From Gemmobacter aquaticus (GTDB lineage: Bacteria > Pseudomonadota > Alphaproteobacteria > Rhodobacterales > Rhodobacteraceae), in assembly GCF_007859075.1 (NCBI RefSeq), contig NZ_VOAK01000011.1:1054001-1118000 (forward strand): 64,000 nt of DNA, read 5' to 3'. Position 1 is the first letter of the stretch. The number at the start of each line of letters is the position of its first letter. The position numbers were made by a program, and so were the translations under genes. The notes under the pieces are model-generated. The model saw only the letters and a list, made by a program, of their open reading frames with translations. It did not search any database and was not told where the DNA came from. Shown one piece after another: positions 1-64,000 of this stretch.

Positions 1-3
1 AAG

Positions 4-1233
4 ATGGACTACGACAAGGCCCTCGACAGCGCGATCCAGCGGCTGCACGAGGAAGGGCGGTACCGCACCTTCATCGATATCGAGCGCCGCAAGGGCCACT
101 TCCCCAACGCGGTCTGGCGCAAGCCCGACGGGACCGAAAAGAACATCGCCGTCTGGTGCGGAAACGACTACCTTGGCATGGGGCAGCACCCGGTCGTTCT
201 TGCCGCGATGCATGAAGCGCTGGATGCGACCGGCGCCGGATCGGGCGGCACGCGCAACATCTCGGGTACCACGCTTTACCACAAGCGGCTTGAGGCCGAG
301 ATTGCCGACCTGCACGGAAAAGAGGCGGCACTGGTCTTCAGCAGCGCCTATGTGGCGAATGATGCAACGCTCTCGACCCTGCCGAAGTTGTTTCCCGGCC
401 TGATCATCTATTCCGACGAGCTGAACCACGCCTCGATGATCGAGGGGATCCGCCGCAACGGCGGGGCGAAGCGCGTGTTCCGCCACAATGACGTGGCGCA
501 TCTGCGCGAGTTGATTGCCGCTGACGATCCCGCCGCGCCCAAGTTGATCGCGTTTGAATCGATCTATTCGATGGACGGCGACTTTGGCCCGATCAAGGAA
601 CTGTGTGATCTGGCTGAAGAAGTGGGCGCACTGACCTACCTCGACGAGGTTCATGCGGTGGGCATGTATGGCCCGCGCGGCGCCGGTGTGGCCGAGCGCG
701 ACGGGCAGATGGCGCGTGTCGACATCATCAACGCCACACTCGGCAAGGCGTTCGGCGTGTTCGGTGGCTATATCGCGGCCTCGGCCCGGATGGTTGACGC
801 GATCCGGTCCTATGCGCCGGGATTCATCTTCACGACCTCGCTTCCGCCAGTCGTTGCAGCGGGTGCTGCGGCCTCTATCGCCTTCCTGAAGACTGCCGAA
901 GGGCAGAAACTGCGCGACGCACAGCAGTTGCACGCCCGCATCCTGAAAATGCGCCTGCGCGGGCTGGGATTGCCGATCATCGATCACGGCAGCCACATCG
1001 TTCCGGTGCATGTGGGCAACCCGATTCACTGCAAGATGCTGTCCGACATGCTGCTGGAACAGTTCGGGATCTACGTGCAGCCGATCAATTTCCCCACGGT
1101 TCCGCGCGGAACCGAACGTTTGCGCTTCACCCCGTCGCCCGTACACGATTCACTACAAATTGAGGCAGTTGTGAAGGCGATGGACCAATTGTGGCGTCAC
1201 TGTGCGCTGAATCGCGCCGAACTGACCGCGTAA
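4..1233 (+). CDS. hemA: 5-aminolevulinate synthase (Shemin pathway)
   Basis: Condenses glycine and succinyl-CoA to 5-aminolevulinate, the first step of tetrapyrrole synthesis (haem, cobalamin, and bacteriochlorophyll where present); cytosolic, pyridoxal-phosphate dependent. The 409-residue product closely matches, from memory, Rhodobacter HemA along its full length (family about 400-410). The glycine-rich substrate region [12 protein letters not shown] lies near residue 78, and the PLP lysine is K248 in [11 protein letters not shown]. The start is the ATG three bases into the window, so the ribosome-binding site and promoter are not visible. It is followed by a separately transcribed RodZ-like gene. 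Identity is secure; regulation cannot be judged. Confidence 0.97.
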
Positions 1234-1301
1234 CGCGCTTCTGCGTGTGCAAAAGCCACTTGCCCTATGTTAGGTTAAGCGCAATTAGGGCGTGGTGAGT
1301 C

Positions 1302-2609
1302 GTGAAAATTTCGACTCACAAACGCGCGATCGGGACGGGCAAGCAGGACGGGGCAGGGCGCATGATCTGGCGCAGGACGCAACCTTCTACGGTTGAGGTC
1401 GATAAACCAAAGGGCTTTGATGGCTTCGAGCTTCGCCTCGGGGATGTCATGCGCGGCGAGCGTGCCACGCTTGGCAAGTCGCTGCTTGACGTCCAGCGCG
1501 AGCTGAAGATCAAGGCGACCTACATTGCCGCCATCGAGAACTGTGACGTTTCAGCCTTTGAAAGTCAGGGATTCGTGGCCGGGTACGTCCGGTCCTATGC
1601 GCGTTATCTGGGCATGGACCCTGACGAATCGTTCCGTCGGTTCTGCAAAGAGGCAAACTTCGAGGTCGCGCACGGCATGTCCGCTGCTGCAGCCCCGGCG
1701 ACGATTACCGCTGCACGCGCCCGTGCGGGCGCACAGGATCTGCGCGATCCGCTGGCCAATCCGAATGCGCTGTTTCTGCCGCGCAGTGAAAGCTGGATCA
1801 GTCGGGTCGAACCCGGAGCAATCGGTTCGGTTCTGGTGCTGGTCGCCCTGATCGGCGCACTGGGCTACGGTGGCTGGTCTGTTCTGCGTGAAGTGCAGCG
1901 CGTGCAGCTTGCCCCCGTTGACGAGGCGCCGACCGTGGTTGCCGATATTGACCCGCTCGACGGCGTGCAGACGCTGGCGCCGGTCAACCGCATAAGCCCG
2001 CCCGATCCGCAGAAGCTTGCCGCGCATGATCCGGCACCGCAGCCGGGCAGCCCGGAACTTCTGAACCGCATGCGCCGCCCAGAGGCGCTTGAAGTGCCGG
2101 TGATGGTTTCGCGCGATGGACCGATCGCCTCGATCGATCCGCGCCAGACCGGCGCGCTTGCCAGTGCCGCCTCGGCGGCGACACTCGCCGCGACGCCGGC
2201 CGTAGCTGAAGGCGCCGCAACGCCGAGCGATCAGGTGCAGGTCGTGGCGGATGCCAAGCCGGGGGTCGAACTGCTGGCGGTGCGTCCGTCCTGGGTGCGC
2301 GTGTCCTCGGCCGATGGAACGGTGCTGTTTGAAAAGATCCTCGATGCCGGCGAGCGTTATGTCGTGCCGCCGCTTCAAGAGGCGCCGCTGCTGCGTTCGG
2401 GTAATTCTGGCTCGGTTTACTTCCTGGTCAATGGCCAGACCTATGGCCCTGCGGCACCCGGTCCGCAGGTCGTGAAGAACATCGCCCTGACGGAAGAGGC
2501 GCTGACCCAGAAATACGCCGTTGCAAAGATCGACGATGATGCCGATCTTGCGCGCATCGTGAATGTGGCCGAGGCGTCGGTTCCGGAAGCACCGGTCGAA
2601 GGTCAGTAA
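1302..2609 (+). CDS. RodZ-like helix-turn-helix membrane protein
   Basis: Bitopic inner-membrane protein of the RodZ type: a cytoplasmic Xre-like HTH domain at about residues 45-130 (GERATLGKSLLDVQRELKI region), one membrane segment near residue 175-195 (SVLVLVALIGALGYGGWSVL), a long Pro/Ala-rich periplasmic linker, and a C-terminal DUF4115-like beta domain (VSSADGTVLFEKILDAGERY). RodZ links MreB to the cell-wall elongation machinery; that role is inferred from the architecture. The listed start is GTG at 1302. An in-frame ATG at 1362 has a better GGGCAGG ribosome-binding site and would give 415 residues, starting MIWRRTQPS; I cannot decide between them. A strong terminator follows. Confidence 0.8.
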   Translation: MKISTHKRAIGTGKQDGAGRMIWRRTQPSTVEVDKPKGFDGFELRLGDVMRGERATLGKSLLDVQRELKIKATYIAAIENCDVSAFESQGFVAGYVRSYARYLGMDPDESFRRFCKEANFEVAHGMSAAAAPATITAARARAGAQDLRDPLANPNALFLPRSESWISRVEPGAIGSVLVLVALIGALGYGGWSVLREVQRVQLAPVDEAPTVVADIDPLDGVQTLAPVNRISPPDPQKLAAHDPAPQPGSPELLNRMRRPEALEVPVMVSRDGPIASIDPRQTGALASAASAATLAATPAVAEGAATPSDQVQVVADAKPGVELLAVRPSWVRVSSADGTVLFEKILDAGERYVVPPLQEAPLLRSGNSGSVYFLVNGQTYGPAAPGPQVVKNIALTEEALTQKYAVAKIDDDADLARIVNVAEASVPEAPVEGQ

Positions 2610-2628
2610 ACGCGGCGAAGTGATGTGA

Positions 2629-2668
2629 AACGGCCCCGGCGGCATTGCCCCGGGGCCGTTCCGCTTTT
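2629..2668 (+). terminator. Rho-independent terminator after the RodZ-like gene
   Basis: Perfect 11-bp stem (arms 2629-2639 and 2650-2660, AACGGCCCCGG/CCGGGGCCGTT) with a 10-base loop, followed by CCGCTTTTAT. It lies 20 bases after the stop codon at 2609 and separates this gene from ispG. Confidence 0.75.
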
Positions 2669-2706
2669 ATGTAGTCGCGCAAGGCCAGCACCGAAAGGTT
2701 GATCCC

Positions 2707-3831
2707 ATGTCGCACAATCCCATCCGTCCGTGGCGCAACATCGACCGTCGGAAGTCGCGTCAGATCCGCGTGGGCAAGGTTCTGGTGGGCGGGGACGCGC
2801 CGATCTCGGTTCAGACGATGACGAACACGATCACGTCTGACGCCAAGGCAACCATCGAGCAGATCCAGCGCTGCGCCGTCGCCGGCGCCGATATCGTCCG
2901 GGTTTCGACCCCGGATGTGGAAAGCACCCGCGCGTTGCGCGAGATTGTCGCCGAAAGCCCGGTTCCGATCGTGGCCGATATCCATTTCCACTACAAACGT
3001 GCCATCGAGGCGGCCGAAGCGGGCGCGGCCTGTCTGCGCATCAATCCCGGCAATATCGGTGATGCCAAGCGCGTGGCCGAGGTGGTACGCGCAGCCAAGG
3101 ATCACGGCTGCTCGATCCGGATCGGGGTGAACGCAGGCAGCCTCGAAAAGCACCTGCTGGAGAAGTACGGCGAGCCGTGCCCCGAAGCGATGGTGGAGTC
3201 GGGCCTTGATCACATCAAGCTGTTGCAGGACAACGACTTTCACGAATTCAAGATCAGCGTGAAGGCAAGCGACGTCTTTCTGGCCGCCGCAGCCTATCAG
3301 CAGCTTGCCGATGCGACGGATGCGCCGATCCACCTAGGCATCACCGAGGCGGGCGGCCTGGTGTCCGGCACAGTGAAATCCGCCATCGGGCTCGGCAACC
3401 TGTTGTGGATGGGCATTGGTGACACGATCCGTGTCTCACTTTCCGCCGATCCGGTGGAAGAGGTGAAGGTTGGGTATGAAATCCTCAAGTCGCTTGGCCT
3501 GCGCCATCGTGGCGTGACGATCATCTCATGCCCCTCCTGCGCGCGTCAGGGCTTCGATGTGATCAAGACCGTCTCCGCGCTTGAGGAACGGCTGGCGCAT
3601 GTCACCACCTCCATGAGCCTCTCGATCATCGGCTGTGTCGTGAACGGGCCGGGCGAGGCGCTGATGACGGATATTGGCTTTACGGGGGGCGGCGCTGGTA
3701 ATGGGATGGTGTATCTTGCCGGCAAACAAAGCCACCGCATGGGGAACGACCAGATGATCGACCACATCGTCGAACTGGTCGAGAAGAAAGCCGCCGAGAT
3801 CGAGGCGCAATCGAAAGAGGCGGCCGAGTAA
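2707..3831 (+). CDS. ispG: (E)-4-hydroxy-3-methylbut-2-enyl-diphosphate synthase (flavodoxin)
   Basis: Penultimate enzyme of the MEP isoprenoid pathway: reductively converts methylerythritol cyclodiphosphate to HMBPP using a [4Fe-4S] cluster. The 374-residue length fits the short bacterial IspG. The N-terminal TIM-barrel region has the typical [10 protein letters not shown] motif. The cluster ligands are visible as C275 and C278 (SCPSCARQG) and C310, with the fourth ligand E317 (GCVVNGPGE). The ATG at 2707 is preceded by GAAAGG. It is convergent with the DsbA-like gene, with only 18 bases between stop codons and a GC-rich hairpin across them. Confidence 0.97.
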
Positions 3832-3842
3832 ACCCGGCCGCC
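3819..3842. terminator. Candidate bidirectional terminator hairpin between ispG and the DsbA-like gene
   Basis: Inverted repeat GGCGGCCG (3819-3826) and CGGCCGCC (3835-3842) with an 8-base loop that contains the ispG stop codon. There is no clean T-run on the plus side; on the minus side the hairpin is followed by TCTTTCG. Position between convergent stops suggests termination, but this is weak. Confidence 0.4.
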
Positions 3843-3849
3843 GGAAGCG

Positions 3850-4602
3850 TCAACCCTTGGCGCGCTCTGCCGCCACGATCTGGCGCATCCCGTCCAGCGG
3901 CACATAGCCGCGCAGCATGGTTCCGTCGATGACAAAGCTGGGGGTGCCGTTGATCTGCATGGCGGTGCCAAGCTCATGGTTGGCCGCGATGATCTGCTCA
4001 ACTTCAGGCGCGTCCATCTTGGCCGTGATGGACGCAGCATCAAGCCCCAGCTTCTTTGCAAGCGCACCAAGGCTGTCGGCCGTCACGTCACCACGCAGGT
4101 TATAGAGCGCGTCATGGACTTGCTTGTAGGCCTCATCGCCTGCAACCAGACGGGTCGCGATGGCGAATTTGGAAGCCAGCAGCGATTCCTCACCCAGAAT
4201 CGGGAACTCTTTCACGACAAAGCGGATATTGCCGTCCGACTTCACCAGCTCTTCGACCTCGCCATAGGCCTTGCGGCAATAGCCACAGCGGTAGTCAAGG
4301 AACTCGACCACCGTGATATCGCCTTCGGGGTTGCCGCCAACCCAAGAGTTTGAATCCTCGAAAATCGCAGTCGCATTGGCCTTGATCAGGTCCCCGTCAT
4401 TCTCCGCCGCAGCCTGCTGCTGGCGGGCTTCCAGAACCTCGATCGCCTCCATGATCACTTCGGGATTGTCCAGAAGGTAGCTGCGAACTTCGTCCCGAAG
4501 GGCGGTGCGCTCAGCCTCCGTCAGCTTGGACAGGTCAAAGGCCTGCGCGGGCAGCCCTAGGCTAAGGGCCAGCGCAGAGGCGGCGATCAGGTGGCGGGTC
4601 AT
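3850..4602 (-). CDS. DsbA-family periplasmic thiol-disulfide oxidoreductase
   Basis: Exported thioredoxin-fold protein of 250 residues. A Sec signal peptide is clear (MTRHLIAASALALSLGLPAQA). A short helical N-terminal region precedes the thioredoxin domain (from about residue 90), with active-site C106-G-Y-C109 and the cis-proline loop in GTPSFVIDG near residue 222. This layout resembles ScsC/BdbD/Com1-type DsbA relatives, so it probably oxidises or isomerises disulfides in periplasmic proteins; the substrate is unknown. Start at 4602 was chosen because GGAG lies 6 bases upstream. A longer open frame to 4851 would overlap the divergent aminotransferase gene. No DsbB partner is nearby. Confidence 0.88.
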   Translation of the reverse strand: MTRHLIAASALALSLGLPAQAFDLSKLTEAERTALRDEVRSYLLDNPEVIMEAIEVLEARQQQAAAENDGDLIKANATAIFEDSNSWVGGNPEGDITVVEFLDYRCGYCRKAYGEVEELVKSDGNIRFVVKEFPILGEESLLASKFAIATRLVAGDEAYKQVHDALYNLRGDVTADSLGALAKKLGLDAASITAKMDAPEVEQIIAANHELGTAMQINGTPSFVIDGTMLRGYVPLDGMRQIVAAERAKG

Positions 4603-4705
4603 GCAATTCTCCATCGGGGCGAGGGGGGCATAACGGACCTCAGGGCCCCGACTTGACGCGCACGCCCCGCCGGGCCAGTGTCTGCGCGACTTTACGGGGG
4701 CAAGC

Positions 4706-5851
4706 ATGCAGGTTTCAAGTCGGGCTCTGGTCGATCCCTTCATTGTGATGGATGTGATGGAAAAGGCGCGCGCTCTTGAAGCCGCGGGCCGCAGCATCAT
4801 CCATATGGAGGTGGGACAGCCCGGAACGCCCGCGCCGAAAGGTGCGCTCAAGGCGCTGGCGCGGCAGATGGAAGAGGGGCCGCTTGGATATACCGTGGCG
4901 CTTGGCCTGCCCGAATTGCGCGCAGGGATCGCGGCGCTTTACCGGCGTTGGTATGGCGTGGACCTCAATCCTGACCGTGTTGTGGTCACCGCCGGTTCAT
5001 CGGCCGCGTTTCTCTTGTCGTTCACCACGCTTTTTGATGCGGGTGACCGGGTGGGTCTGGGCGAGCCCGGATACCCCAGCTACCGGCAGATCCTCAAGGC
5101 GTTGAGCCTGCAAGCGGTGGGTATACCCGCCTCGGTCGACAATCGGCTGCAACCGGCGCCCGCAGATCTGGAAGGGCATGACCTGCACGGCATGATCGTC
5201 GCAAGCCCCGGCAACCCTTCGGGCACGATGCTATCTCATGATGCGCTGGCCGCGCTGATCAACCATTGCGCCGGACGGGGCATCAAGTTCATCTCGGACG
5301 AGATCTATCACGGGCTGCACTACGCCGACCGCGCCACCAGCGCGCTGGAGATCAGCGACGATGTGCATGTGATCAACAGCTTCTCCAAATACTTCAGCAT
5401 GACCGGCTGGCGCATCGGTTGGATGGTGGTGCCCGAGGATCAAATCCGCGTGGTGGAACGTCTGGCGCAAAACATGTTCATCTGTCCGCCCCATGCGAGC
5501 CAGGTAGCGGCACTGGCCGCGCTGGACTGCATTGATGAGCTGGAGGCAAACCGCGCCGTCTATGCCCGGAACCGGCAGATGATGCTGGAGGAATTGCCCA
5601 AGGCCGGGTTCACCCGGATCGCACCGCCCGACGGGGCGTTCTACGTTTATGCCGATGTCAGCGATCTGACCCAGGACAGCCTGAAATTCGCGGCAGAAAT
5701 CCTTGAACAGGCGGGGGTTGCGGTGACACCGGGCCTCGACTTCGATCCTCGGCGCGGCGCGCAGACCTTGCGCTTTTCCTATGCGCGATCCAGCGAGGAT
5801 ATCGCCGAAGGGTTGCATCGGCTGAAGACCTATATGGCGCGGCGGGGATGA
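4706..5851 (+). CDS. Class I/II pyridoxal-phosphate aminotransferase
   Basis: Fold-type I aminotransferase, 381 residues, cytosolic. Family marks are visible: SPGNPSG near residue 173 (cofactor pocket), SDEIYHG near 195, and the Schiff-base lysine K228 in SFSKYFSMTGWRIGW, with a substrate-carboxylate arginine in LRFSYARS near the C terminus. The amino-acid substrate cannot be read from sequence; aspartate/aromatic/alanine-type members share these motifs. The downstream amidase starts 5 bases after its stop, so the two are probably co-transcribed although functionally unrelated. Confidence 0.9.
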   Translation: MQVSSRALVDPFIVMDVMEKARALEAAGRSIIHMEVGQPGTPAPKGALKALARQMEEGPLGYTVALGLPELRAGIAALYRRWYGVDLNPDRVVVTAGSSAAFLLSFTTLFDAGDRVGLGEPGYPSYRQILKALSLQAVGIPASVDNRLQPAPADLEGHDLHGMIVASPGNPSGTMLSHDALAALINHCAGRGIKFISDEIYHGLHYADRATSALEISDDVHVINSFSKYFSMTGWRIGWMVVPEDQIRVVERLAQNMFICPPHASQVAALAALDCIDELEANRAVYARNRQMMLEELPKAGFTRIAPPDGAFYVYADVSDLTQDSLKFAAEILEQAGVAVTPGLDFDPRRGAQTLRFSYARSSEDIAEGLHRLKTYMARRG

Positions 5852-5855
5852 CGGA

Positions 5856-7070
5856 ATGTTGAACCTTATCAGATGGTTCTCCCTCGCGGCTATCGCGATC
5901 CTGATGCTGGCTGGCGGCGCCGTGGCGCAGGCCCCTACAGGTGAGCTGTCCGCACTTGCCCGGCTGGAGCCGGCCCGCTCATCGATGCAGGTCACCGAGA
6001 CCGGCCTTACACTGACACTGGGGATCAGCCAGCCTGTGCCATGGCGCGCCCGCCTTCTGGATAATCCGCCGCGTCTGGTTGTCGATTTTCGCGAGGTCGA
6101 CTGGCGCGGGATAGAAGGTGTGCGGCGGGAAGGTGTGGCCGATCTGCGAGCAGGGATCTTCCGTCCCGGCTGGTCGCGACTTGTGGCCGAGTTGCGTCGC
6201 CCGATGGTGATCGAACGTGCGGGCATGTCCACTGACGGGGCGACGACAGTCGAGGTGGCACTGCGTCCCGCCTCGGCGCAAGAGTTTTCCTCCAAGGCGT
6301 CGGTCCCTGAACCGCCGGGCTGGACCCTGCCCAAACCTGCCGCCATTTCGGGCGGGAATCCTTCAGATGATGGCCGCTTTGTCGTTGTGCTCGACCCCGG
6401 CCATGGGGGGATCGATCCGGGGGCCGAGACAGAGGGGCTGAAAGAGGCCGAACTGGTCCTGACTTTTGCGCGCGAGTTGAAGGACCTTCTGATGCGCGAT
6501 GGCAGCATCGAGGTGTTCATGACGCGCGAGGAAGATGCCTTTGTCCCGCTCGAAACCCGGATCACGGTCAGCCGGGCCGCGGCGGCGGATGTTTTCATAT
6601 CCCTGCACGCCGATGCGCTGGCCGAGGGGGAGGCTGTGGGCGCGACGGTCTACACGCTTTCCGACGAGGCCTCGGATGCCGCGGCACAGGCACTGGCCGA
6701 ACGCCATGACCGGGCCGACCTTCTGGCCGGTGTTGATCTGTCAGAGCAGGATGACATGGTCGCGCGCGTCCTGATGGACATGGCGCGCACTGAAACCGCC
6801 CCGCGCGCGGACAAACTGGCCGATGCGCTGGTCACCTCGATCAACGCGGCCGGCCTTCGGATGCACCGCCACCCGCATCAGACAGCGGGCTTTTCGGTGC
6901 TCAAGTCGCCCGACACCCCGTCGGTGCTGCTGGAACTGGGGTTCATGTCCTCCGAGAAAGACCTTGAACGGTTGCAGGACACCGAATGGCGCAGCAAGAT
7001 GGCAGCGGCCGTGCGCGACGGTCTGGTTGCCTGGGCACGCGATGATGCGGCCCGTCGTGGGCTGAAATAG
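5856..7070 (+). CDS. N-acetylmuramoyl-L-alanine amidase (AmiC-like)
   Basis: Periplasmic zinc amidase that cleaves the bond between MurNAc and L-alanine in peptidoglycan, used in septum splitting. 404 residues: signal peptide (about 1-25, ending in GGAVAQA), an N-terminal AMIN domain (about 30-140) that targets the septal wall, a linker, and a C-terminal Amidase_3 domain (about 173-400). The expected zinc and catalytic residues are present: H183 (DPGHGG), E197, H251 (SLHADA) and E360 (LLELGFM). It precedes PBP1A, pairing a hydrolase with a synthase, but PBP1A has its own promoter. Confidence 0.92.
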   Translation: MLNLIRWFSLAAIAILMLAGGAVAQAPTGELSALARLEPARSSMQVTETGLTLTLGISQPVPWRARLLDNPPRLVVDFREVDWRGIEGVRREGVADLRAGIFRPGWSRLVAELRRPMVIERAGMSTDGATTVEVALRPASAQEFSSKASVPEPPGWTLPKPAAISGGNPSDDGRFVVVLDPGHGGIDPGAETEGLKEAELVLTFARELKDLLMRDGSIEVFMTREEDAFVPLETRITVSRAAAADVFISLHADALAEGEAVGATVYTLSDEASDAAAQALAERHDRADLLAGVDLSEQDDMVARVLMDMARTETAPRADKLADALVTSINAAGLRMHRHPHQTAGFSVLKSPDTPSVLLELGFMSSEKDLERLQDTEWRSKMAAAVRDGLVAWARDDAARRGLK

Positions 7071-7116
7071 TGGGCGCGAACCGGCGGGAAAGCGCCCGCA
7101 GGCGCGTGGTTGTGTT

Positions 7117-7145
7117 TTGACCTTGGGCTGGCTTGCTCCTATATG
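7117..7145 (+). promoter_or_regulatory. Sigma-70-type promoter of PBP1A
   Basis: TTGACC (7117-7122), a 17-base spacer, and TATATG (7140-7145). Transcription would begin near 7152, about 23 bases ahead of the GTG at 7175. This also argues against translation from the upstream in-frame TTG at 7133. Confidence 0.7.
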
Positions 7146-7174
7146 GGGGCCTTGGGCGCATCAGGGGACAAAGC

Positions 7175-9715
7175 GTGTTTCGGTTCATCGGGTCATTCTT
7201 CGGGGCCATCTTCACATTGGTGACCCTGGGGTTGCTGTTCGCCGCGCTGACTGTTGGCGGCGTCTTCTGGATGTATTCGCGCGACCTGCCAAGCCATGAG
7301 AGCCTGACGCAATACCGCCCGCCGGTCATTAGCCGCATCTATGATGGCGAAGGCCGGATGATCGACGAATTTGCCGAAGAGCGTCGGCTGTTCGTGGCGA
7401 TCGAGGATATCCCCGACGTGGTGAAGCACGCCTTCATCAGCGCCGAGGACAAGAACTTCTACACCCACGCGGGCTTTGATGTGATGGGCATGGCCTCGGC
7501 CGTGAAGGATGCGATGGCCGGCAGTCGCCTGCGCGGCGCCTCGACGATCCCGCAGCAGGTGGCCAAGAACTTCCTTCTGTCCGGCGACCGGACGGCCGAG
7601 CGCAAGATCAAGGAACTGATCCTGTCCACCCGTCTGGTTCAGGCGCTGCCCAAGGACCGCATTCTTGAACTGTATCTGAACGAAATTTACCTCGGCCAGA
7701 ACAGCTATGGGGTGGCCGCTGCGGCGCTGACCTATTTCAACAAGCCGCTGACCGAACTTTCCCCGCATGAGGCGGCAACCCTTGCCTCCATGCCGCGTGA
7801 GCCTGCGCGCTCGCACCCGGTGCGAGATCACGACAAGGTTCTCGCACGCCGGAACGCCGTGCTGCGCGAGATGTGGCAGAACGGCTATCTGGATGAGGCC
7901 ACTTACAAGGCCGAAAGCGCGCTGCCGCTGCAATCGGTGCAGAACGGCGACTATCCGGCCTTCCGCACCACCTTGCCGCCGCGCGACTACTTTACCGATG
8001 AAATCCGCCGCCAGCTTTCGGGCAGCTTCGGCGAGAAAGAGTTCTTCTCGGGCGGTCTGGCCGTGCGAGCCACGGTTGACCCCGAATTGCAGGCGGCAGC
8101 GGCTGTGGCCCTGCGTCAGGGGCTTGAGCGGTATGACCGCAACCAGGGCATCTGGCGTGGCACGCGTAAGACCATTCCCGCAGATCAGCTGGGCAGCGAG
8201 GCCACCTGGCGCGAGGCGCTCTCCAAGGTCGAGGTGCCGCGCGACATCGAAGGCTGGCACCCGGCTGTCGTCCTCTCACTCGGCGAAAGCTCGGCCCGCA
8301 TTGGCATCGAGGGCGTAGAAGAAGATGAGGACGGGCACTTCATTCCGGCCGAGGACGTAACTTGGGCGCGCAAGCGCCTTGCAGACGGCAAACTTGGCAA
8401 GAAGGCAAACGCCGCGTCCGACCTGGTCGAGGTCGGAGACGTGGTTCTGGTGCGCGCCGTGACCAAGGATGAGGATGGAAGCTTCGTGCGCTGGTCGCTG
8501 CGTCAGGTGCCGGAAGTGCAGGGCGCCTTCATGGCGATGGACGTCTATTCGGGCCGCGTGCTGGCCATGCAGGGCGGCTTCTCCTATCAGGACTCGGTTT
8601 TCAACCGCGCGACACAGGCGACACGTCAGCCGGGCTCCAGCTTCAAGCCCTTTGTCTATGCCGCAGCGCTCGATTCAGGCTTCTCGCCTGCGACGATCGT
8701 GGTCGACGCGCCGATCGAGTTGAACACGCCGCAGGGCCTGTGGCGGCCGAAGAACGCCTCGAACAAGTTCTATGGCCCCACGCCGCTGCGCACCGGGATC
8801 GAGCAGTCGCGGAACCTGATGACCGTCCGTATCGCGCAGGAGATCGGCATGGACGTGGTTGCGGGCTATGCCGAACGCTTTGGCGTCTATGACCGGATGC
8901 AGGCCTTCCTGTCGAACTCGCTGGGCAGCCAGGAGACGACGCTGTTCAAGATGGTTGCCGCCTATTCGATGTTCGCCAACGGGGGCGAGCGGGTGGAGCC
9001 CACGCTGGTCGACCGTGTGCAGGACCGTTACGGGAAGTCGGTGTACAAGCATGATCCGCGCAAATGCGTGGAATGCGATGCCGCGATCCTGCCTGCAGGG
9101 ACCGCACCGCGCATCACCTCGACGCGCGATCAGGTCATCAATCCTGTGACCGCCTATCAGATCACCTCTATGATGGAGGGCGTGGTGCTGCGCGGCACGG
9201 CGCAGGGCATCAACCTGCCGGTGCCCGTTGCGGGCAAGACCGGGACCACCAACGATGCCAAGGACGTCTGGTTCATTGGCTATACCTCAAACATCGCGGC
9301 TGGCTGCTACATTGGTTACGACAACCCGCGCACACTGGGTGGCAAGGCTTCGGGCGGCGGTCTCTGCGGCCCTGTGTTCGAGACTTTCATGCGCACCGCC
9401 ATCAAGAAGTACGGCGGGGCCGAGTTCCGCGTGCCGCCGGGCGGCTACTTCGCCAAGATCGACCGCTTTACCGGCGTGCGCCTGCCCGAAGATGCCACGG
9501 GTCCCAACGTCATCTCTGAATACTTCCGTGAAGGTCAGGATTCGGCGTTTGACGGGCTGCTTGTGGACGGCGGCTTTGGCATGGGAGAGAACCTGCCATT
9601 GTTCACCGTGGGCGAAACCGATGGTGGATCGGCAGTCACCACCTCGACCGGCCAGACCAAAGTCATCCCCAAGAAGGCCGATTTCGGTACCGTTTCCTCG
9701 GGCGGGCTATACTGA
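7175..9715 (+). CDS. mrcA: Penicillin-binding protein 1A (bifunctional transglycosylase/transpeptidase)
   Basis: Class A PBP, 846 residues, anchored in the inner membrane by one N-terminal segment (about residues 10-33). It polymerises glycan strands and cross-links peptides. The GT51 domain shows EDKNFYTHAGFD and GASTIPQQVAKNFL with its catalytic glutamates. An OB-like insert follows. The transpeptidase domain has S488-S-F-K491 (SxxK), QSRN (SxN) and KTGTTN. Start GTG at 7175 was preferred to TTG at 7133: AGGGGAC lies just upstream, and the promoter places the transcript start after 7145. The C-terminal tail is rich in Gly, Thr and Ser and of low complexity. Confidence 0.95.
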   Translation: MFRFIGSFFGAIFTLVTLGLLFAALTVGGVFWMYSRDLPSHESLTQYRPPVISRIYDGEGRMIDEFAEERRLFVAIEDIPDVVKHAFISAEDKNFYTHAGFDVMGMASAVKDAMAGSRLRGASTIPQQVAKNFLLSGDRTAERKIKELILSTRLVQALPKDRILELYLNEIYLGQNSYGVAAAALTYFNKPLTELSPHEAATLASMPREPARSHPVRDHDKVLARRNAVLREMWQNGYLDEATYKAESALPLQSVQNGDYPAFRTTLPPRDYFTDEIRRQLSGSFGEKEFFSGGLAVRATVDPELQAAAAVALRQGLERYDRNQGIWRGTRKTIPADQLGSEATWREALSKVEVPRDIEGWHPAVVLSLGESSARIGIEGVEEDEDGHFIPAEDVTWARKRLADGKLGKKANAASDLVEVGDVVLVRAVTKDEDGSFVRWSLRQVPEVQGAFMAMDVYSGRVLAMQGGFSYQDSVFNRATQATRQPGSSFKPFVYAAALDSGFSPATIVVDAPIELNTPQGLWRPKNASNKFYGPTPLRTGIEQSRNLMTVRIAQEIGMDVVAGYAERFGVYDRMQAFLSNSLGSQETTLFKMVAAYSMFANGGERVEPTLVDRVQDRYGKSVYKHDPRKCVECDAAILPAGTAPRITSTRDQVINPVTAYQITSMMEGVVLRGTAQGINLPVPVAGKTGTTNDAKDVWFIGYTSNIAAGCYIGYDNPRTLGGKASGGGLCGPVFETFMRTAIKKYGGAEFRVPPGGYFAKIDRFTGVRLPEDATGPNVISEYFREGQDSAFDGLLVDGGFGMGENLPLFTVGETDGGSAVTTSTGQTKVIPKKADFGTVSSGGLY

Positions 9716-9820
9716 CACCCCCGGCGTTGTGCATCCCGTGCCGGCCGCTCCCTTGTCGGGCGGCGCGGCTCGGGGTATGAACCCGCGCCGGACCAGATCA
9801 ATTGACTGAAAGCAGAACGA

Positions 9821-10948
9821 ATGCGCGCTGAAACCCAGAACCAAGCCGATGCCATCCGCAAGTCGCTGGCCCTTCTGGCGCAGCGTATGGATTACGAGAC
9901 GGCCCCGCATCGGCTTGAAGAATTCAACGCCATGATCGAGGACCCGAATCTGTGGAACGACCCTGCAAAGGCGCAAAAGCTGATGCGCGAGCGTCAGATG
10001 CTGATGGACGCGGTGGGCACCTACAAGATGATCGCCTCGGGTCTGAATGACAATATCGAGCTGATCGAACTGGGCGAGGCAGAAGGCGACGACGAGGTGG
10101 TGGCCGAGGCCGAAGCCGCAATCAAGGCCCTGGTGGAAACCGCGCGCGAGAAAGAGCTTGAAGCGCTTCTGGACGGTGAGGCCGACGGCAACGACACCTT
10201 CCTCGAGATCAACGCCGGCGCCGGCGGCACCGAAAGCTGCGACTGGGCCAGCATGCTGGCGCGGATGTACACCCGCTGGGCGGAGAAGAAGGGCTACAAG
10301 GTCGAACTGCAGTCGATCTCGGAAGGGGAAGAGGCGGGCATCAAGTCGGTCGCCTACAAGATCAGCGGCCCCAACGCCTATGGGTGGCTCAAGTCGGAAT
10401 CGGGTGTGCATCGTCTGGTGCGGATCTCGCCCTACGACAGCGCGGCGCGGCGGCATACGTCGTTCTCGTCGGTCTGGGTCTATCCGGTGGTCGACGACAA
10501 TATCGAGATCGAGGTCCTGCCGAACGAGATCCGCATCGACACCTATCGTTCGTCCGGTGCAGGCGGTCAGCACGTGAACACCACCGATTCGGCCGTGCGG
10601 ATCACCCACCTTGCCACCGGAATCGTGGTCACCAGTTCGGAAAAGTCGCAGCACCAGAACCGGGACATCGCCATGAAGGCGCTGAAATCGCGGCTCTACC
10701 AGATGGAGCTCGACAAGCGGAACGCGGCGATCAACGCGGCGCATGAAGCCAAGGGCGACGCAGGTTGGGGCAACCAGATCCGCTCTTACGTGCTGCAGCC
10801 CTACCAGATGGTGAAGGACCTGCGCACCGGGGTCGAGACATCGGACACCGATGGCGTTCTGAACGGGGATCTGGACCGGTTCATGCAGGCGACGCTGGCG
10901 ATGGATGTGGCAGGCAAGAGCCGCGCCGAAGCCACCGCCGAGGATTGA
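9821..10948 (+). CDS. prfB: Peptide chain release factor 2
   Basis: Class I release factor that recognises UGA and UAA and triggers peptidyl-tRNA hydrolysis. 375 residues with a coiled N-terminal domain, the catalytic GGQ loop ([15 protein letters not shown]), and an RF2-type conserved C terminus (GWGNQIRSYVLQPYQMVKDLRTG). The stop-codon reading tripeptide, SPF in E. coli, reads S-P-Y here (VRISPYDSAARRH). The frame is uninterrupted from ATG to stop, so the programmed +1 frameshift used by many bacteria to autoregulate RF2 is absent. Confidence 0.96.
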   Translation: MRAETQNQADAIRKSLALLAQRMDYETAPHRLEEFNAMIEDPNLWNDPAKAQKLMRERQMLMDAVGTYKMIASGLNDNIELIELGEAEGDDEVVAEAEAAIKALVETAREKELEALLDGEADGNDTFLEINAGAGGTESCDWASMLARMYTRWAEKKGYKVELQSISEGEEAGIKSVAYKISGPNAYGWLKSESGVHRLVRISPYDSAARRHTSFSSVWVYPVVDDNIEIEVLPNEIRIDTYRSSGAGGQHVNTTDSAVRITHLATGIVVTSSEKSQHQNRDIAMKALKSRLYQMELDKRNAAINAAHEAKGDAGWGNQIRSYVLQPYQMVKDLRTGVETSDTDGVLNGDLDRFMQATLAMDVAGKSRAEATAED

Positions 10949-11001
10949 TCGCGACAGGTTCAGCGCGGCGCCCCGAACAGTTGGCGTGCGCGATGGGCAA
11001 T

Positions 11002-11027
11002 ATGGGGGCAGTTTGCCCCCATTTTCA
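11002..11027 (+). terminator. Terminator after prfB
   Basis: Perfect 9-bp hairpin ATGGGGGCA (11002-11010), loop GTT, TGCCCCCAT (11014-11022), followed by TTTC. It lies 53 bases after the prfB stop codon. Confidence 0.65.
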
Positions 11028-11064
11028 TGTCTGTCAGGCACTTCGCACTCAAGGCAGGCACCAC

Positions 11065-11092
11065 AAACGAAAACGGGGGCCACTGGCCCCCG
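11065..11092 (-). terminator. Terminator after eno
   Basis: Perfect 8-bp stem CGGGGGCC/GGCCCCCG (11074-11092) with a 3-base loop. Read on the minus strand it is followed by TTTTCGTTT (11073-11065), just beyond the eno stop codon at 11117. Confidence 0.75.
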
Positions 11093-11116
11093 CTTCTTGT
11101 TCCGATCCTGCGAAGG

Positions 11117-13332
<2,216 letters not shown>

Positions 13333-13549
13333 GGCGGATCCGGTGGTTTGGGGCAGGCAGCGTGGCGCCACCAAGGCCTTGGCCCCTGATTGGGGCGACT
13401 GGACCTCTCTAGTCCATCGGGCAGGCAAGTGAAAGTCGCCACAGATCTGGGGCCGGAGAATCGGCTGCGAAACCTGGGATGGCATATGAGGCACGGCCCC
13501 GACGCGATGCAGGCGAGGAAGAATCGGTTCATGTTCCGTGGCAGGAAAG

Positions 13550-13670
13550 TTATCCACAGCCTTGGAGATGCGGCTGATTTTGCCCACGGCCGGCTGAAAT
13601 CTTGCGAAAGAAGAGGGTTCGAGAGAAGGCAGACCGCACCCTGTTGCGGGTTTTCCACCGGTCATCCACA
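13550..13670 (+). promoter_or_regulatory. Cluster of DnaA-box-like 9-mers upstream of nrdJ
   Basis: TTATCCACA at 13550-13558 is a perfect consensus DnaA box. TTTTCCACC (13651-13659) and TCATCCACA (13662-13670) are degenerate boxes in the same orientation. In E. coli, DnaA boxes in front of nrdAB couple dNTP supply to replication initiation; an equivalent role here is inference. Confidence 0.5.
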
Positions 13671-13703
13671 GGGGTGGTCACAGGGGGGCTGAATCGGGCG
13701 CAG

Positions 13704-13752
13704 GCGCCATGAGTAGTGTCCCGCTTCACCGTCAACACACAATATATGGTTG
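13704..13752 (+). promoter_or_regulatory. Candidate NrdR operator pair
   Basis: ACACAATATATGGTTG (13737-13752) closely matches the NrdR-box consensus ACACWATATMTTGTGT over its first ten bases. A weaker half-like box ending in AGTAGTGT (13704-13719) lies 33 bases upstream centre to centre, about three helical turns, which is the usual spacing of NrdR box pairs. NrdR is the ATP/dATP-sensing repressor of ribonucleotide reductase genes. Confidence 0.55.
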
Positions 13753-13864
13753 CGCGACAAATTTTCTGATTGATGCGCGCCAGAATTTCCGACACCTTGT
13801 CATCGCGATGTCGTGAACCACCAGATTTAGTGGCGGGCACGGGAGGCAGACCTACCCTTTCTGA

Positions 13865-13910
13865 TTGCCCCGCTGGGATTCCGGGGCAACCCGACGGTCG
13901 TTCCGTCGGG
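13865..13910 (+). other. Tandem hairpins in the nrdJ leader
   Basis: Two adjacent perfect 8-bp stems: TTGCCCCG/CGGGGCAA (13865-13889, 9-base loop) and CCCGACGG/CCGTCGGG (13890-13910, 5-base loop). Neither is followed by a T-run, so they look like leader-RNA structure rather than terminators. I see no B12-box typical of cobalamin riboswitches. Confidence 0.45.
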
Positions 13911-13990
13911 ACGGGCGCGTGTCTGTCTGGCATCAGGCGGTTGAAACAACACCTGCGCGAATGCGCGGTAACAGCGGGACGACGGGGCAG

Positions 13991-16900
13991 ATGAAGATCG
14001 AGCGCAAGTTCACGACGGAAACGACCGGCGCCTATGGCGCGATGGCTTTTACAACCACCACTTCCGAAATTCGCAATCCTGATGGCAAGGTCGTGTTCCG
14101 CAACGACGCCGTCGAGGTGCCCGAAGGCTGGAGCCAGGTGGCCTCTGACGTGCTGGCGCAAAAATACTTCCGCAAGGCTGGCGTCCCCGCCGCACTGAAG
14201 CGCGTGCGCGAGAAGGGCGTTCCCGAATTCCTGTGGCGCTCGGTCGCGGATGACGAGGCGCTGGCCGCGCTGCCGCAGGATCAACGGATCGTGGGCGAAA
14301 CCTCGGCAAAGCAGGTGTTCGACCGTCTGGCTGGTGCCTGGGCCTATTGGGGCTGGAAGGGTGGCTACTTCACCACCGAGGCCGATGCTCGCGCCTATTA
14401 CGACGAGATGCGCTATATGCTGGCCCGCCAGATGGCTGCGCCGAACAGCCCGCAATGGTTCAACACCGGTCTGCACTGGGCCTATGGCATCGACGGTCCG
14501 GGGCAGGGCCACTTCTACGTCGATTACCGCACTGGAAAGCTGACTCAGTCGGACAGCGCCTATGAACACCCGCAGCCGCATGCCTGCTTCATCCAGTCGG
14601 TCAAGGACGATCTGGTGAACGAAGGCGGTATCATGGACCTGTGGGTACGTGAGGCGCGTCTCTTCAAATACGGATCTGGCACCGGTACCAACTTCTCCAG
14701 CCTGCGCGGCGAAGGCGAGAAGCTGTCGGGAGGCGGCAAGTCCTCGGGGCTGATGGGCTTCCTCAAGATCGGTGACCGTGCCGCGGGTGCGATCAAGTCG
14801 GGCGGCACGACGCGGCGCGCGGCCAAGATGGTGATCTGCGACATGGATCACCCGGATGTCGAACAGTTCATCAACTGGAAGGTCATCGAGGAACAGAAGG
14901 TGGCCTCGCTGGTCGCCGGGTCAAAAATGCACGAGGTGCATCTGAACGCGATCTTTGCCGCGATCCGCACCTGGGATGGCAGCGCCGTCGATGCGGCGGA
15001 TGCCACCAAGAACGACGCGCTGAAAACCGCGATCCGCGCCGCCAAAAAGGCGATGATCCCCGAGACCTATATCAACCGCGTGCTGCAATACGCGCGGCAG
15101 GGCTTCGATTCGATCGAGTTTCCGACCTACGATACCGACTGGGATTCAGAGGCCTATATCTCTGTCTCGGGCCAGAACTCCAACAACTCGGTCCGCGTGA
15201 CGGATGCCTTCCTGACGGCGGTGAAAGATGATGCTGACTGGGCACTGATCCGCCGGACTGATGGCAAGGTCGCCAAGACCATCAAGGCGCGTGATCTGTG
15301 GGATCAGGTGGGCCATGCCGCCTGGGCCTGTGCCGATCCGGGCATCCAGTTCCACGATACGGTCAACGCCTGGCACACCTGCCCTGAGGATGGGCCGATC
15401 CGTGGGTCGAACCCCTGCTCGGAATACATGTTCCTCGACGATACCGCCTGCAACCTGGCGTCGATGAACCTGCTGACCTTCTTCCACAATGGTCGCTTTG
15501 ACGCCGAGGCCTATGTCCATGCCACGCGGCTCTGGACCGTGACGCTGGAAATCAGCGTGATGATGGCGCAGTTCCCGTCGAAAGAGATCGCGCAGCTTTC
15601 GTATGACTTCCGCACGCTCGGTTTGGGCTATGCCAATATCGGCGGCCTGCTGATGAACATGGGGCTGGGCTACGACAGCGACGAGGGCCGCGCGATGTGC
15701 GGTGCGCTGACCGCGCTGATGACTGGCGTGACCTATGCCACCTCGGCCGAGATGGCGGGCGAACTGGGCGCGTTTTCTGGGTACCAACGCAACGCGCAGC
15801 ATATGCTGCGGGTGATCCGCAACCATCGCCGCGCGGCTTATGGCCATGCCGAGGGCTATGAAAGCGTGAACGTCGCGCCGGTGCCGCTGGATGCGGCCAA
15901 CTGCCCGCAGCCGGAACTGGTCGCGCTTGCAAAATCCGCCTGGGATGACGCGCTGAGCCTGGGCGAGGCCAACGGCTATCGCAATGCACAGACCACGGTG
16001 ATCGCGCCCACCGGCACCATCGGTCTGGTGATGGATTGCGACACGACCGGCATCGAGCCTGACTTCGCGCTGGTCAAGTTCAAGAAGCTGGCCGGCGGTG
16101 GCTACTTCAAGATCATCAACCAGTCGGTTCCGGCGGCGCTTGAAAAGCTGGGCTATTCCTCGGGCCAGATTGCCGAGATTGTGGCCTATGCCGTAGGCCA
16201 CGGCACACTGGGCAATTGCCCCGGCATCAACCACACCGCGCTGATCGGCCACGGCTTTGGCCCGCGTGAGATCGAGAAGATCGAGGCGGCGCTTCCCTCG
16301 GCCTTCGACATCCGCTTTGTCTTCAACCAGTGGACGCTGGGCGAGGACTTCTGCAAGCTGACGCTGGGCATCCCGGCAGACAAGCTGGCTGATCCGACCT
16401 TTGACCTTCTGCGCCATCTGGGCTTCACCAAGTCGCAGGTCGAGGCTGCCAATGACCACGTTTGCGGCACGATGACGCTGGAGGGCGCCCCCTTCCTGAA
16501 GGCCGAACACCTGTCGGTCTTTGACTGCGCCAACCCCTGCGGCAAGAAGGGCACCCGGTATCTGAGCGTGAACAGCCACATCACCATGATGGCTGCGGCG
16601 CAAAGCTTCATCTCGGGCGCGATCTCCAAGACGATCAACATGCCGAACTCGGCCACGATCGAAGAAACGCTGGCCGCCTATGAGCTGTCGCACAGCCTCG
16701 GCATCAAGGCGAATGCGCTTTATCGCGACGGATCGAAACTGTCGCAGCCGCTTGCCGCCGCACTGGTTGAGGATGACGAAGAGGCTGAAGAGGTGCTGCT
16801 GAACGGCTCGCAGCAAGAAAAGGCCGTGACGCTGGCCGAGAAGATCATCGAGAAGGTGATCGTCAAGGAAATCGTCCGCAGCCACCGCGAAAAGCTGCCA

Positions 16901-17689
16901 GAGCGCCGCAAGGGCTACACCCAGAAGGCGGTTGTGGGTGGCCACAAGGTCTATCTGCGGACCGGCGAGTACAAGGACGGCACGCTGGGCGAGATCTTCA
17001 TCGACATGCACAAGGAAGGCGCGGGCTTCCGGGCGATGATGAACAACTTCGCCATCGCGGTGTCGGTTGGCCTGCAATATGGCGTGCCGCTAGAAGAGTT
17101 CGTCGACGCCTTCACCTTCACCAAGTTCGAACCTGCCGGCATGGTGCAGGGCAACGACTCGATCAAGAACGCGACCTCGATCCTCGACTATGTGTTCCGC
17201 GAACTGGCGGTCAGCTATCTGGACCGTACCGATCTTGCCCATGTCGCCCCGAAAGGCGCGAGCTTTGACGAGCTGGGCGGCGGTGTGAGCGAGGGGCGCC
17301 GCGAAAGCAACGTCGAGCAAGTCAGCGAAAGCGCTGCGTCGAAGTCGCTGGAAGTGCTGCGCCAGATCTCTTCGACCGGCTATCTGCGCAAGCGGCTGCC
17401 GCAAGAGCTTGTCGTGCTGCAGGGTGGGATGGGTGCGATGGGGGCGACCGCGCTTTCGGGCGACGCCTCGGCGCTGACCATGCTCTTGCCCGATGCGGGT
17501 CTTGCGACCGGCACCATGGGCAGCTCGACTGCGCTTTCGACGGGGTCGGTGTCGATGGACGCGCGCACCAAGGCCAAGATGCAGGGCTACGAGGGCGAGG
17601 CCTGCGGCGAATGCGGCAACTACACACTCGTCCGCAACGGCACCTGCATGAAGTGCAACACCTGCGGCGGAACGAGCGGGTGTAGCTGA
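13991..17689 (+). CDS. nrdJ: Adenosylcobalamin-dependent (class II) ribonucleoside-diphosphate reductase
   Basis: Reduces ribonucleotides to deoxyribonucleotides using adenosylcobalamin to generate the thiyl radical, so it works with or without oxygen. 1232 residues, the long NrdJ form. Visible are the active-site NPCSEYM region near residue 475, the effector/loop motif APTGTIG near 672, and a C-terminal Cys-rich zinc-like tail (CGECGNY...CMKCNTCGG) that carries the redox-active end. Start ATG 13991 has GGGGCAG upstream; a further in-frame extension to 13865 would run through the leader hairpins and is rejected. The preceding region suggests control by NrdR and possibly DnaA. Confidence 0.96.
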
Positions 17690-17712
17690 GGCGGTGGTGC
17701 TCTGATAACAGT

Positions 17713-17748
17713 AAAACGGGGCTCGTCGAGATCGGCGAGCCCCGTTTT
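17713..17748. terminator. Bidirectional terminator after nrdJ
   Basis: Perfect 13-bp stem AAAACGGGGCTCG (17713-17725) and CGAGCCCCGTTTT (17736-17748) with a 10-base loop. The A/T ends give a T-run in both directions; it sits between convergent nrdJ and the nucleotidyltransferase gene. Confidence 0.85.
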
Positions 17749-17788
17749 CGTTGTGGGTTAGATGCACAAACGGTTGTCGGGTCCCGGT

Positions 17789-18379
17789 CTATTCGCCCCT
17801 CTGCGCGCGCCACTGCGCCCAGTCCTCAGGGGTGTCGAGGTCGGTGAGCGCGGCTTGGCCGGGCAGGGGCACCAGATGCAGCCGTCCGGCATGCGCCGCA
17901 AGGATCGGTTGCGCGCCTCTGTCGCCTGACAGGTTTTGCAGAAGGGGTACAAGGTCTGCAGGAAAGATCACCGGATGTCCGGGCGTCGTGCCCGATGCGC
18001 CGCGCAGGATCATGTCCGGATGGGCCCGGTGCTCCCCGACCATCTCCACGATCATCTGCGTGCTGATCTCTGGCATGTCTGCGGGCAGGATCATGACTGC
18101 GCCCTGCCACCCGGCCGCGCCTGCGCGGATCGATGCAGCCATTCCCGTTGCAGCGTCAGGGACGATGACAACTTGCACGGGACTGTCACGCAGCGCCGCG
18201 TGACGGTCCGGGCGGTCGGGGGGCAGCGCCACGCGAACGGGCAAACCAGTCGCCAGTGCCGCCTGCGCGATACGCGCCAGTTGCGGCTGGTCGTCGATCC
18301 GTTCCAGCAGCTTGTCAGCGCCGCGCATCCGCGATGATGCGCCGCCCGCCAGTATCAGGATCATCAGCGCGTCTTGCAT
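17789..18379 (-). CDS. MobA/MocA-like nucleotidyltransferase
   Basis: Small (196 residues) NTP-transferase-fold protein. The N-terminal nucleotide-binding signature LAGGASSRMRGADKLL and the metal-site motif ILPADMP near residue 100 match the MobA-like/MocA group, which transfers CMP or GMP to molybdopterin; some relatives act in other cofactor pathways. It stands alone: no molybdenum-cofactor, XdhC or CoxI genes are close, so the substrate is uncertain. Start ATG 18379 is chosen for its GGAG 6 bases upstream over a TTG six codons earlier. Confidence 0.75.
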   Translation of the reverse strand: MQDALMILILAGGASSRMRGADKLLERIDDQPQLARIAQAALATGLPVRVALPPDRPDRHAALRDSPVQVVIVPDAATGMAASIRAGAAGWQGAVMILPADMPEISTQMIVEMVGEHRAHPDMILRGASGTTPGHPVIFPADLVPLLQNLSGDRGAQPILAAHAGRLHLVPLPGQAALTDLDTPEDWAQWRAQRGE

Positions 18380-18394
18380 CGCAGTCTCCGAACG

Positions 18395-18417
18395 CAAAAG
18401 GCGCCCCGCAGGGCGCC
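18395..18417 (-). terminator. Terminator of the branched-chain amino-acid transport operon
   Basis: Perfect 7-bp stem GGCGCCC/GGGCGCC (18400-18417) with a 4-base loop; on the minus strand it is followed by TTTTGC. It lies immediately after the livM stop codon at 18425. Confidence 0.65.
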
Positions 18418-18424
18418 CTTCATC

Positions 18425-19723
18425 TTACTTCTCGGGGATCAGGCCACGCGGACTGAACCGCAGCACCAGAAGCAGGATCACACCCATGGTCAGAAGCCGC
18501 ATATGCTGGGCGCTGTCCACCAGATGCGCCTTCAGCGGCCCGTCGGCCATCCCGGCCGTGATGCCCGACATCACGGTCGGTCCCAACGTCTCGACGATCA
18601 GCCAGAGCCAGCCGATGAGCAACGAGCCCAGAACGGCACCCCAGTTGTTGCCCGACCCGCCGATGATGACCATCACCCAGATCAGGAAGGTAAATCGCAG
18701 CGGTTGATAGGTGCCGGGGTTCAGGATCCCGTCCATCGAGGTGAGAATTGCCCCCGCAACCCCCGCCAGTGCCGAGCCGAGGATGAACACCTGCAGATGG
18801 CGCCGCGTCACATCCTTGCCCATGGCGCGGGCTGCGTCCTCATTGTCGCGGATCGCCCGCATCATCCGGCCCCATGGGCTGTTCAAGGCGCGCTCCGACA
18901 GCCAGATGATACCCGCAAGGACCGCAAGGATCATTGCCATGTAGGTCAGCTTCACAAGGATCGACGAGCCGGTGACCGGATCGAAGCCAAGCGAGTTCGC
19001 AAGATTCAGGAAGGTCGGGTTCGCCTGCAGGTCCACCTCAAACGGGACAGGCCAGGGGCGCTGCTGGACGTTCATCATCTTGACGCCACGAGCGAGCCAG
19101 TCTTCGTTCTTCATCACGGCGACGATGATCTCGGCGATACCGAGTGTCGCAATGGCGAGATAGTCCGAACGCAGGCCGAGCGCGGTCTTGCCGATCCCCC
19201 AGGCCGCGAGCGCCGCCAACAGACCACCAAGCGGCCATGCCAGCAGAACGGGCAGCCCGAGGCCGCCGAGGTTGCCCGAGACGGACGGGTTGACCGCCTC
19301 GACCGCCGTCACCGCAGGATCAAAGACCATGCGAAAGATCACGAAGCCCGCAAGCAGCACCAGCGTCAGTGCAAGGGCACGGTTGCGCCCCGGCACCATC
19401 CGTTTCCAGAGGGTGATGCCCGCCGCAAGGGTCGCAAGACCGATGCCAAGACCTGCGAGAATTCCTGTGCCGCCAGCAGCCCAGGCCTCACGCACCGGGG
19501 GCGTGGCCACCAGCGCGACAGAGAGGCCCCCAAGGGCCGCAAAGCCCATGATCCCGGTGTTGAAAAGGCCCGCATATCCCCACTGGATGTTCACGCCCAG
19601 GGCCATGATGGCCGAAACGAGCGCGAAGTTCAGGATGAACAGCGCCTGGTTCCACGAAATCAGCAGCCCGGTTGCCAGATACAGCACCGCGACGCCGAGG
19701 AAGAGTTTTGCATTCTTCGACAT
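18425..19723 (-). CDS. livM: Branched-chain amino-acid ABC transporter permease LivM
   Basis: Inner-membrane subunit of a high-affinity leucine/isoleucine/valine-type importer. 432 residues with many hydrophobic segments; the EAA-like loop for contact with the ATPases lies near residue 280-310 (ALNSPWGRMMRAIRDNEDAARAMGKD is characteristic of LivM). Its ATG shares one base with the livH stop (TGATG at 19725-19721), indicating translational coupling. It is the last gene of the SBP-livG-livF-livH-livM operon and ends at a terminator. Confidence 0.92.
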   Translation of the reverse strand: MSKNAKLFLGVAVLYLATGLLISWNQALFILNFALVSAIMALGVNIQWGYAGLFNTGIMGFAALGGLSVALVATPPVREAWAAGGTGILAGLGIGLATLAAGITLWKRMVPGRNRALALTLVLLAGFVIFRMVFDPAVTAVEAVNPSVSGNLGGLGLPVLLAWPLGGLLAALAAWGIGKTALGLRSDYLAIATLGIAEIIVAVMKNEDWLARGVKMMNVQQRPWPVPFEVDLQANPTFLNLANSLGFDPVTGSSILVKLTYMAMILAVLAGIIWLSERALNSPWGRMMRAIRDNEDAARAMGKDVTRRHLQVFILGSALAGVAGAILTSMDGILNPGTYQPLRFTFLIWVMVIIGGSGNNWGAVLGSLLIGWLWLIVETLGPTVMSGITAGMADGPLKAHLVDSAQHMRLLTMGVILLLVLRFSPRGLIPEK

Positions 19724-20733
19724 CAGAAGGATTTCCCCTTGAAGAGGCCGGTCGGCATGAACAGCAGAACCAGGATCAGAATGGCGAAGCTGACCGCGAA
19801 CTTGTAGTCGGTCGCCATCAGTTGCAGCAAGCCGTCGGGCGCGAGGCTTTCAGGCAGCACATAGGTCACGACCTTTTTCCACGCATAGGTCAGGACGACC
19901 TCGGAAAAGGCGATGACGAACCCGCCCGCGATGGCGCCCAGCGGGCTGCCAAGGCCGCCCACAATCGCCGCGGCGAAAATCGGCAGCAGCAACTGGAAAT
20001 AGGTGAAGGGGCGGAAGCTCTTGTCCAGCCCGTAAAGAACCCCGGCAATCGTCGCAAGTGCAGCGGCCAGGATCCAGGTGACCTGCACCACGCGGTCAGG
20101 GTTGATGCCCGACAGCAACGCAAGATCCTCGTTGTCGGAAAACGCGCGCATGGATTTTCCGGTCCGCGTCTTTTGCAGGAACCAGAAGAGCGCGGCCACT
20201 ACGACAAAGGCGGTGATCACCGTCACGGCCTGCGTGCCCTTGATCGCCAGCCCCTCGGCAAGGCCGGTTGCAGACTTGAACTCACCCGCCGAGATCAGGA
20301 AGCGCCCGCCATCGGCAAAGTTCTGGTCATCCACCCCGATGATCAGGCGCACGATGCCGTTCATCACGAACATCACGCCCATCGACACGATGACAAGGAT
20401 GGTGGGAGAGGCCTTCTGTCGGCGGTAGAACTGATAGACCGCCTTGTCGGTGGCAAGCACGAGCGCCGCCGTGGCGGCAATCCCGAAGGGCAGGGCCAGA
20501 AGCGCGGTCGGCAGGATGCCCGCCGTGATGCCAATCGACTGGAACCACCAGGTCACAAGGATGGTGACCATGGTGCCAAAGGCCATCGTGTCACCATGCG
20601 CGAAGTTGGAGAACCTCAGGATCCCGTAGATCAACGTCACGCCAAGCGCGCCAAGCGCAAGCTGCGCGCCATAGGTAAGGCCCGGTATGAAGACGAAGTT
20701 GAGGAAGGCCACAAGGGCGTTGAGAATATCCAT
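19723..20733 (-). CDS. livH: Branched-chain amino-acid ABC transporter permease LivH
   Basis: Partner permease of LivM, 336 residues, with about eight membrane segments. The N-terminal YGILRFSNFAHGD stretch and the central RAFSDNEDLALLSGINPDRV coupling loop are typical of LivH. It lies 4 bases after livF on the same strand and overlaps livM by one base. Substrate range (branched-chain amino acids versus related amides) cannot be fixed from sequence. Confidence 0.92.
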   Translation of the reverse strand: MDILNALVAFLNFVFIPGLTYGAQLALGALGVTLIYGILRFSNFAHGDTMAFGTMVTILVTWWFQSIGITAGILPTALLALPFGIAATAALVLATDKAVYQFYRRQKASPTILVIVSMGVMFVMNGIVRLIIGVDDQNFADGGRFLISAGEFKSATGLAEGLAIKGTQAVTVITAFVVVAALFWFLQKTRTGKSMRAFSDNEDLALLSGINPDRVVQVTWILAAALATIAGVLYGLDKSFRPFTYFQLLLPIFAAAIVGGLGSPLGAIAGGFVIAFSEVVLTYAWKKVVTYVLPESLAPDGLLQLMATDYKFAVSFAILILVLLFMPTGLFKGKSF

Positions 20734-20737
20734 AGCC

Positions 20738-21448
20738 TCAGCCCCCCAGGAACGAACGGCGCACTTCGGGGTCGGCCATCAGGGCCTTGCCGGTGTCGGT
20801 GAAACGGTTGGCGCCCTGCACAAGGACATAGCCCTTGTCTGCGATTTCCAGCGCCTGACGGGCATTCTGTTCGACCATCAGGATGGAAATGCCGGTGCGG
20901 GCGATTTCGATGATCCGATCAAAAAGTTCGTCCATCACGATGGGCGAAACACCGGCCGTGGGTTCGTCCAGCATCAGAACCTTGGGGCGGGTCATCAGCG
21001 CGCGCCCAACGGCGACCTGCTGGCGTTGGCCGCCCGAAAGCTCGCCCGCCGGCTGGTTGCGCTTGGTCTTGAGGATCGGAAACAGGTCGAACACCTGCGC
21101 CACGGTATCGGCAAAATCATCGGTGCGGATGAAGGCGCCCATTTCAAGGTTCTCCTCGACCGTCATCGAGGGGAAAATGTTGTGGGTTTGCGGCACAAAG
21201 CCCATGCCCTTGGCGACGCGCGCCTGCGGGGTCAGCGCGGTGATATCCTCGCCATCCAGCCGCACATGGCCCTCGCGCAGCTTGAGCATGCCAAATACCG
21301 CCTTCATCGCGGTCGATTTTCCGGCTCCATTGGGGCCGACGATGACGGCGATCTCGCCCTTTTCAACGGCGATGGTGCAGCTGTGCAAGATATCCGCACC
21401 GCCATAGCCGCCGGTCATCGCCTCACCGATCAGGAAGGGTTCAGCCAT
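20738..21448 (-). CDS. livF: Branched-chain amino-acid ABC transporter ATPase LivF
   Basis: Cytoplasmic ATPase of the importer, 236 residues, the usual LivF length. Walker A is GPNGAGKST near residue 39, the ABC signature LSGGQRQQVAVGRAL near 135, Walker B LMLDEPTAG just after. LivF ATPases lack the C-terminal BCA extension seen in LivG. Its start overlaps the end of livG by 8 bases. Confidence 0.94.
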   Translation of the reverse strand: MAEPFLIGEAMTGGYGGADILHSCTIAVEKGEIAVIVGPNGAGKSTAMKAVFGMLKLREGHVRLDGEDITALTPQARVAKGMGFVPQTHNIFPSMTVEENLEMGAFIRTDDFADTVAQVFDLFPILKTKRNQPAGELSGGQRQQVAVGRALMTRPKVLMLDEPTAGVSPIVMDELFDRIIEIARTGISILMVEQNARQALEIADKGYVLVQGANRFTDTGKALMADPEVRRSFLGG

Positions 21449-22232
21449 GGGCGGCTTCCTCCTTGATCTTGTTCTTCAGACCGGTGCCCAGATAGGCCTC
21501 GATCACCCGTTCATCGTTCTTCACTTCGTCAACCGTGCCCTGTGCCAGCACCTTGCCCTCGGCCATGCAGATGACCGGGTCGCAGATGCGGGCGATGAAA
21601 TCCATGTCGTGTTCGATCACGCAGAAGGTGTAGCCGCGTTCCTTGTTCAGGCGCAGGATCGCATCGCCGATCGTGTTCAGAAGGGTGCGGTTCACACCGG
21701 CGCCGACCTCGTCCAGGAACACGATCTTGGCATCGACCATCATGGTGCGGCCAAGCTCGACCAGTTTCTTCTGCCCGCCCGAGATCTGCCCGGCCTTCAG
21801 GTCGGCGATATGGCTGATGGTCAGAAACTCCAACACCTCGTCGGCCTTGGCGCGGATCGCCGCCTCTTCACGCGCGACGCGGCCCCGGTTGAACCAGGCG
21901 TTCCACAGCGTCTCGCCCGATTGCATCGCGGGCACCATCATCAGGTTTTCCCGCACGGTCATCGAGCCGAATTCATGCGCGATCTGGAAGGTGCGCAGCA
22001 GACCCTTGGCGAAAAGCTCATGCGGCGGCAGGCCGGTCACGTCCTCGCCATCCATGACCACACGCCCCGAAGTCGGCGGCAGGCGGCCGGCGATCACGTT
22101 GAACAGCGTCGATTTTCCCGCGCCGTTCGGACCGATCAGCCCGGTGATAGAGCCCTTGCGAATTTCCAGCGTTGCACCGTCAACGGCGCGGAAACCGCCG
22201 AAGTGCCGGTGCAGGTTTTCAACACGGATCAT
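21441..22232 (-). CDS. livG: Branched-chain amino-acid ABC transporter ATPase LivG
   Basis: Second ATPase subunit, 263 residues. Walker A GPNGAGKSTLFN near residue 35, signature ISGGQKKLVELGRTM near 150 and Walker B IVFLDEVGAG. The C-terminal stretch MAEGKVLAQGTVDEVKNDERVIEAYLG matches the LivG-specific BCA_ABC extension. It pairs with LivF to power LivH/LivM, and is separated from the upstream binding-protein gene by an intercistronic hairpin. Confidence 0.94.
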   Translation of the reverse strand: MIRVENLHRHFGGFRAVDGATLEIRKGSITGLIGPNGAGKSTLFNVIAGRLPPTSGRVVMDGEDVTGLPPHELFAKGLLRTFQIAHEFGSMTVRENLMMVPAMQSGETLWNAWFNRGRVAREEAAIRAKADEVLEFLTISHIADLKAGQISGGQKKLVELGRTMMVDAKIVFLDEVGAGVNRTLLNTIGDAILRLNKERGYTFCVIEHDMDFIARICDPVICMAEGKVLAQGTVDEVKNDERVIEAYLGTGLKNKIKEEAAHG

Positions 22233-22307
22233 CCATGTCCCCCAATCCCAGGCGCACTGGCCGGGGTTAGCCCCGATCGCAGCATTTTGCCTGAAGGCTT
22301 ATGTAAG

Positions 22308-22335
22308 GCAAAGGCCCGGGCAGACAGCCCGGGCC
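22308..22335 (-). terminator. Intercistronic attenuating hairpin between binding protein and livG
   Basis: Perfect 9-bp stem GGCCCGGGC/GCCCGGGCC (22313-22335), loop AGACA, followed on the minus strand by TTTGCCTT. Partial termination here would leave more transcript for the periplasmic binding protein than for the membrane components. Confidence 0.6.
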
Positions 22336-22362
22336 AAAGCCGATTGTTTCAGGCCGGGCCGA

Positions 22363-23547
22363 TCAGCGGTATTTTACCGTCTCCAGCTTGCCGTCCTTGA
22401 CCTCGTACTCACGGAAGTTGCCAGCGCTTTCACCAGCGCCGATCATCTCCACCGCGGTCGCGCCGACATAGTCGATGTCGGTTCCAGCGGCAATCAGTTC
22501 CAGCGCCTTGGCAAGCTCGCCGGGGAAGACCTGCTCGCCCGGTGCATTGGCCACGTCCATGACCTTGGCAGACCAGTCCTTGCCGCCGGTGGAGTTGGCA
22601 GCGGCCATCGACAGCAGCATGAGCGCAGCCGCGTCATAGCTTTCGCCAGAATAGGCGGTCGATCCGTCAAAGCCTGCGGCCTTGGCGATTTCCAGGAACT
22701 TGGCGTTGCCGGGGCTGTCGGTGCCGGGGACCGAGCCGTACGAGCCGTTCAGCGGCTCGCCGATGGCATCGGCAAGGCTTTGGCCATACATGCCGTCCGG
22801 CAGGAAGAAGGTCGAGAAGGCACCGGAATCGACTGCACCCTGGATCATGCCCTTGCCGCCCTGGTCGACGTAGCCCGCAACCACGAGTACTTCGCCACCG
22901 GCCGAGGCCAGAGCGCCGACTTCGGCCGAATAGTCAGCCTTGCCGTCTTCGTGCGGGGCTGCCAGCGTGACCTTGCCGCCTTTGGCTGCGAAGGCTGCAG
23001 CGAAGGCGTCAGCCATGCCCTTGCCATAGTCGTTGTTGGTATAGGTCACCGCGACTTCCTTGGCGCCACGCTCCGACAGGATGTCAGCCATGATCTCACC
23101 CTGACGCGCGTCCGACGGCGCGGTACGGAAGAACAGGCCGTCATCTTCAGCGGTCGAGAGTGCGGGCGAGGTGGCCGAGGGCGAGATCATGCCCACGCCA
23201 TTCGGGCGCGCAACGTTTTGCAGAACCGCGCCGGTCACGCCCGAGCAGTCGCCGCCGACGATGCCGGCAACCTTTTCAGAGGTCACAAGACGCTCGGCCG
23301 CAGATTGTGCTGCGGCGGCGTCAACGCAGGTGGTGTCGCCGCGCACCGGGGTCACGGTCGAGCCGCCCATGAACTTGCCCGAATCCGAAACTTCCTTGAT
23401 GGCCAGTTCGGCGCCCGCGGCCATGTTCGGCACGGTGGTTTCCAGCGGGCCGGTGAAGCCGAGCAGAACCCCGACCTTCACGTCCTCGGCCTGGGCCGCA
23501 CCGGCGACCAGAGCAGTGGCTGCGGTGGCAAGCAGCAGTCTTTTCAT
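22363..23547 (-). CDS. Branched-chain amino-acid ABC transporter substrate-binding protein
   Basis: Periplasmic type I binding protein (LivJ/LivK family) that captures the amino acid and delivers it to LivHM. 394 residues with a clear signal peptide (MKRLLLATAATALVAGAAQA) followed by DVKVGVLLGFTGPLE, the family's first strand. CVDAAAAQSAAERLV and the GDCSGVTGA region form the ligand cleft. Start ATG 23547 has GGAG 7 bases upstream; an upstream in-frame ATG gives an uncharged-poor extension ahead of the signal and is rejected. First gene of the liv operon. Confidence 0.93.
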   Translation of the reverse strand: MKRLLLATAATALVAGAAQAEDVKVGVLLGFTGPLETTVPNMAAGAELAIKEVSDSGKFMGGSTVTPVRGDTTCVDAAAAQSAAERLVTSEKVAGIVGGDCSGVTGAVLQNVARPNGVGMISPSATSPALSTAEDDGLFFRTAPSDARQGEIMADILSERGAKEVAVTYTNNDYGKGMADAFAAAFAAKGGKVTLAAPHEDGKADYSAEVGALASAGGEVLVVAGYVDQGGKGMIQGAVDSGAFSTFFLPDGMYGQSLADAIGEPLNGSYGSVPGTDSPGNAKFLEIAKAAGFDGSTAYSGESYDAAALMLLSMAAANSTGGKDWSAKVMDVANAPGEQVFPGELAKALELIAAGTDIDYVGATAVEMIGAGESAGNFREYEVKDGKLETVKYR

Positions 23548-23682
23548 TGGTTTTCTCCCATGTCGGATCAATCTCCTGCCGGCAGGCTAGACTGCGATTG
23601 ATCAAAAGAAAAGCGCACTTTTCCGCCAGTTCTGACGTGACGCATGGGCAATCTGACGAAGACGTGTTTGGCGCAGCGCAGA

Positions 23683-23697
23683 TTGATCCTAGATCAA
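23683..23697. promoter_or_regulatory. 15-base perfect palindrome in a divergent promoter region
   Basis: TTGATCCTAGATCAA is symmetric about its central base and lies between the divergent liv binding-protein gene and the sugar dehydrogenase gene. It resembles an FNR/CRP-type site (TTGAT-N4-ATCAA) but with a 5-base instead of a 4-base centre. A shorter TTGATCAA lies nearby at about 23597. A regulator site is plausible but unproven. Confidence 0.35.
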
Positions 23698-23727
23698 AAT
23701 CAGGCATTCAACCGGGGGTGGACCACC

Positions 23728-24828
23728 ATGCGCCTTGCTTCCATTGCCATGCTGTCGTTCGGTCTACTGCCGATCTGCGCCGCCAATGCAGAGGTTGTGA
23801 ACACCGATGCAGGCCCCATGCAGCTCACCGCTGTCGCCGAGGGATTCGATGAACCCTGGGCAATCGGCTTTCTGCCCGATGGCGGCATCCTTGTGACAGA
23901 GCGCACAGGTGCGTTATGGCTGATCCGGGAAAGCCAACGGACCGCGGTCACCGGTCTGCCCGAGGTTTTCGCGCAAGGGCAGGGCGGGCTCTTGGACGTC
24001 ATGGTCCCCCGCGACTTCGCAACCAGTCGCGAAATCTGGCTAAGTTATGCGCGCCCCGCCCGTCGAGGCGGGGCCACAGCACTTGGCCGGGGCATCTTGT
24101 CAGAGGACGGCGCCCGGATCGACGACTTCAGAACGGTCTTTACAGCCGAAGGCTATACCGGCGGGCGTCACTTCGGCTCTCGCATCGTCGAGGCGAGCGA
24201 TGGCACCATCTACCTGACCACCGGTGACCGTGGAACCGGCCCAAAGGGAACACAGGCGCAGAACGCGGCCCTTGCCGCGGGCAAGGTAATTCACCTGAAC
24301 CGGGACGGAAGCCCCGCCTCGCGCATCGAGGGCTGGATGGCGGGCGTCCACAGCCTCGGCCACCGCAACATACAGGGCGCGGCGCTGGACCGTGACGGCA
24401 GCCTGCTGGCGGTCGAGCATGGCGCCAAGGGCGGGGATGAGTTGAACCGGATCGCCCAAGGCCGGAACTACGGCTGGCCGGTTATCAGCTACGGCGTGAA
24501 CTACAACGGCCGCAGGATTGGTGAAGGGCAGACCAAGCCGGGACTGGAGCAGCCCCTGCATTATTGGGACCCTTCGATCGCGCCCTCGGGCCTGATGGTC
24601 TATTCCGGTGCGCTGGTGCCGGACTGGGCGGGGGATATCTTCACCGGCAGCCTCAACAGCGACTTCATCAGCCGCCTCGACCCCGACAGGCCAACCGGAA
24701 CGGGCTTTGCCGAAGAGCGTATCGCCTCTGACGCCACCGCCCGTGTGCGCGATATCGTCGAGGGTCCGGATGGCGCGATCTGGTTTCTTTCGGTGAATGA
24801 GGGCACGCTTTTCCGCATGGCCCCTTAG
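23728..24828 (+). CDS. PQQ-dependent aldose sugar dehydrogenase (soluble GDH family)
   Basis: Secreted six-bladed beta-propeller of the soluble glucose dehydrogenase/YliI family; members oxidise the C1 hydroxyl of aldoses with PQQ as cofactor. 366 residues: signal peptide (MRLASIAMLSFGLLPICAANA), then GFDEPWAIGFLPDGG, GGLLDVMV, GHRNIQGA with the catalytic-region histidine, and NYGWPVISYGVNY, all typical. Start ATG 23728 is placed directly before the signal peptide with GGTGGA upstream. No PQQ biosynthesis genes are visible in this window, so cofactor supply cannot be judged. Confidence 0.88.
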   Translation: MRLASIAMLSFGLLPICAANAEVVNTDAGPMQLTAVAEGFDEPWAIGFLPDGGILVTERTGALWLIRESQRTAVTGLPEVFAQGQGGLLDVMVPRDFATSREIWLSYARPARRGGATALGRGILSEDGARIDDFRTVFTAEGYTGGRHFGSRIVEASDGTIYLTTGDRGTGPKGTQAQNAALAAGKVIHLNRDGSPASRIEGWMAGVHSLGHRNIQGAALDRDGSLLAVEHGAKGGDELNRIAQGRNYGWPVISYGVNYNGRRIGEGQTKPGLEQPLHYWDPSIAPSGLMVYSGALVPDWAGDIFTGSLNSDFISRLDPDRPTGTGFAEERIASDATARVRDIVEGPDGAIWFLSVNEGTLFRMAP

Positions 24829-24858
24829 GAAATGGCCTTGGCAGCCGCGGGCGGCGGA

Positions 24859-25881
24859 TCAGACCGCCAGCCGCTGCCCTGTGCCCGGCACCATGCCCTG
24901 CGTCCCGCGTTCGCGGTAGGGCGTGGTGTTGTAGTGGCTGCGATAACATTTGGAGAAATGCGAGGGTGACGCGAAGCCGCAGGCCAGCGCCACGTTGATC
25001 ACGCTCATATCCGTCTGCATCAGCAGATTGCGGGCCTTCTGCAGGCGCAACTCCATGTAATAGCGCTTGGGGCTCCGGTTCAGATAGCGCCGGAACAGGC
25101 GCTCCAGCTGCCGGGTGGACATGCCCACGTCATCAGCCAGATCAGCCGGTGAGACCGGATCCTCGATCGCGCTTTCCATCATCTGGATGACCTGCGCCAG
25201 CTTGGGATGGCGCACGCCAATCCGGGTCGGGATCGACAGGCGCTGCGTGTCCTGATCGGTGCGGATGGAGTTGTAGACCAGCTGGTCAGCCACGGTATTG
25301 GCCAGATCCTCGCCATGGTCGGCGGCGACGATCTTCAGCATCAGATCGATTGAGGCCGTGCCCCCCGCACTTGTCAGACGGTTGCCGTCGATCACAAAAA
25401 CCGACTTCGTCAGCTTCACCTCTTCGAATTCCTCAACAAAGCCATCCTGGTTCTCCCAGTGGATCGTAGCCTTGCGGCCATCCAGAAGCCCGGCTTTGGC
25501 CAGCGCATAGGCCCCGGTGCAAAGCCCGCCCATGACAACACCGCGCCGCGCCTCGCGCCGCAGCCAGGAAATAATGGTGCGCGACGTCGCGCGTGGCACG
25601 TCGATGCCGCCGCAAACCAGAACGGTGTCTTCGCGGTCGATGTCGTCCAACCCCATATCCAGCTTGAACGCAGCGCCATTCGAGCAGACGGCGACGGCGC
25701 CACCCTCACCAGCCAACCGCCAGCTATAGAGCTCCCGCCCCGCCACGCGATTGGCGATGCGAAGGGGTTCGATCGCGCCTGCAAACGAGATCATCGTAAA
25801 GCGGTCGAGCAACAGAAAGACAAACCGGCGGGGGCCGATGTCCTTGGCAATGGCGGTGGCTTTGCGCGGAAGGGCAGTCAT
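24859..25881 (-). CDS. GlxA-family AraC-type transcriptional regulator
   Basis: Cytosolic DNA-binding regulator, 340 residues. The N-terminal half is a DJ-1/PfpI-like amidotransferase domain (about 15-190; [26 protein letters not shown] region) and the C-terminal half a double-HTH AraC domain (about 225-320; [24 protein letters not shown] and [17 protein letters not shown]). Relatives such as GbdR and CdhR control glycine-betaine and carnitine use, but the inducer here is unknown. It is divergent from aroG. ATG 25881 was preferred to one 18 codons upstream that lacks a ribosome-binding site. Confidence 0.88.
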
Positions 25882-25961
25882 GTGCGACCTGCTTGTGTCG
25901 GTTTCGGCGCATCTACGCAGGATTTGACCGTTCATTCAAGGGGGCGCGGACCTGTCCCCCA

Positions 25962-25989
25962 TTGCTTTTCCCGTCCAAAGCCGTATAGC
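25962..25989 (+). promoter_or_regulatory. Probable aroG promoter
   Basis: TTGCTT (25962-25967), 16-base spacer, TATAGC (25984-25989). It lies 33 bases before the aroG start codon. Confidence 0.5.
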
Positions 25990-26022
25990 GCATTCGCTAC
26001 CGCTAACGGACGGAGGATTGCC

Positions 26023-27393
26023 ATGACCAAATCCTGGTCAAAATCGGACTGGCGCGCCAAACCGCGGGTTCAGATGCCGGATTATCCGGATCAGGCCGCG
26101 CTGAACGCTGTCGAGGCCCAGCTGGCGAAATATCCCCCGCTCGTTTTTGCGGGCGAGGCGCGCAGACTGAAGAAACAGCTGGCCGCGGCGGCGGAAGGCA
26201 AGGCCTTCCTGCTGCAGGGCGGCGACTGCGCCGAGAGCTTTGCCGAATTCAGCGCCGACAACATCCGCGACACGTTCCGCGTGATGCTGCAGATGGCCGT
26301 GGTCCTGACCTACGGCGCGAAAGTGCCGGTCATCAAGGTTGGCCGCATGGCTGGCCAGTTCGCCAAGCCGCGCTCGGCCCCGACCGAGGTGATCGGCGGC
26401 GTCGAATACCCCAGCTACCGTGGCGACATCATCAACGGCTTCGATGCCACGATCGAGGCGCGCTTGCCCGATCCGCAGCGCATGCTGCAAGCCTACACGC
26501 AGGCCGCAGCCTCGCTGAACCTGCTGCGCGCGTTCTCAACCGGGGGCTTCGCCGACATCCACCGCGTCCATAGCTGGACGCTGGGCTTTGCCGAACATGA
26601 CAAGGCCGAACGCTATCGTGAACTGTCGAACCGCATCTCCGATGCGCTCGACTTCATGAATGCGGCCGGGGTGAACTCGGACACCGCGAATGAGTTGTCG
26701 CGGGTCGATTTCTACACCAGCCACGAAGCGCTGCTGCTGGAATATGAAGAGGCGCTTTGCCGCGTCGATTCGATCACCGGACAGAACGTCGCCGGTTCCG
26801 GCCACATGATCTGGATCGGCGACCGCACCCGTCAGCCTGACGGCGCGCATGTCGAATTCTGCCGCGGCGTGCTGAACCCGATCGGCCTGAAATGCGGCCC
26901 CACGACGACGGCCGACGACCTCAAGGTGCTGCTCGAAAAGCTGAACCCGCAGAACGAGGCTGGCCGCCTGACGCTGATCGCGCGCTTCGGCGCGGGCAAG
27001 GTGGGCGAGAACCTCCCGCGCCTGATCAAGGCCGTGCAGGAAGAAGGCGCCAATGTCGTCTGGTCCTGCGATCCGATGCATGGCAACACGATCAAATCCT
27101 CGACCGGTTACAAGACCCGGCCGTTCGACAGCGTTCTGCGTGAAGTGCGCGAGTTCTTTGCGATCCACAAGGCCGAAGGCACCGTTCCGGGTGGCGTGCA
27201 TTTCGAGATGACCGGCAAGGACGTCACCGAATGCACCGGCGGCCTGCGTGCCGTGACGGATGAGGATCTGTCAGATCGCTATCACACCGCCTGCGATCCG
27301 CGCCTGAACGCCTCTCAATCCCTGGAACTCGCGTTCCTTGTGGCAGAAGAGCTGACCGCCATGCGCGAGGATCGCCGCCGCGTCGAGATGTAA
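26023..27393 (+). CDS. aroG: Class II 3-deoxy-7-phosphoheptulonate synthase
   Basis: First enzyme of the shikimate pathway: condenses phosphoenolpyruvate and erythrose 4-phosphate to DAHP. The 456-residue length and motifs ([14 protein letters not shown] near residue 66, [16 protein letters not shown] near 105, [14 protein letters not shown] near 347, and [15 protein letters not shown] near 390) mark the plant-type class II enzyme, in which a cysteine, histidine, glutamate and aspartate bind the metal. ATG 26023 has GGAGG 6 bases upstream. Feeds the aroB and aroK steps encoded at the other end of this window. Confidence 0.96.
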
Positions 27394-27419
27394 TCTGACG
27401 ATTGCTTGCATGAAAATTC

Positions 27420-27456
27420 GGGGTGGGCTGTCCGGCGGTCCACCCCTTCTTCTTTT
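27420..27456 (+). terminator. Terminator after aroG
   Basis: Perfect 7-bp stem GGGGTGG (27420-27426) and CCACCCC (27440-27446) with a 13-base loop, followed by TTCTTCTTTT. It is 26 bases downstream of the aroG stop. Confidence 0.7.
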
Positions 27457-27520
27457 CTCAAATATCCTCAGGGGGTGAATGGGCCGCATGGCCCAGAGGG
27501 GGCGCGAGCGCCCCCTTACC
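27457..27520. repeat. Palindromic intergenic element (hairpin pair)
   Basis: After the motif CAAATATCC come two inverted repeats: TGGGCC/GGCCCA around 27480-27494 and GGGGGCGC/GCGCCCCC (27498-27515, 2-base centre). Intergenic GC-rich hairpins preceded by CAAATATCC recur in Rhodobacter-type genomes as I recall; only one full copy is in this window, so repeat status is inferred. Confidence 0.35.
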
Positions 27521-27597
27521 CAGTCGACCGCCGCAGGCAACGGTTGCAAGACCGGCGCAGGCGCGTCAGAACTCTGCCGTCAACGCCGGAGAACCAA

Positions 27598-28629
27598 ATG
27601 CTGCGTGAAGGTGTCCAGTCCATGCTGGCGGCGGTGCCGCTGCCAATGATGTTGATCGGAAATGATCTTCGCATCGACGCGCTGAACGATCCGGGGCTCA
27701 AACTGTTCGGACCGGCATCGCTTGGCCGGCACTACAACCTGACGCTGCGCCAACCACAGCTGGTCGAGGCGATCGAGGCGGTCAGCGCGGGCGGGCCGAA
27801 GCGCAGCCTGCGCGTTACGCTTTCGCAAGGAAATCACGAAACCGCCTTCGATATCTCGGTCGCGCCGGTGCCGGGGATGGGGATGCTCTGCTGTTTCGTC
27901 GACGTGACCGAACTGGAACTGGTGGGACAGCAACGCCGTGATTTCGTGGCAAACGTCAGCCACGAGTTGCGCACACCGTTGACCGCACTTCTGGGCTTCA
28001 TCGAAACACTGCAAGGCCCTGCCAAGCACGACCCCGTGGCGCGCGAGCGTTTCCTTGGGATCATGGAGCGTGAGGCAGGCCGCATGGCGCGTCTGGTGCG
28101 TGACCTTCTGTCGCTCAGCCGCGTGGAATCGGAAGAGCGCCGCCGCCCGTCGGGGCGGGTCGATCTGGGCGGGCTGGTGCGCATGACCATCGCGACGCTG
28201 AAACCTGTGGCCACGGATGCCGCGGTGACGATAGAGTTGATCGGTGCCAATGTGCCGACCCCTGTGCCGGGCGACAGCGATCAACTGACGCAGGTCTTTC
28301 ACAACCTGATCGAGAACGCGATCAAGTACGGTGGCAGCGGCAAGCAGGTCACTGTCAGCATCCGGGCTCTGGACGATGCACCGGGCCTGCGTGGTCGCGC
28401 GGTCGAGGTCTCGGTCCAGGATCGGGGTGATGGCATCGAGGCCGTGCATTTGCCGCGCCTGACCGAGCGCTTCTACCGCGTTGACACGCACCGTTCCCGC
28501 GAAAAGGGTGGGACCGGGCTAGGTCTTGCCATCGTCAAACACATCATCAACCGCCATCGCGGGCGGCTGAGGATCGAAAGCGAGATCGGCAAGGGCAGCA
28601 TCTTCTCGGTGGTCCTGCCGGTCGAGTGA
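27598..28629 (+). CDS. PhoR-like sensor histidine kinase without membrane segments
   Basis: 343-residue kinase: an N-terminal PAS-like domain (about 1-105), a HisKA dimerisation domain with phospho-acceptor H122 (VSHELRTPL), and a C-terminal HATPase domain with N box (FHNLIENAIKYGG), G1 (DRGDGIE) and G2 (GGTGLGLAI). It most resembles PhoR, the kinase of phosphate limitation. There is no transmembrane segment, so it is soluble or relies on a partner. No phoB, phoU or pst genes follow: the next gene is an opposite-strand nucleoside hydrolase. ATG 27598 has GGAG 7 bases upstream. Confidence 0.85.
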   Translation: MLREGVQSMLAAVPLPMMLIGNDLRIDALNDPGLKLFGPASLGRHYNLTLRQPQLVEAIEAVSAGGPKRSLRVTLSQGNHETAFDISVAPVPGMGMLCCFVDVTELELVGQQRRDFVANVSHELRTPLTALLGFIETLQGPAKHDPVARERFLGIMEREAGRMARLVRDLLSLSRVESEERRRPSGRVDLGGLVRMTIATLKPVATDAAVTIELIGANVPTPVPGDSDQLTQVFHNLIENAIKYGGSGKQVTVSIRALDDAPGLRGRAVEVSVQDRGDGIEAVHLPRLTERFYRVDTHRSREKGGTGLGLAIVKHIINRHRGRLRIESEIGKGSIFSVVLPVE

Positions 28630-29577
28630 TCAAAGCCGCGCGATGCGTTCTGTCAGCAGCGCGTAGAAACCTTCGGCATCCAGATCGCCGATGAACAGCG
28701 CATTGGCCGGACGGCTCGTCACGCCCCACCAATCGGCAACGGTCATGCCCAGCGTCAATTCCGACTGCGTCTCGACCTCCACATTGATGTGGCGACCGGT
28801 AAAAAGGTCAGGCCGGATCAGATAGGCGATCACACAGGGGTCATGCAACGGCGCGCCTTCTGACCCATACTTCTGCATGTCGAAGCGTTCAAAGAAATCG
28901 GTCCACTCGGCGACCATTCGTCCCGGTTCGGTCCCAAGGTTGCGGAACGCCTCGATCCTTGCGCGGGTGGTCAGCGCCTTATGCGTGACATCCAGCGGCA
29001 TGACGACGATCGGAACGCCGGATTTAAATACGATATCAGCGGCTTCCGGGTCGACGTAAATGTTGAACTCTGCAGCCGGGGTGATGTTGCCGACCTCAAA
29101 GTACGCGCCGCCCATCAGCACGATCTGCTGCACGCAAGAGATGATGTCCGGCGCGCGCTCAAAGGCGGTGGCAATATTGGTCAGCGGCCCCAGAGGGCAC
29201 AGGGTTACGGTATGTGCGGGATGTGAGCGCAGCGTCTCGATGATGAAATCAACGCCGTGCTGGGCTTGCAGCGGCATGATCGGGTCAGCCAGTTGCGGGC
29301 CGTCGAGACCTGTCTTGCCATGCACATGCTCGGCCGTCACCAGTTTGCGTTTCAGGGGGCGGTCGCAGCCTGCAAAGACGCGGGTGTCGGGCTTTCCAGC
29401 CAGTTCGCAGATGATGCGCGCGTTCTTCTCGGTCAGCGGCAGCGGGACGTTTCCGGCAACTGCGGTGATGCCCAACACGGTCACATCCTCGGGGCTCGCC
29501 AGGGCCAGCAGAATCGCAACGGCGTCGTCCTGTCCGGGGTCAGTGTCGATGATGATCTTGCGGGGCGCATGTGCCAT
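28630..29577 (-). CDS. Inosine/uridine-preferring nucleoside hydrolase
   Basis: Hydrolyses the N-glycosidic bond of ribonucleosides to release base and ribose in purine/pyrimidine salvage. 315 residues, the family norm. The calcium-binding N-terminal motif DTDPGQDDA is intact (residues about 11-19), and the metal/substrate aspartate is visible again in PLHDPCVIAY near residue 236; NIYVDPEAA near 161 lines the ribose site. ATG 29577 has AGGA 8 bases upstream; earlier in-frame starts lack one. It abuts the end of the PhoR-like gene (convergent, no gap). Confidence 0.9.
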   Translation of the reverse strand: MAHAPRKIIIDTDPGQDDAVAILLALASPEDVTVLGITAVAGNVPLPLTEKNARIICELAGKPDTRVFAGCDRPLKRKLVTAEHVHGKTGLDGPQLADPIMPLQAQHGVDFIIETLRSHPAHTVTLCPLGPLTNIATAFERAPDIISCVQQIVLMGGAYFEVGNITPAAEFNIYVDPEAADIVFKSGVPIVVMPLDVTHKALTTRARIEAFRNLGTEPGRMVAEWTDFFERFDMQKYGSEGAPLHDPCVIAYLIRPDLFTGRHINVEVETQSELTLGMTVADWWGVTSRPANALFIGDLDAEGFYALLTERIARL

Positions 29578-29683
29578 GGGCGTGTCCTGACGTGTTTGAG
29601 CGGTCATCTTGCACGGCCATTTTATGCGTGCCGATCTGTGCGCGACACCCCCGTCGCAATCGACCAATGCAATGGGGCGAAAC

Positions 29684-29712
29684 GAAAAACGCCGCCCAGG
29701 TTGGGGCGGCGT
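29684..29712 (-). terminator. Terminator after the iron-binding protein gene
   Basis: Perfect 9-bp stem ACGCCGCCC/GGGCGGCGT (29689-29712), 6-base loop, followed on the minus strand by TTTTTCGTTT. It separates the iron-binding protein gene from the downstream nucleoside hydrolase. Confidence 0.75.
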
Positions 29713-29737
29713 CTGCTTCCTGTGGTCGCGGCCTTGA

Positions 29738-30739
29738 TCAACCGTCGAAGTTGATCGTTTCCATGATCTTCAACGCATCCGCGCGATGGCCCGACACTTC
29801 GGAAAGCGGCAGTGCGTCGGGGGTAAAGGTACCCCAGCTTGCCACCAACTCCGAAACCGGAACGCCGGGCTTCACGGGGAATTCGTGGTTGGTTTCAGCA
29901 TAGATGCGCTGCGCCTCATCCGACGACAGCCACTCCATCAGCTTGAGCGCGGCATCCTTGTTCGGCGCCGATTTGGTCATCGCAACGCCCGAGATATTCA
30001 TGTGGGTGCCACCGTTCTCAAAGGTCGGGAATACGATGCGGACCGATTCTGCCCATGCTTTCTGCTCGGGGTCGTTCAGCATCTGACCCATGTAGTAGGT
30101 GTTGCCGATCGCGATGTCGCATTCACCAGCCCAGATCGCCTTCACCTGATCGCGGTCGCCGCCGTCAGGCTTGCGGGCGAGGTTCGCTTTCAGACCCTCG
30201 GCCCAGGTGGTTGCCGCGTCAACGCCGTGATGGGCAATGACTGCCGAGAGCAGGGCTACGTTATAGTCGTTGGTGCCCGAACGAGTGCAGATCTTGCCCT
30301 TCCACTTGGGATCGGCGAGGTCTTCATAGGTCGTCACGGCACCATCGGCCACGCGCTCTTTGTGGGCATAGACGATGCGGGCGCGGGCGGTCAGGCCGAA
30401 CCACTGGTCGGCGCTGTCACGGAAGGCCTCGGGGATATTGGCATCAAGGACGTCGGACTGAACGGGTTGAACCACGCCAGCATCGACGATCTGCTTCAGC
30501 CGGGCGATATCCACGGTCAGAACGATATCGGCTGGTGAACGGTCACCCTCGGCCTGAAGACGCTCGGCCATGCCCTTGTCGACGAAAGCAATGTTCGTCG
30601 TGATGCCGGTTTCCTTGGTGAAGGCGTCCAGAAGCGGCTGGATCAGCTCGGGCTGGCGGTGTGAATAGATGTTCACTTCCTCAGCTACGGCGGGCAGGGC
30701 GGTGCTGCAAAGTGCGGCGGCGAGAAGGGCGCGGTTCAT
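29738..30739 (-). CDS. Fe(3+) ABC transporter periplasmic binding protein (FutA/FbpA type)
   Basis: Exported 333-residue binding protein of the ferric-ion family. Signal peptide MNRALLAAALCSTALPAVA is followed by EEVNIYSHRQPELIQPLL, the characteristic first strand of FutA/AfuA proteins; the tandem tyrosines of NTYYMGQ near residue 215, usual Fe(III) ligands, are present. The matching permease and ATPase are not adjacent, so it is an orphan here or serves a transporter elsewhere. ATG 30739 has GAGG 6 bases upstream. It has its own promoter and terminator. Confidence 0.88.
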   Translation of the reverse strand: MNRALLAAALCSTALPAVAEEVNIYSHRQPELIQPLLDAFTKETGITTNIAFVDKGMAERLQAEGDRSPADIVLTVDIARLKQIVDAGVVQPVQSDVLDANIPEAFRDSADQWFGLTARARIVYAHKERVADGAVTTYEDLADPKWKGKICTRSGTNDYNVALLSAVIAHHGVDAATTWAEGLKANLARKPDGGDRDQVKAIWAGECDIAIGNTYYMGQMLNDPEQKAWAESVRIVFPTFENGGTHMNISGVAMTKSAPNKDAALKLMEWLSSDEAQRIYAETNHEFPVKPGVPVSELVASWGTFTPDALPLSEVSGHRADALKIMETINFDG

Positions 30740-30769
30740 TGTTGACCTCTTTCGTCGGTTATCCGCGCC

Positions 30770-30805
30770 CTTTAATCCGACTTTTTTACTTCGGTCAATC
30801 ATTGA
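30770..30805 (-). promoter_or_regulatory. Promoter and overlapping palindrome of the iron-binding protein gene
   Basis: On the minus strand: TTGACC (30798-30793), 17-base spacer, TTAAAG (30775-30770). An 11-base palindrome TCAATCATTGA (30795-30805) overlaps the -35 box, a position suited to a repressor. Iron control is a guess from the gene's function; no clear Fur or RirA box is recognised. Confidence 0.55.
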
Positions 30806-30823
30806 GTGAAGTAGTCGGGAAAT

Positions 30824-31678
30824 TTACGTCGCCACCCCGGCCTTTTCCTCGGCCTTGGCGCGGTTCCAGAGGGCGTCCATTTCCGCAAGATCGCTGTCCT
30901 CGGGCTTGCGACCTGTCTCGGCCAGCCAATCCTCGATCCGGGCAAAGCGGCGGGTAAATTTGGCATTGGCCGCGCGCAAGGCGGCCTCGGGGTCGATCTT
31001 CAGGTGGCGCGCGAGATTCGCCATCACAAATAGCAGATCGCCGAATTCCTCGAACCGCTCCTCCTCGGTCAGCGAGGTATGCGCCTCCACCAGCTCGCGC
31101 GCCTCCTCGGCGATCTTGTCGATGACCTCATCGGTCGAAGGCCAGTCGAATCCCACCCGCGCCGCACGCTTCTGCAACTTGACCGCACGGGTCAGGCCGG
31201 GCAGGGCCATGGCCACACCATCCAGCGTGCGGGCATTGCCACGCTCGGCCGCCTTTACGCGCTCCCAGTCCAGCGTCTGTTGATCGGCGCTCTTGTCGCG
31301 GCTTTCTTCGCCGAAGACATGCGGGTGCCGGGCAACCATCTTGTCCGAAATCGCACGCACCACATCCTCGAACCGGAAAAGTCCCATATCTTCGGCCATT
31401 TGCGCATGAAAGACCGATTGGAACAGCAGGTCTCCAAGCTCGCCCTTCAGCTCGTCCCAAGCCTCGCGTTCAATGGCATCGGCCACTTCATGCGCCTCTT
31501 CCAATGTGTAGGGCGCGATGGTTGCGAAGGTCTGTTCGATGTCCCAAGGGCAGCCGTCCGGCGCCCTGAGACGCGCCATGATCTCCAGTAGCCGGGGCAT
31601 GCCTTCCGTTACGTCATGCACAAGGGCGTCGCTTTCGGAACGGGGCAGTGGACGTTGAGGCATTGCGGCAACCTTCAT
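30824..31678 (-). CDS. mazG: Nucleoside triphosphate pyrophosphohydrolase MazG
   Basis: House-cleaning all-alpha NTP pyrophosphatase that removes aberrant nucleotides. 284 residues with two MazG modules: the first (about 30-130) carries CPWDIEQT, the EExxE-type metal helix EEAHEVADAI and the GELGDLLFQSVFHA box; the second (about 175-260) repeats it as EEARELVEA and EEFGDLLFVMANLARHL. Start ATG 31678 (GGAAG upstream) is preferred; ATG 31663 is possible. Divergent from the M20 gene with about 60 bases between them. Confidence 0.93.
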   Translation of the reverse strand: MKVAAMPQRPLPRSESDALVHDVTEGMPRLLEIMARLRAPDGCPWDIEQTFATIAPYTLEEAHEVADAIEREAWDELKGELGDLLFQSVFHAQMAEDMGLFRFEDVVRAISDKMVARHPHVFGEESRDKSADQQTLDWERVKAAERGNARTLDGVAMALPGLTRAVKLQKRAARVGFDWPSTDEVIDKIAEEARELVEAHTSLTEEERFEEFGDLLFVMANLARHLKIDPEAALRAANAKFTRRFARIEDWLAETGRKPEDSDLAEMDALWNRAKAEEKAGVAT

Positions 31679-31741
31679 TTTGCGCTTCCTTCCGGGCTTA
31701 GACCCGAAGCCCCCGCAAGGAAAGCCCCGAGGAGCCCGCCC

Positions 31742-32911
31742 ATGCCCGTTCTGAACCGCATCGCCGATATGGCCGACGAGATGAAGGGCTGGCGCCGCCA
31801 TCTGCACCAATACCCCGAGCTGGAGTTCGACTGTCACGAAACCGCCGCCTTCATCGAGGCACGTCTGCGCGAGATGGGCGTGGACGAGATCCACCCTGCC
31901 ATCGCGCGCAGCGGGATCGTCGGGATCATCAACGGGCAAGGAGAAGGCCCGACGATTGGTCTGCGGGCCGATATGGACGCCCTCGCAATCGTCGAGGCGA
32001 CGGGAACGGATTACGCCTCGAAAGTGCCGGGAAAGATGCATGCCTGTGGTCATGACGGCCATGTCACCATGCTGCTTGGGGCGGCCAAATATCTGTGCGA
32101 GACCCGTCGGTTTTCCGGCCGGGTTGCGCTGCTGTTCCAACCTGCCGAGGAAGAGGGCGGCGGCGGCCAGGTCATGGTGCAGGAAGGCGTCATGGACCGG
32201 TTCGACATCACCGAGGTCTATGGCATCCACAACGCCCCCGGCGTCCCTTTTGGCCATTTCCAGACCAATCCCGGCGCGCTGATGGCCTCGGTCGATACCG
32301 CCATCGTCACACTGACTGGCAAAGGTGGCCACGGCGCCACCCCGCATGAATGCATTGACCCGGTTGTGGCCGTGGTTGCCATGGTGCAGGCGGTGCAGAC
32401 CATCATCCCGCGCAACGTCTATGCCCTGGACGAGGCGGTGATCTCGGTTACGCAGATCCACACCGGCACGGCCTCGAACATCATCCCGGAAGAGGCGATG
32501 TTTTGCGCCACGATCCGCTGCTTCAACCCCGAGGTGCGCAACCTTCTGAAACGCCGCGTCTACGAGATCGTCGAGGGGCACGCGCTCGCCTTCAACGTCA
32601 AGGCGAAGATCGACTATGACTGGGGCTATCCCGCGACGATAAACCACCCCGATCAGACGGAATTCGCCACTCAGGTCGCAGCGGAAATCTCGGGCGCGAA
32701 TGCGGTGAATGGCAGCGCCCCCCGCGAGATGGGCTCCGAGGATTTCAGCTATATGCTTGAGGCACGACCCGGCTCTTACCTGTTCCTCGGCACCGGCCCC
32801 GGCGCGGGCCTGCATCACCCGGCCTATGATTTCAACGACGAGATCTCTCCGGTGGGGGCCAGTTTCTTTGCCCGCCTCGTGGAGCGCGCTCTGCCGATCG
32901 CGGGCAAGTAA
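31742..32911 (+). CDS. M20-family amidohydrolase (hippurate hydrolase/N-acyl amino acid deacylase type)
   Basis: Cytosolic metallopeptidase-fold enzyme of 389 residues that removes acyl groups from amino acids or related amides; exact substrate unknown. The metal-binding signature HACGHDGH lies near residue 101, GLRADMDALAI near 76, and FQPAEEEGGG near 133 contains the catalytic glutamate pair. A dimerisation domain (about 180-295, with GKGGHGATPH) is inserted. ATG 31742 has GAGGAG 7 bases upstream. The DUF1275 gene starts 11 bases after its stop, so they are probably co-transcribed. Confidence 0.92.
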   Translation: MPVLNRIADMADEMKGWRRHLHQYPELEFDCHETAAFIEARLREMGVDEIHPAIARSGIVGIINGQGEGPTIGLRADMDALAIVEATGTDYASKVPGKMHACGHDGHVTMLLGAAKYLCETRRFSGRVALLFQPAEEEGGGGQVMVQEGVMDRFDITEVYGIHNAPGVPFGHFQTNPGALMASVDTAIVTLTGKGGHGATPHECIDPVVAVVAMVQAVQTIIPRNVYALDEAVISVTQIHTGTASNIIPEEAMFCATIRCFNPEVRNLLKRRVYEIVEGHALAFNVKAKIDYDWGYPATINHPDQTEFATQVAAEISGANAVNGSAPREMGSEDFSYMLEARPGSYLFLGTGPGAGLHHPAYDFNDEISPVGASFFARLVERALPIAGK

Positions 32912-32922
32912 GGGAGGCGGCG

Positions 32923-33669
32923 ATGCGCCGTCCGATCACCTCGACGCATCGCCTCGTGGCCGCGCGCAGAAGTCCGGGGCGGGACCTTTCGCTGGCGACG
33001 GTTCTTGCAGCCGTCGCCGGGGCCGCCAATGCGGGCGGGTTTTTCGCGCTCGGCGCCTATACCTCGCATATGACGGGCTATCTGTCGCAGCTTGCGGATA
33101 ACCTGGTGCTGTGGAACCTGCGCGTGGCCGGAACCAGCATCCTTGCGATTGCGGCCTTTGTATCGGGCGCGGCCTTTAGCGCCATTCTGGTCAACTGGGC
33201 ACGCGCGCATGACAAGCGCCAGCAATTCGCCCTTCCCCTGGCGGTGCAGGGGGTGTTCCTGCTGTGCTTTTCTGGTGGCGGGATGTTCTCGTCCGAGGCT
33301 GGGCGGCTATTCTCGCTGTGGTGTCTGTGCTTCATCATGGGGATGCAGAACGCGACCATCACCAAGATTTCCGGCGCGCGCATCCGTACCACCCATGCAA
33401 CGGGGATGATTACCGATATCGGAATCGAGATCGGCCGGGCAATCTTTGGCCGGTTGATGCCGGGGCGGCGGGTCGATACCGATCGCTTCAAGCTACGCAT
33501 TCTGGGGCAACTCGTCGGCGCCTTTGTCATCGGCGGCGTGGTCGGTGCCTTTGGCTATGGCCGCTTCGGTTTTGTCTTCTCGGTTCCGCTCGGACTGATC
33601 TTGCTGACCATGTCGCTGCCGACATTGGCTCTCTGGCGCGAGCACGGCAGCAGACCCGATGACATTTGA
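32923..33669 (+). CDS. YoaK/DUF1275-family membrane protein
   Basis: Integral membrane protein, 248 residues, with about six hydrophobic segments. The family features are present: the N-terminal AAVAGAANAGGFFALGAYTSHMTG and central GMQNATITKISGARIRTTHATGMITDIGI motifs. DUF1275 proteins have no established biochemical function. ATG 32923 has GGAGG 5 bases upstream. It follows the amidohydrolase closely and may move a related compound, but that is only positional inference. Confidence 0.88.
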   Translation: MRRPITSTHRLVAARRSPGRDLSLATVLAAVAGAANAGGFFALGAYTSHMTGYLSQLADNLVLWNLRVAGTSILAIAAFVSGAAFSAILVNWARAHDKRQQFALPLAVQGVFLLCFSGGGMFSSEAGRLFSLWCLCFIMGMQNATITKISGARIRTTHATGMITDIGIEIGRAIFGRLMPGRRVDTDRFKLRILGQLVGAFVIGGVVGAFGYGRFGFVFSVPLGLILLTMSLPTLALWREHGSRPDDI

Positions 33670-33775
33670 TCAAACCATTTGACAAAACTGCCCCAATCGG
33701 CATTTTTGCGCCATCCGGATCCGGCGCGTCTCCGAAGCCCAGAATGACGACCGCTTTTCACCCGAGGAGCGTTCC

Positions 33776-34744
33776 ATGGCCCTTGAAGATGCCAAGAACG
33801 AGATCGACGCCGCATTCACCCGCAAGGGCGCATCGCGCGGCTATGCTTTTGAAAACGCCTTTGCCGGCGCCACGTCCTTCCTGCGGCGGACCTATACAAA
33901 GGACCTGACCGGGGTCGACCTTGCGATAACCGGCGTGCCCTTCGATCAGGCCGTCACCCATCGCACCGGCACCCGCTTTGGCCCGCGCGCCATCCGCGAG
34001 GCGAGCACGCTGCAGCCCTATGACCCGCCACATGGCTGGGGCACGGATCCGCTGGTCGATCTGAATGTCGTGGATTACGGCGATCTGGCTTTCGACTATG
34101 CGAAGACCGCCGACTTCCCTGACCGTCTGACCTCTCATATCCGAACGATCCTCACTGCGGGGGCGGGGTCGGTTACCCTGGGGGGCGATCACTACATCAC
34201 TTTCCCGATCCTCAAGGCCTATGCCGAAAAATTCGGACCGATGAGCGTGATCCACTTCGACGCCCATTCTGACCTGTGGGAAGATGACGATCTGACCCGG
34301 ATCGACCACGGCACCATGATGTACAAGGCGGTCAAGACCGGCCTCGTCGATCCCAAACGCTCGGTCCAGATTGGCATCCGCACCTTCTGCGAGGACTACC
34401 TTGGCATGAACGTCATTGACGCCCGCGAATGTCACGAGATTGGCATCGCCCGCATCGTTGAAAAGGCCAAGGCCATCGTCGGCGACAACCCTGTCTACCT
34501 GACCTTTGACATCGACGCGCTCGACCCTGCCTTCGCACCGGGCACCGGCACGCCGGTCTGGGGCGGCCTCGCCTCGTGGCAGGCCTCGGCGATCCTGCGC
34601 GACCTTGCCGGGATCAACATCGTCGGCGGCGACGTGGTTGAGGTCTCGCCCCCCTATGACACGACGGGCGCCACCGCCATTGCGGGTGCCCATGTCGCGC
34701 ATGAGATCATCTGCCTGTACCACTGGGCCAAGACCCGCCGCTGA
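33776..34744 (+). CDS. speB: Agmatinase/ureohydrolase-family enzyme
   Basis: Manganese ureohydrolase, 322 residues; agmatinase converts agmatine to putrescine and urea. The two-metal ligand set is complete: GGDH near residue 139, HFDAHSD near 161, and FDIDALDP near 244. Conserved substrate residues lie in HGTMMY near 178. Close relatives include guanidinobutyrase and proclavaminate amidinohydrolase, so the substrate assignment is moderately confident. ATG 33776 follows GAGGAGCG. It ends in a hairpin and precedes prfA. Confidence 0.85.
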
Positions 34745-34778
34745 CCGATCATTCTGGCGAGGCTACCTCGCATTGGGC

Positions 34779-34801
34779 ATGGGGGACCCGAAGTCCCCCA
34801 T
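34779..34801 (+). terminator. Hairpin between speB and prfA
   Basis: Perfect 9-bp stem ATGGGGGAC (34779-34787) and GTCCCCCAT (34793-34801), loop CCGAA, but no T-run follows. Either an unusual terminator or one of the GC-rich intergenic hairpins. Confidence 0.4.
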
Positions 34802-34848
34802 CGCTGCCGCCCCTTGACCCCGCCGGGCCATCGCGCCAAACCGCTGTC

Positions 34849-35904
34849 ATGGTTCCCTTCGACAAACTCGATCAGATCACCCGGCGTTTCGAATACCTCG
34901 AGGCGAAGCTCGCCGAAGGCGCTCCTCCGGCAGAGATTGCCGCGCTTTCGCGCGAGTATTCCGACCTCAAGCCGGTTGCCGCCGAGATTGCCGCCTATCG
35001 CCAGTCGCTTGATGATCTGACAGAGGCCGAGGCGATGCTTTCGGACCCCGACATGAAGGCTCTGGCCGAGGAGGAAATCCCCGTCCTGCGCGCCCGCATC
35101 CCCGAGATGGAGCAGGCCCTTCGCATCGCACTCCTGCCCAAGGATGCCGCTGACGCGCGCCCCGCGATTCTCGAGATCCGCCCCGGAACCGGGGGCGAGG
35201 AGGCGGCGCTGTTCGCAGGCGACCTTGCGCGCATGTATCAACGCTATGCCGAACGGATGGGCTGGCGGTTCGAGGTGCTTGAACAGCAACTGTCGGATCT
35301 GGGTGGCATCAAGGAGTTCACCGCCCATGTGCAGGGCGAGGGGGTCTTTGCGCGCCTGAAGTATGAAGCCGGCACCCACCGTGTGCAGCGCGTGCCCGAG
35401 ACCGAGGCCGGCGGCCGCATCCATACCTCTGCCGCGACCGTCGCCGTCCTGCCCGAGGCCGAGGAAGTGGATATCGACATCCCCGCCGCTGACATCCGCA
35501 TCGACACCATGCGCAGCAGCGGGGCAGGTGGCCAGCACGTCAACACTACCGACTCGGCCGTGCGGATCACCCACATCCCGACCGGGATCATCGTCACTTC
35601 CTCCGAGAAGTCACAGCACCAGAACCGCGCGATTGCCATGCAGGTTCTGCGCGCCCGCCTGTTCGAGATGGAGCGCGACCGCGCCGCCTCGGCCCGTGCG
35701 GCCGACCGCAAGGCGCAAGTGGGCTCAGGCGACCGCAGCGAGCGTATCCGCACCTACAACTTTCCCCAGGGGCGCATGACCGATCACCGCATCAACCTGA
35801 CGCTCTATGCGCTGCCGCAGATCATACAGGGCGACCTGACCGAAGTGATCGATGCCTTGATTGCCCATGATCAAGCCTCCAAATTGGCCGAGATGGAGGG
35901 ATGA
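34849..35904 (+). CDS. prfA: Peptide chain release factor 1
   Basis: Recognises UAG and UAA stop codons and triggers peptide release. 351 residues, shorter than RF2 at the N terminus as usual. The stop-codon reading tripeptide is P-E-T ([14 protein letters not shown]) where E. coli has PAT, and the catalytic loop [15 protein letters not shown] is intact. Overlaps prmC by four bases (ATGA), so the factor and the methylase that modifies its GGQ glutamine are translationally coupled. No strong ribosome-binding site precedes ATG 34849. Confidence 0.96.
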
Positions 35905-36746
35905 CGGCCCCCCGCACCATCGCCGATGCGTTTCGCGCAACCAGCACGATCCTTGCGTCGGCCGGGGTGCCTGAACCCGCCAAGGACGCGCGGTTGCTTT
36001 TGTCACATGCTGTTGGCCTGTCGTCAGACCGGTTGATCATGGCCATGCAGGAGCCTCTGCCAGACAGCGCCGAGCCCCGGCTCGCATCGATGGTCGAGGC
36101 ACGTTGCAAGCGTCAGCCAATCAGCCAGATCATCGGCCAGCGGCAGTTCTGGGGCCGCGACTTCCGCGTGACCCCGGACGTGCTCGACCCCAGGCCCGAA
36201 ACCGAGGTGCTGATCGCCGCCGCTCTCTCTGCGCCTTTCACGCGTGTTCTGGATCTTGGCACAGGTTCCGGCGCGATATTGGTGACCCTGCTCTCCGAAC
36301 GCCCATCCGCGCAGGGCGTGGCAACGGATCTTTCCCCCGCCGCGCTGGCCGTCGCGCAAGATAACGCCGTGCGCCTTGGTGTCGCGGAACGCGCCTCTTT
36401 TCTACCCGGAAGCTGGTTTGATCCGGTGCAGGGAATGTTTGATCTGATCGTGTCGAACCCGCCCTACATCGCGGCGGACGAGATTCCCGCCCTTTCACCC
36501 GAAGTGTTGAACTGGGAGCCGCATATGGCGTTGACGCCGGGCGGGGACGGGCTTGATGCCTATCGCGCCATCACTGCCGGTGCGCCGCACTACCTGCGAC
36601 CGAACGGGCGCCTCTTGATGGAGATCGGCCCGACCCAAGGGGCCGCGGTCGCAAGTCTCTGCCATGCGGCCGGACTGACATCGCCCAGCATCCTGCAGGA
36701 TATGGATGGACGCGATCGCGTGGTCTCGGCAGTTTTGGCGGTTTGA
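35901..36746 (+). CDS. prmC: Release-factor glutamine N5-methyltransferase
   Basis: Methylates the GGQ glutamine of RF1 and RF2 with S-adenosylmethionine. 281 residues: an N-terminal helical domain (about 1-85) and a Rossmann domain with DLGTGSGAI near residue 117 (SAM binding) and the substrate-glutamine motif NPPY near 185. It starts within the prfA stop codon, an arrangement conserved in many bacteria. Confidence 0.95.
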
Positions 36747-36997
36747 CTCTTTGCCTGCGGGCAACAGGTGCGGAAAATCGCCCAAAATGTACCGGTCACA
36801 GGGTAACAGCCCCAGAATCCGCTTGTCTTGCCGGCCGTCACATGATTACTCGGTTTTAGCAGTCGGGCGGATATAGCTCTCGCCGTCTGCGGTCTAGCCG
36901 AGACAGGTTGGCAACGAACATCGGGCCCTGCGGCCCCCTGATCCGCCACGCTGGTCACGGTGAAACCCGGTTCACCATATCCGGATCAAAGGACAAG

Positions 36998-37783
36998 ATG
37001 AGATCCTCGAAATCCCGTTCGCGTTCGAAATCGAACCGCCCGCGCTCGATCGGTAATATTATCAACCGTGTCTTCGACAGCTCGGGCCCTGAAGGCAAGG
37101 TCCGTGGCACGCCGCAACAGATCATCGAGAAGTATCTGATCCTCGCGCGCGATGCCCAGCTTTCGAACGACCGCGTTGCGGCCGAGAATTTTCTGCAGCA
37201 CGCAGAGCATTACACGCGTCTTCTGAGTGAGGCCCAGCGAGAGCTTGCGGCCGAGCAGGAGGCACGCCAGCAACATTTCCAGCAGAACGGCCAGCAGCAG
37301 TTCCGCGACCGTGGCAATGACGCGCCTCGGCCCGATCCGCGCGACGCGCGCGAGGATCGCGAAGTCGGCGTTGGCGATCAGCCCGATCTGGGCGATACGG
37401 TGATCTTCCCCGGCAAGGAAGAAGAGAGCCATCTGGTCGAAACGCCAGAGATGGCGCCACGTGACGCGCAACCCCGTCGTGAAGGCGAAGCCCGCCCGCC
37501 GAGGGAGCCGCGCGATCGTCGCGATTTCCGTGGCCAGCGTCCGCCGCGCGAGAACCGCCCGCCTCGCACCGAGGCCGAGGTTCAGCCGCAGCCCGCGCGC
37601 GTCGAGGTGGCCGAACAGACAGCCGCGCCTGCTGCCGCGCCCGCAAGCGAGGCCCCTGCAGCGGTGGCGGCGCCCGAGGGCGATGCACCTGCCAAGCCGC
37701 GCCGCGCCGCTGCGCCGCGCAAACCGCGTGCCGAAAAGCCAAAGACAGATCCGGTCGATCCAAAACCGGAAGCAGCAGAATGA
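36998..37783 (+). CDS. DUF4167 domain protein (RNA-binding-like, alphaproteobacterial)
   Basis: 261 residues. The N-terminal 80 hold the DUF4167 domain (RSIGNIINRVFDSSGPEGKVRGTPQQIIEKYL), found mainly in alphaproteobacteria and without an established function. The rest is low complexity: a Gln/Arg/Asp-rich stretch, a basic ARG-PRO segment (about 165-195) and an Ala/Pro/Lys-rich tail, suggesting a disordered nucleic-acid-binding protein. ATG 36998 has AAAGGA upstream. The preceding 250 bases hold no gene I can support and no clear promoter. Confidence 0.85.
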   Translation: MRSSKSRSRSKSNRPRSIGNIINRVFDSSGPEGKVRGTPQQIIEKYLILARDAQLSNDRVAAENFLQHAEHYTRLLSEAQRELAAEQEARQQHFQQNGQQQFRDRGNDAPRPDPRDAREDREVGVGDQPDLGDTVIFPGKEEESHLVETPEMAPRDAQPRREGEARPPREPRDRRDFRGQRPPRENRPPRTEAEVQPQPARVEVAEQTAAPAAAPASEAPAAVAAPEGDAPAKPRRAAAPRKPRAEKPKTDPVDPKPEAAE

Positions 37784-37786
37784 ACG

Positions 37787-37814
37787 CGGGGCCCGATGGG
37801 CCCCGTTTTCATTT
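37787..37814 (+). terminator. Terminator after the DUF4167 gene
   Basis: Perfect 8-bp stem CGGGGCCC (37787-37794), loop GAT, GGGCCCCG (37798-37805), then TTTTCATTT. It starts 4 bases after the stop codon and overlaps the end of convergent rsmA. Confidence 0.85.
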
Positions 37815-38648
37815 CACGATCTGCCGGGCAAGTGCGCAGAACTGTTCAAGCGAGATTTCTTCCGCCCGGGCCGTGGGCTCGATGCCGGCGGCCAGCAAGT
37901 GCGCTTCCACATCCGGACCCAGTCCCTTCAGTGACGACCGCAGCATCTTGCGGCGTTGGTTGAAGGCCATGGCCGTGATGCGTGACAAGACCTTGCCATC
38001 AGCCGGATAGCGCGGCTCGGCTAGCCGGGTCAGATGGACCACAGCGGAATGAACCTTTGGGGCAGGGGTAAATGCCTCGGGCGGCAGATGCATGACGATG
38101 CGGGCGTCGCAGCGCCATTGCGCAAGCAGCGCGAGGCGGCCGTAGTGATCGGTTCTTGGTCGCGCCACGATCCGCTCGGCAACCTCTTTCTGGAACATCA
38201 GCGTCAGGCTTTCCCAGAACGGCGGCCAGTTGTCGGGCGTCAGCCAACGGATCAGAAGCTCGGTCCCCACGTTGTAGGGCAGGTTTGCAACGATCCGGAT
38301 CGGCGGCGTCAGATGCGCCAGAACGTCAACCTCAAGCGCATCCCCGTGGATGACCTGCAGCTTGCCGGGATAGGCGGCCTCGATCTCGGCCAATGCGGGC
38401 AGACAGCGCGCATCCTTTTCAATGGCCAGAACCCGCCGCGCGCCTTCAGCCAGAAGACCACGCGTCAACCCACCCGGGCCCGGCCCAACCTCCAGCACGT
38501 CGCAACCGGACAAATCGCCTGCCTGACGCGCGATCTTTGCAGTCAGGTTGAGATCCAGCAGGAAATTCTGCCCCAACTGCTTTTTCGCCACCAGATCGTG
38601 CGCGCGGATCACCTCACGCAGGGGCGGCAGTCCGTCGATCGTCGCCAT
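37809..38648 (-). CDS. rsmA: 16S rRNA dimethyladenosine transferase
   Basis: KsgA: dimethylates A1518 and A1519 of 16S rRNA during 30S maturation, using S-adenosylmethionine. 279 residues with [11 protein letters not shown] near residue 22, the SAM loop [14 protein letters not shown] near 53 and the catalytic NLPYNVGT motif near 122. ATG 38648 is preceded by CAGGAG; an upstream extension is rejected. It is the last gene of the lptF-to-rsmA operon, 69 bases after pdxA. Confidence 0.96.
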
Positions 38649-38717
38649 GTGGAACGGCTCCTGTTCTTCACGCTGGTCCAAGTACCTTACAGCTGTGCGG
38701 GTGTGTGCTCTCCGCCA

Positions 38718-39698
38718 CTACGGTTGGCGTACCCGCGCCTCTGCCATGTGATGCGCCATGCGCAGGGCTGCAACAAGGCTTGAGGGCTCGGCGATGCCCT
38801 TGCCCGCAATATCGAGCGCCGTGCCATGATCCGGCGATGTCCGCACGAAGGGCAGGCCCAGCGTCACGTTCACACCGCCGTCAAAATCGATCGTCTTGAT
38901 CGGGATCAGCGCCTGATCGTGATACATGCAGATCGCGACATCATAGGTGGCGCGGGCGCGCGGGTGAAACATCGTGTCCGCCGGCAACGGACCGCGGATC
39001 GCCATGCCCTCAGATGCGAGCTTCGCGACAACAGGCGCGATGACGCGGGCATCCTCGGTTCCCATCGCGCCGCCTTCGCCCGCATGTGGGTTCAGCCCGG
39101 ACACGGCGATCCGGGGCCGGGTCAGGCCAAAGTCGCGACGCAGGCCAGCCTCGGTGATCCGGATCGTGGCCTCTAGCCCCTCAGCGGTGAGTTGGCGGGG
39201 CACTTCGCTGATCGGGATGTGGATCGTTGCCGGCACGACACGCAACTCGGGCGCGGCAAGCATCATCACCACCTGCTCGACACGGGCCAGAAAGGCCAGA
39301 AACTCGGTATGTCCCGGAAAGCCGAAGCCCGCGCCGTCCTTCAGCACCTTCTTGTTGATCGGAGAGGTGCAGATTGCCGCGACCTCGTTTTTCAACACCA
39401 TGTCCACGGCGCGGGCGATGACCTCAACCACGCCACGCGCGTTGGCATAGGTGATCTTTCCGGGGGTTGCCGGTGCCGCAAAGGGATGCGCCAGAACCGG
39501 CAGCTCGTTGGCCGGGACTGCCATGGCCTCGGCCGGGCGATGGATCAGCCGATGCGCGGTGTGCGGGGGCAGGTGGCGGGGGTCACCCATCCAGAAGAAC
39601 GGTACCTCGGCCCCAAGGATCTGGCGCGCCTTCACGGCAATTTCCGGCCCGATCCCTGCGGGCTCGCCGCAGGTCAGGGCGATGGGAAGGGAGCCCAT
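38718..39698 (-). CDS. pdxA: 4-hydroxythreonine-4-phosphate dehydrogenase
   Basis: Oxidises 4-phosphohydroxy-L-threonine in the DXP-dependent pathway to pyridoxal phosphate. 326 residues. ALTCGEPAGIGPEI at the N terminus is the family signature; the zinc histidines appear in FPGHTEF near residue 125, HAGEGG and CMYHDQ near 260, and TSPDHGTA near 290. Its start is two bases after the SurA-like stop, implying translational coupling. Confidence 0.96.
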   Translation of the reverse strand: MGSLPIALTCGEPAGIGPEIAVKARQILGAEVPFFWMGDPRHLPPHTAHRLIHRPAEAMAVPANELPVLAHPFAAPATPGKITYANARGVVEVIARAVDMVLKNEVAAICTSPINKKVLKDGAGFGFPGHTEFLAFLARVEQVVMMLAAPELRVVPATIHIPISEVPRQLTAEGLEATIRITEAGLRRDFGLTRPRIAVSGLNPHAGEGGAMGTEDARVIAPVVAKLASEGMAIRGPLPADTMFHPRARATYDVAICMYHDQALIPIKTIDFDGGVNVTLGLPFVRTSPDHGTALDIAGKGIAEPSSLVAALRMAHHMAEARVRQP

Positions 39699-39700
39699 GG

Positions 39701-40909
39701 TTACGGTGTCCGGATGATCGCGTTCGCCCGCAGGGTGGCCAGATACTGTTCAGCCATACGGTCAATCTTCACGTTCGCCAGCCGGTTGCGGATGTTCTCG
39801 CGCTCGATCGGCGGATCCGTGACCGGGGACCGCGTGCAGACCATCAGCACCTCGCGCGCACCACCCACATCGCGCACGACCATCTCGTTACGATCAAGCC
39901 GCGACAGCAGCAGGCCCACATCCGACGGGATCTGATCCATCGTCTGTTTGATGATCGAAAGCTGATCCTCCGGCAGGCCGGGGACGAGGCCGAAAAGGTC
40001 CTGACAGGTCTGTGCCTGGGTCTGGACTGTCGCAATCGCCGTATCGGATTCAGCCGAAATGGGCAGGCGCAGGCGCGCATATTCCACCTGCACGGGCAGC
40101 GTGGAGGTCTGCGGCCCTTCAACCACACTGCGGAGCTGGAAGAGGGCGACCCCGCCGGGGATCATCATCGGCGGCGAGACCTGTCCGGGTGCAAGCGGCA
40201 GCAGCAGGCCCGAGATCTGCGGGGGCAGGTTGGCAAGGGGCAGCGGATCGACGCGTCCACCGCGTTCGCGTGAGGGGGCAGCCGAATACTGTTCGACAGC
40301 CGCCGCAAATGACGCCTCACCGGTGACCGAACGACGGATGTCATTGGCCAGCGCCAGTGCCTTTTCTTCTTCCCCCGGATTCGCCGGGATGATCAGTTCT
40401 GCAATAGAGACGACCAGCGCCGCCTTTTTCGTCTCTGCCTCGAGCGCACGATCAATCTCTTCATCCGAGACCTTGGCCTTGCCGGTAAAGCGGCCGCGCA
40501 CAATCTCGCGCCAGACCACCCCAGCCTCGACGAAATCGCGGAACGTCTCGGGGGCGACACCCGCTTTGCCGAGTTGTTCGAGGAACTGCTCGGCCGTCAT
40601 GTTCGCGCGCTGCGCGAATTCTTCCATGCCCTTCTGGACATTTTCTTCCGTGGCGGTGACGCCAAAGCGGGCCGCCTCTTGCACCCGCAGGCGGTCAGCG
40701 ATCAGATCGTCCAATGCCTGCTTTTCCAGATCGCCGGGCGCGCGCATCAGGCGCATGAACAACAGCCGCTGCTGGAACTCATACTCGGTCACAGCGCTGT
40801 CATTGATGATGATGCGGGGCGCAAACAGGTTCTGCTGTGCTGCCGCCGGGATCGCCTGCGCGGAAAGTGCGATCAGGCTGGCGGTAAGCAGGGGCAGGAG
40901 ACGGGTCAT
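39701..40909 (-). CDS. surA: SurA-like periplasmic chaperone/peptidyl-prolyl isomerase
   Basis: Periplasmic chaperone for outer-membrane proteins. 402 residues: signal peptide (about 1-24, ending IPAAAQ), an N-terminal SurA domain with PRIIINDSAVTEYEFQQR, and a parvulin-like core in the middle (about 165-275; LVVSIAELIIP to GGRVDPLPLANLPPQISGLLL). The C-terminal 110 residues look like the second, degenerate parvulin module. Encoded between lptD and pdxA, consistent with helping LptD fold. ATG 40909 sits directly before the signal peptide. Confidence 0.9.
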   Translation of the reverse strand: MTRLLPLLTASLIALSAQAIPAAAQQNLFAPRIIINDSAVTEYEFQQRLLFMRLMRAPGDLEKQALDDLIADRLRVQEAARFGVTATEENVQKGMEEFAQRANMTAEQFLEQLGKAGVAPETFRDFVEAGVVWREIVRGRFTGKAKVSDEEIDRALEAETKKAALVVSIAELIIPANPGEEEKALALANDIRRSVTGEASFAAAVEQYSAAPSRERGGRVDPLPLANLPPQISGLLLPLAPGQVSPPMMIPGGVALFQLRSVVEGPQTSTLPVQVEYARLRLPISAESDTAIATVQTQAQTCQDLFGLVPGLPEDQLSIIKQTMDQIPSDVGLLLSRLDRNEMVVRDVGGAREVLMVCTRSPVTDPPIERENIRNRLANVKIDRMAEQYLATLRANAIIRTP

Positions 40910-40970
40910 CTTCGGGCAGTCTTTCCGTTGCGGCGCAGGGCCTTTGATATTCTGGCGCGGGTTCACGGCG

Positions 40971-43109
40971 TCAGCTCCGGCATGCCCGCGCGGGGCCGGC
41001 CTTGGCGCTGCCGCCAAAACCCAGAAGGTCCACCGAAAAGCCGATATCGGTGGTCGGGCTCACACTAGTCGAGGTCGTGAACCGGCGCGAGAGGGAAAGA
41101 TCCATGCGTAGACACTCGTTGCGGAATTCGACCCCGATGGCCGCGCGGTTTGCGCGATCAGCCTCGACGTCATAGCGGGTCGAGGCCATCCCCGTCCAGT
41201 TTGGCGACAGAGCATAGCGGGCGTCAAAGTAAAGCTCCTGCGTATCGGTCGGCCGGTTCTCGGCTTCATCGGCCTGAACCCAGACATACGAGGACGACAG
41301 CCCATACTTCTCGCGGTCGATATCGAGCCGCATTTCGGCCTTGGTCAGCTCCATCTCGGAATCGACGAGTGCCCGACCGGTCGCAGAAAGGCCCTGTGGC
41401 AGGGTGATCTGCCCGCTCAGCAGCCAGTTTGAGTTGATGCCATCGAGGCCCGAGGCCGTGGTGAACTGCCCCTCGTCCTCGGTTCGGTAGACACGACCGG
41501 CGGCCATCGAGAGGCTCCATCCAGTCGGGTCGAACCGTGTCCAGACCATCCCGAGGTTCAGCCGTTTGCCTTCTTCACGCGCGTCATTGCCGGAAAACCG
41601 GCTAAGCGAGAACAGGTTGCCCTCGTCGAATTCGACCAGAGCACTGTCCTCATTTGGGATGTCGCCGTCCTCTGACGGTGCCAGCACGACCTGCACCACC
41701 GGCTCGATCACATGCGAGGCGCCGTCGGCGGTTGATCCGGTCCAGGGCCAGCGCAGCTCGGCCGCGACCGCGCCGGACAGCCGGGTCTGGTTGCCCTCGT
41801 AGATGATGTCCTGCTGGATCGAATAGATGTCCGCATTTCCCTCGGCAAAGAGAGATCCCACCACACCGGGTCCAAAGATCCAGTTTCGCCGCCAGTCAGC
41901 CCTGATCGTGATGCGCGCCATGTCGCGCCCCTCGGGCTGACCGTTGTCGTAGAAGGGAGATGTCGAGGTCCGCTCATGGGCGTGCGATTGCAGTCGCAAG
42001 CCCGCCTCGCCACCCAGCGGGCCGCCAGAGAAGCGCCGGTGCCATGTGAAATCGCCAATCAGCGTGGGCAGGGTCGCGTTGTCCTCAAGCTCGCCGCCGA
42101 CGTCCCGGATCGAATAGTAGTGCACGATCCGGCCCGAGATGTACTCGTTGCGCCGGGTGCGGCTGATCTCGAGCCGGCTGTCGATCCGGTCGGTATCAGA
42201 GATGTCATAGTCCAGCAGATACCCCGGATCGCTGACCGTCATGCCATTGAAGGCCAGCAGGAAGTCATCGGGCAGACGGAACTCACCCATGGCCTGCAGA
42301 TAGCCGCGCTGCTCATCGGGCAGGATTTCATCGTAGGACAGGGCGCCGTTCAGCTCGACCCACCCGCTCTGGAACGCCTCACGGTAGCGAAGGTCCAGCG
42401 TGCGGCCGTTCTTGGTGGACAGGAACGGGGCCAGCGTGATGTCCCTGCTGGGCCCCAGAGGGATGAAGTAGGGCAGCGTGATGCCCGCCCCGAGCTGCGA
42501 ATTATTCCGGAAGTCGGGCGCCAGAAAGCCCCGCGCGCGTTGCAGCGTCGGGTCCGGCAGGCGCAACCGGGGCAGCCAGGCCACGGGAACGCCAACAAAC
42601 CGCAGTTGCGCGTCGTCGAACCACAGCTGTTGGGCGACCTGATCGTGCACCACCCGACTTGCGCGCACCTCCCACAGCGGCGTGGGGGCGACGGTGCAGA
42701 CCTGGCACGACGAGGCAACCGTATCCGTCAACTCGGTGTACCGCCCCTGTGTGCGAAACATCTGTCGCGCAGCGATCTGCATCTGACGATCCAGCACCAC
42801 CCGTGCAGAGGTCAGAAGTCCCTCGGACAGATCGGTCGAAAGCTCTGCCGCGTCGGCAGTGACGATATTGCCCTTGGCATCGACCACCGTCAGCGGTCCG
42901 GTAATGCTGAGGTGATCAGCGTCGCGATCATAGGTCACTGCCTTGGCGCGCACGATTTGTCCCCGATAGCGCATTTCGACCCCGCCTTCGGCCTGAAGCA
43001 CGGAATCGCCGGTGACCATGACCCGGTCGGCCTGCAAGGTCGCCAGATCCTGCGCGTTGACCGGCAGGGCAGTCAGCGCCAGAAGCGCGAGAAGTGGTAG
43101 CCTGCGCAT
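40971..43109 (-). CDS. lptD: LPS-assembly outer-membrane protein LptD
   Basis: Outer-membrane beta-barrel that with LptE inserts lipopolysaccharide in the outer leaflet. 712 residues: signal peptide ending PVNAQ, a periplasmic OstA/LptA-like beta-jellyroll (about 25-115), then a large barrel domain (about 190-712). Four cysteines are visible, C135 and C138 (SCQVC) and C666 and C710, a two-plus-two N/C arrangement that would allow the interdomain disulfides known in LptD. Start overlaps the lptG stop by one base (TGATG). Confidence 0.94.
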   Translation of the reverse strand: MRRLPLLALLALTALPVNAQDLATLQADRVMVTGDSVLQAEGGVEMRYRGQIVRAKAVTYDRDADHLSITGPLTVVDAKGNIVTADAAELSTDLSEGLLTSARVVLDRQMQIAARQMFRTQGRYTELTDTVASSCQVCTVAPTPLWEVRASRVVHDQVAQQLWFDDAQLRFVGVPVAWLPRLRLPDPTLQRARGFLAPDFRNNSQLGAGITLPYFIPLGPSRDITLAPFLSTKNGRTLDLRYREAFQSGWVELNGALSYDEILPDEQRGYLQAMGEFRLPDDFLLAFNGMTVSDPGYLLDYDISDTDRIDSRLEISRTRRNEYISGRIVHYYSIRDVGGELEDNATLPTLIGDFTWHRRFSGGPLGGEAGLRLQSHAHERTSTSPFYDNGQPEGRDMARITIRADWRRNWIFGPGVVGSLFAEGNADIYSIQQDIIYEGNQTRLSGAVAAELRWPWTGSTADGASHVIEPVVQVVLAPSEDGDIPNEDSALVEFDEGNLFSLSRFSGNDAREEGKRLNLGMVWTRFDPTGWSLSMAAGRVYRTEDEGQFTTASGLDGINSNWLLSGQITLPQGLSATGRALVDSEMELTKAEMRLDIDREKYGLSSSYVWVQADEAENRPTDTQELYFDARYALSPNWTGMASTRYDVEADRANRAAIGVEFRNECLRMDLSLSRRFTTSTSVSPTTDIGFSVDLLGFGGSAKAGPARACRS

Positions 43110-44203
43110 CAGCCGTCCTCCAGATGCAGCAGAAGGCCAAGCGCAAAGAGCGTGGCAGCAAGCGGGGGTGCCCAGGCGGCGACCATGACCGGAACCTGTC
43201 CGGTTTCGCCAAGGACCTGACCAAAGTTGCGCAGGAAAAAGATCCCAAAGCCGCAGAGCAGCGCGATCAGCACGTTCAGCCCGGTGCGGCCAAAGCGGAT
43301 GTGCCGCATGGTGAACCCGGCCGCAATCAGGACCATCGCACTCATCAACAACGGTAGCGCCAGTTGCATCTGGAACCAGACCTGATGGCTGCGCGCGGCG
43401 AAACCGGCACGCTCCAGGCTCTGAATGTAGCGCGGAAGTTCCCACACCGGGATGGCAGAGGGGCGGCCGAAACTGTCGCGGATCGCGGCAGCCGTCAGGT
43501 CAGAGGCAATGCTGGTCCGTTCAAGCGTGCGCGCCCCCACCTCGGGGTTCTGCTGGTCAAGCGGCCAGATCTTTACCGTTTCAAGATCCCATGCGCCGGG
43601 AACAAGGCGCGCGGTCTCGGCCTCTACACGTTCACGCGGAAGGCCGTTTTCGTCGAAGCTCAGAAAGGTCACGCCAAAGAGGACAGTGCCGTCGCCATTG
43701 GCGCGAACGGCGTGGACGACGGTCTGCAACCCGTCGCCACCCTGACGCAGCCATAGCCCGCTTTCCGACACCGACAGCACCCGCTCGGCCCCCTGTGCAT
43801 ACCCCGCATAGCGCGTTTCATACGCCTTGGAGGTGGCAGCAGCCAGCGGGTTCAGCACGGCAACCGCAAGTGAGCCGATCAGCAGTGAGACGATGACGGG
43901 CGCAAGCAGGAACCTGAGCCCCGACCGCCCGGCCGCGCGCACGACGACGAGTTCGGACGAGCGCGAAAAGCCCAGAAACATCGCAATCGCCGAAAGGATC
44001 ATGATCAGCGGCAGGATATTGTAGAGGCTGTCCGGCACATTCAGCGCCGAAAGCTCGGCCGCCTGCAACAGACCAACGCCATGCTTCGAGAGGCGGCGCA
44101 ACTGATCAAGCATGTCGATCAGCATCAGGATGCCAAAGAAGATCCCGGCAACCCGCAGGAACATCCAGGCAAAGCGGCGCGCGACGTAAAGGCTGAGCGT
44201 CAT
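43109..44203 (-). CDS. lptG: LPS export ABC transporter permease LptG
   Basis: Inner-membrane subunit of the LptB2FG complex that extracts LPS for transport to LptD. 364 residues, with N- and C-terminal pairs/triples of membrane helices flanking a periplasmic beta-jellyroll (about 135-270), the YjgP/YjgQ layout. ATG 44203 overlaps the lptF stop by four bases (ATGA) and the end overlaps lptD by one base. A longer frame to 44257 is rejected because it runs into lptF. Confidence 0.94.
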   Translation of the reverse strand: MTLSLYVARRFAWMFLRVAGIFFGILMLIDMLDQLRRLSKHGVGLLQAAELSALNVPDSLYNILPLIMILSAIAMFLGFSRSSELVVVRAAGRSGLRFLLAPVIVSLLIGSLAVAVLNPLAAATSKAYETRYAGYAQGAERVLSVSESGLWLRQGGDGLQTVVHAVRANGDGTVLFGVTFLSFDENGLPRERVEAETARLVPGAWDLETVKIWPLDQQNPEVGARTLERTSIASDLTAAAIRDSFGRPSAIPVWELPRYIQSLERAGFAARSHQVWFQMQLALPLLMSAMVLIAAGFTMRHIRFGRTGLNVLIALLCGFGIFFLRNFGQVLGETGQVPVMVAAWAPPLAATLFALGLLLHLEDG

Positions 44204-45339
44204 GTCGCGGCCCCCGGCGTCTGGCGAGGCAGGCGTCTTGGACGCTGAGAGAGCCACAAGAGCAGGGCCGCGATCCCGACGCCGACGACCGGCGCGACAT
44301 AGACAAGCGGCCAGGAGGTGTCGCTACGCAGGCTCGCCCCCGATGCCCAGGTGTGGATCATCTGCACCACGATCAGCAGCAGGACAGAAACCCCCATCTG
44401 GCGCCAGAGCCCGAACCGCGAAAAGCCGCCCAGCAGAAGGGCCGAAAAGCCGAGTAGCGCGGCCGCTGTGGCAAGGAACGGCATGGCAAAGCGCGTGTGC
44501 CCCTCGGACAGAAGCGCGGCCCGATTCTCGCCGGTTTCGCGCAGCAATGCGGGCGTCGCGGAAAGAAGCTCTGCCGTCGACAACTCGTCGATACTGCGAC
44601 CGGGAAGCGAGCCGCTGTCGATCAGCGCCGACAGGTCATAGGTCAGATCGCTGAACCGTGTCACCGACAGGCGCCCGACCCGCGTCAGGTCCTGTACCAT
44701 GCCGTCGAACATGATCAGTTTGGGCGCATCCGGCCCGCCATCGGTACCCCCGCGCGAGAGAAGGGCGCGACTGGCGGTGTAGATACGCCGCACATCAGGA
44801 TTGCGCTCATCCGAGATGAAGACGTCCTCAAGCTCACCACGGTCGGTCACCTCGGCAATGTAGAGGGTGATCCCGTCGGTCGGGTGCATGAACTTGCCGT
44901 CGGTCAGGTAGCGGGCGGTGACATTCTCTGAAATCTCTGCCGAGCGCGTTGCAAGCAGGGACCGGCTGGCCGGCACGAGGAAATGCATCAGCGCCATCAT
45001 CATCAGCGCGACACAAAGACCAAAGATCAGGACAGGGCGCGCCAGGCGGAACGATGAAAACCCGGTGGCCTGCATGACAACCAGCTCACTGTCGCCCATC
45101 AGGCGGTTGACAGTATAAACCGTCGCTGCAAAGGCCGATATCGGCAAGACCAGCCGGATGACATTCGGCAGGGTCAGCAGAGAAAACTCAAGGAAAACCA
45201 ATGCGGTCTGGCCATCGCTGATCAGCTCGTCGAACAGGCCTACCGCCCGGTTCACCCAGTAGATCGCCACCAGAACCAGAGAGAAGAACCCGAACAGCGC
45301 AAGCAATTGCGACAGCAGATATCTGTCGAATCTCGACAC
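44200..45339 (-). CDS. lptF: LPS export ABC transporter permease LptF
   Basis: Partner permease of LptG. 379 residues with the same plan: N-terminal helices (LLSQLLALFGFFSLVLVAIYW), a periplasmic jellyroll (about 130-270) and C-terminal helices. First gene of the tightly packed lptF-lptG-lptD-surA-pdxA-rsmA operon. Its ATG lies in a 157-base divergent region shared with pepA. Confidence 0.94.
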   Translation of the reverse strand: MSRFDRYLLSQLLALFGFFSLVLVAIYWVNRAVGLFDELISDGQTALVFLEFSLLTLPNVIRLVLPISAFAATVYTVNRLMGDSELVVMQATGFSSFRLARPVLIFGLCVALMMMALMHFLVPASRSLLATRSAEISENVTARYLTDGKFMHPTDGITLYIAEVTDRGELEDVFISDERNPDVRRIYTASRALLSRGGTDGGPDAPKLIMFDGMVQDLTRVGRLSVTRFSDLTYDLSALIDSGSLPGRSIDELSTAELLSATPALLRETGENRAALLSEGHTRFAMPFLATAAALLGFSALLLGGFSRFGLWRQMGVSVLLLIVVQMIHTWASGASLRSDTSWPLVYVAPVVGVGIAALLLWLSQRPRRLPRQTPGAAT

Positions 45340-45496
45340 GCCGACCTCTTATCCCTTCCGATGCTTCACGCCCGACGGCTGGACGCTATCGCAATTCGCA
45401 GGCGGGGAAAACTGCTATCTGGTCAAGCGGCGGTGCAGCCGTTAGCCTCCCGGCGAAAGCCCGCCAAAGCGGGCACGCAAACAGCCGGAGGTTCGC

Positions 45497-46966
45497 ATGT
45501 CCCATCCCGTTCCGATCCAGTTCCAGCCCGTCGATGCCGAGGGCCTCGCCGGGGTCGTGGGGCGCATCGCGGTCATCGTCGACGAGGCCGGCAAGCCCGG
45601 ACCGGCGGCACGACGGCTGGACAAGCTGATGCGCGGCGCGCTGGCGCGGTTTCTGGGCTCGGACGCCTTTGGCAAGCTGAAATCCGGCGAAAGTGCCGAT
45701 CTGGGCTGGCCCGCCGGTCTTGCGGCCGAGGCGGTGCAGGTCGTCAAGCTTGACCGCAAGGCCGATGCGGTGCAGGCCCGCAAGGCCGGGGCGGCCATCG
45801 GCAAGGCGCTGTCGAAAGCAGGGACGCTTGTGATTGCCGAGAACGTCAAGCTCGCGGCAGAGCTGTCGTTCGGTCTTGCGCTGCGCGCCTACGACTTTTC
45901 CCCGCACAAGACGGGTGACAAGACGGTTCCCGGCCCCGTGACGCTGATGGTGACGAACCCAGAAGCAACGGCCGCCGATGCCGCACCGCTTGCCGCATTG
46001 GCCGAGGGCGTCTTCTTCACCCGCGATCTGGTGAATGAGCCCGCGAACGTGCTGACCACCTATGATTTCGCCGCGCGTCTTGCCGCGATGCAGGAGATCG
46101 GCCTGGATGTCGAGATCCTTGAGGAGGAAGAGCTGACCAAGCTCGGCATGGGCGCGCTTCTGGGCGTGGGGCAGGGGTCCGAGAGCCCGTCCAAGGTCGT
46201 CGTCATGCAATGGAACGGCGGCAAGAAGGGTGAGGCACCGCTTGCGCTGATCGGCAAGGGCGTGGTTTTCGATACCGGTGGCATCTCTCTCAAGCCCGCA
46301 GCCGGGATGGAAGAGATGACGATGGACATGGGCGGGGCGGGCACCGTGGCGGGTGTGATGCGCACGCTCGCCCTGCGCAAGGCAAAAGCCAATGTCGTGG
46401 GTCTGGTCGGACTGGTCGAGAATATGCCCTCGGGCCGCGCGCAAAGGCCCGGCGATGTGGTGCGCACCATGAAGGGTGACACGGTCGAGGTGATCAACAC
46501 CGATGCCGAAGGCCGCCTCGTTCTGGCCGATGTGATGTGGTATGCGCAGAACCGGTTCAAACCGGCAGGCATAATCGATCTTGCCACGCTGACCGGCGCC
46601 ATCATCATCGCGCTCGGCCACGAGAATACCGGCGTCTTTTCCAATGACGATGCGTTCTGCGAGCAATTCATGCGCGCGGCCCGCGCCGAGGGCGAAGGCG
46701 CGTGGCGGATGCCCATGGGCGAGGCCTATGATGCCAAGCTGAAGTCCCGCGTGGCAGACATGATGAACGTGGGCGGGCGCGAGGGCGGCTCGATCACCGC
46801 CGCGCAGTTCCTTCTGCGCTTCGTGCAGGACGGAATGCCGTGGATCCACCTCGATATCGCGGGCACGGCGGCGCTGAAGGCTGACAGCACGCTGAGCCCA
46901 AAGGGCGCGACCGGCTGGGGCGTGATCTCGCTTGACCGTATGATCCGCGACCGGTTCGAGAGCTGA
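45497..46966 (+). CDS. pepA: Leucyl aminopeptidase (M17 family)
   Basis: Cytosolic dizinc aminopeptidase that trims N-terminal residues from peptides; in enterobacteria PepA also binds DNA. 489 residues: N-terminal macro-like domain (about 1-160) and catalytic C-terminal domain with GKGVVFDTGGISLKP near residue 253 and the signature NTDAEGRLVLAD near 334 with metal aspartate/glutamate. ATG 45497 has GGAGG 5 bases upstream. holC starts 12 bases after its stop, a very common arrangement in Gram-negative bacteria. Confidence 0.96.
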   Translation: MSHPVPIQFQPVDAEGLAGVVGRIAVIVDEAGKPGPAARRLDKLMRGALARFLGSDAFGKLKSGESADLGWPAGLAAEAVQVVKLDRKADAVQARKAGAAIGKALSKAGTLVIAENVKLAAELSFGLALRAYDFSPHKTGDKTVPGPVTLMVTNPEATAADAAPLAALAEGVFFTRDLVNEPANVLTTYDFAARLAAMQEIGLDVEILEEEELTKLGMGALLGVGQGSESPSKVVVMQWNGGKKGEAPLALIGKGVVFDTGGISLKPAAGMEEMTMDMGGAGTVAGVMRTLALRKAKANVVGLVGLVENMPSGRAQRPGDVVRTMKGDTVEVINTDAEGRLVLADVMWYAQNRFKPAGIIDLATLTGAIIIALGHENTGVFSNDDAFCEQFMRAARAEGEGAWRMPMGEAYDAKLKSRVADMMNVGGREGGSITAAQFLLRFVQDGMPWIHLDIAGTAALKADSTLSPKGATGWGVISLDRMIRDRFES

Positions 46967-46978
46967 TCGCAACAGGCG

Positions 46979-47446
46979 ATGCCAGTTCTCTTTTACCACA
47001 TCACCCGGTCCTCGGTGGAAGAGACCGCGCGCGCCTTGATGGAGCGCGCGCTCCAGCAGGGCTGGCGTGTCATGGTACGCGGCACGGACCCGCAATCTCT
47101 GGACCGGTTGGACCAATGGCTGTGGCTGAACCCTGAGGACGGGTTTCTGCCGCACGGCCTTTCGGGCGGCCCGCAGGATGCCGACCAGCCGGTGCTTCTG
47201 GGCACCGGCGCGATCGCCAATAACGCAAAGGCGCTGATGCTCATCGACGGTGCCACTGCCGATGCCGTCGAGGCGTCGGCACTTGAACGGGTCTGGGTGC
47301 TGTTTGACGGCAATGACGACAGCGCCCTCGCCACCGCCCGCAACCACTGGAAGGCTGTCGTGGCTTCGGGGCAGGCGGCGCAATACTGGTCGGAAGAGGG
47401 CGGCCGTTGGGAGAAGAAGGCCGAGAAACTGCCCGACAGCGCCTAG
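46979..47446 (+). CDS. holC: DNA polymerase III subunit chi
   Basis: Chi subunit links the clamp loader to single-stranded DNA-binding protein. 155 residues, the usual length; YHITRSSVEETARALMERALQQGWRV at the N terminus and LWLNPEDGFLPHGL centrally are characteristic. Co-transcribed with pepA. Its last four bases overlap the convergent retropepsin stop codon. Confidence 0.92.
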   Translation: MPVLFYHITRSSVEETARALMERALQQGWRVMVRGTDPQSLDRLDQWLWLNPEDGFLPHGLSGGPQDADQPVLLGTGAIANNAKALMLIDGATADAVEASALERVWVLFDGNDDSALATARNHWKAVVASGQAAQYWSEEGGRWEKKAEKLPDSA

Positions 47447-48018
47447 CGCAGGGTCAGGATCATCCGGTCGCCATCGATCTCGAGCCGCCAGTGGCGCAGG
47501 AAATCCATGCCGAGCAGCGAGACCTGCATTGCGCCATCGGTCACATAAGCGGGCAGGCGGCTATCAGAGACCTCGCCCAGCCGAACATCCGAGAGCGTCA
47601 CGCGGGCAATGCGGACGATGCCATTGGCGGTGCTCGCCTCTCCGATCCAGCTGAGCCCGTCGGTACGGATACCAAGCCGCTTGGCATCATCGGCACTGAG
47701 CACGACATTCGACGCACCGGTATCGACCAGAAAACGGACCTTCGTGCCCTGGACGAGCAGCGTCAGATAAAAGTGCCCGTCGCCTGACCGGCGAACCTCG
47801 ATCCGGTCTCCTTCGGCGTTCTGGAAGGGCAGTATCTGCGGGCGGATGTCAGACCACAGGCCATAACCCGCGATGAGACCCACAAAGATCATGCCCCAGG
47901 CTGCGGCCATGCGGAGCCCACGCCCGATGCTGCCCCGGAATTCAACCAGCATCCAGCCACTGATTGCCACCAGAAGCACCAACAGATAGACCAGACGCGG
48001 GAACATATCTTCCGACAT
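47443..48018 (-). CDS. TIGR02281-type membrane-anchored retropepsin-like aspartic protease
   Basis: 191 residues: two N-terminal hydrophobic segments (about 7-22 and 35-52) followed by a single retropepsin-like domain. The catalytic motif is VDTGASNVVLS near residue 97, and the C-terminal LLGMDFL near 170 matches the family. Such proteins act as dimers in clan AA; the substrate is unknown. Start ATG 48018 sits only just after GGGA, and ATG 48006 is an alternative. It converges on holC with a four-base overlap. Confidence 0.85.
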   Translation of the reverse strand: MSEDMFPRLVYLLVLLVAISGWMLVEFRGSIGRGLRMAAAWGMIFVGLIAGYGLWSDIRPQILPFQNAEGDRIEVRRSGDGHFYLTLLVQGTKVRFLVDTGASNVVLSADDAKRLGIRTDGLSWIGEASTANGIVRIARVTLSDVRLGEVSDSRLPAYVTDGAMQVSLLGMDFLRHWRLEIDGDRMILTLR

Positions 48019-48232
48019 TCCCAAGAGCTAGGCATTGCCCCGGCGCCGCGCAAGGAAAACCGCGCCCCATATTGCGCGATCACGGGCTTGCAATCCGCCA
48101 GGGCAGGCTGTAAGGGACGCGCACTTCACAGGCGAGGCTTGGGCCCTCGGGGGAGAAATCCCTGAACGGTCCGCCGGTTGGGAGAGATCCCTCAAGGCTT
48201 CGCCGAGGCGCAAACCGGAAAAGGATATGGAC

Positions 48233-48991
48233 ATGGCGCTCCCCGAATTCTCCATGCGTCAGCTGCTTGAAGCTGGCGTTCACTACGGCCACCAGACCGC
48301 TCGCTGGAATCCCCGCATGGCGGAGTACATCTACGGCGACCGTAACGGCATTCACATTCTCGACCTGACGCAGACTGTTCCGATGCTGGATCAGGCGCTG
48401 AAAGTCGTGCGCGACACCGTCGCCAAGGGCGGCCGCATCCTGTTCGTCGGCACCAAGCGTCAGGCCCAGAAGCCGATCGCCGAAGCCGCCGAGAAATGCG
48501 CGCAGTACTACATGAACCACCGCTGGCTCGGTGGCACGCTGACCAACTGGAAAACCGTTTCCCAGTCGATTCAGCGTCTGAAGCAGTTCGACGAACTGCT
48601 GGCTTCGGGCGCCGAAGGCCTGACCAAGAAAGAACGCCTGAACATGGAACGCGAGCAGGCCAAGCTTCAGGCCTCGCTGGGCGGCATCCGTGAAATGGGC
48701 GGCGTGCCGGATCTGCTGTTCGTGATCGACGTGGGCAAGGAAGACCTCGCCCTGCTGGAAGCCAAGAAGCTTGGCATCCCGGTCGTCGGCATCGTCGACA
48801 CCAACTGCTCGCCCAAGGGCGTGGACTACGTGATCCCGGGCAACGACGACGCGGCCCGCGCCATCGCGCTTTACTGCGACCTCGTGGCTCGCGCCGCTCT
48901 GGACGGCATGTCGGCGCAGCTTGGCGCCGCTGGTGTTGACCTCGGCGCGCTGGAAGAGGCTCCCGCAGAGGAAGCTGCTTCCGAGGCCTGA
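48233..48991 (+). CDS. rpsB: 30S ribosomal protein S2
   Basis: Small-subunit protein at the head/body junction. 252 residues; [22 protein letters not shown] and the [12 protein letters not shown] motif near residue 97 are diagnostic, and the acidic Ala/Glu-rich tail is common in this group. Of two close ATGs, 48233 is chosen because AAGGA lies 7 bases upstream; 48227 sits almost on that sequence. Followed by tsf after a 90-base gap with a weak hairpin, the usual rpsB-tsf operon. Confidence 0.98.
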
Positions 48992-49081
48992 TCGCACGGC
49001 AGGCCCCTTCGGGCCCCGTCGCAAATGCGTTACCCGGCGGGCGTAGAGCCTGCCGGGATCATCCGTTCTGGGAGAAGAAAC

Positions 49082-49978
49082 ATGACAATCACCGCAGCTA
49101 TGGTGAAGGAACTGCGCGAGTCGACCGGCGCAGGCATGATGGACGCCAAAAAGGCGCTGACCGAAGTGAATGGCGACATGGAAGCCGCCGTTGACTGGCT
49201 GCGCACCAAGGGCCTCGCAAAAGCCGCCAAGAAGGCTGATCGCGTTGCCGCCGAAGGTCTGGTCGGTGTGGCCGTGGCCGGTGGCAAAGGCGTCGCCGTC
49301 GAAGTGAACTCGGAAACCGACTTTGTCGGCAAGAACGCCGATTTCCAGAATCTGGTGCGTGACATCACCAAGGTCGCACTTGGCGTGGGCGATGTTGCCG
49401 CGCTGAAGGGCGCTTCGGTGAACGGCAAGACCGTTGAGGCTGCGCTGACCGACGCCATCGCCACCATCGGCGAAAACATGACCCTGCGTCGCATGGCCTC
49501 GGTCGAGGGTGACTCGGTTGCGGCCTACATTCACACCGCCGCTGCCGATGGTCTGGGCCGCATTGGCGTGCTGGTCGCGCTGAAAGGTGCCGACAACGGC
49601 ATCGGCAAGCAGATCGCCATGCACATCGCCGCTACCGCACCGGTTTCGCTGTCGGAATCCGACATGGACCCGACCGTGGTTGAGCGTGAGCTGGCTGTGC
49701 AGACCGCCAAGGCGCTGGAAGAAAACGCCGCCTCGGCCAAGCCCAAGCCTGAAGCCGTGATCCAGAACAACATCATCCCGGGCCGGATGAAGAAGTTCTT
49801 CGAGGAATCGACGCTGCTGAACCAGAAATTCGTCATCAACCCCGACATCACCGTGGCCCAGGCTGCGAAAGATGCGGGTGTCGAGGTCGTCGGCTTTGTC
49901 CGCATGGCTGTTGGCGAAGGCATCGAGAAAGAGAAAGAGGATTTCGCCGCAGAAGTGGCCAAGGCCCTGCAGGGCTGA
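49082..49978 (+). CDS. tsf: Translation elongation factor Ts
   Basis: Guanine-nucleotide exchange factor for EF-Tu. 298 residues. The N-terminal TDVGFP-like motif region reads [18 protein letters not shown] (UBA-like), and [12 protein letters not shown] near residue 75 is the EF-Tu-interacting core motif. ATG 49082 has GGGAG 7 bases upstream. Transcription ends at a textbook terminator 24 bases after the stop. Confidence 0.98.
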
Positions 49979-50000
49979 AACCTGGCGAGCATGTTGCAGA

Positions 50001-50025
50001 AAGGCGGCCTTCGGGCCGCCTTTTT
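50001..50025 (+). terminator. Terminator of rpsB-tsf
   Basis: GGCGGCC, tetraloop TTCG, GGCCGCC, then TTTTT. A strong intrinsic terminator. Confidence 0.95.
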
Positions 50026-50059
50026 CGTGTCCGGGTGTCGGGCGTGGGGCAGGGCTCTG

Positions 50060-50097
50060 AAAAAAGAACGGTGCAGTGGGGGATCACTGCACCGTTC
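50060..50097 (-). terminator. Strong minus-strand terminator about 200 bases after the LuxR gene
   Basis: Perfect 13-bp inverted repeat GAACGGTGCAGTG/CACTGCACCGTTC (50066-50097) with a 6-base loop; on the minus strand it is followed by TTTTTT. It points away from the LuxR gene whose stop is at 50299, leaving a 200-base untranslated 3' region. That region (50098-50298) holds no gene I can establish; see the findings. Confidence 0.85.
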
Positions 50098-50298
50098 AAT
50101 GGTTTACGTGCATCCCGAGGAATAAGGATGCGACCATGTGCACCAAGGAGAGCGAGGGAAATTCTCGATCACTTGATCCGAACCCTTACGGGTGAGATCC
50201 GTCAGAATGGACGAACCGGAGGATGTTCCAAGCCGAAGCCACCACAGGAACAGCGGCAGATTCCCAGAAAAGTTGACGTAAGGGAAGTCAGGTTTTCC

Positions 50299-51066
50299 TT
50301 ACCGTTGCGCAACATCCGGAAGAAAGATCTGATGCAGCAACGTGCCTTTGGCAACAGCTTGCGCGGTCGTTTCCACGTTTAACGCAGCGCGCGCAAGCCG
50401 CAAGTGCTTTTCAACCATTGCGTTCGAGATTCCCATCAGCATCGCAATATCTTGTGTGGTTTTGCCCTCGGCCACCCACTCCAACGCCTCACGCTGGCGC
50501 GCAGAAAGCGTGCGACGCCGGGCCGCATGTGGCAGATGACAGATGCGCAGATGCAGCATCTGCGCCACGGCCTCTATCCCGTCGCCGACGCGCGCGAGGA
50601 TGGCATCCACACCATCGTGGTCAATGCCCGGATCGGCGGCAAGGCCCAATGCGCCCTTGGCCCGGGTCGTTGCATCGTGGAAGCTGAAAGTCAGGCCCGC
50701 ACGCAAACCCCATTGGGAATTCTGGCGCACAGCGCTGACCTCGGTCGGGGTCAGTTCATCGCGCAGCAGCTTTTCTTCAACCCAACGCCAGGTGCAATGA
50801 CCCTCATTGTCGACAGCCCAGCGATAGAGTGCGGTGCGGGCATAAAACCCACCACGGAAATAAAAGTTGCTGTAACCAGCCGGAAAGCTGGTGAGGTAGA
50901 TCGCATCATCCGGGTCGCCAATAGATCCGGCGACGCGAAATCGGGTAAGACCATAATTGGCACGCGAAAAGCCGTGCGAAGCAAAGTAGCCAACGGCCAG
51001 CTCCCACACTGTGCTGACACTGGTTTCACGCGCAATCCGGTTCAGCAACTGCAGAACATCAGACAT
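50299..51066 (-). CDS. LuxR-family regulator with autoinducer-binding domain (LuxR solo)
   Basis: 255 residues: an N-terminal autoinducer-binding domain (about 10-165) and a C-terminal GerE-type HTH (about 190-250; LSARQREALEWVAEGKTTQDIA...VEKHLRLARAAL). No luxI synthase gene is adjacent. Aligned by eye with TraR/LasR, the pocket keeps tyrosine (Y69) and tryptophan (W93) at the TraR Y61 and W85 positions, but the W57 position is Y65 and the D70 position is T78. Loss of the aspartate that anchors the acyl-homoserine-lactone amide suggests a different or no ligand. Confidence 0.85.
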   Translation of the reverse strand: MSDVLQLLNRIARETSVSTVWELAVGYFASHGFSRANYGLTRFRVAGSIGDPDDAIYLTSFPAGYSNFYFRGGFYARTALYRWAVDNEGHCTWRWVEEKLLRDELTPTEVSAVRQNSQWGLRAGLTFSFHDATTRAKGALGLAADPGIDHDGVDAILARVGDGIEAVAQMLHLRICHLPHAARRRTLSARQREALEWVAEGKTTQDIAMLMGISNAMVEKHLRLARAALNVETTAQAVAKGTLLHQIFLPDVAQR

Positions 51067-51304
51067 CAAACTACCCGTAAATGCTTGTAGGCAAATATTC
51101 CTGCGCGCTTAAAAGATCGTAAGCAGGCCGCCCAATTGCTATCGTCATAACGGTGTTACACGCCGCAGTCGAGTGGCTGCAGGAGTTTACGCGACATTGG
51201 GGCAGGGGGATGCGGGCAGGCGCCGCAAAAAGCAGAGAATCTGCCGAGCTATATGCCCGGCAAACATCCAAATCCTAAGCCGTATGGCTGTTCAGGCGCC
51301 GCTT

Positions 51305-51997
51305 TCAGCGAATCGCAGCTTCCGCGGCCGCGCGAATGGCCCGGATATTGTCGCCATAGGCTTGCGGTGCACTGACCGAGCCGCCCTTGAAGACGGCCGA
51401 ACCCGCAACCAGCACATCGGCGCCCGCGGCGGCGACCAGCGGCGCGGTTTCAGTCGTCACGCCGCCGTCGATCTCAATGTGGATCGGGCGATCCCCGATC
51501 ATGGCGCGCAGCGACTGCACCTTGGCAATTTGCGAATTGATGAACTTTTGCCCGCCAAATCCTGGGTTTACGGTCATCACGCACACCAGATCGACCATGT
51601 CGAGAAGATGCCCGACGGCATCAAGCCCGGTGCCGGGATTGAGCGCAAGGCCCGCCTTGATCCCATGCGCACGGATCGCCTGCAATGTGCGGTGGATATG
51701 CGGACCGGCCTCGAGATGCGCGGTCAGGACGTCGGCTCCGGATTGCGCGAACGCGTCGATATAGCTATCCACCGGCGCTATCATCAGGTGCACGTCCATG
51801 ACGCCCTTGATGTGCTTGCGGATCGCCGCGCAAGTACTTGGCCCGAAAGTGATGTTCGGAACGAAATGGCCATCCATCACATCGACATGAACCCAATCTG
51901 CGCCTTGAGCCTCGATCGCATCACACTCGGCTCCGAAGTTGGCGAAATCTGCCGACAGGATCGACGGGGCAATCTTGATCGCGCGTGAGAATGACAT
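51305..51997 (-). CDS. rpe: Ribulose-phosphate 3-epimerase
   Basis: Interconverts ribulose 5-phosphate and xylulose 5-phosphate in the pentose-phosphate and Calvin cycles. 230-residue TIM barrel with KIAPSILSADF at the N terminus, HVDVMDGHFVPN near residue 36 (metal histidine and catalytic aspartate), VMTVNPGFGGQ near 140 and IEIDGGV near 176. Transcribed alone. The 238 bases downstream, toward luxR, contain no recognised gene. Confidence 0.97.
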   Translation of the reverse strand: MSFSRAIKIAPSILSADFANFGAECDAIEAQGADWVHVDVMDGHFVPNITFGPSTCAAIRKHIKGVMDVHLMIAPVDSYIDAFAQSGADVLTAHLEAGPHIHRTLQAIRAHGIKAGLALNPGTGLDAVGHLLDMVDLVCVMTVNPGFGGQKFINSQIAKVQSLRAMIGDRPIHIEIDGGVTTETAPLVAAAGADVLVAGSAVFKGGSVSAPQAYGDNIRAIRAAAEAAIR

Positions 51998-52197
51998 GCT
52001 GGCCTCTGGAAGCGGATGTGACGACGGCTGTTTGCACGATGGGACCGCCAGGTTGCAAGGGTTGTCGCAAGGCTACGCGACGAAAGCCAAGGGTTTTCGC
52101 GATTATATTACATAATATTGATTATGCGTTAATTATGCGCGCGCTGGCGGGGCGCCACCTGCTCGCCGATCGTCAGATCTGACCCAGACCTGGCCAT

Positions 52198-53373
52198 TCA
52201 GGCAACCTGACCCGCAGCCCATCCAGAAGACCATGCCCACTGGAAATTATATCCACCAAGCCAGCCGGTTACGTCGACCACCTCACCCACAAAGAAAAGA
52301 CCCGGCACATCCTTTGCCTGCATCGTGCGCGCATCCAGCGCATCGGTCGAGACGCCACCCAACGTCACTTCGGCCGTCCGATATCCTTCGCTGCCTACAG
52401 GTGTGATTGGATAGCCATGAACCAACGCCGCAAGCTTATCGAGGCGCGCGTTATTCTGATCTGCGAGGTTTCCAGTCAGAGTGCTGACCGTTTCAAGATG
52501 GCGCGCCAGTTTCTCGGGCACAAACCGCGCAAGGGCCGTGCGCAACTGCACCCGCCCCGCATCCTGCCGCGCCTCCCGCAGCCCTTGGGCTACATCTACC
52601 CCACGCGCCAGATCGAGGTTCAGCGTATCGCCCTCGCGCCAGTAAGAGCTGATCTGCAGGATTGCCGGCCCTGATATGCCACGATGGGTGAAAAGGATCG
52701 CCTCGTCAAACCCAACGGGCCCCAGGCTCGCGCGTCCCTCGACAGAGGTCCCGGAGAGCGGCTTCAGCGGCTCCAGCACCTGTTCGGCCAGCGTGAGCGG
52801 CACAAGACCCGGTCTCGTTTCGACAAGCGGAAGGCCAAAGCTTTCAGCCACCCGGTAGCCAAAGCCCGTGGCTCCCATTTTCGGGATCGACTTGCCCCCC
52901 GTCGCTACAATGACCGAAGCTGCGGAAACTATCCCGCGCGACGTTTCGATCTGGAACCCATTTCTGCGCCGAATGGAGCCAATTTCTGTTTCAAGCCAGA
53001 TCGTTACACCGAATTCCGCAAGTTCCCTCAGAAGCATCGAGAGGATCTCACGCGATGATCCGTTGCAGAAGAGCTGCCCCAGAGTCTTTTCATGCCATTT
53101 GATCCCGGCCGCATCCACCCGTGCGATGAAATCCCACTGGGTGAATCGCTTTAACGCAGAGAGCGCGAACCGCGGGTTCTGCGACAAAAAGCACTCGGGC
53201 CGGATATGCAGGTTTGTGAAGTTGCACCGCCCCCCGCCTGATATGCGAATCTTCTCGCCCGCTGCTTTGGCATGGTCGATCAGCAGCACGCGGCGCCCGC
53301 GGCGGCCTGCCTCGATCGCGGCCATCATACCGGCTGCGCCGGCCCCGAGAATTGCAACATCCACTTGCATCAT
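52198..53373 (-). CDS. HI0933/BaiN-family FAD-dependent oxidoreductase
   Basis: Flavoprotein of 391 residues. The N-terminal dinucleotide-binding motif GAGAAGMMAAIEAGRRGRRV and the FAD motif GGGRCNFTN near residue 46 define the HI0933-like family; BaiN reduces bile-acid intermediates, but most members have no known substrate. The C-terminal MQAKDVPGLFFVGEVVDVTGWLGGYNFQWAWSSG region is the conserved FAD end. ATG 53373 follows GGAAG; the adjacent in-frame ATG 53370 is equally possible. It lies next to the tRNA-Gln gene. Confidence 0.88.
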   Translation of the reverse strand: MMQVDVAILGAGAAGMMAAIEAGRRGRRVLLIDHAKAAGEKIRISGGGRCNFTNLHIRPECFLSQNPRFALSALKRFTQWDFIARVDAAGIKWHEKTLGQLFCNGSSREILSMLLRELAEFGVTIWLETEIGSIRRRNGFQIETSRGIVSAASVIVATGGKSIPKMGATGFGYRVAESFGLPLVETRPGLVPLTLAEQVLEPLKPLSGTSVEGRASLGPVGFDEAILFTHRGISGPAILQISSYWREGDTLNLDLARGVDVAQGLREARQDAGRVQLRTALARFVPEKLARHLETVSTLTGNLADQNNARLDKLAALVHGYPITPVGSEGYRTAEVTLGGVSTDALDARTMQAKDVPGLFFVGEVVDVTGWLGGYNFQWAWSSGWAAGQVA

Positions 53374-53462
53374 GCGCCCTTCCTAGCCGTCCCAGCCAGC
53401 ACCAGCCAGCACAGATTGTGTGAAAAACGCACTTGCAGCCGCCCGGAGCATTGGCTAATTAC

Positions 53463-53549
<87 letters not shown>

Positions 53550-53639
53550 ATCATCCATACAGATCAAGACACTGTCGCCACATCCGTTGGCAGTAAGCAC
53601 CACGTGCTGTGCCACGTCCGTTTTTGGTTTGGGGAATTT

Positions 53640-53716
53640 TGGCGGGCCCAGAAGGACTCGAACCCTCAACCTGCCGATTAGAAGTCGGCTGCTCTATCCA
53701 GTTGAGCTATGAGCCC
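53640..53716 (-). tRNA. tRNA-Arg(TCT)
   Basis: Minus strand: acceptor GGGCTCA/TGGGCCC (one G-T pair), D-arm GCTCAACTGGATAGAGC, anticodon stem GCCGA/TCGGC with loop CTTCTAA (anticodon TCT, reads AGA), T-arm GAGGG-TTCGAGT-CCTTC, discriminator G and encoded CCA. Confidence 0.93.
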
Positions 53717-53746
53717 GCTGCCGCTCTTTTGCGACAAGCTGCGGGC

Positions 53747-54211
53747 CTAGGCAAGGCTCAAGGTCATGAAAAAGCTGTTGGGATCGTCATGGTACCCCTC
53801 GAATGGTGGGCATTGGACGAAACCCGCAGCGGCATAGAGCGCTCGGGCTGGCGTAAAGACATCCTCGACCCCAGTCTCAAGGCTCAGGCGCGTGTAGCCT
53901 CGCGCGCGCGCTTGCGCCATCAGATGATCAAGCAGCACCCGTGCCAGACCGCGTCCGCGCGCCTCGGCAACGATATGCATCGACTTCAGTTCGGCATGAT
54001 CAGCATCGATCTTCTTGACCGCCCCCATGCCCAGCACCGCAGCCCCTTCGCGCAGCGTGAAAAAATCGATGCCCGGCGCTGCGAGTTCCGATGGATCCAG
54101 CGCGTGAACACTTTCGGGCGGAGACGACGCCCACATCAGATCAAGGTGGCGGCGCAACAGTGGCAGCACTTCGGCTGACAGAGGCGAATCGATACGGATC
54201 TCGACAGACAT
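53747..54211 (-). CDS. GNAT-family N-acetyltransferase
   Basis: 154 residues. Acetyl-CoA binding motif A is clear: LKSMHIVAEARGRGLARVLLDHLMAQA (about 76-102), with the R/Q-x-x-G-x-G/A pattern as RGRGLA; motif B follows with RALYAAAGFVQ near 126. The GFxxCPPFxxYxxDPNSxFM end is found in a widespread PhnO-like subgroup. Acceptor unknown. It lies between the two tRNA-Gln copies, upstream of tRNA-Arg on the same strand. Confidence 0.88.
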   Translation of the reverse strand: MSVEIRIDSPLSAEVLPLLRRHLDLMWASSPPESVHALDPSELAAPGIDFFTLREGAAVLGMGAVKKIDADHAELKSMHIVAEARGRGLARVLLDHLMAQARARGYTRLSLETGVEDVFTPARALYAAAGFVQCPPFEGYHDDPNSFFMTLSLA

Positions 54212-54527
54212 GCAGACCTTCCCATATGCCGTGCGGTACAGCCCGCCTGCGGCATCGCAAACATTGGCGGCAGATCACCGCCGCCACAAGATGCGAAAGG
54301 CAAAGATAACCGTCGGCGCAGTACCGAGGCCAGACGATTCAGGGGCGCAAGAGTTCAATTGCCTCGACCCAATCAAATAGCAAAACGAGTTGATCAGAAA
54401 TACGCGCTATATAACAATATATTGCACGAAAGTATTTAGGCCTCCCTGCCCTGCCTGCAGCATTCCTTTCGCCCCCTGCGCAAAGATGATCTTCCCCCTT
54501 GCACTCGATGAATGGCTTCGCTAGATA

Positions 54528-54538
<11 letters not shown>
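54212..54538. other. 327-base gap before the second tRNA-Gln
   Basis: No gene or RNA that I recognise. The central part (about 54350-54450) is markedly more AT-rich than its surroundings and contains ATATAACAATATATTG, which could be promoter DNA for the tRNA or a recombination scar. The last 11 bases belong to the direct repeat. Confidence 0.4.
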
Positions 54539-54614
<76 letters not shown>

Positions 54615-54641
54615 CAACCATCCTTGATCGTTGCGCTGAGT

Positions 54642-54666
54642 ACCCCAATCGGATGGTGATTGGGGT
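54642..54666. other. Inverted repeat downstream of tRNA-Gln copy 2
   Basis: ACCCCAATC (54642-54650), 7-base loop, GATTGGGGT (54658-54666). No T-run, so not a clear terminator; it may be a protein-binding site or an island-boundary sequence. Confidence 0.4.
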
Positions 54667-54802
54667 TGGCCCTTGAGGTACCCCAAACGCGTATTTCGGG
54701 TTGCCCCGCGAGCATCCACCCGCAAACCGAAGCTGCGCCATGACGAAATTCAGGCGACCAGGCAGTGAGCATACCCTCGAACGATGCAGTCTCAGCCAAG
54801 CT

Positions 54803-55819
54803 TCAACCTGGGTTGCCTCTCTGAGACTTGAACCTCTTCGGGCTGGCACCCGTCCAGCGCAGCATGGCGCGCGTGAACGATGATTGGTATTCATAGCCAA
54901 GATCGCCGGAAACCGACTTCGCAGTTGCATTTGGCATCGACATAAGCCTCATGGCGTGGGTTTGACGCACCTCTTCCACCAGATCGGAATACACAAGGCC
55001 TTCACCAGACAGCCGTCTTTGAAATGTTCGAACGCTGGTGCCGCTGAGTTTTGCCATTTCTCGAATGGTCGGGATGTCCTCGGCCAACATTGATACCAAC
55101 ATGGTCTTTACGCTGCCCCCGAAACTACCGTCACCGCGGATGGGTTCGAGAGCGGGAAGGCGCCCGCTAAGAAGATGATCACGCGCCACCCTGGGAAAGG
55201 GCCGCTCGGCCATCGACGCATCCAGCACAATATGAGTTCCGCGACGCTCGGAGGGCCGGACGGCATCGCCGAACCAGGTACGCAGATGCTTCACACCAAA
55301 ATCTGGATGTGGCGGCAGATCGATCAGGGTCATTCTCGGACCAGCAGCGCCAGTCATACCAAGCAGCCGATCCGCCATGGCGACCGCATATTGCAACAAC
55401 AAGTGCTCGGTCTCGGGATCGAACTTGACCGTGTACGAGTGCCAGACGTCGACAGATGACGGCGCGACCTTGATTGCGAGTTGTTCGTGCGAGCAGAAGA
55501 CTGGCAACACCGCAGATATACGCGAAAGCGCCTCAATGGGTGTACGGGTCCCGAGTGCCACTGCGCCAAGAAGCGCAAGCTCGGTCGTGCTTGCCTCTGC
55601 GACGATCCGGCAGGCGACGTCGGGTCCTTCTTTGCGGGCAAGCGCCCGCAGAAAACCGCCGACATGCAGCAACGGAACGGGGCGAAATGGGTCGCCAAAC
55701 GGCGCTGAAGACAGTCCGAAGGGTTGAAGAAACGGCTCACAATCGATGTCACGCGCCTTCAACCAGCTGATCGCAGGCGACAGCGACAAGGCGCGGATCA
55801 TCGGAACTGCGTGCGGCAT
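54803..55819 (-). CDS. AraC-family regulator with arabinose-binding-like domain
   Basis: 338 residues: an N-terminal ligand-binding domain of the PF12625 type (about 20-210) and a C-terminal double-HTH AraC domain (about 235-330; TIREMAKLSGTSVRTFQRRLSGEGLVYSDL and VSGDLGYEYQSSFTRAMLRWTGASP). Regulators of this architecture (OruR, VirS) usually control a divergent catabolic or exported-enzyme operon. Here the divergent neighbour is the DUF1254 fusion gene, 132 bases away, which makes it the likely target. GGGGGG precedes ATG 55819. Confidence 0.87.
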   Translation of the reverse strand: MPHAVPMIRALSLSPAISWLKARDIDCEPFLQPFGLSSAPFGDPFRPVPLLHVGGFLRALARKEGPDVACRIVAEASTTELALLGAVALGTRTPIEALSRISAVLPVFCSHEQLAIKVAPSSVDVWHSYTVKFDPETEHLLLQYAVAMADRLLGMTGAAGPRMTLIDLPPHPDFGVKHLRTWFGDAVRPSERRGTHIVLDASMAERPFPRVARDHLLSGRLPALEPIRGDGSFGGSVKTMLVSMLAEDIPTIREMAKLSGTSVRTFQRRLSGEGLVYSDLVEEVRQTHAMRLMSMPNATAKSVSGDLGYEYQSSFTRAMLRWTGASPKRFKSQRGNPG

Positions 55820-55951
55820 GTGCCCCCCTGCAAGTTGAAACCATCAATGGCTTCATTTCCCTGTCTATTCAAGTTCTGGCACCAAAAGACAAATCCCGCG
55901 ACCGACTTCAGCCGAGAACATAGGAAACAATCACGAAGGAAGGCCCGGAGG

Positions 55952-58897
55952 ATGCTTTTGGACCGAGAGACGAGCTTTGAATCCTGTTCCGGAATGACTT
56001 TTACGGCCCTTCAACCCCCACAAGCGGATTCTGACAGGACTGCATGCCGCCGCAGAGGACTGCGATCGAAATTGTGTGCGGCGGTCGCCGGTTCAGCGTT
56101 TCTTGGCATTACGGGGAACGCACTTGCACAGACCGTCGATCCAGACCTAAGCATAGACGAGTTCCGCACCACGGTCGAAGAGGCGTATGTGTACGCCTTT
56201 CCAATGCTGGTCGCCTACAAGGTGCTGCACGACTACAATGTGGATCAGAAATCGGGCGCATTCCTTGCCCCGTTCAACCAGCTTCACAACGAAGCGCGGG
56301 TGTTCTCTCCCAAAGATACCACCATCGTCACACCTAACAGCGATACGCCCTATTCCATGGTGCAACTCGACCTGCGGGCAGAGCCGATGGTGTTCTGCCT
56401 GCCTGAGGTCGACAAGGCCCGCTATTACAGCGTGCAGTTGACCGACATGTTCACCAACAACTTCGGGTATATGGGCAGCCGCACCACCGGCAATGGCGCC
56501 GGATGCTACATGGTGGCAGGACCAGAATGGACTGGCGAGACACCCAAGGGCATCAAATCCGTCTTCACCAGCGAAACCGACTTCACCTTCTCGATCTTCC
56601 GTACCCAGTTGTTCAACCCGGACGACATGCCGAATGTCGAGAAGGTCCAGGCAGGATACAAGGTGCAGCCTCTCTCGGCCTTTCTGGGTCAGCCTGCCCC
56701 TGAGGCCTCACCGGAGATTGACTGGCCGGAACTGACGCCCACCGCCCTTGGCGCCGACTTTCCGAAGTATCTCAACTTCCTGCTGCAATTCGCACCACAG
56801 TCCGCGCTCCCCGAGTCCGAACAGAAGCTGCTGGCCAACTTCGCCCGGATCGGGATCAAGGCGGGCGAGCCCTTCGACAGCACGAAGCTTTCCGCCGACC
56901 AGCAGACAGCCCTTGGCGACGCGATCAAGTCAGCCACTGCCAAGATTGGAGCCGCGGCGGATTCTATCGGCGTTGCGGTCAATGGCTGGCAGGTTGGCGC
57001 CGCTGCGGGTAGCCGCGACTTTTTCAACGGCAACTATGCGCTGCGCGCGGCCGGTGCCAAGGTCGGCATCTACGGTAACGACGCCGAAGAGGCGAGCTAT
57101 CCCTTCGCCCGCAACGATGTGAACGGGGTGCCACTGGATGGCAGCCGCCACGACTATACGCTGACCTTTCCGGCCGGCGCATTGCCACCGGTTAACGCCT
57201 TCTGGTCGATCACCATGTACGACGGCGATACGCAGCTTCTGATCGATAACCCGATCAACCGGTACCTGATCAATGCGCCGATGCTGAAGGATCTCAAGAC
57301 AAATGCCGACGGCTCGCTGACGCTGTACATACAGCACGAAAGCCCCGGCAAGGATCGGGAATCCAACTGGCTGCCCGCCCCCGCCGGCCCGATCTTCATG
57401 GTCATGCGGCTCTACTATCCAAGGACCGAAGCCCCGTCCGTGCTGCCTGTCGGGCAAGGAACATGGCAACCACCGGGAGTCATTCCGGTTCGCAACGATC
57501 GCGCGCAGAACGTGACGCGGTTCGGCGACAAGTCGCTGGAAACCGTGGTCCGCACCGATGATCGCTATGGGCATGACAGCTTCTTCCAAGGACCGCGCGG
57601 CTGGCCCTACTGGAACATGCTGGAATATCCCAAGCCGATCCAGAACCCGAACCTTTGGCCGGACACCCAGTCCACCTACTTCCTGTCGCGGTTTGCCCTG
57701 CCCGCCGGCAGCACTCTGACGCTTCGTGGCGCGTTCCCGCGCGCGCGCTACTTCAAGTATGCGCTCTACAAGTCCGCGCGGGGAACGTTCGTGTCCACGG
57801 GCGAGGATCTGGCCGGAAAAGCGATCGTCCCAGATCCGGGATCGACCAATCCGTTCGTCGTCGGCAACAACCGTCTGACCGAGCCCCGTGACTATACCAT
57901 CAGAATCGTGGCCCAGGATCCGCCAAAGGATGCCAACGACCGCCAGCCCAACACGCTTTATGCAGGCACGGATGGGGGTGAGCTGCAGATGGTGATGCGG
58001 ATCTACTTGTCAGATCAGGGCAGCGATGGTGCGGGATGGGGCCCCTGGGCCTCGGGGACGTCGAAGCGCGGCCTGCCGACGCTGGAAGGCACGCTTGCCG
58101 ACGGCACCCTGCTTGAGGGCGAGGCCGCCGCTTCCGCCTTCGGTCGCCCCACCAAGGGTGGCACCGCGCAGCCCTTCACCGCCAAGCAATGGGAGGCGCT
58201 GGTGACTGCCAAGGGCAATGACCCGGCGCTTGATCCTGCAACGGCGCCCGCGCGGAAAGAGGTCCGTTGGGAGAAGTACTGGAGCATCCCCTATTCGATC
58301 CTGGGGGCCTTCAAGACCCCAGAAGAGCAGGCGAAGATCCCATTTGCGGGCGCCACGGATGCAGGCGGTGACACAGAAACGCAGTACATGATCGTGCATC
58401 TGTCGCGCCAGTTCGGCCCGGTTTTCGTGACGCGCGGCAAGCTGCCCACCTTCCCCGACACCTATGCCGGGGCTACCGGTCAGGGGCTTGCGGTCATGCC
58501 CGAGGCTCAGACTCAGTACTTCTCGATCGTCAGCTGCGAAGCCGCACCTTCGGGACAGATCGTTGACGGACTGATCGACATGCAGATCCCGGTCGACAAG
58601 GACGGCAACTATACCATCGTCTACAGCCGTGCCGAAGACCGCCCGGCCAATGCAACCGAAGAGAACGGCGTTGCATGGATCGAATGGAGCCCGCGTGGCG
58701 AGGGGATCAGGGGCCCCGGTAACCGCACCGATTTCGGCATGTTGATGATGCGGATCATGGCCCCTAGCGCGGACTGGGCCGAAAGCCCGGCCAACGTGAC
58801 CAAGCCCGGCGATGAGGAAAAGATCATGGGCGCCTACTACCCCAAGGGCGAATACACGACCAAAGAGGCATTCGAGGCGCTTGGGGCTGCTCCGTAA
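55952..58897 (+). CDS. Exported DUF1254/DUF1214 protein fused to a second unknown module
   Basis: 981 residues. A long basic N-terminal region with CRRRGLRSK leads into a hydrophobic signal (AAVAGSAFLGITGNALAQ), so the protein is probably exported. DUF1254 spans about 67-250 (TIVTPNSDTPYSMVQLDLRAEP), DUF1214 about 382-488 (PPVNAFWSITMYDGDTQLLI), ending GQGTWQPPGVIPV near 510, where stand-alone relatives stop. A further 460 residues follow (from about RNDRAQNVTRFGD), including STYFLSRFALPAGSTLTLRG and WSPRGEGIRGPGNRTDF, which I do not recognise. Start ATG 55952 has AAGGAAGG 8 bases upstream; ATG 55994 is possible. No enzyme activity can be assigned. Confidence 0.8.
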   Translation: MLLDRETSFESCSGMTFTALQPPQADSDRTACRRRGLRSKLCAAVAGSAFLGITGNALAQTVDPDLSIDEFRTTVEEAYVYAFPMLVAYKVLHDYNVDQKSGAFLAPFNQLHNEARVFSPKDTTIVTPNSDTPYSMVQLDLRAEPMVFCLPEVDKARYYSVQLTDMFTNNFGYMGSRTTGNGAGCYMVAGPEWTGETPKGIKSVFTSETDFTFSIFRTQLFNPDDMPNVEKVQAGYKVQPLSAFLGQPAPEASPEIDWPELTPTALGADFPKYLNFLLQFAPQSALPESEQKLLANFARIGIKAGEPFDSTKLSADQQTALGDAIKSATAKIGAAADSIGVAVNGWQVGAAAGSRDFFNGNYALRAAGAKVGIYGNDAEEASYPFARNDVNGVPLDGSRHDYTLTFPAGALPPVNAFWSITMYDGDTQLLIDNPINRYLINAPMLKDLKTNADGSLTLYIQHESPGKDRESNWLPAPAGPIFMVMRLYYPRTEAPSVLPVGQGTWQPPGVIPVRNDRAQNVTRFGDKSLETVVRTDDRYGHDSFFQGPRGWPYWNMLEYPKPIQNPNLWPDTQSTYFLSRFALPAGSTLTLRGAFPRARYFKYALYKSARGTFVSTGEDLAGKAIVPDPGSTNPFVVGNNRLTEPRDYTIRIVAQDPPKDANDRQPNTLYAGTDGGELQMVMRIYLSDQGSDGAGWGPWASGTSKRGLPTLEGTLADGTLLEGEAAASAFGRPTKGGTAQPFTAKQWEALVTAKGNDPALDPATAPARKEVRWEKYWSIPYSILGAFKTPEEQAKIPFAGATDAGGDTETQYMIVHLSRQFGPVFVTRGKLPTFPDTYAGATGQGLAVMPEAQTQYFSIVSCEAAPSGQIVDGLIDMQIPVDKDGNYTIVYSRAEDRPANATEENGVAWIEWSPRGEGIRGPGNRTDFGMLMMRIMAPSADWAESPANVTKPGDEEKIMGAYYPKGEYTTKEAFEALGAAP

Positions 58898-59016
58898 CCG
58901 GGCTGGCAGGTCGCAAGGATGAATGTGCAGTGCCACCCCGCGCCGCGAACACTCAAATCAGCCTCCAGAAACCGGGCCGAACGGCATGGACTGGCCGAGG
59001 AAAAGGATATCCAACC

Positions 59017-60594
59017 ATGAATGCTCTCTCGCTTATTCCCGTCGTGACCATGGCCCTTGTGCTGCACGCCGGCCCATCTCTGGCCGAAACACCGTCTAAC
59101 CTTGAGGCTGCAAACGGCCCGATCCCCGGGGATGTGACGCTCTACGCCAAGGAATTGGCCTGCCAGCAGGCCATCCCGACGCCTGGCTATTTCTCGTCGC
59201 TGAATGGCGCCGAAATCTCGGATGCACAGCGCAGTGGCAGGTTTCCCTGCGCCACGTTTACCGGGTCTTTTGATGGCCCCAACACGGTGTTCGCCTTCCG
59301 CAGCATCGACGACTACCCTGGCATTTCCTACATCAACAACCGGCGTCCGGGCGAACTTTACATCGTCGGTGGCGAGTATCCGACCAAGGACGACCCCAAC
59401 ATGGTTGGCCCCTATATCGCCAAGGCGGATGCCACCACAGGCAAACAGGTCTGGCGTACCTACCTTGACAACCTCAATGTCACCGGTCGCTGGATTGGCA
59501 ACGCCAACCTTAACATCCTGGCCGACGGCAACATTGCCTTCGCGTGGTCAAGCTTCATCGCGCTTCTCGATGGTGACACCGGCGAGATTCTGAAAATCAA
59601 CGCTCTGCCCGGCGGCGAGGCGCCGATCGAGGATGTGAACTTCAAGCATTTGACCATCGCGCCTGACGGCACGCTGATCCTGAAAAGCCAGACCCGCCCG
59701 GTTGGCTGTACGCTTCAGGGCACGATGGCCATCATTGAATGCTCGGCGCAAGGGATGAAGCTGCCGAACTCGGTGATGGTCGCGGTCGATCCGAAGACTC
59801 TGGACGTCCTGGACATGTTTCAGCTTCCGCAGACCGCCGCCTCGCCGCACATCATTGCGCCCTACGGGGACAAGATCGCGATTTATGTGCCGATGTTCGA
59901 CATTCTCGCGCGCTACTTCTGGGATCCGGCGACCAAGAAGATCACCGCCGATGATACCTGGGTCGGCCGTCCGCTGGTTGAGGGCCAAAAGGCCCTGACC
60001 GCACCTTCGATCATTAATGACTGGGTCGTGGTGCAGACCAACGGATTGCTCAGCAAAGACAAGGGCTCCAGCGTTGTCGTCTTCCACAAGGATGATGTCA
60101 GCAAGACCCATTCGATCTTTCCATTTGGCGAGGAGCTTGGCGTCGCAGGGTTCAGCTGGGCTCCGCCAAAGAACGGCACTGATCCGGAAAACAACATGCT
60201 CTATTCGGCCGACATGGGGATGAAGAAGGTCGCCGGAATCAAGATCGACCCGGTCACGGGCGAATTGTCTACTGCCTTCGTTCTCGACAACATCACCAGC
60301 ACGTTCCAGCCTGTTTTTGGCCCGGCGGAGAAGCGGGTGCTGGTGTTGACCAATGTCAAACTGCCCGTCGCCATAGAGCCGGTCCCGCTGGCAATCAAAA
60401 GCTCGAACTACACCGAACAGGTGACCTGGCGCGACGCAGCGACCGGAAAGATCTTGGCGGAATCCGATTTCTTCGAGCCGCTCTCTCTCAACGCGCTGAC
60501 ACCTCCGGGATTTGGCGGCCGGGTCTACTTCCCGACGGCAGAGGGCAAGGGGTTTTACGTCCTGCAGCCCATGCCCGCCACCCCTGCCCAATAG
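59017..60594 (+). CDS. Exported PQQ-like beta-propeller protein of unknown function
   Basis: 525 residues with a Sec signal peptide (MNALSLIPVVTMALVLHAGPSLA). The rest repeats short beta-rich blade units with recurring A(x)DATTG/LDGDTGE/VDPKTL turns, the pattern of PQQ-like/quinoprotein propellers, for instance KADATTGKQVWRTYL and LLDGDTGEILKIN. Four cysteines lie in ELACQQ, RFPCATF and VGCTLQGTMAIIEC, possibly two disulfides. No catalytic or cofactor motif is identified. It starts 119 bases after the DUF1254 fusion stop on the same strand, so they probably act together. AGGA precedes ATG 59017. Confidence 0.72.
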   Translation: MNALSLIPVVTMALVLHAGPSLAETPSNLEAANGPIPGDVTLYAKELACQQAIPTPGYFSSLNGAEISDAQRSGRFPCATFTGSFDGPNTVFAFRSIDDYPGISYINNRRPGELYIVGGEYPTKDDPNMVGPYIAKADATTGKQVWRTYLDNLNVTGRWIGNANLNILADGNIAFAWSSFIALLDGDTGEILKINALPGGEAPIEDVNFKHLTIAPDGTLILKSQTRPVGCTLQGTMAIIECSAQGMKLPNSVMVAVDPKTLDVLDMFQLPQTAASPHIIAPYGDKIAIYVPMFDILARYFWDPATKKITADDTWVGRPLVEGQKALTAPSIINDWVVVQTNGLLSKDKGSSVVVFHKDDVSKTHSIFPFGEELGVAGFSWAPPKNGTDPENNMLYSADMGMKKVAGIKIDPVTGELSTAFVLDNITSTFQPVFGPAEKRVLVLTNVKLPVAIEPVPLAIKSSNYTEQVTWRDAATGKILAESDFFEPLSLNALTPPGFGGRVYFPTAEGKGFYVLQPMPATPAQ

Positions 60595-60865
60595 CGATCA
60601 CACGATATGGCAGGGCTAAACTCCAGGAGCGTGAGTTAGCTCGACAGGCGTGTCTTCCCGTCCAAACCGGGTGGACGAAACTGATCTGCCATACACTGCC
60701 CAATATCAAGGCCTTCCACTGCTACCGCACTCTTCAACGCTCTCGAGAGATTGTTGGTCGCAGGGTCAGCCTCGATTCCGCCAACTTGGTGCGCTGCCAT
60801 TGCTTTGTGCCCCCCGATATCTCCTCGATCTGCTTCCAGAGTCCGGCCTATGGAGCGGGCTGAAC
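60595..60865. other. Non-coding stretch with possible IS left end
   Basis: No gene. TGATCTGCC at 60682-60690 resembles the terminal sequence of some IS3-family elements and could be the left end of the insertion-sequence remnant that follows. Confidence 0.35.
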
Positions 60866-60946
60866 ATGAAGAGATCGAGGTTCACGGAAGAGCCGATCGT
60901 TGAGATTTCGCAGAGGCAGGAAGCCGGAGCGAAGACAGAGTTGTGA
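60866..60946 (+). pseudogene. Truncated IS3-family transposase OrfA remnant
   Basis: A 26-codon fragment starting MKRSRFTEEPIVEISQRQ matches the start of IS3-family (IS407-like) OrfA transposases, normally MKRSRFTEEQIIGILKEQ, and ends at a premature stop after EAGAKTEL. The usual helix-turn-helix remainder and OrfB are missing. Confidence 0.75.
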
Positions 60947-61099
60947 TGCAGGCAATGAATGTCAGAGGGGACGCAAACGCCCGCAGCCCATTGCTCCGCT
61001 CCCTCAGCGCAATGGCGCCAAATTCAACCGTTGGCACTGGTTTCGGCTGAACAAAAGCAGGGGGCAGAGCAGCCGGGCAGCATGTTGCCCCCCTTGTCT
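60947..61099. mobile_element. Residual IS3-like sequence between the transposase fragment and aroB
   Basis: No gene. GGCAGAGCA at 61063-61071 is, on the opposite strand, TGCTCTGCC, a near match to TGATCTGCC at 60682 and a candidate right end. If both ends are real the decayed element spans about 60682-61071. Confidence 0.4.
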
Positions 61100-62215
61100 T
61101 CAGCGCGCGGCAATCGCGTTCGTCAGAACATCAAGGACCTTGTCTGATGGCACATCATCGGCAACGAAAGCCTCACCGATACCGCGCGCCAGAATGAAGC
61201 GCAGCTTGCCGTCCTGAACCTTCTTGTCCTGCCCCATCAGCTCCAGCAAAGCCTCGGGCCCGGGCAACTCGCCCGGAATATCGGCGACGTCGACCTTCAT
61301 GCCCATGCTGCGCAGATGGGCCCGCACGCGGCTTGGGGCCTCTTGCGAGCAGAGGCCAAGCCGCTGGCTCAACTCAAAGGCAAGCGCGCATCCAATGGCG
61401 ACACCCTCGCCATGCAGCAGCCGGTCCGAATAGCCGGTGGCCTTTTCAAGCGCGTGGCAGAAGGTATGACCGAGGTTCAGCAGCGCGCGATCCCCCTCTT
61501 CGGTTTCATCGCGTGAGACGATGTCGGCCTTCATCTCGACCGACCGGCGCACGGCGTACTGACGTTTGGTACGATCTGGCGCAAGTTCGGGGCCATTCAC
61601 CTCCAGCCAGTCGAAGAACGCAGCATCACCAAGAAGGCCGTATTTCACGACCTCGCCATAACCGGCCAGAAAATCGCGTTTGGGCAGACTTTCAAGGATG
61701 CCGATATCGGCCAGAACCAGTGACGGCTGGTGGAAGGCGCCTACAAGGTTCTTGCCCTGGGCCGTGTTGATCCCGGTTTTGCCACCGACCGAACTGTCGA
61801 CCTGAGCCAGCAGCGTCGTGGGGATCTGCACGAAGCGCACGCCGCGGCGCAGGACGGCCGAGGCAAAGCCGACAAGATCGCCGATGACACCACCTCCAAA
61901 GGCCACGACGACATCGCGACGTTCCACCTTTTGTTCGAGCAGCCATTCGACGCAGCGGGCAAATTGCGGCCAGCCCTTGGTGCTTTCACCTGCCGGCAGG
62001 GCAAGGCTGACGGTCGCAATTCCTTCGGCTGCAAAGGCCGCCTCAAGCGCGGCAAGATGCAGCGGCGCCACGGTCTCGTCCGTGACAATCGCCACCCGTT
62101 TGCGGCGCAGCATGGGAGCAATCTCTTGCCCTGCCCGGCCGATCAGCCCCGCCCCGATCCGCACCTCATAGCTGCGCGCACCAAGCGCGACGGGAACCAC
62201 ATCGACCCCGGTCAT
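61100..62215 (-). CDS. aroB: 3-dehydroquinate synthase
   Basis: Second shikimate-pathway enzyme: converts DAHP to 3-dehydroquinate with NAD and zinc. 371 residues with FGGGVIGDLVGFASAVLRRGV near residue 105 (NAD loop), VDSSVGGKTGIN near 140, the zinc ligands in GYGEVVKYGLL near 184, and NLGHTFCHALE near 252. Start is the ATG one base after the aroK stop, with AAGGA in the end of aroK, so translation is coupled. An upstream extension inside aroK is rejected. Confidence 0.96.
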   Translation of the reverse strand: MTGVDVVPVALGARSYEVRIGAGLIGRAGQEIAPMLRRKRVAIVTDETVAPLHLAALEAAFAAEGIATVSLALPAGESTKGWPQFARCVEWLLEQKVERRDVVVAFGGGVIGDLVGFASAVLRRGVRFVQIPTTLLAQVDSSVGGKTGINTAQGKNLVGAFHQPSLVLADIGILESLPKRDFLAGYGEVVKYGLLGDAAFFDWLEVNGPELAPDRTKRQYAVRRSVEMKADIVSRDETEEGDRALLNLGHTFCHALEKATGYSDRLLHGEGVAIGCALAFELSQRLGLCSQEAPSRVRAHLRSMGMKVDVADIPGELPGPEALLELMGQDKKVQDGKLRFILARGIGEAFVADDVPSDKVLDVLTNAIAAR

Positions 62216-62216
62216 C

Positions 62217-62774
62217 TCATTTCCTTTCAAGCACATCGTCATGGTCGCGCAGGGTCTCCAGTACTCGCTGCGCCATTGCCTCTACCGAGATATCCGGCGC
62301 CGAGTCCACCACGAGATCGGCCAAGGCATAAAACGGCACGCGCGCTTCATAGAGCGACTGCAAGGTCGCGCGCGGGTTCGGTGTCCGCAGCAGCGGGCGC
62401 GTCGTCTTGTGGCGCACGCGCTGCCACAGAAGGTCAATATCGACACGCAGCCAGACCGAAACCCCCGCCTGTGCCACGATTTCGCGGTTCTTCTCGCTCA
62501 GAAATGCGCCACCGCCTGTTGAAAGAACGCAAGGCTCGCCGCGCACAAGCCGGGCCAGCACCTCGGACTCGCGGGCCCGAAAGAACGGCTCGCCATCGCG
62601 TTCGAATATCTCGGCAATGCTGCGCTGTGCAGCCTTTACGATTTCTTCGTCGGAATCCCGGAAAGGAACGCGAAGAAGCCGCGCAAGCGCCGTGCCAACC
62701 GCCGTCTTGCCTGCGCCCATCATTCCCACGAGCACAACCGTCTTCTTCAGCCGCTCGGTCAAATCCGCCCCCAA
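62217..62774 (-). CDS. aroK: Shikimate kinase
   Basis: Phosphorylates shikimate at the 3-hydroxyl. 185 residues: Walker A GMMGAGKTAVG near residue 18, the shikimate-site D-S-D motif FRDSDEEI near 40, STGGGAFL near 84, and the lid arginine in TTRPLL. The listed start is TTG 62774, which has AAGG 6 bases upstream; a second TTG at 62762 with GGGGG upstream would give MTERLKK. No ATG gives a full-length protein. First gene of the aroK-aroB pair. Confidence 0.94.
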   Translation of the reverse strand: MGADLTERLKKTVVLVGMMGAGKTAVGTALARLLRVPFRDSDEEIVKAAQRSIAEIFERDGEPFFRARESEVLARLVRGEPCVLSTGGGAFLSEKNREIVAQAGVSVWLRVDIDLLWQRVRHKTTRPLLRTPNPRATLQSLYEARVPFYALADLVVDSAPDISVEAMAQRVLETLRDHDDVLERK

Positions 62775-62944
62775 ACCTGGCCTTCTGCCCTGATCACGCG
62801 AAAAACCGCGGGTCCGACAAACTTTTCACTCTGAATGGCGTGAAGTCGGCACGATTGCCATATATAATCGACGCAAATTCCGCGCGGGACCGGGCTTTCA
62901 AGGTCGCCGTTCGGCAAGAAACGGGCAGATTCGGGAAGGACCCC

Positions 62945-63079
62945 ATGGGACGTATCGTCAAACTGTTGCTGCTGCTGGCAGCTGTCGGATTTGTTGGCCT
63001 TGTGGGATTCGCCTATCTTGGGGACCTCTCCCCGGTGCAGCAGCCCGTCACGAAGCCGGTGACGCTGGATGGCAACTGA
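62945..63079 (+). CDS. Small single-pass membrane protein (44 aa)
   Basis: MGRIVKLLLLLAAVGFVGLV is a membrane segment, followed by a short periplasmic tail rich in Val, Pro and Thr. GGAAGGA precedes ATG 62945. It overlaps the next gene by 11 bases, divergent from aroK. Function unknown; the overlap and good ribosome-binding site support it being real. Confidence 0.65.
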   Translation: MGRIVKLLLLLAAVGFVGLVGFAYLGDLSPVQQPVTKPVTLDGN

Positions 63080-64000
63080 CAGGCGCTTTCGTAGTCTGGT
63101 GATCCTGGGCGCTCTTGGCTTCGGGCTGATTCCGGCGGCCGCAGTGCGCGCCGAGGGGCCTCTGTCAGCAATTGACTGGCTCTCGGAGTCGGTGGCGCTT
63201 CCGCGAGGCGCAACCATCGTGGCGCCCGAACCTCCGCCACGGAAGGGGCGCTTCCCCTCATCCGTGCCGCTGCCCGACAAGCGCAGCGACGAGCCCGCCG
63301 TGACCAAAAGCGCCCGCCCGGCCGAAATCACGGCATCGGTGCTGGGCAAGCCTTCACCGGATGGTGCGGGGCTGCTGTCCGCCACGCGCACCGGATTGCC
63401 TTACCGTCTCTGGGGGCTTGCCCGAACCGAGGATATCGCGCGCGGTATCTCGGCCGAGCGTCTGGACACCCTGCCCGCCCTGCAGGGTCTGATGATGACG
63501 CTGCTTCTGGCGGAAACCGAGCCGCCCGTTGACAGCGGCGGACGCGGGATATTGCTGCTTGCACGGATCGACAAGTTGCTCGCCATGGGGGCGCTGGATC
63601 AGGCGATGGCACTGACCTCGGTCGCCGGACGGCCCGGTCCCGAATTGTTCCGGCGGCGTTTTGACATCTCGCTTCTGGGTGGGACCGAGGACTTTGCCTG
63701 CGAGGAAATGGCCGCAGCCCCGCATCTGGCCCCAACCATTCCCGCGCGCGTGTTCTGCCTTGCCCGCGCCGGTGACTGGCAGGCGGCGGCGCTGACACTG
63801 GATACCGCGATAGCACTTGGTCAGGTGAAAGAGGACGAGCAAGAGCTGCTACGGCGCTTTCTTGACCCCGGCCTTGCCGACGGGGCCGAGCCCCTGCCCG
63901 CCCCCGCCACGCCGACCCCGCTCGTCTGGCGAATGTATGAGGCAATTGGCGAGCCGCTGCCGACACTGGGCCTGCCCATCGCCTTTTCACACGCCGATCT
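63069..64000 (+). CDS. Exported protein of unknown function (partial, runs off the window)
   Basis: Open from ATG 63069 to the last base (310 codons) with no stop codon. The N terminus is a signal-like segment (SLVILGALGFGLIPAAAVRA), then a Pro/Arg-rich linker, then an Ala/Leu-rich helical-repeat-like region with Leu-rich stretches such as LQGLMMTLLLAE and LLARIDKLLAMG. I do not recognise a named family. It overlaps the 44-residue gene by 11 bases, so the two are likely translationally coupled. The C terminus lies outside the window. Confidence 0.7.
   Translation, partial: MATDRRFRSLVILGALGFGLIPAAAVRAEGPLSAIDWLSESVALPRGATIVAPEPPPRKGRFPSSVPLPDKRSDEPAVTKSARPAEITASVLGKPSPDGAGLLSATRTGLPYRLWGLARTEDIARGISAERLDTLPALQGLMMTLLLAETEPPVDSGGRGILLLARIDKLLAMGALDQAMALTSVAGRPGPELFRRRFDISLLGGTEDFACEEMAAAPHLAPTIPARVFCLARAGDWQAAALTLDTAIALGQVKEDEQELLRRFLDPGLADGAEPLPAPATPTPLVWRMYEAIGEPLPTLGLPIAFSHAD

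Follow-up and report, generated by a model that had tools for sequence, protein, structure and literature searches.

An apparently undescribed, putatively AraC-controlled envelope cassette built from uncharacterised protein families in Gemmobacter aquaticus

Proteins with DUF1254 and DUF1214 domains are widespread, and no established function for them was found in the literature searched. The two domains normally occur together in one protein of ~490 aa, as represented by VPA0735 (2p3y, 3vb9) and VPA0106 (3u07) of Vibrio parahaemolyticus, both deposited as uncharacterised. In the available excerpts of three papers the domain appears in tables or in a remark only (PMC3751524, PMC6710368, PMC6299218), and a Malassezia DUF1214 protein was presented by its authors as a jelly-roll glycosyl hydrolase on the basis of a homology model only (PMC4634964). 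Full-text literature on DUF1254, DUF1214, DUF2092, VPA0735, PF06863, PF06742 and COG5361, partly represented by excerpts and with most subscription papers outside its scope, yielded no description of the cassette reported here, and the cassette is apparently undescribed. It is known in kind, as an AraC-controlled envelope operon, and is built from uncharacterised families. With a mobile cassette that includes its regulator and a recognisable operator, the function of DUF1254/DUF1214 proteins becomes testable.

The cassette lies in the window, by which we mean the whole 64,000-nucleotide stretch analysed (C1:1054001-1118000 of the source genome, G000), and coordinates are given relative to it. 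An AraC-family regulator of 338 aa (54803-55819, minus strand) carries the domains PF12625 Arabinose_bd (37.0 bits, cut-off 27.6) and HTH_18 (49.3 bits, cut-off 33.6). Its closest NCBIfam match is the AraC-like QhpR (NF049968), but at 93 bits against a cut-off of 250 this assignment was rejected, and the regulator is therefore not QhpR. The initial annotation had placed it divergent from a 981-residue protein, and this arrangement is borne out, although the region start given there, 55820, misses the regulator, which sits just outside. The divergent gene, hereafter the fusion gene (55952-58897, plus strand), encodes 981 aa from an ATG 132 bases from the AraC gene, with an alternative in-frame TTG start at 55958. 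A further gene of 525 codons (59017-60594, plus strand), hereafter the propeller gene, follows after 119 bases, and the open reading frame coordinates confirm the spacing and strand first noted. All three are intact open frames. The N-termini of both plus-strand products look signal-like by eye, and export of the two proteins is predicted on this basis and plausible. Scans for sigma-70 promoters and terminators gave results at chance level.

The whole cassette is contained in ~6.5 kb (54615-61148) missing from the corresponding junction of two congeners. A tRNA-Gln (54539-54613, plus strand) marks its left edge, and a block inside a gene read as aroB starts at 61149; the spacing between tRNA and block is 156 bases in G010 and 133 in G003, versus 6,534 here. 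In the remaining 8/10 congeners the two flanks either share a contig but are widely separated (G005, G006) or fall on separate contigs (six genomes), and these eight therefore do not bear on the insertion. Neither the propeller nor the C-terminal half of the fusion protein had a match in any of the 10 congeners. An insertion sequence remnant, the start of a transposase orfA (60808-60943, plus strand; 26 codons at 60866-60943), lies downstream of the propeller gene, so the flanking tRNA and IS remnant that had been described are both present. Positions 60808-60936 recur with 77% DNA identity at two further sites of the genome. At the one inspected, the matching bases include the beginning of an 88-codon frame that encodes an HTH_Tnp_1 transposase domain (91.4 bits); the remnant's 26 codons alone had no Pfam match. 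The tRNA-Gln itself lies in an exact 87-base duplication (53463-53549 and 54528-54614), the copies of which enclose a tRNA-Arg and a gene that we take to be acetyltransferase-like. Congener G010 has two tRNA-Gln copies ~100 bases apart, with the tRNA-Arg/acetyltransferase block on another contig.

The first plus-strand product had been labelled a fusion of DUF1254 with DUF1214. This is mistaken, as the two domains are usual partners within a single protein. They are present here in that order, at residues 108-240 (56273-56671, plus strand; 150.1 bits, cut-off 22.2) and 380-491 (57089-57424, plus strand; 128.3 bits, cut-off 25). The protein is not the ~490-aa unit alone; what is unusual is an extra, conserved C-terminal half of ~470 residues (residues ~514-981; 57491-58894, plus strand) with no Pfam match. 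NCBIfam names neither this protein nor the propeller. VPA0106 matches residues 74-489 in sequence (E 3.9e-37) and VPA0735 residues 123-491, and both stop where the C-half starts. Folding of the whole chain from 20 sequences gave a model of moderate quality (pLDDT 73.5, pTM 0.49), in which the predicted first half resembles VPA0735 and VPA0106 with Z of 29.6 and 29.0 (3vb9_B: rmsd 3.1, 403 aligned). The fusion protein is thus a larger relative of the VPA0735-like family. Standalone DUF1254/DUF1214 relatives are ~500 aa long, for example in L017, and the C-half is found separately (see below); hence the protein combines two families that are each also found on their own. In plasmids, such standalone DUF1254/DUF1214 relatives occur in 266 records, chiefly of Sinorhizobium and Rhizobium; among the 30 matches listed of these, identity to the fusion protein is 52-55% and none spans 80% of the query.

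The predicted C-half (model residues 481-919) best matches the fold of 6ans, an uncharacterised Burkholderia cenocepacia protein (Z 14.8, rmsd 4.1, 268 aligned). Identity is 13%, the C-half sequence profile did not pick up 6ans, and its 369-residue chain lacks a DUF1254/DUF1214 half. This score is well clear of the following entry, RetS (Z 6.6), and of Cea1A (Z 5.7), where values below 8 may mean little. Sequence searches of the PDB with single sequences of the fusion protein, the propeller and a plasmid relative from pPAMH19, and with profiles of the fusion protein and the C-half, returned VPA0106 and VPA0735 for the first half and otherwise chance-level matches only. No catalytic residues or known catalytic motif were identified. 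An internal repeat in the C-half was considered and rejected: DUF1214 aligned with the first C-half segment by hhalign over 40 columns at 38% identity (probability 17.8%, pairwise E 0.0014), and the two C-half segments share only 21 columns at 1.4% probability.

The second product had been called propeller-like on sight, and structure prediction agrees: an AlphaFold2 model from 30 sequences (pLDDT 89.8, pTM 0.90) has a predicted eight-bladed propeller. The predicted fold matches YxaL (7dxn, 7eq5; Z 33.1 by VIA-align), an Rv3035 homologue (9p3g; Z 31.3), the eight-bladed design Tako8 (Z 29.2) and BamB (up to Z 27.8), and identity to YxaL, the Rv3035 homologue and BamB is 11-15%. Conserved Lys, His and Arg positions of the propeller are K210, H211, R227, H278, R299, K385 and R502. 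The only Pfam signal, PQQ_2/BamB, is sub-threshold (11.8 bits, cut-off 27.6), so that BamB family membership at the cut-off is not found. PQQ-dependent dehydrogenases are also among the fold matches (4cvb, 1kv9 and 4mh1, by Foldseek and VIA-align; 4mh1_B with Z 26.2, rmsd 3.0 and 379 aligned), and PQQ-dependent alcohol dehydrogenases have the eight-bladed fold in common with the model and with Tako8. The propeller might accordingly be read as a quinoprotein redox enzyme of that type, with the fusion protein as its substrate-delivery partner. However, an adjacent Cys-Cys disulfide near the cofactor is a feature of PQQ-dependent alcohol dehydrogenases, and neither adjacent cysteines nor CXXCH occurred in the aligned portions, most of which lack the N-terminus, of 30 members of the propeller family. 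None of these 30 aligned portions matched either of two regular expressions written for the tryptophan docking motif, the folds of YxaL and the Rv3035 homologue lie nearer than those of the dehydrogenases, and the PQQ_2 match falls under its cut-off. We consider the quinoprotein reading improbable.

Co-occurrence of the genes was followed in genome contigs scanned with a five-sequence propeller alignment, which gave 34 propeller loci in other species, and the contents of these were determined by tblastn. A fusion gene lies upstream of the propeller gene on the same strand in 18/34 (L023-L035, L037, L039, L040, L052 and L054), from Alphaproteobacteria to Verrucomicrobia and Ignavibacteriae. Thus the co-occurrence is conserved, and the adjacency supports the earlier proposal that these genes form a cassette. 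The gap between the two genes is 13-191 bases in 14/18 rows measured, the window included. The fusion gene is frameshifted in L026, has its first half split between frames in L039 and is cut by the contig start in L027; in L052 the propeller after the fusion gene is truncated, with a full one 3 kb further along. Five loci (L029, L030, L031, L032 and L040) have one fusion gene followed by two or three propeller genes.

At least 15/34 propeller loci are without the fusion gene, and the propeller is therefore not tied to it. Eleven of these (L043-L051, L053, L055) have an OprB-like porin instead, assigned by similarity with Pfam run on two. The C-half occurs without the first half in two loci from Eremiobacterota and Pseudanabaena MAGs (L036 and L038, in the latter on the other strand), L041 has two Y236-like genes, and L056 has no fusion gene within 6 kb upstream of the propeller. 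L042 is cut at its upstream side.

Both components are otherwise rare. The propeller was found in 5/101 genomes (two of them by weak fragments) and in 4/292 genomes of the order, the source genome included in each count, and in the source genome alone among 398 in the phylum sample. For the C-half, neither the set of 147 relatives nor the 385 genomes sampled from the class gave any carrier besides the source genome. The phylum (398) and class (385) samples added no new loci, and plasmid and phage collections contained no relative of the propeller. Given this rarity, adjacency in 18/34 loci is far beyond chance. The closest locus, a Rhodobacterales MAG (L023), has the same gene order with identities of 74% (AraC), 83-85% (fusion) and 86% (propeller), and its DNA matches the window within the cassette only. 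Propeller identities to the window are 59-89% in the 17 of 18 fusion loci aligned. The spread of the cassette, judged from these comparisons, looks horizontal. A mobile element could instead have carried the genes together with no common function, as the adjoining tRNA-Gln and the IS remnant would allow. This would need one recent transfer for all 18 loci, with which the range of propeller identities does not fit, and the pairing across several phyla, the restriction of the L023 match to the cassette and the conservation of the operator described below also speak against it; we regard such hitch-hiking as very improbable.

Full-length AraC matches (32-74% identity) lie close to the cassette in 6/18 fusion loci (L023, L024, L025, L026, L039 and L052) and in 10/11 OprB loci; the one in L026 is in two pieces, and that in L052 runs off the contig. 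L029, L031, L045 and L054 have matches to the C-terminal DNA-binding part only. In the 12/18 fusion loci outside those six no full-length AraC match was seen, some of their contigs ending nearby, and none of the 11 of these that were scored has a comparable operator site; hence the fusion-propeller pair can exist without this control.

Where the regulator is present, a putative operator accompanies it. In the window the candidate site (55874-55896, plus strand) reads TTTTGGCRCGNNAAGNNAAANNC and sits 55 bp 5′ of the fusion ATG. A 23-base block is common to the AraC-operon intervals of six divergent loci (window, L023, L025, L026, L039 and L052), chosen by eye as training sites for a matrix. On leave-one-out, with the window and L023 left out together, each of the six sites ranked 1 of 25,644-127,956 positions of its own locus, the window site first of 127,956. 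Of the loci outside the training set, L024 and ten OprB loci match the AraC over its full length, and all 11 have a site within the 330 positions around the first start, scoring 14.2-28.8 and ranking 1-2 of 28,770-43,034 positions, whichever side the AraC gene is on; for each locus, 1-11 of 300 column-permuted matrices did equally well. The top-ranked site also adjoins the cassette in L024, ahead of an X213-type gene, and in L044, where a second AraC gene is close by; the highest-ranking position of L043 and of L047 is in another part of the locus. In L046 and L047 the site is 5′ of the propeller even though the AraC gene occupies the opposite end of the operon. Fifteen loci lacking a full-length AraC match (14 of the 34, and L017) score at most 6.9; L045, with a match to the DNA-binding part only, scores 6.7 at rank 9, and L031, on a short contig, 4.4 at rank 2. 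Given the choice of training sites by eye and the shared descent of the loci, these tests are not fully independent.

A strict core of the motif has one match in the 3.99-Mb source genome, at 55877-55893, against 0 for the backward control. Among genomes of the same family, G362 has one match (control 2), ahead of its propeller; G015 has 5 (control 3), one of them ahead of the propeller; and G302 has 5 (control 7). G023 has 13 (control 4). On contig C26 of G302 a further exact match to the pattern lies within a 284-codon frame. Between the window and L023, 20/23 motif bases are identical versus 63/109 in the remaining interval. The candidate site thus accompanies this particular AraC, and the AraC link to the operon that had been suggested is supported by comparison, with a conserved site that tracks the regulator and a strict core unique in the genome. 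The site probably turns the operon on.

The X213 type is a family with no Pfam match. In L024 its gene (5041-5520) stands behind its own operator-like site at 5676, and in L026 (6121-6810) it lies between operator and fusion gene. It links the fusion-type and OprB-type cassettes and has no match in G000. The nearest AraC paralogue of the source genome (32%; L079, 4222-9153, contig C26) forms a divergent pair with a sulfatase gene, and the interval between the two contains a weaker operator-like site (score 15.2).

Taken together, our verdict is that this is a real envelope cassette, with AraC control supported by comparison. We hold it somewhat probable that it is a horizontally transferred cassette with its own regulator whose products act as a pair on an organic compound, a role in handling such a compound in the envelope that we infer. 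The AraC protein would bind the candidate operator and activate the operon upon binding an organic effector, as the regulator family suggests. The fusion protein and propeller, by the look of their N-termini, would reach the periplasm or the outer surface by export, where conserved adjacency and accompanying channels suggest that they act jointly on the compound. The DUF1254/DUF1214 half and the C-half would be largely beta-sandwich modules that bind or hydrolyse it, and the propeller may hold or process the ligand or scaffold the pair. Besides the OprB-like porins, FadL/TodX-family genes lie directly before the fusion gene in two Atopomonas loci (L033, L034), and such channels in other cassette versions fit a compound entering from outside. 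Both proteins could also be structural or adhesive, a BamB-like scaffold with a lectin-like surface protein that process no substrate: BamB is among the propeller matches, the C-half weakly resembles the sensor and lectin beta-sandwiches of RetS and Cea1A at the low Z given above, and a known catalytic motif was not found. Dedicated AraC control together with OprB/FadL channels is, however, more typical of inducible uptake or catabolism, and the patchy horizontal spread also argues against a structural role, which we judge rather unlikely. Within the reading of a pair acting on an organic compound, a more specific version, possible but doubtful, would be a new inducible envelope system in which AraC senses the compound, a two-protein periplasmic machine captures and cleaves it, and OprB and FadL channels are interchangeable by lineage; if true, it would give DUF1254/DUF1214 proteins their first biochemical role. 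Finding the compound that triggers the operator may in turn reveal what the family does. The propeller and C-half, for their part, become defined families with partners.

Clues to the compound conflict, the Malassezia DUF1214 model suggesting a glycan-like one and FadL, DUF2092 and the setting on plasmid pPAMH19 of P. aeruginosa (L021) a hydrophobic one. That plasmid has a C-half homologue (29.9% identity over 88%) in an operon with DUF1302, DUF1329, YCF48-like and MMPL genes, which resemble envelope transport genes, with sterol desaturase and SDR genes nearby and a FadL-type gene ~7 kb upstream. No DUF1254/DUF1214 gene is annotated in the pPAMH19 stretch, and the propeller was found in no plasmid record. 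By analogy with this operon and with neighbouring DUF2092 genes, described as LolA-like in PMC4520260, lipid or sterol handling is suggested as one option. DUF2092 genes occur near propeller or DUF1254 genes in L017, L030, L045, L052, L054 and L056 and in the plasmid loci L081 and L082. The pPAMH19 operon adjoins a mercury resistance operon.

A Pfam search of the source genome found five DUF1254 genes. A PF12625 AraC gene stands divergent to 4/5 of them (on contigs C1, C26, C24 and C4); the fifth (C25) has no AraC gene beside it. Hence the pairing of AraC with DUF1254 is wider than this cassette. The three further AraC-paired genes, on C26, C24 and C4 (L018, L019 and L117), are DUF1254/DUF1214 genes, each with its own divergent regulator.
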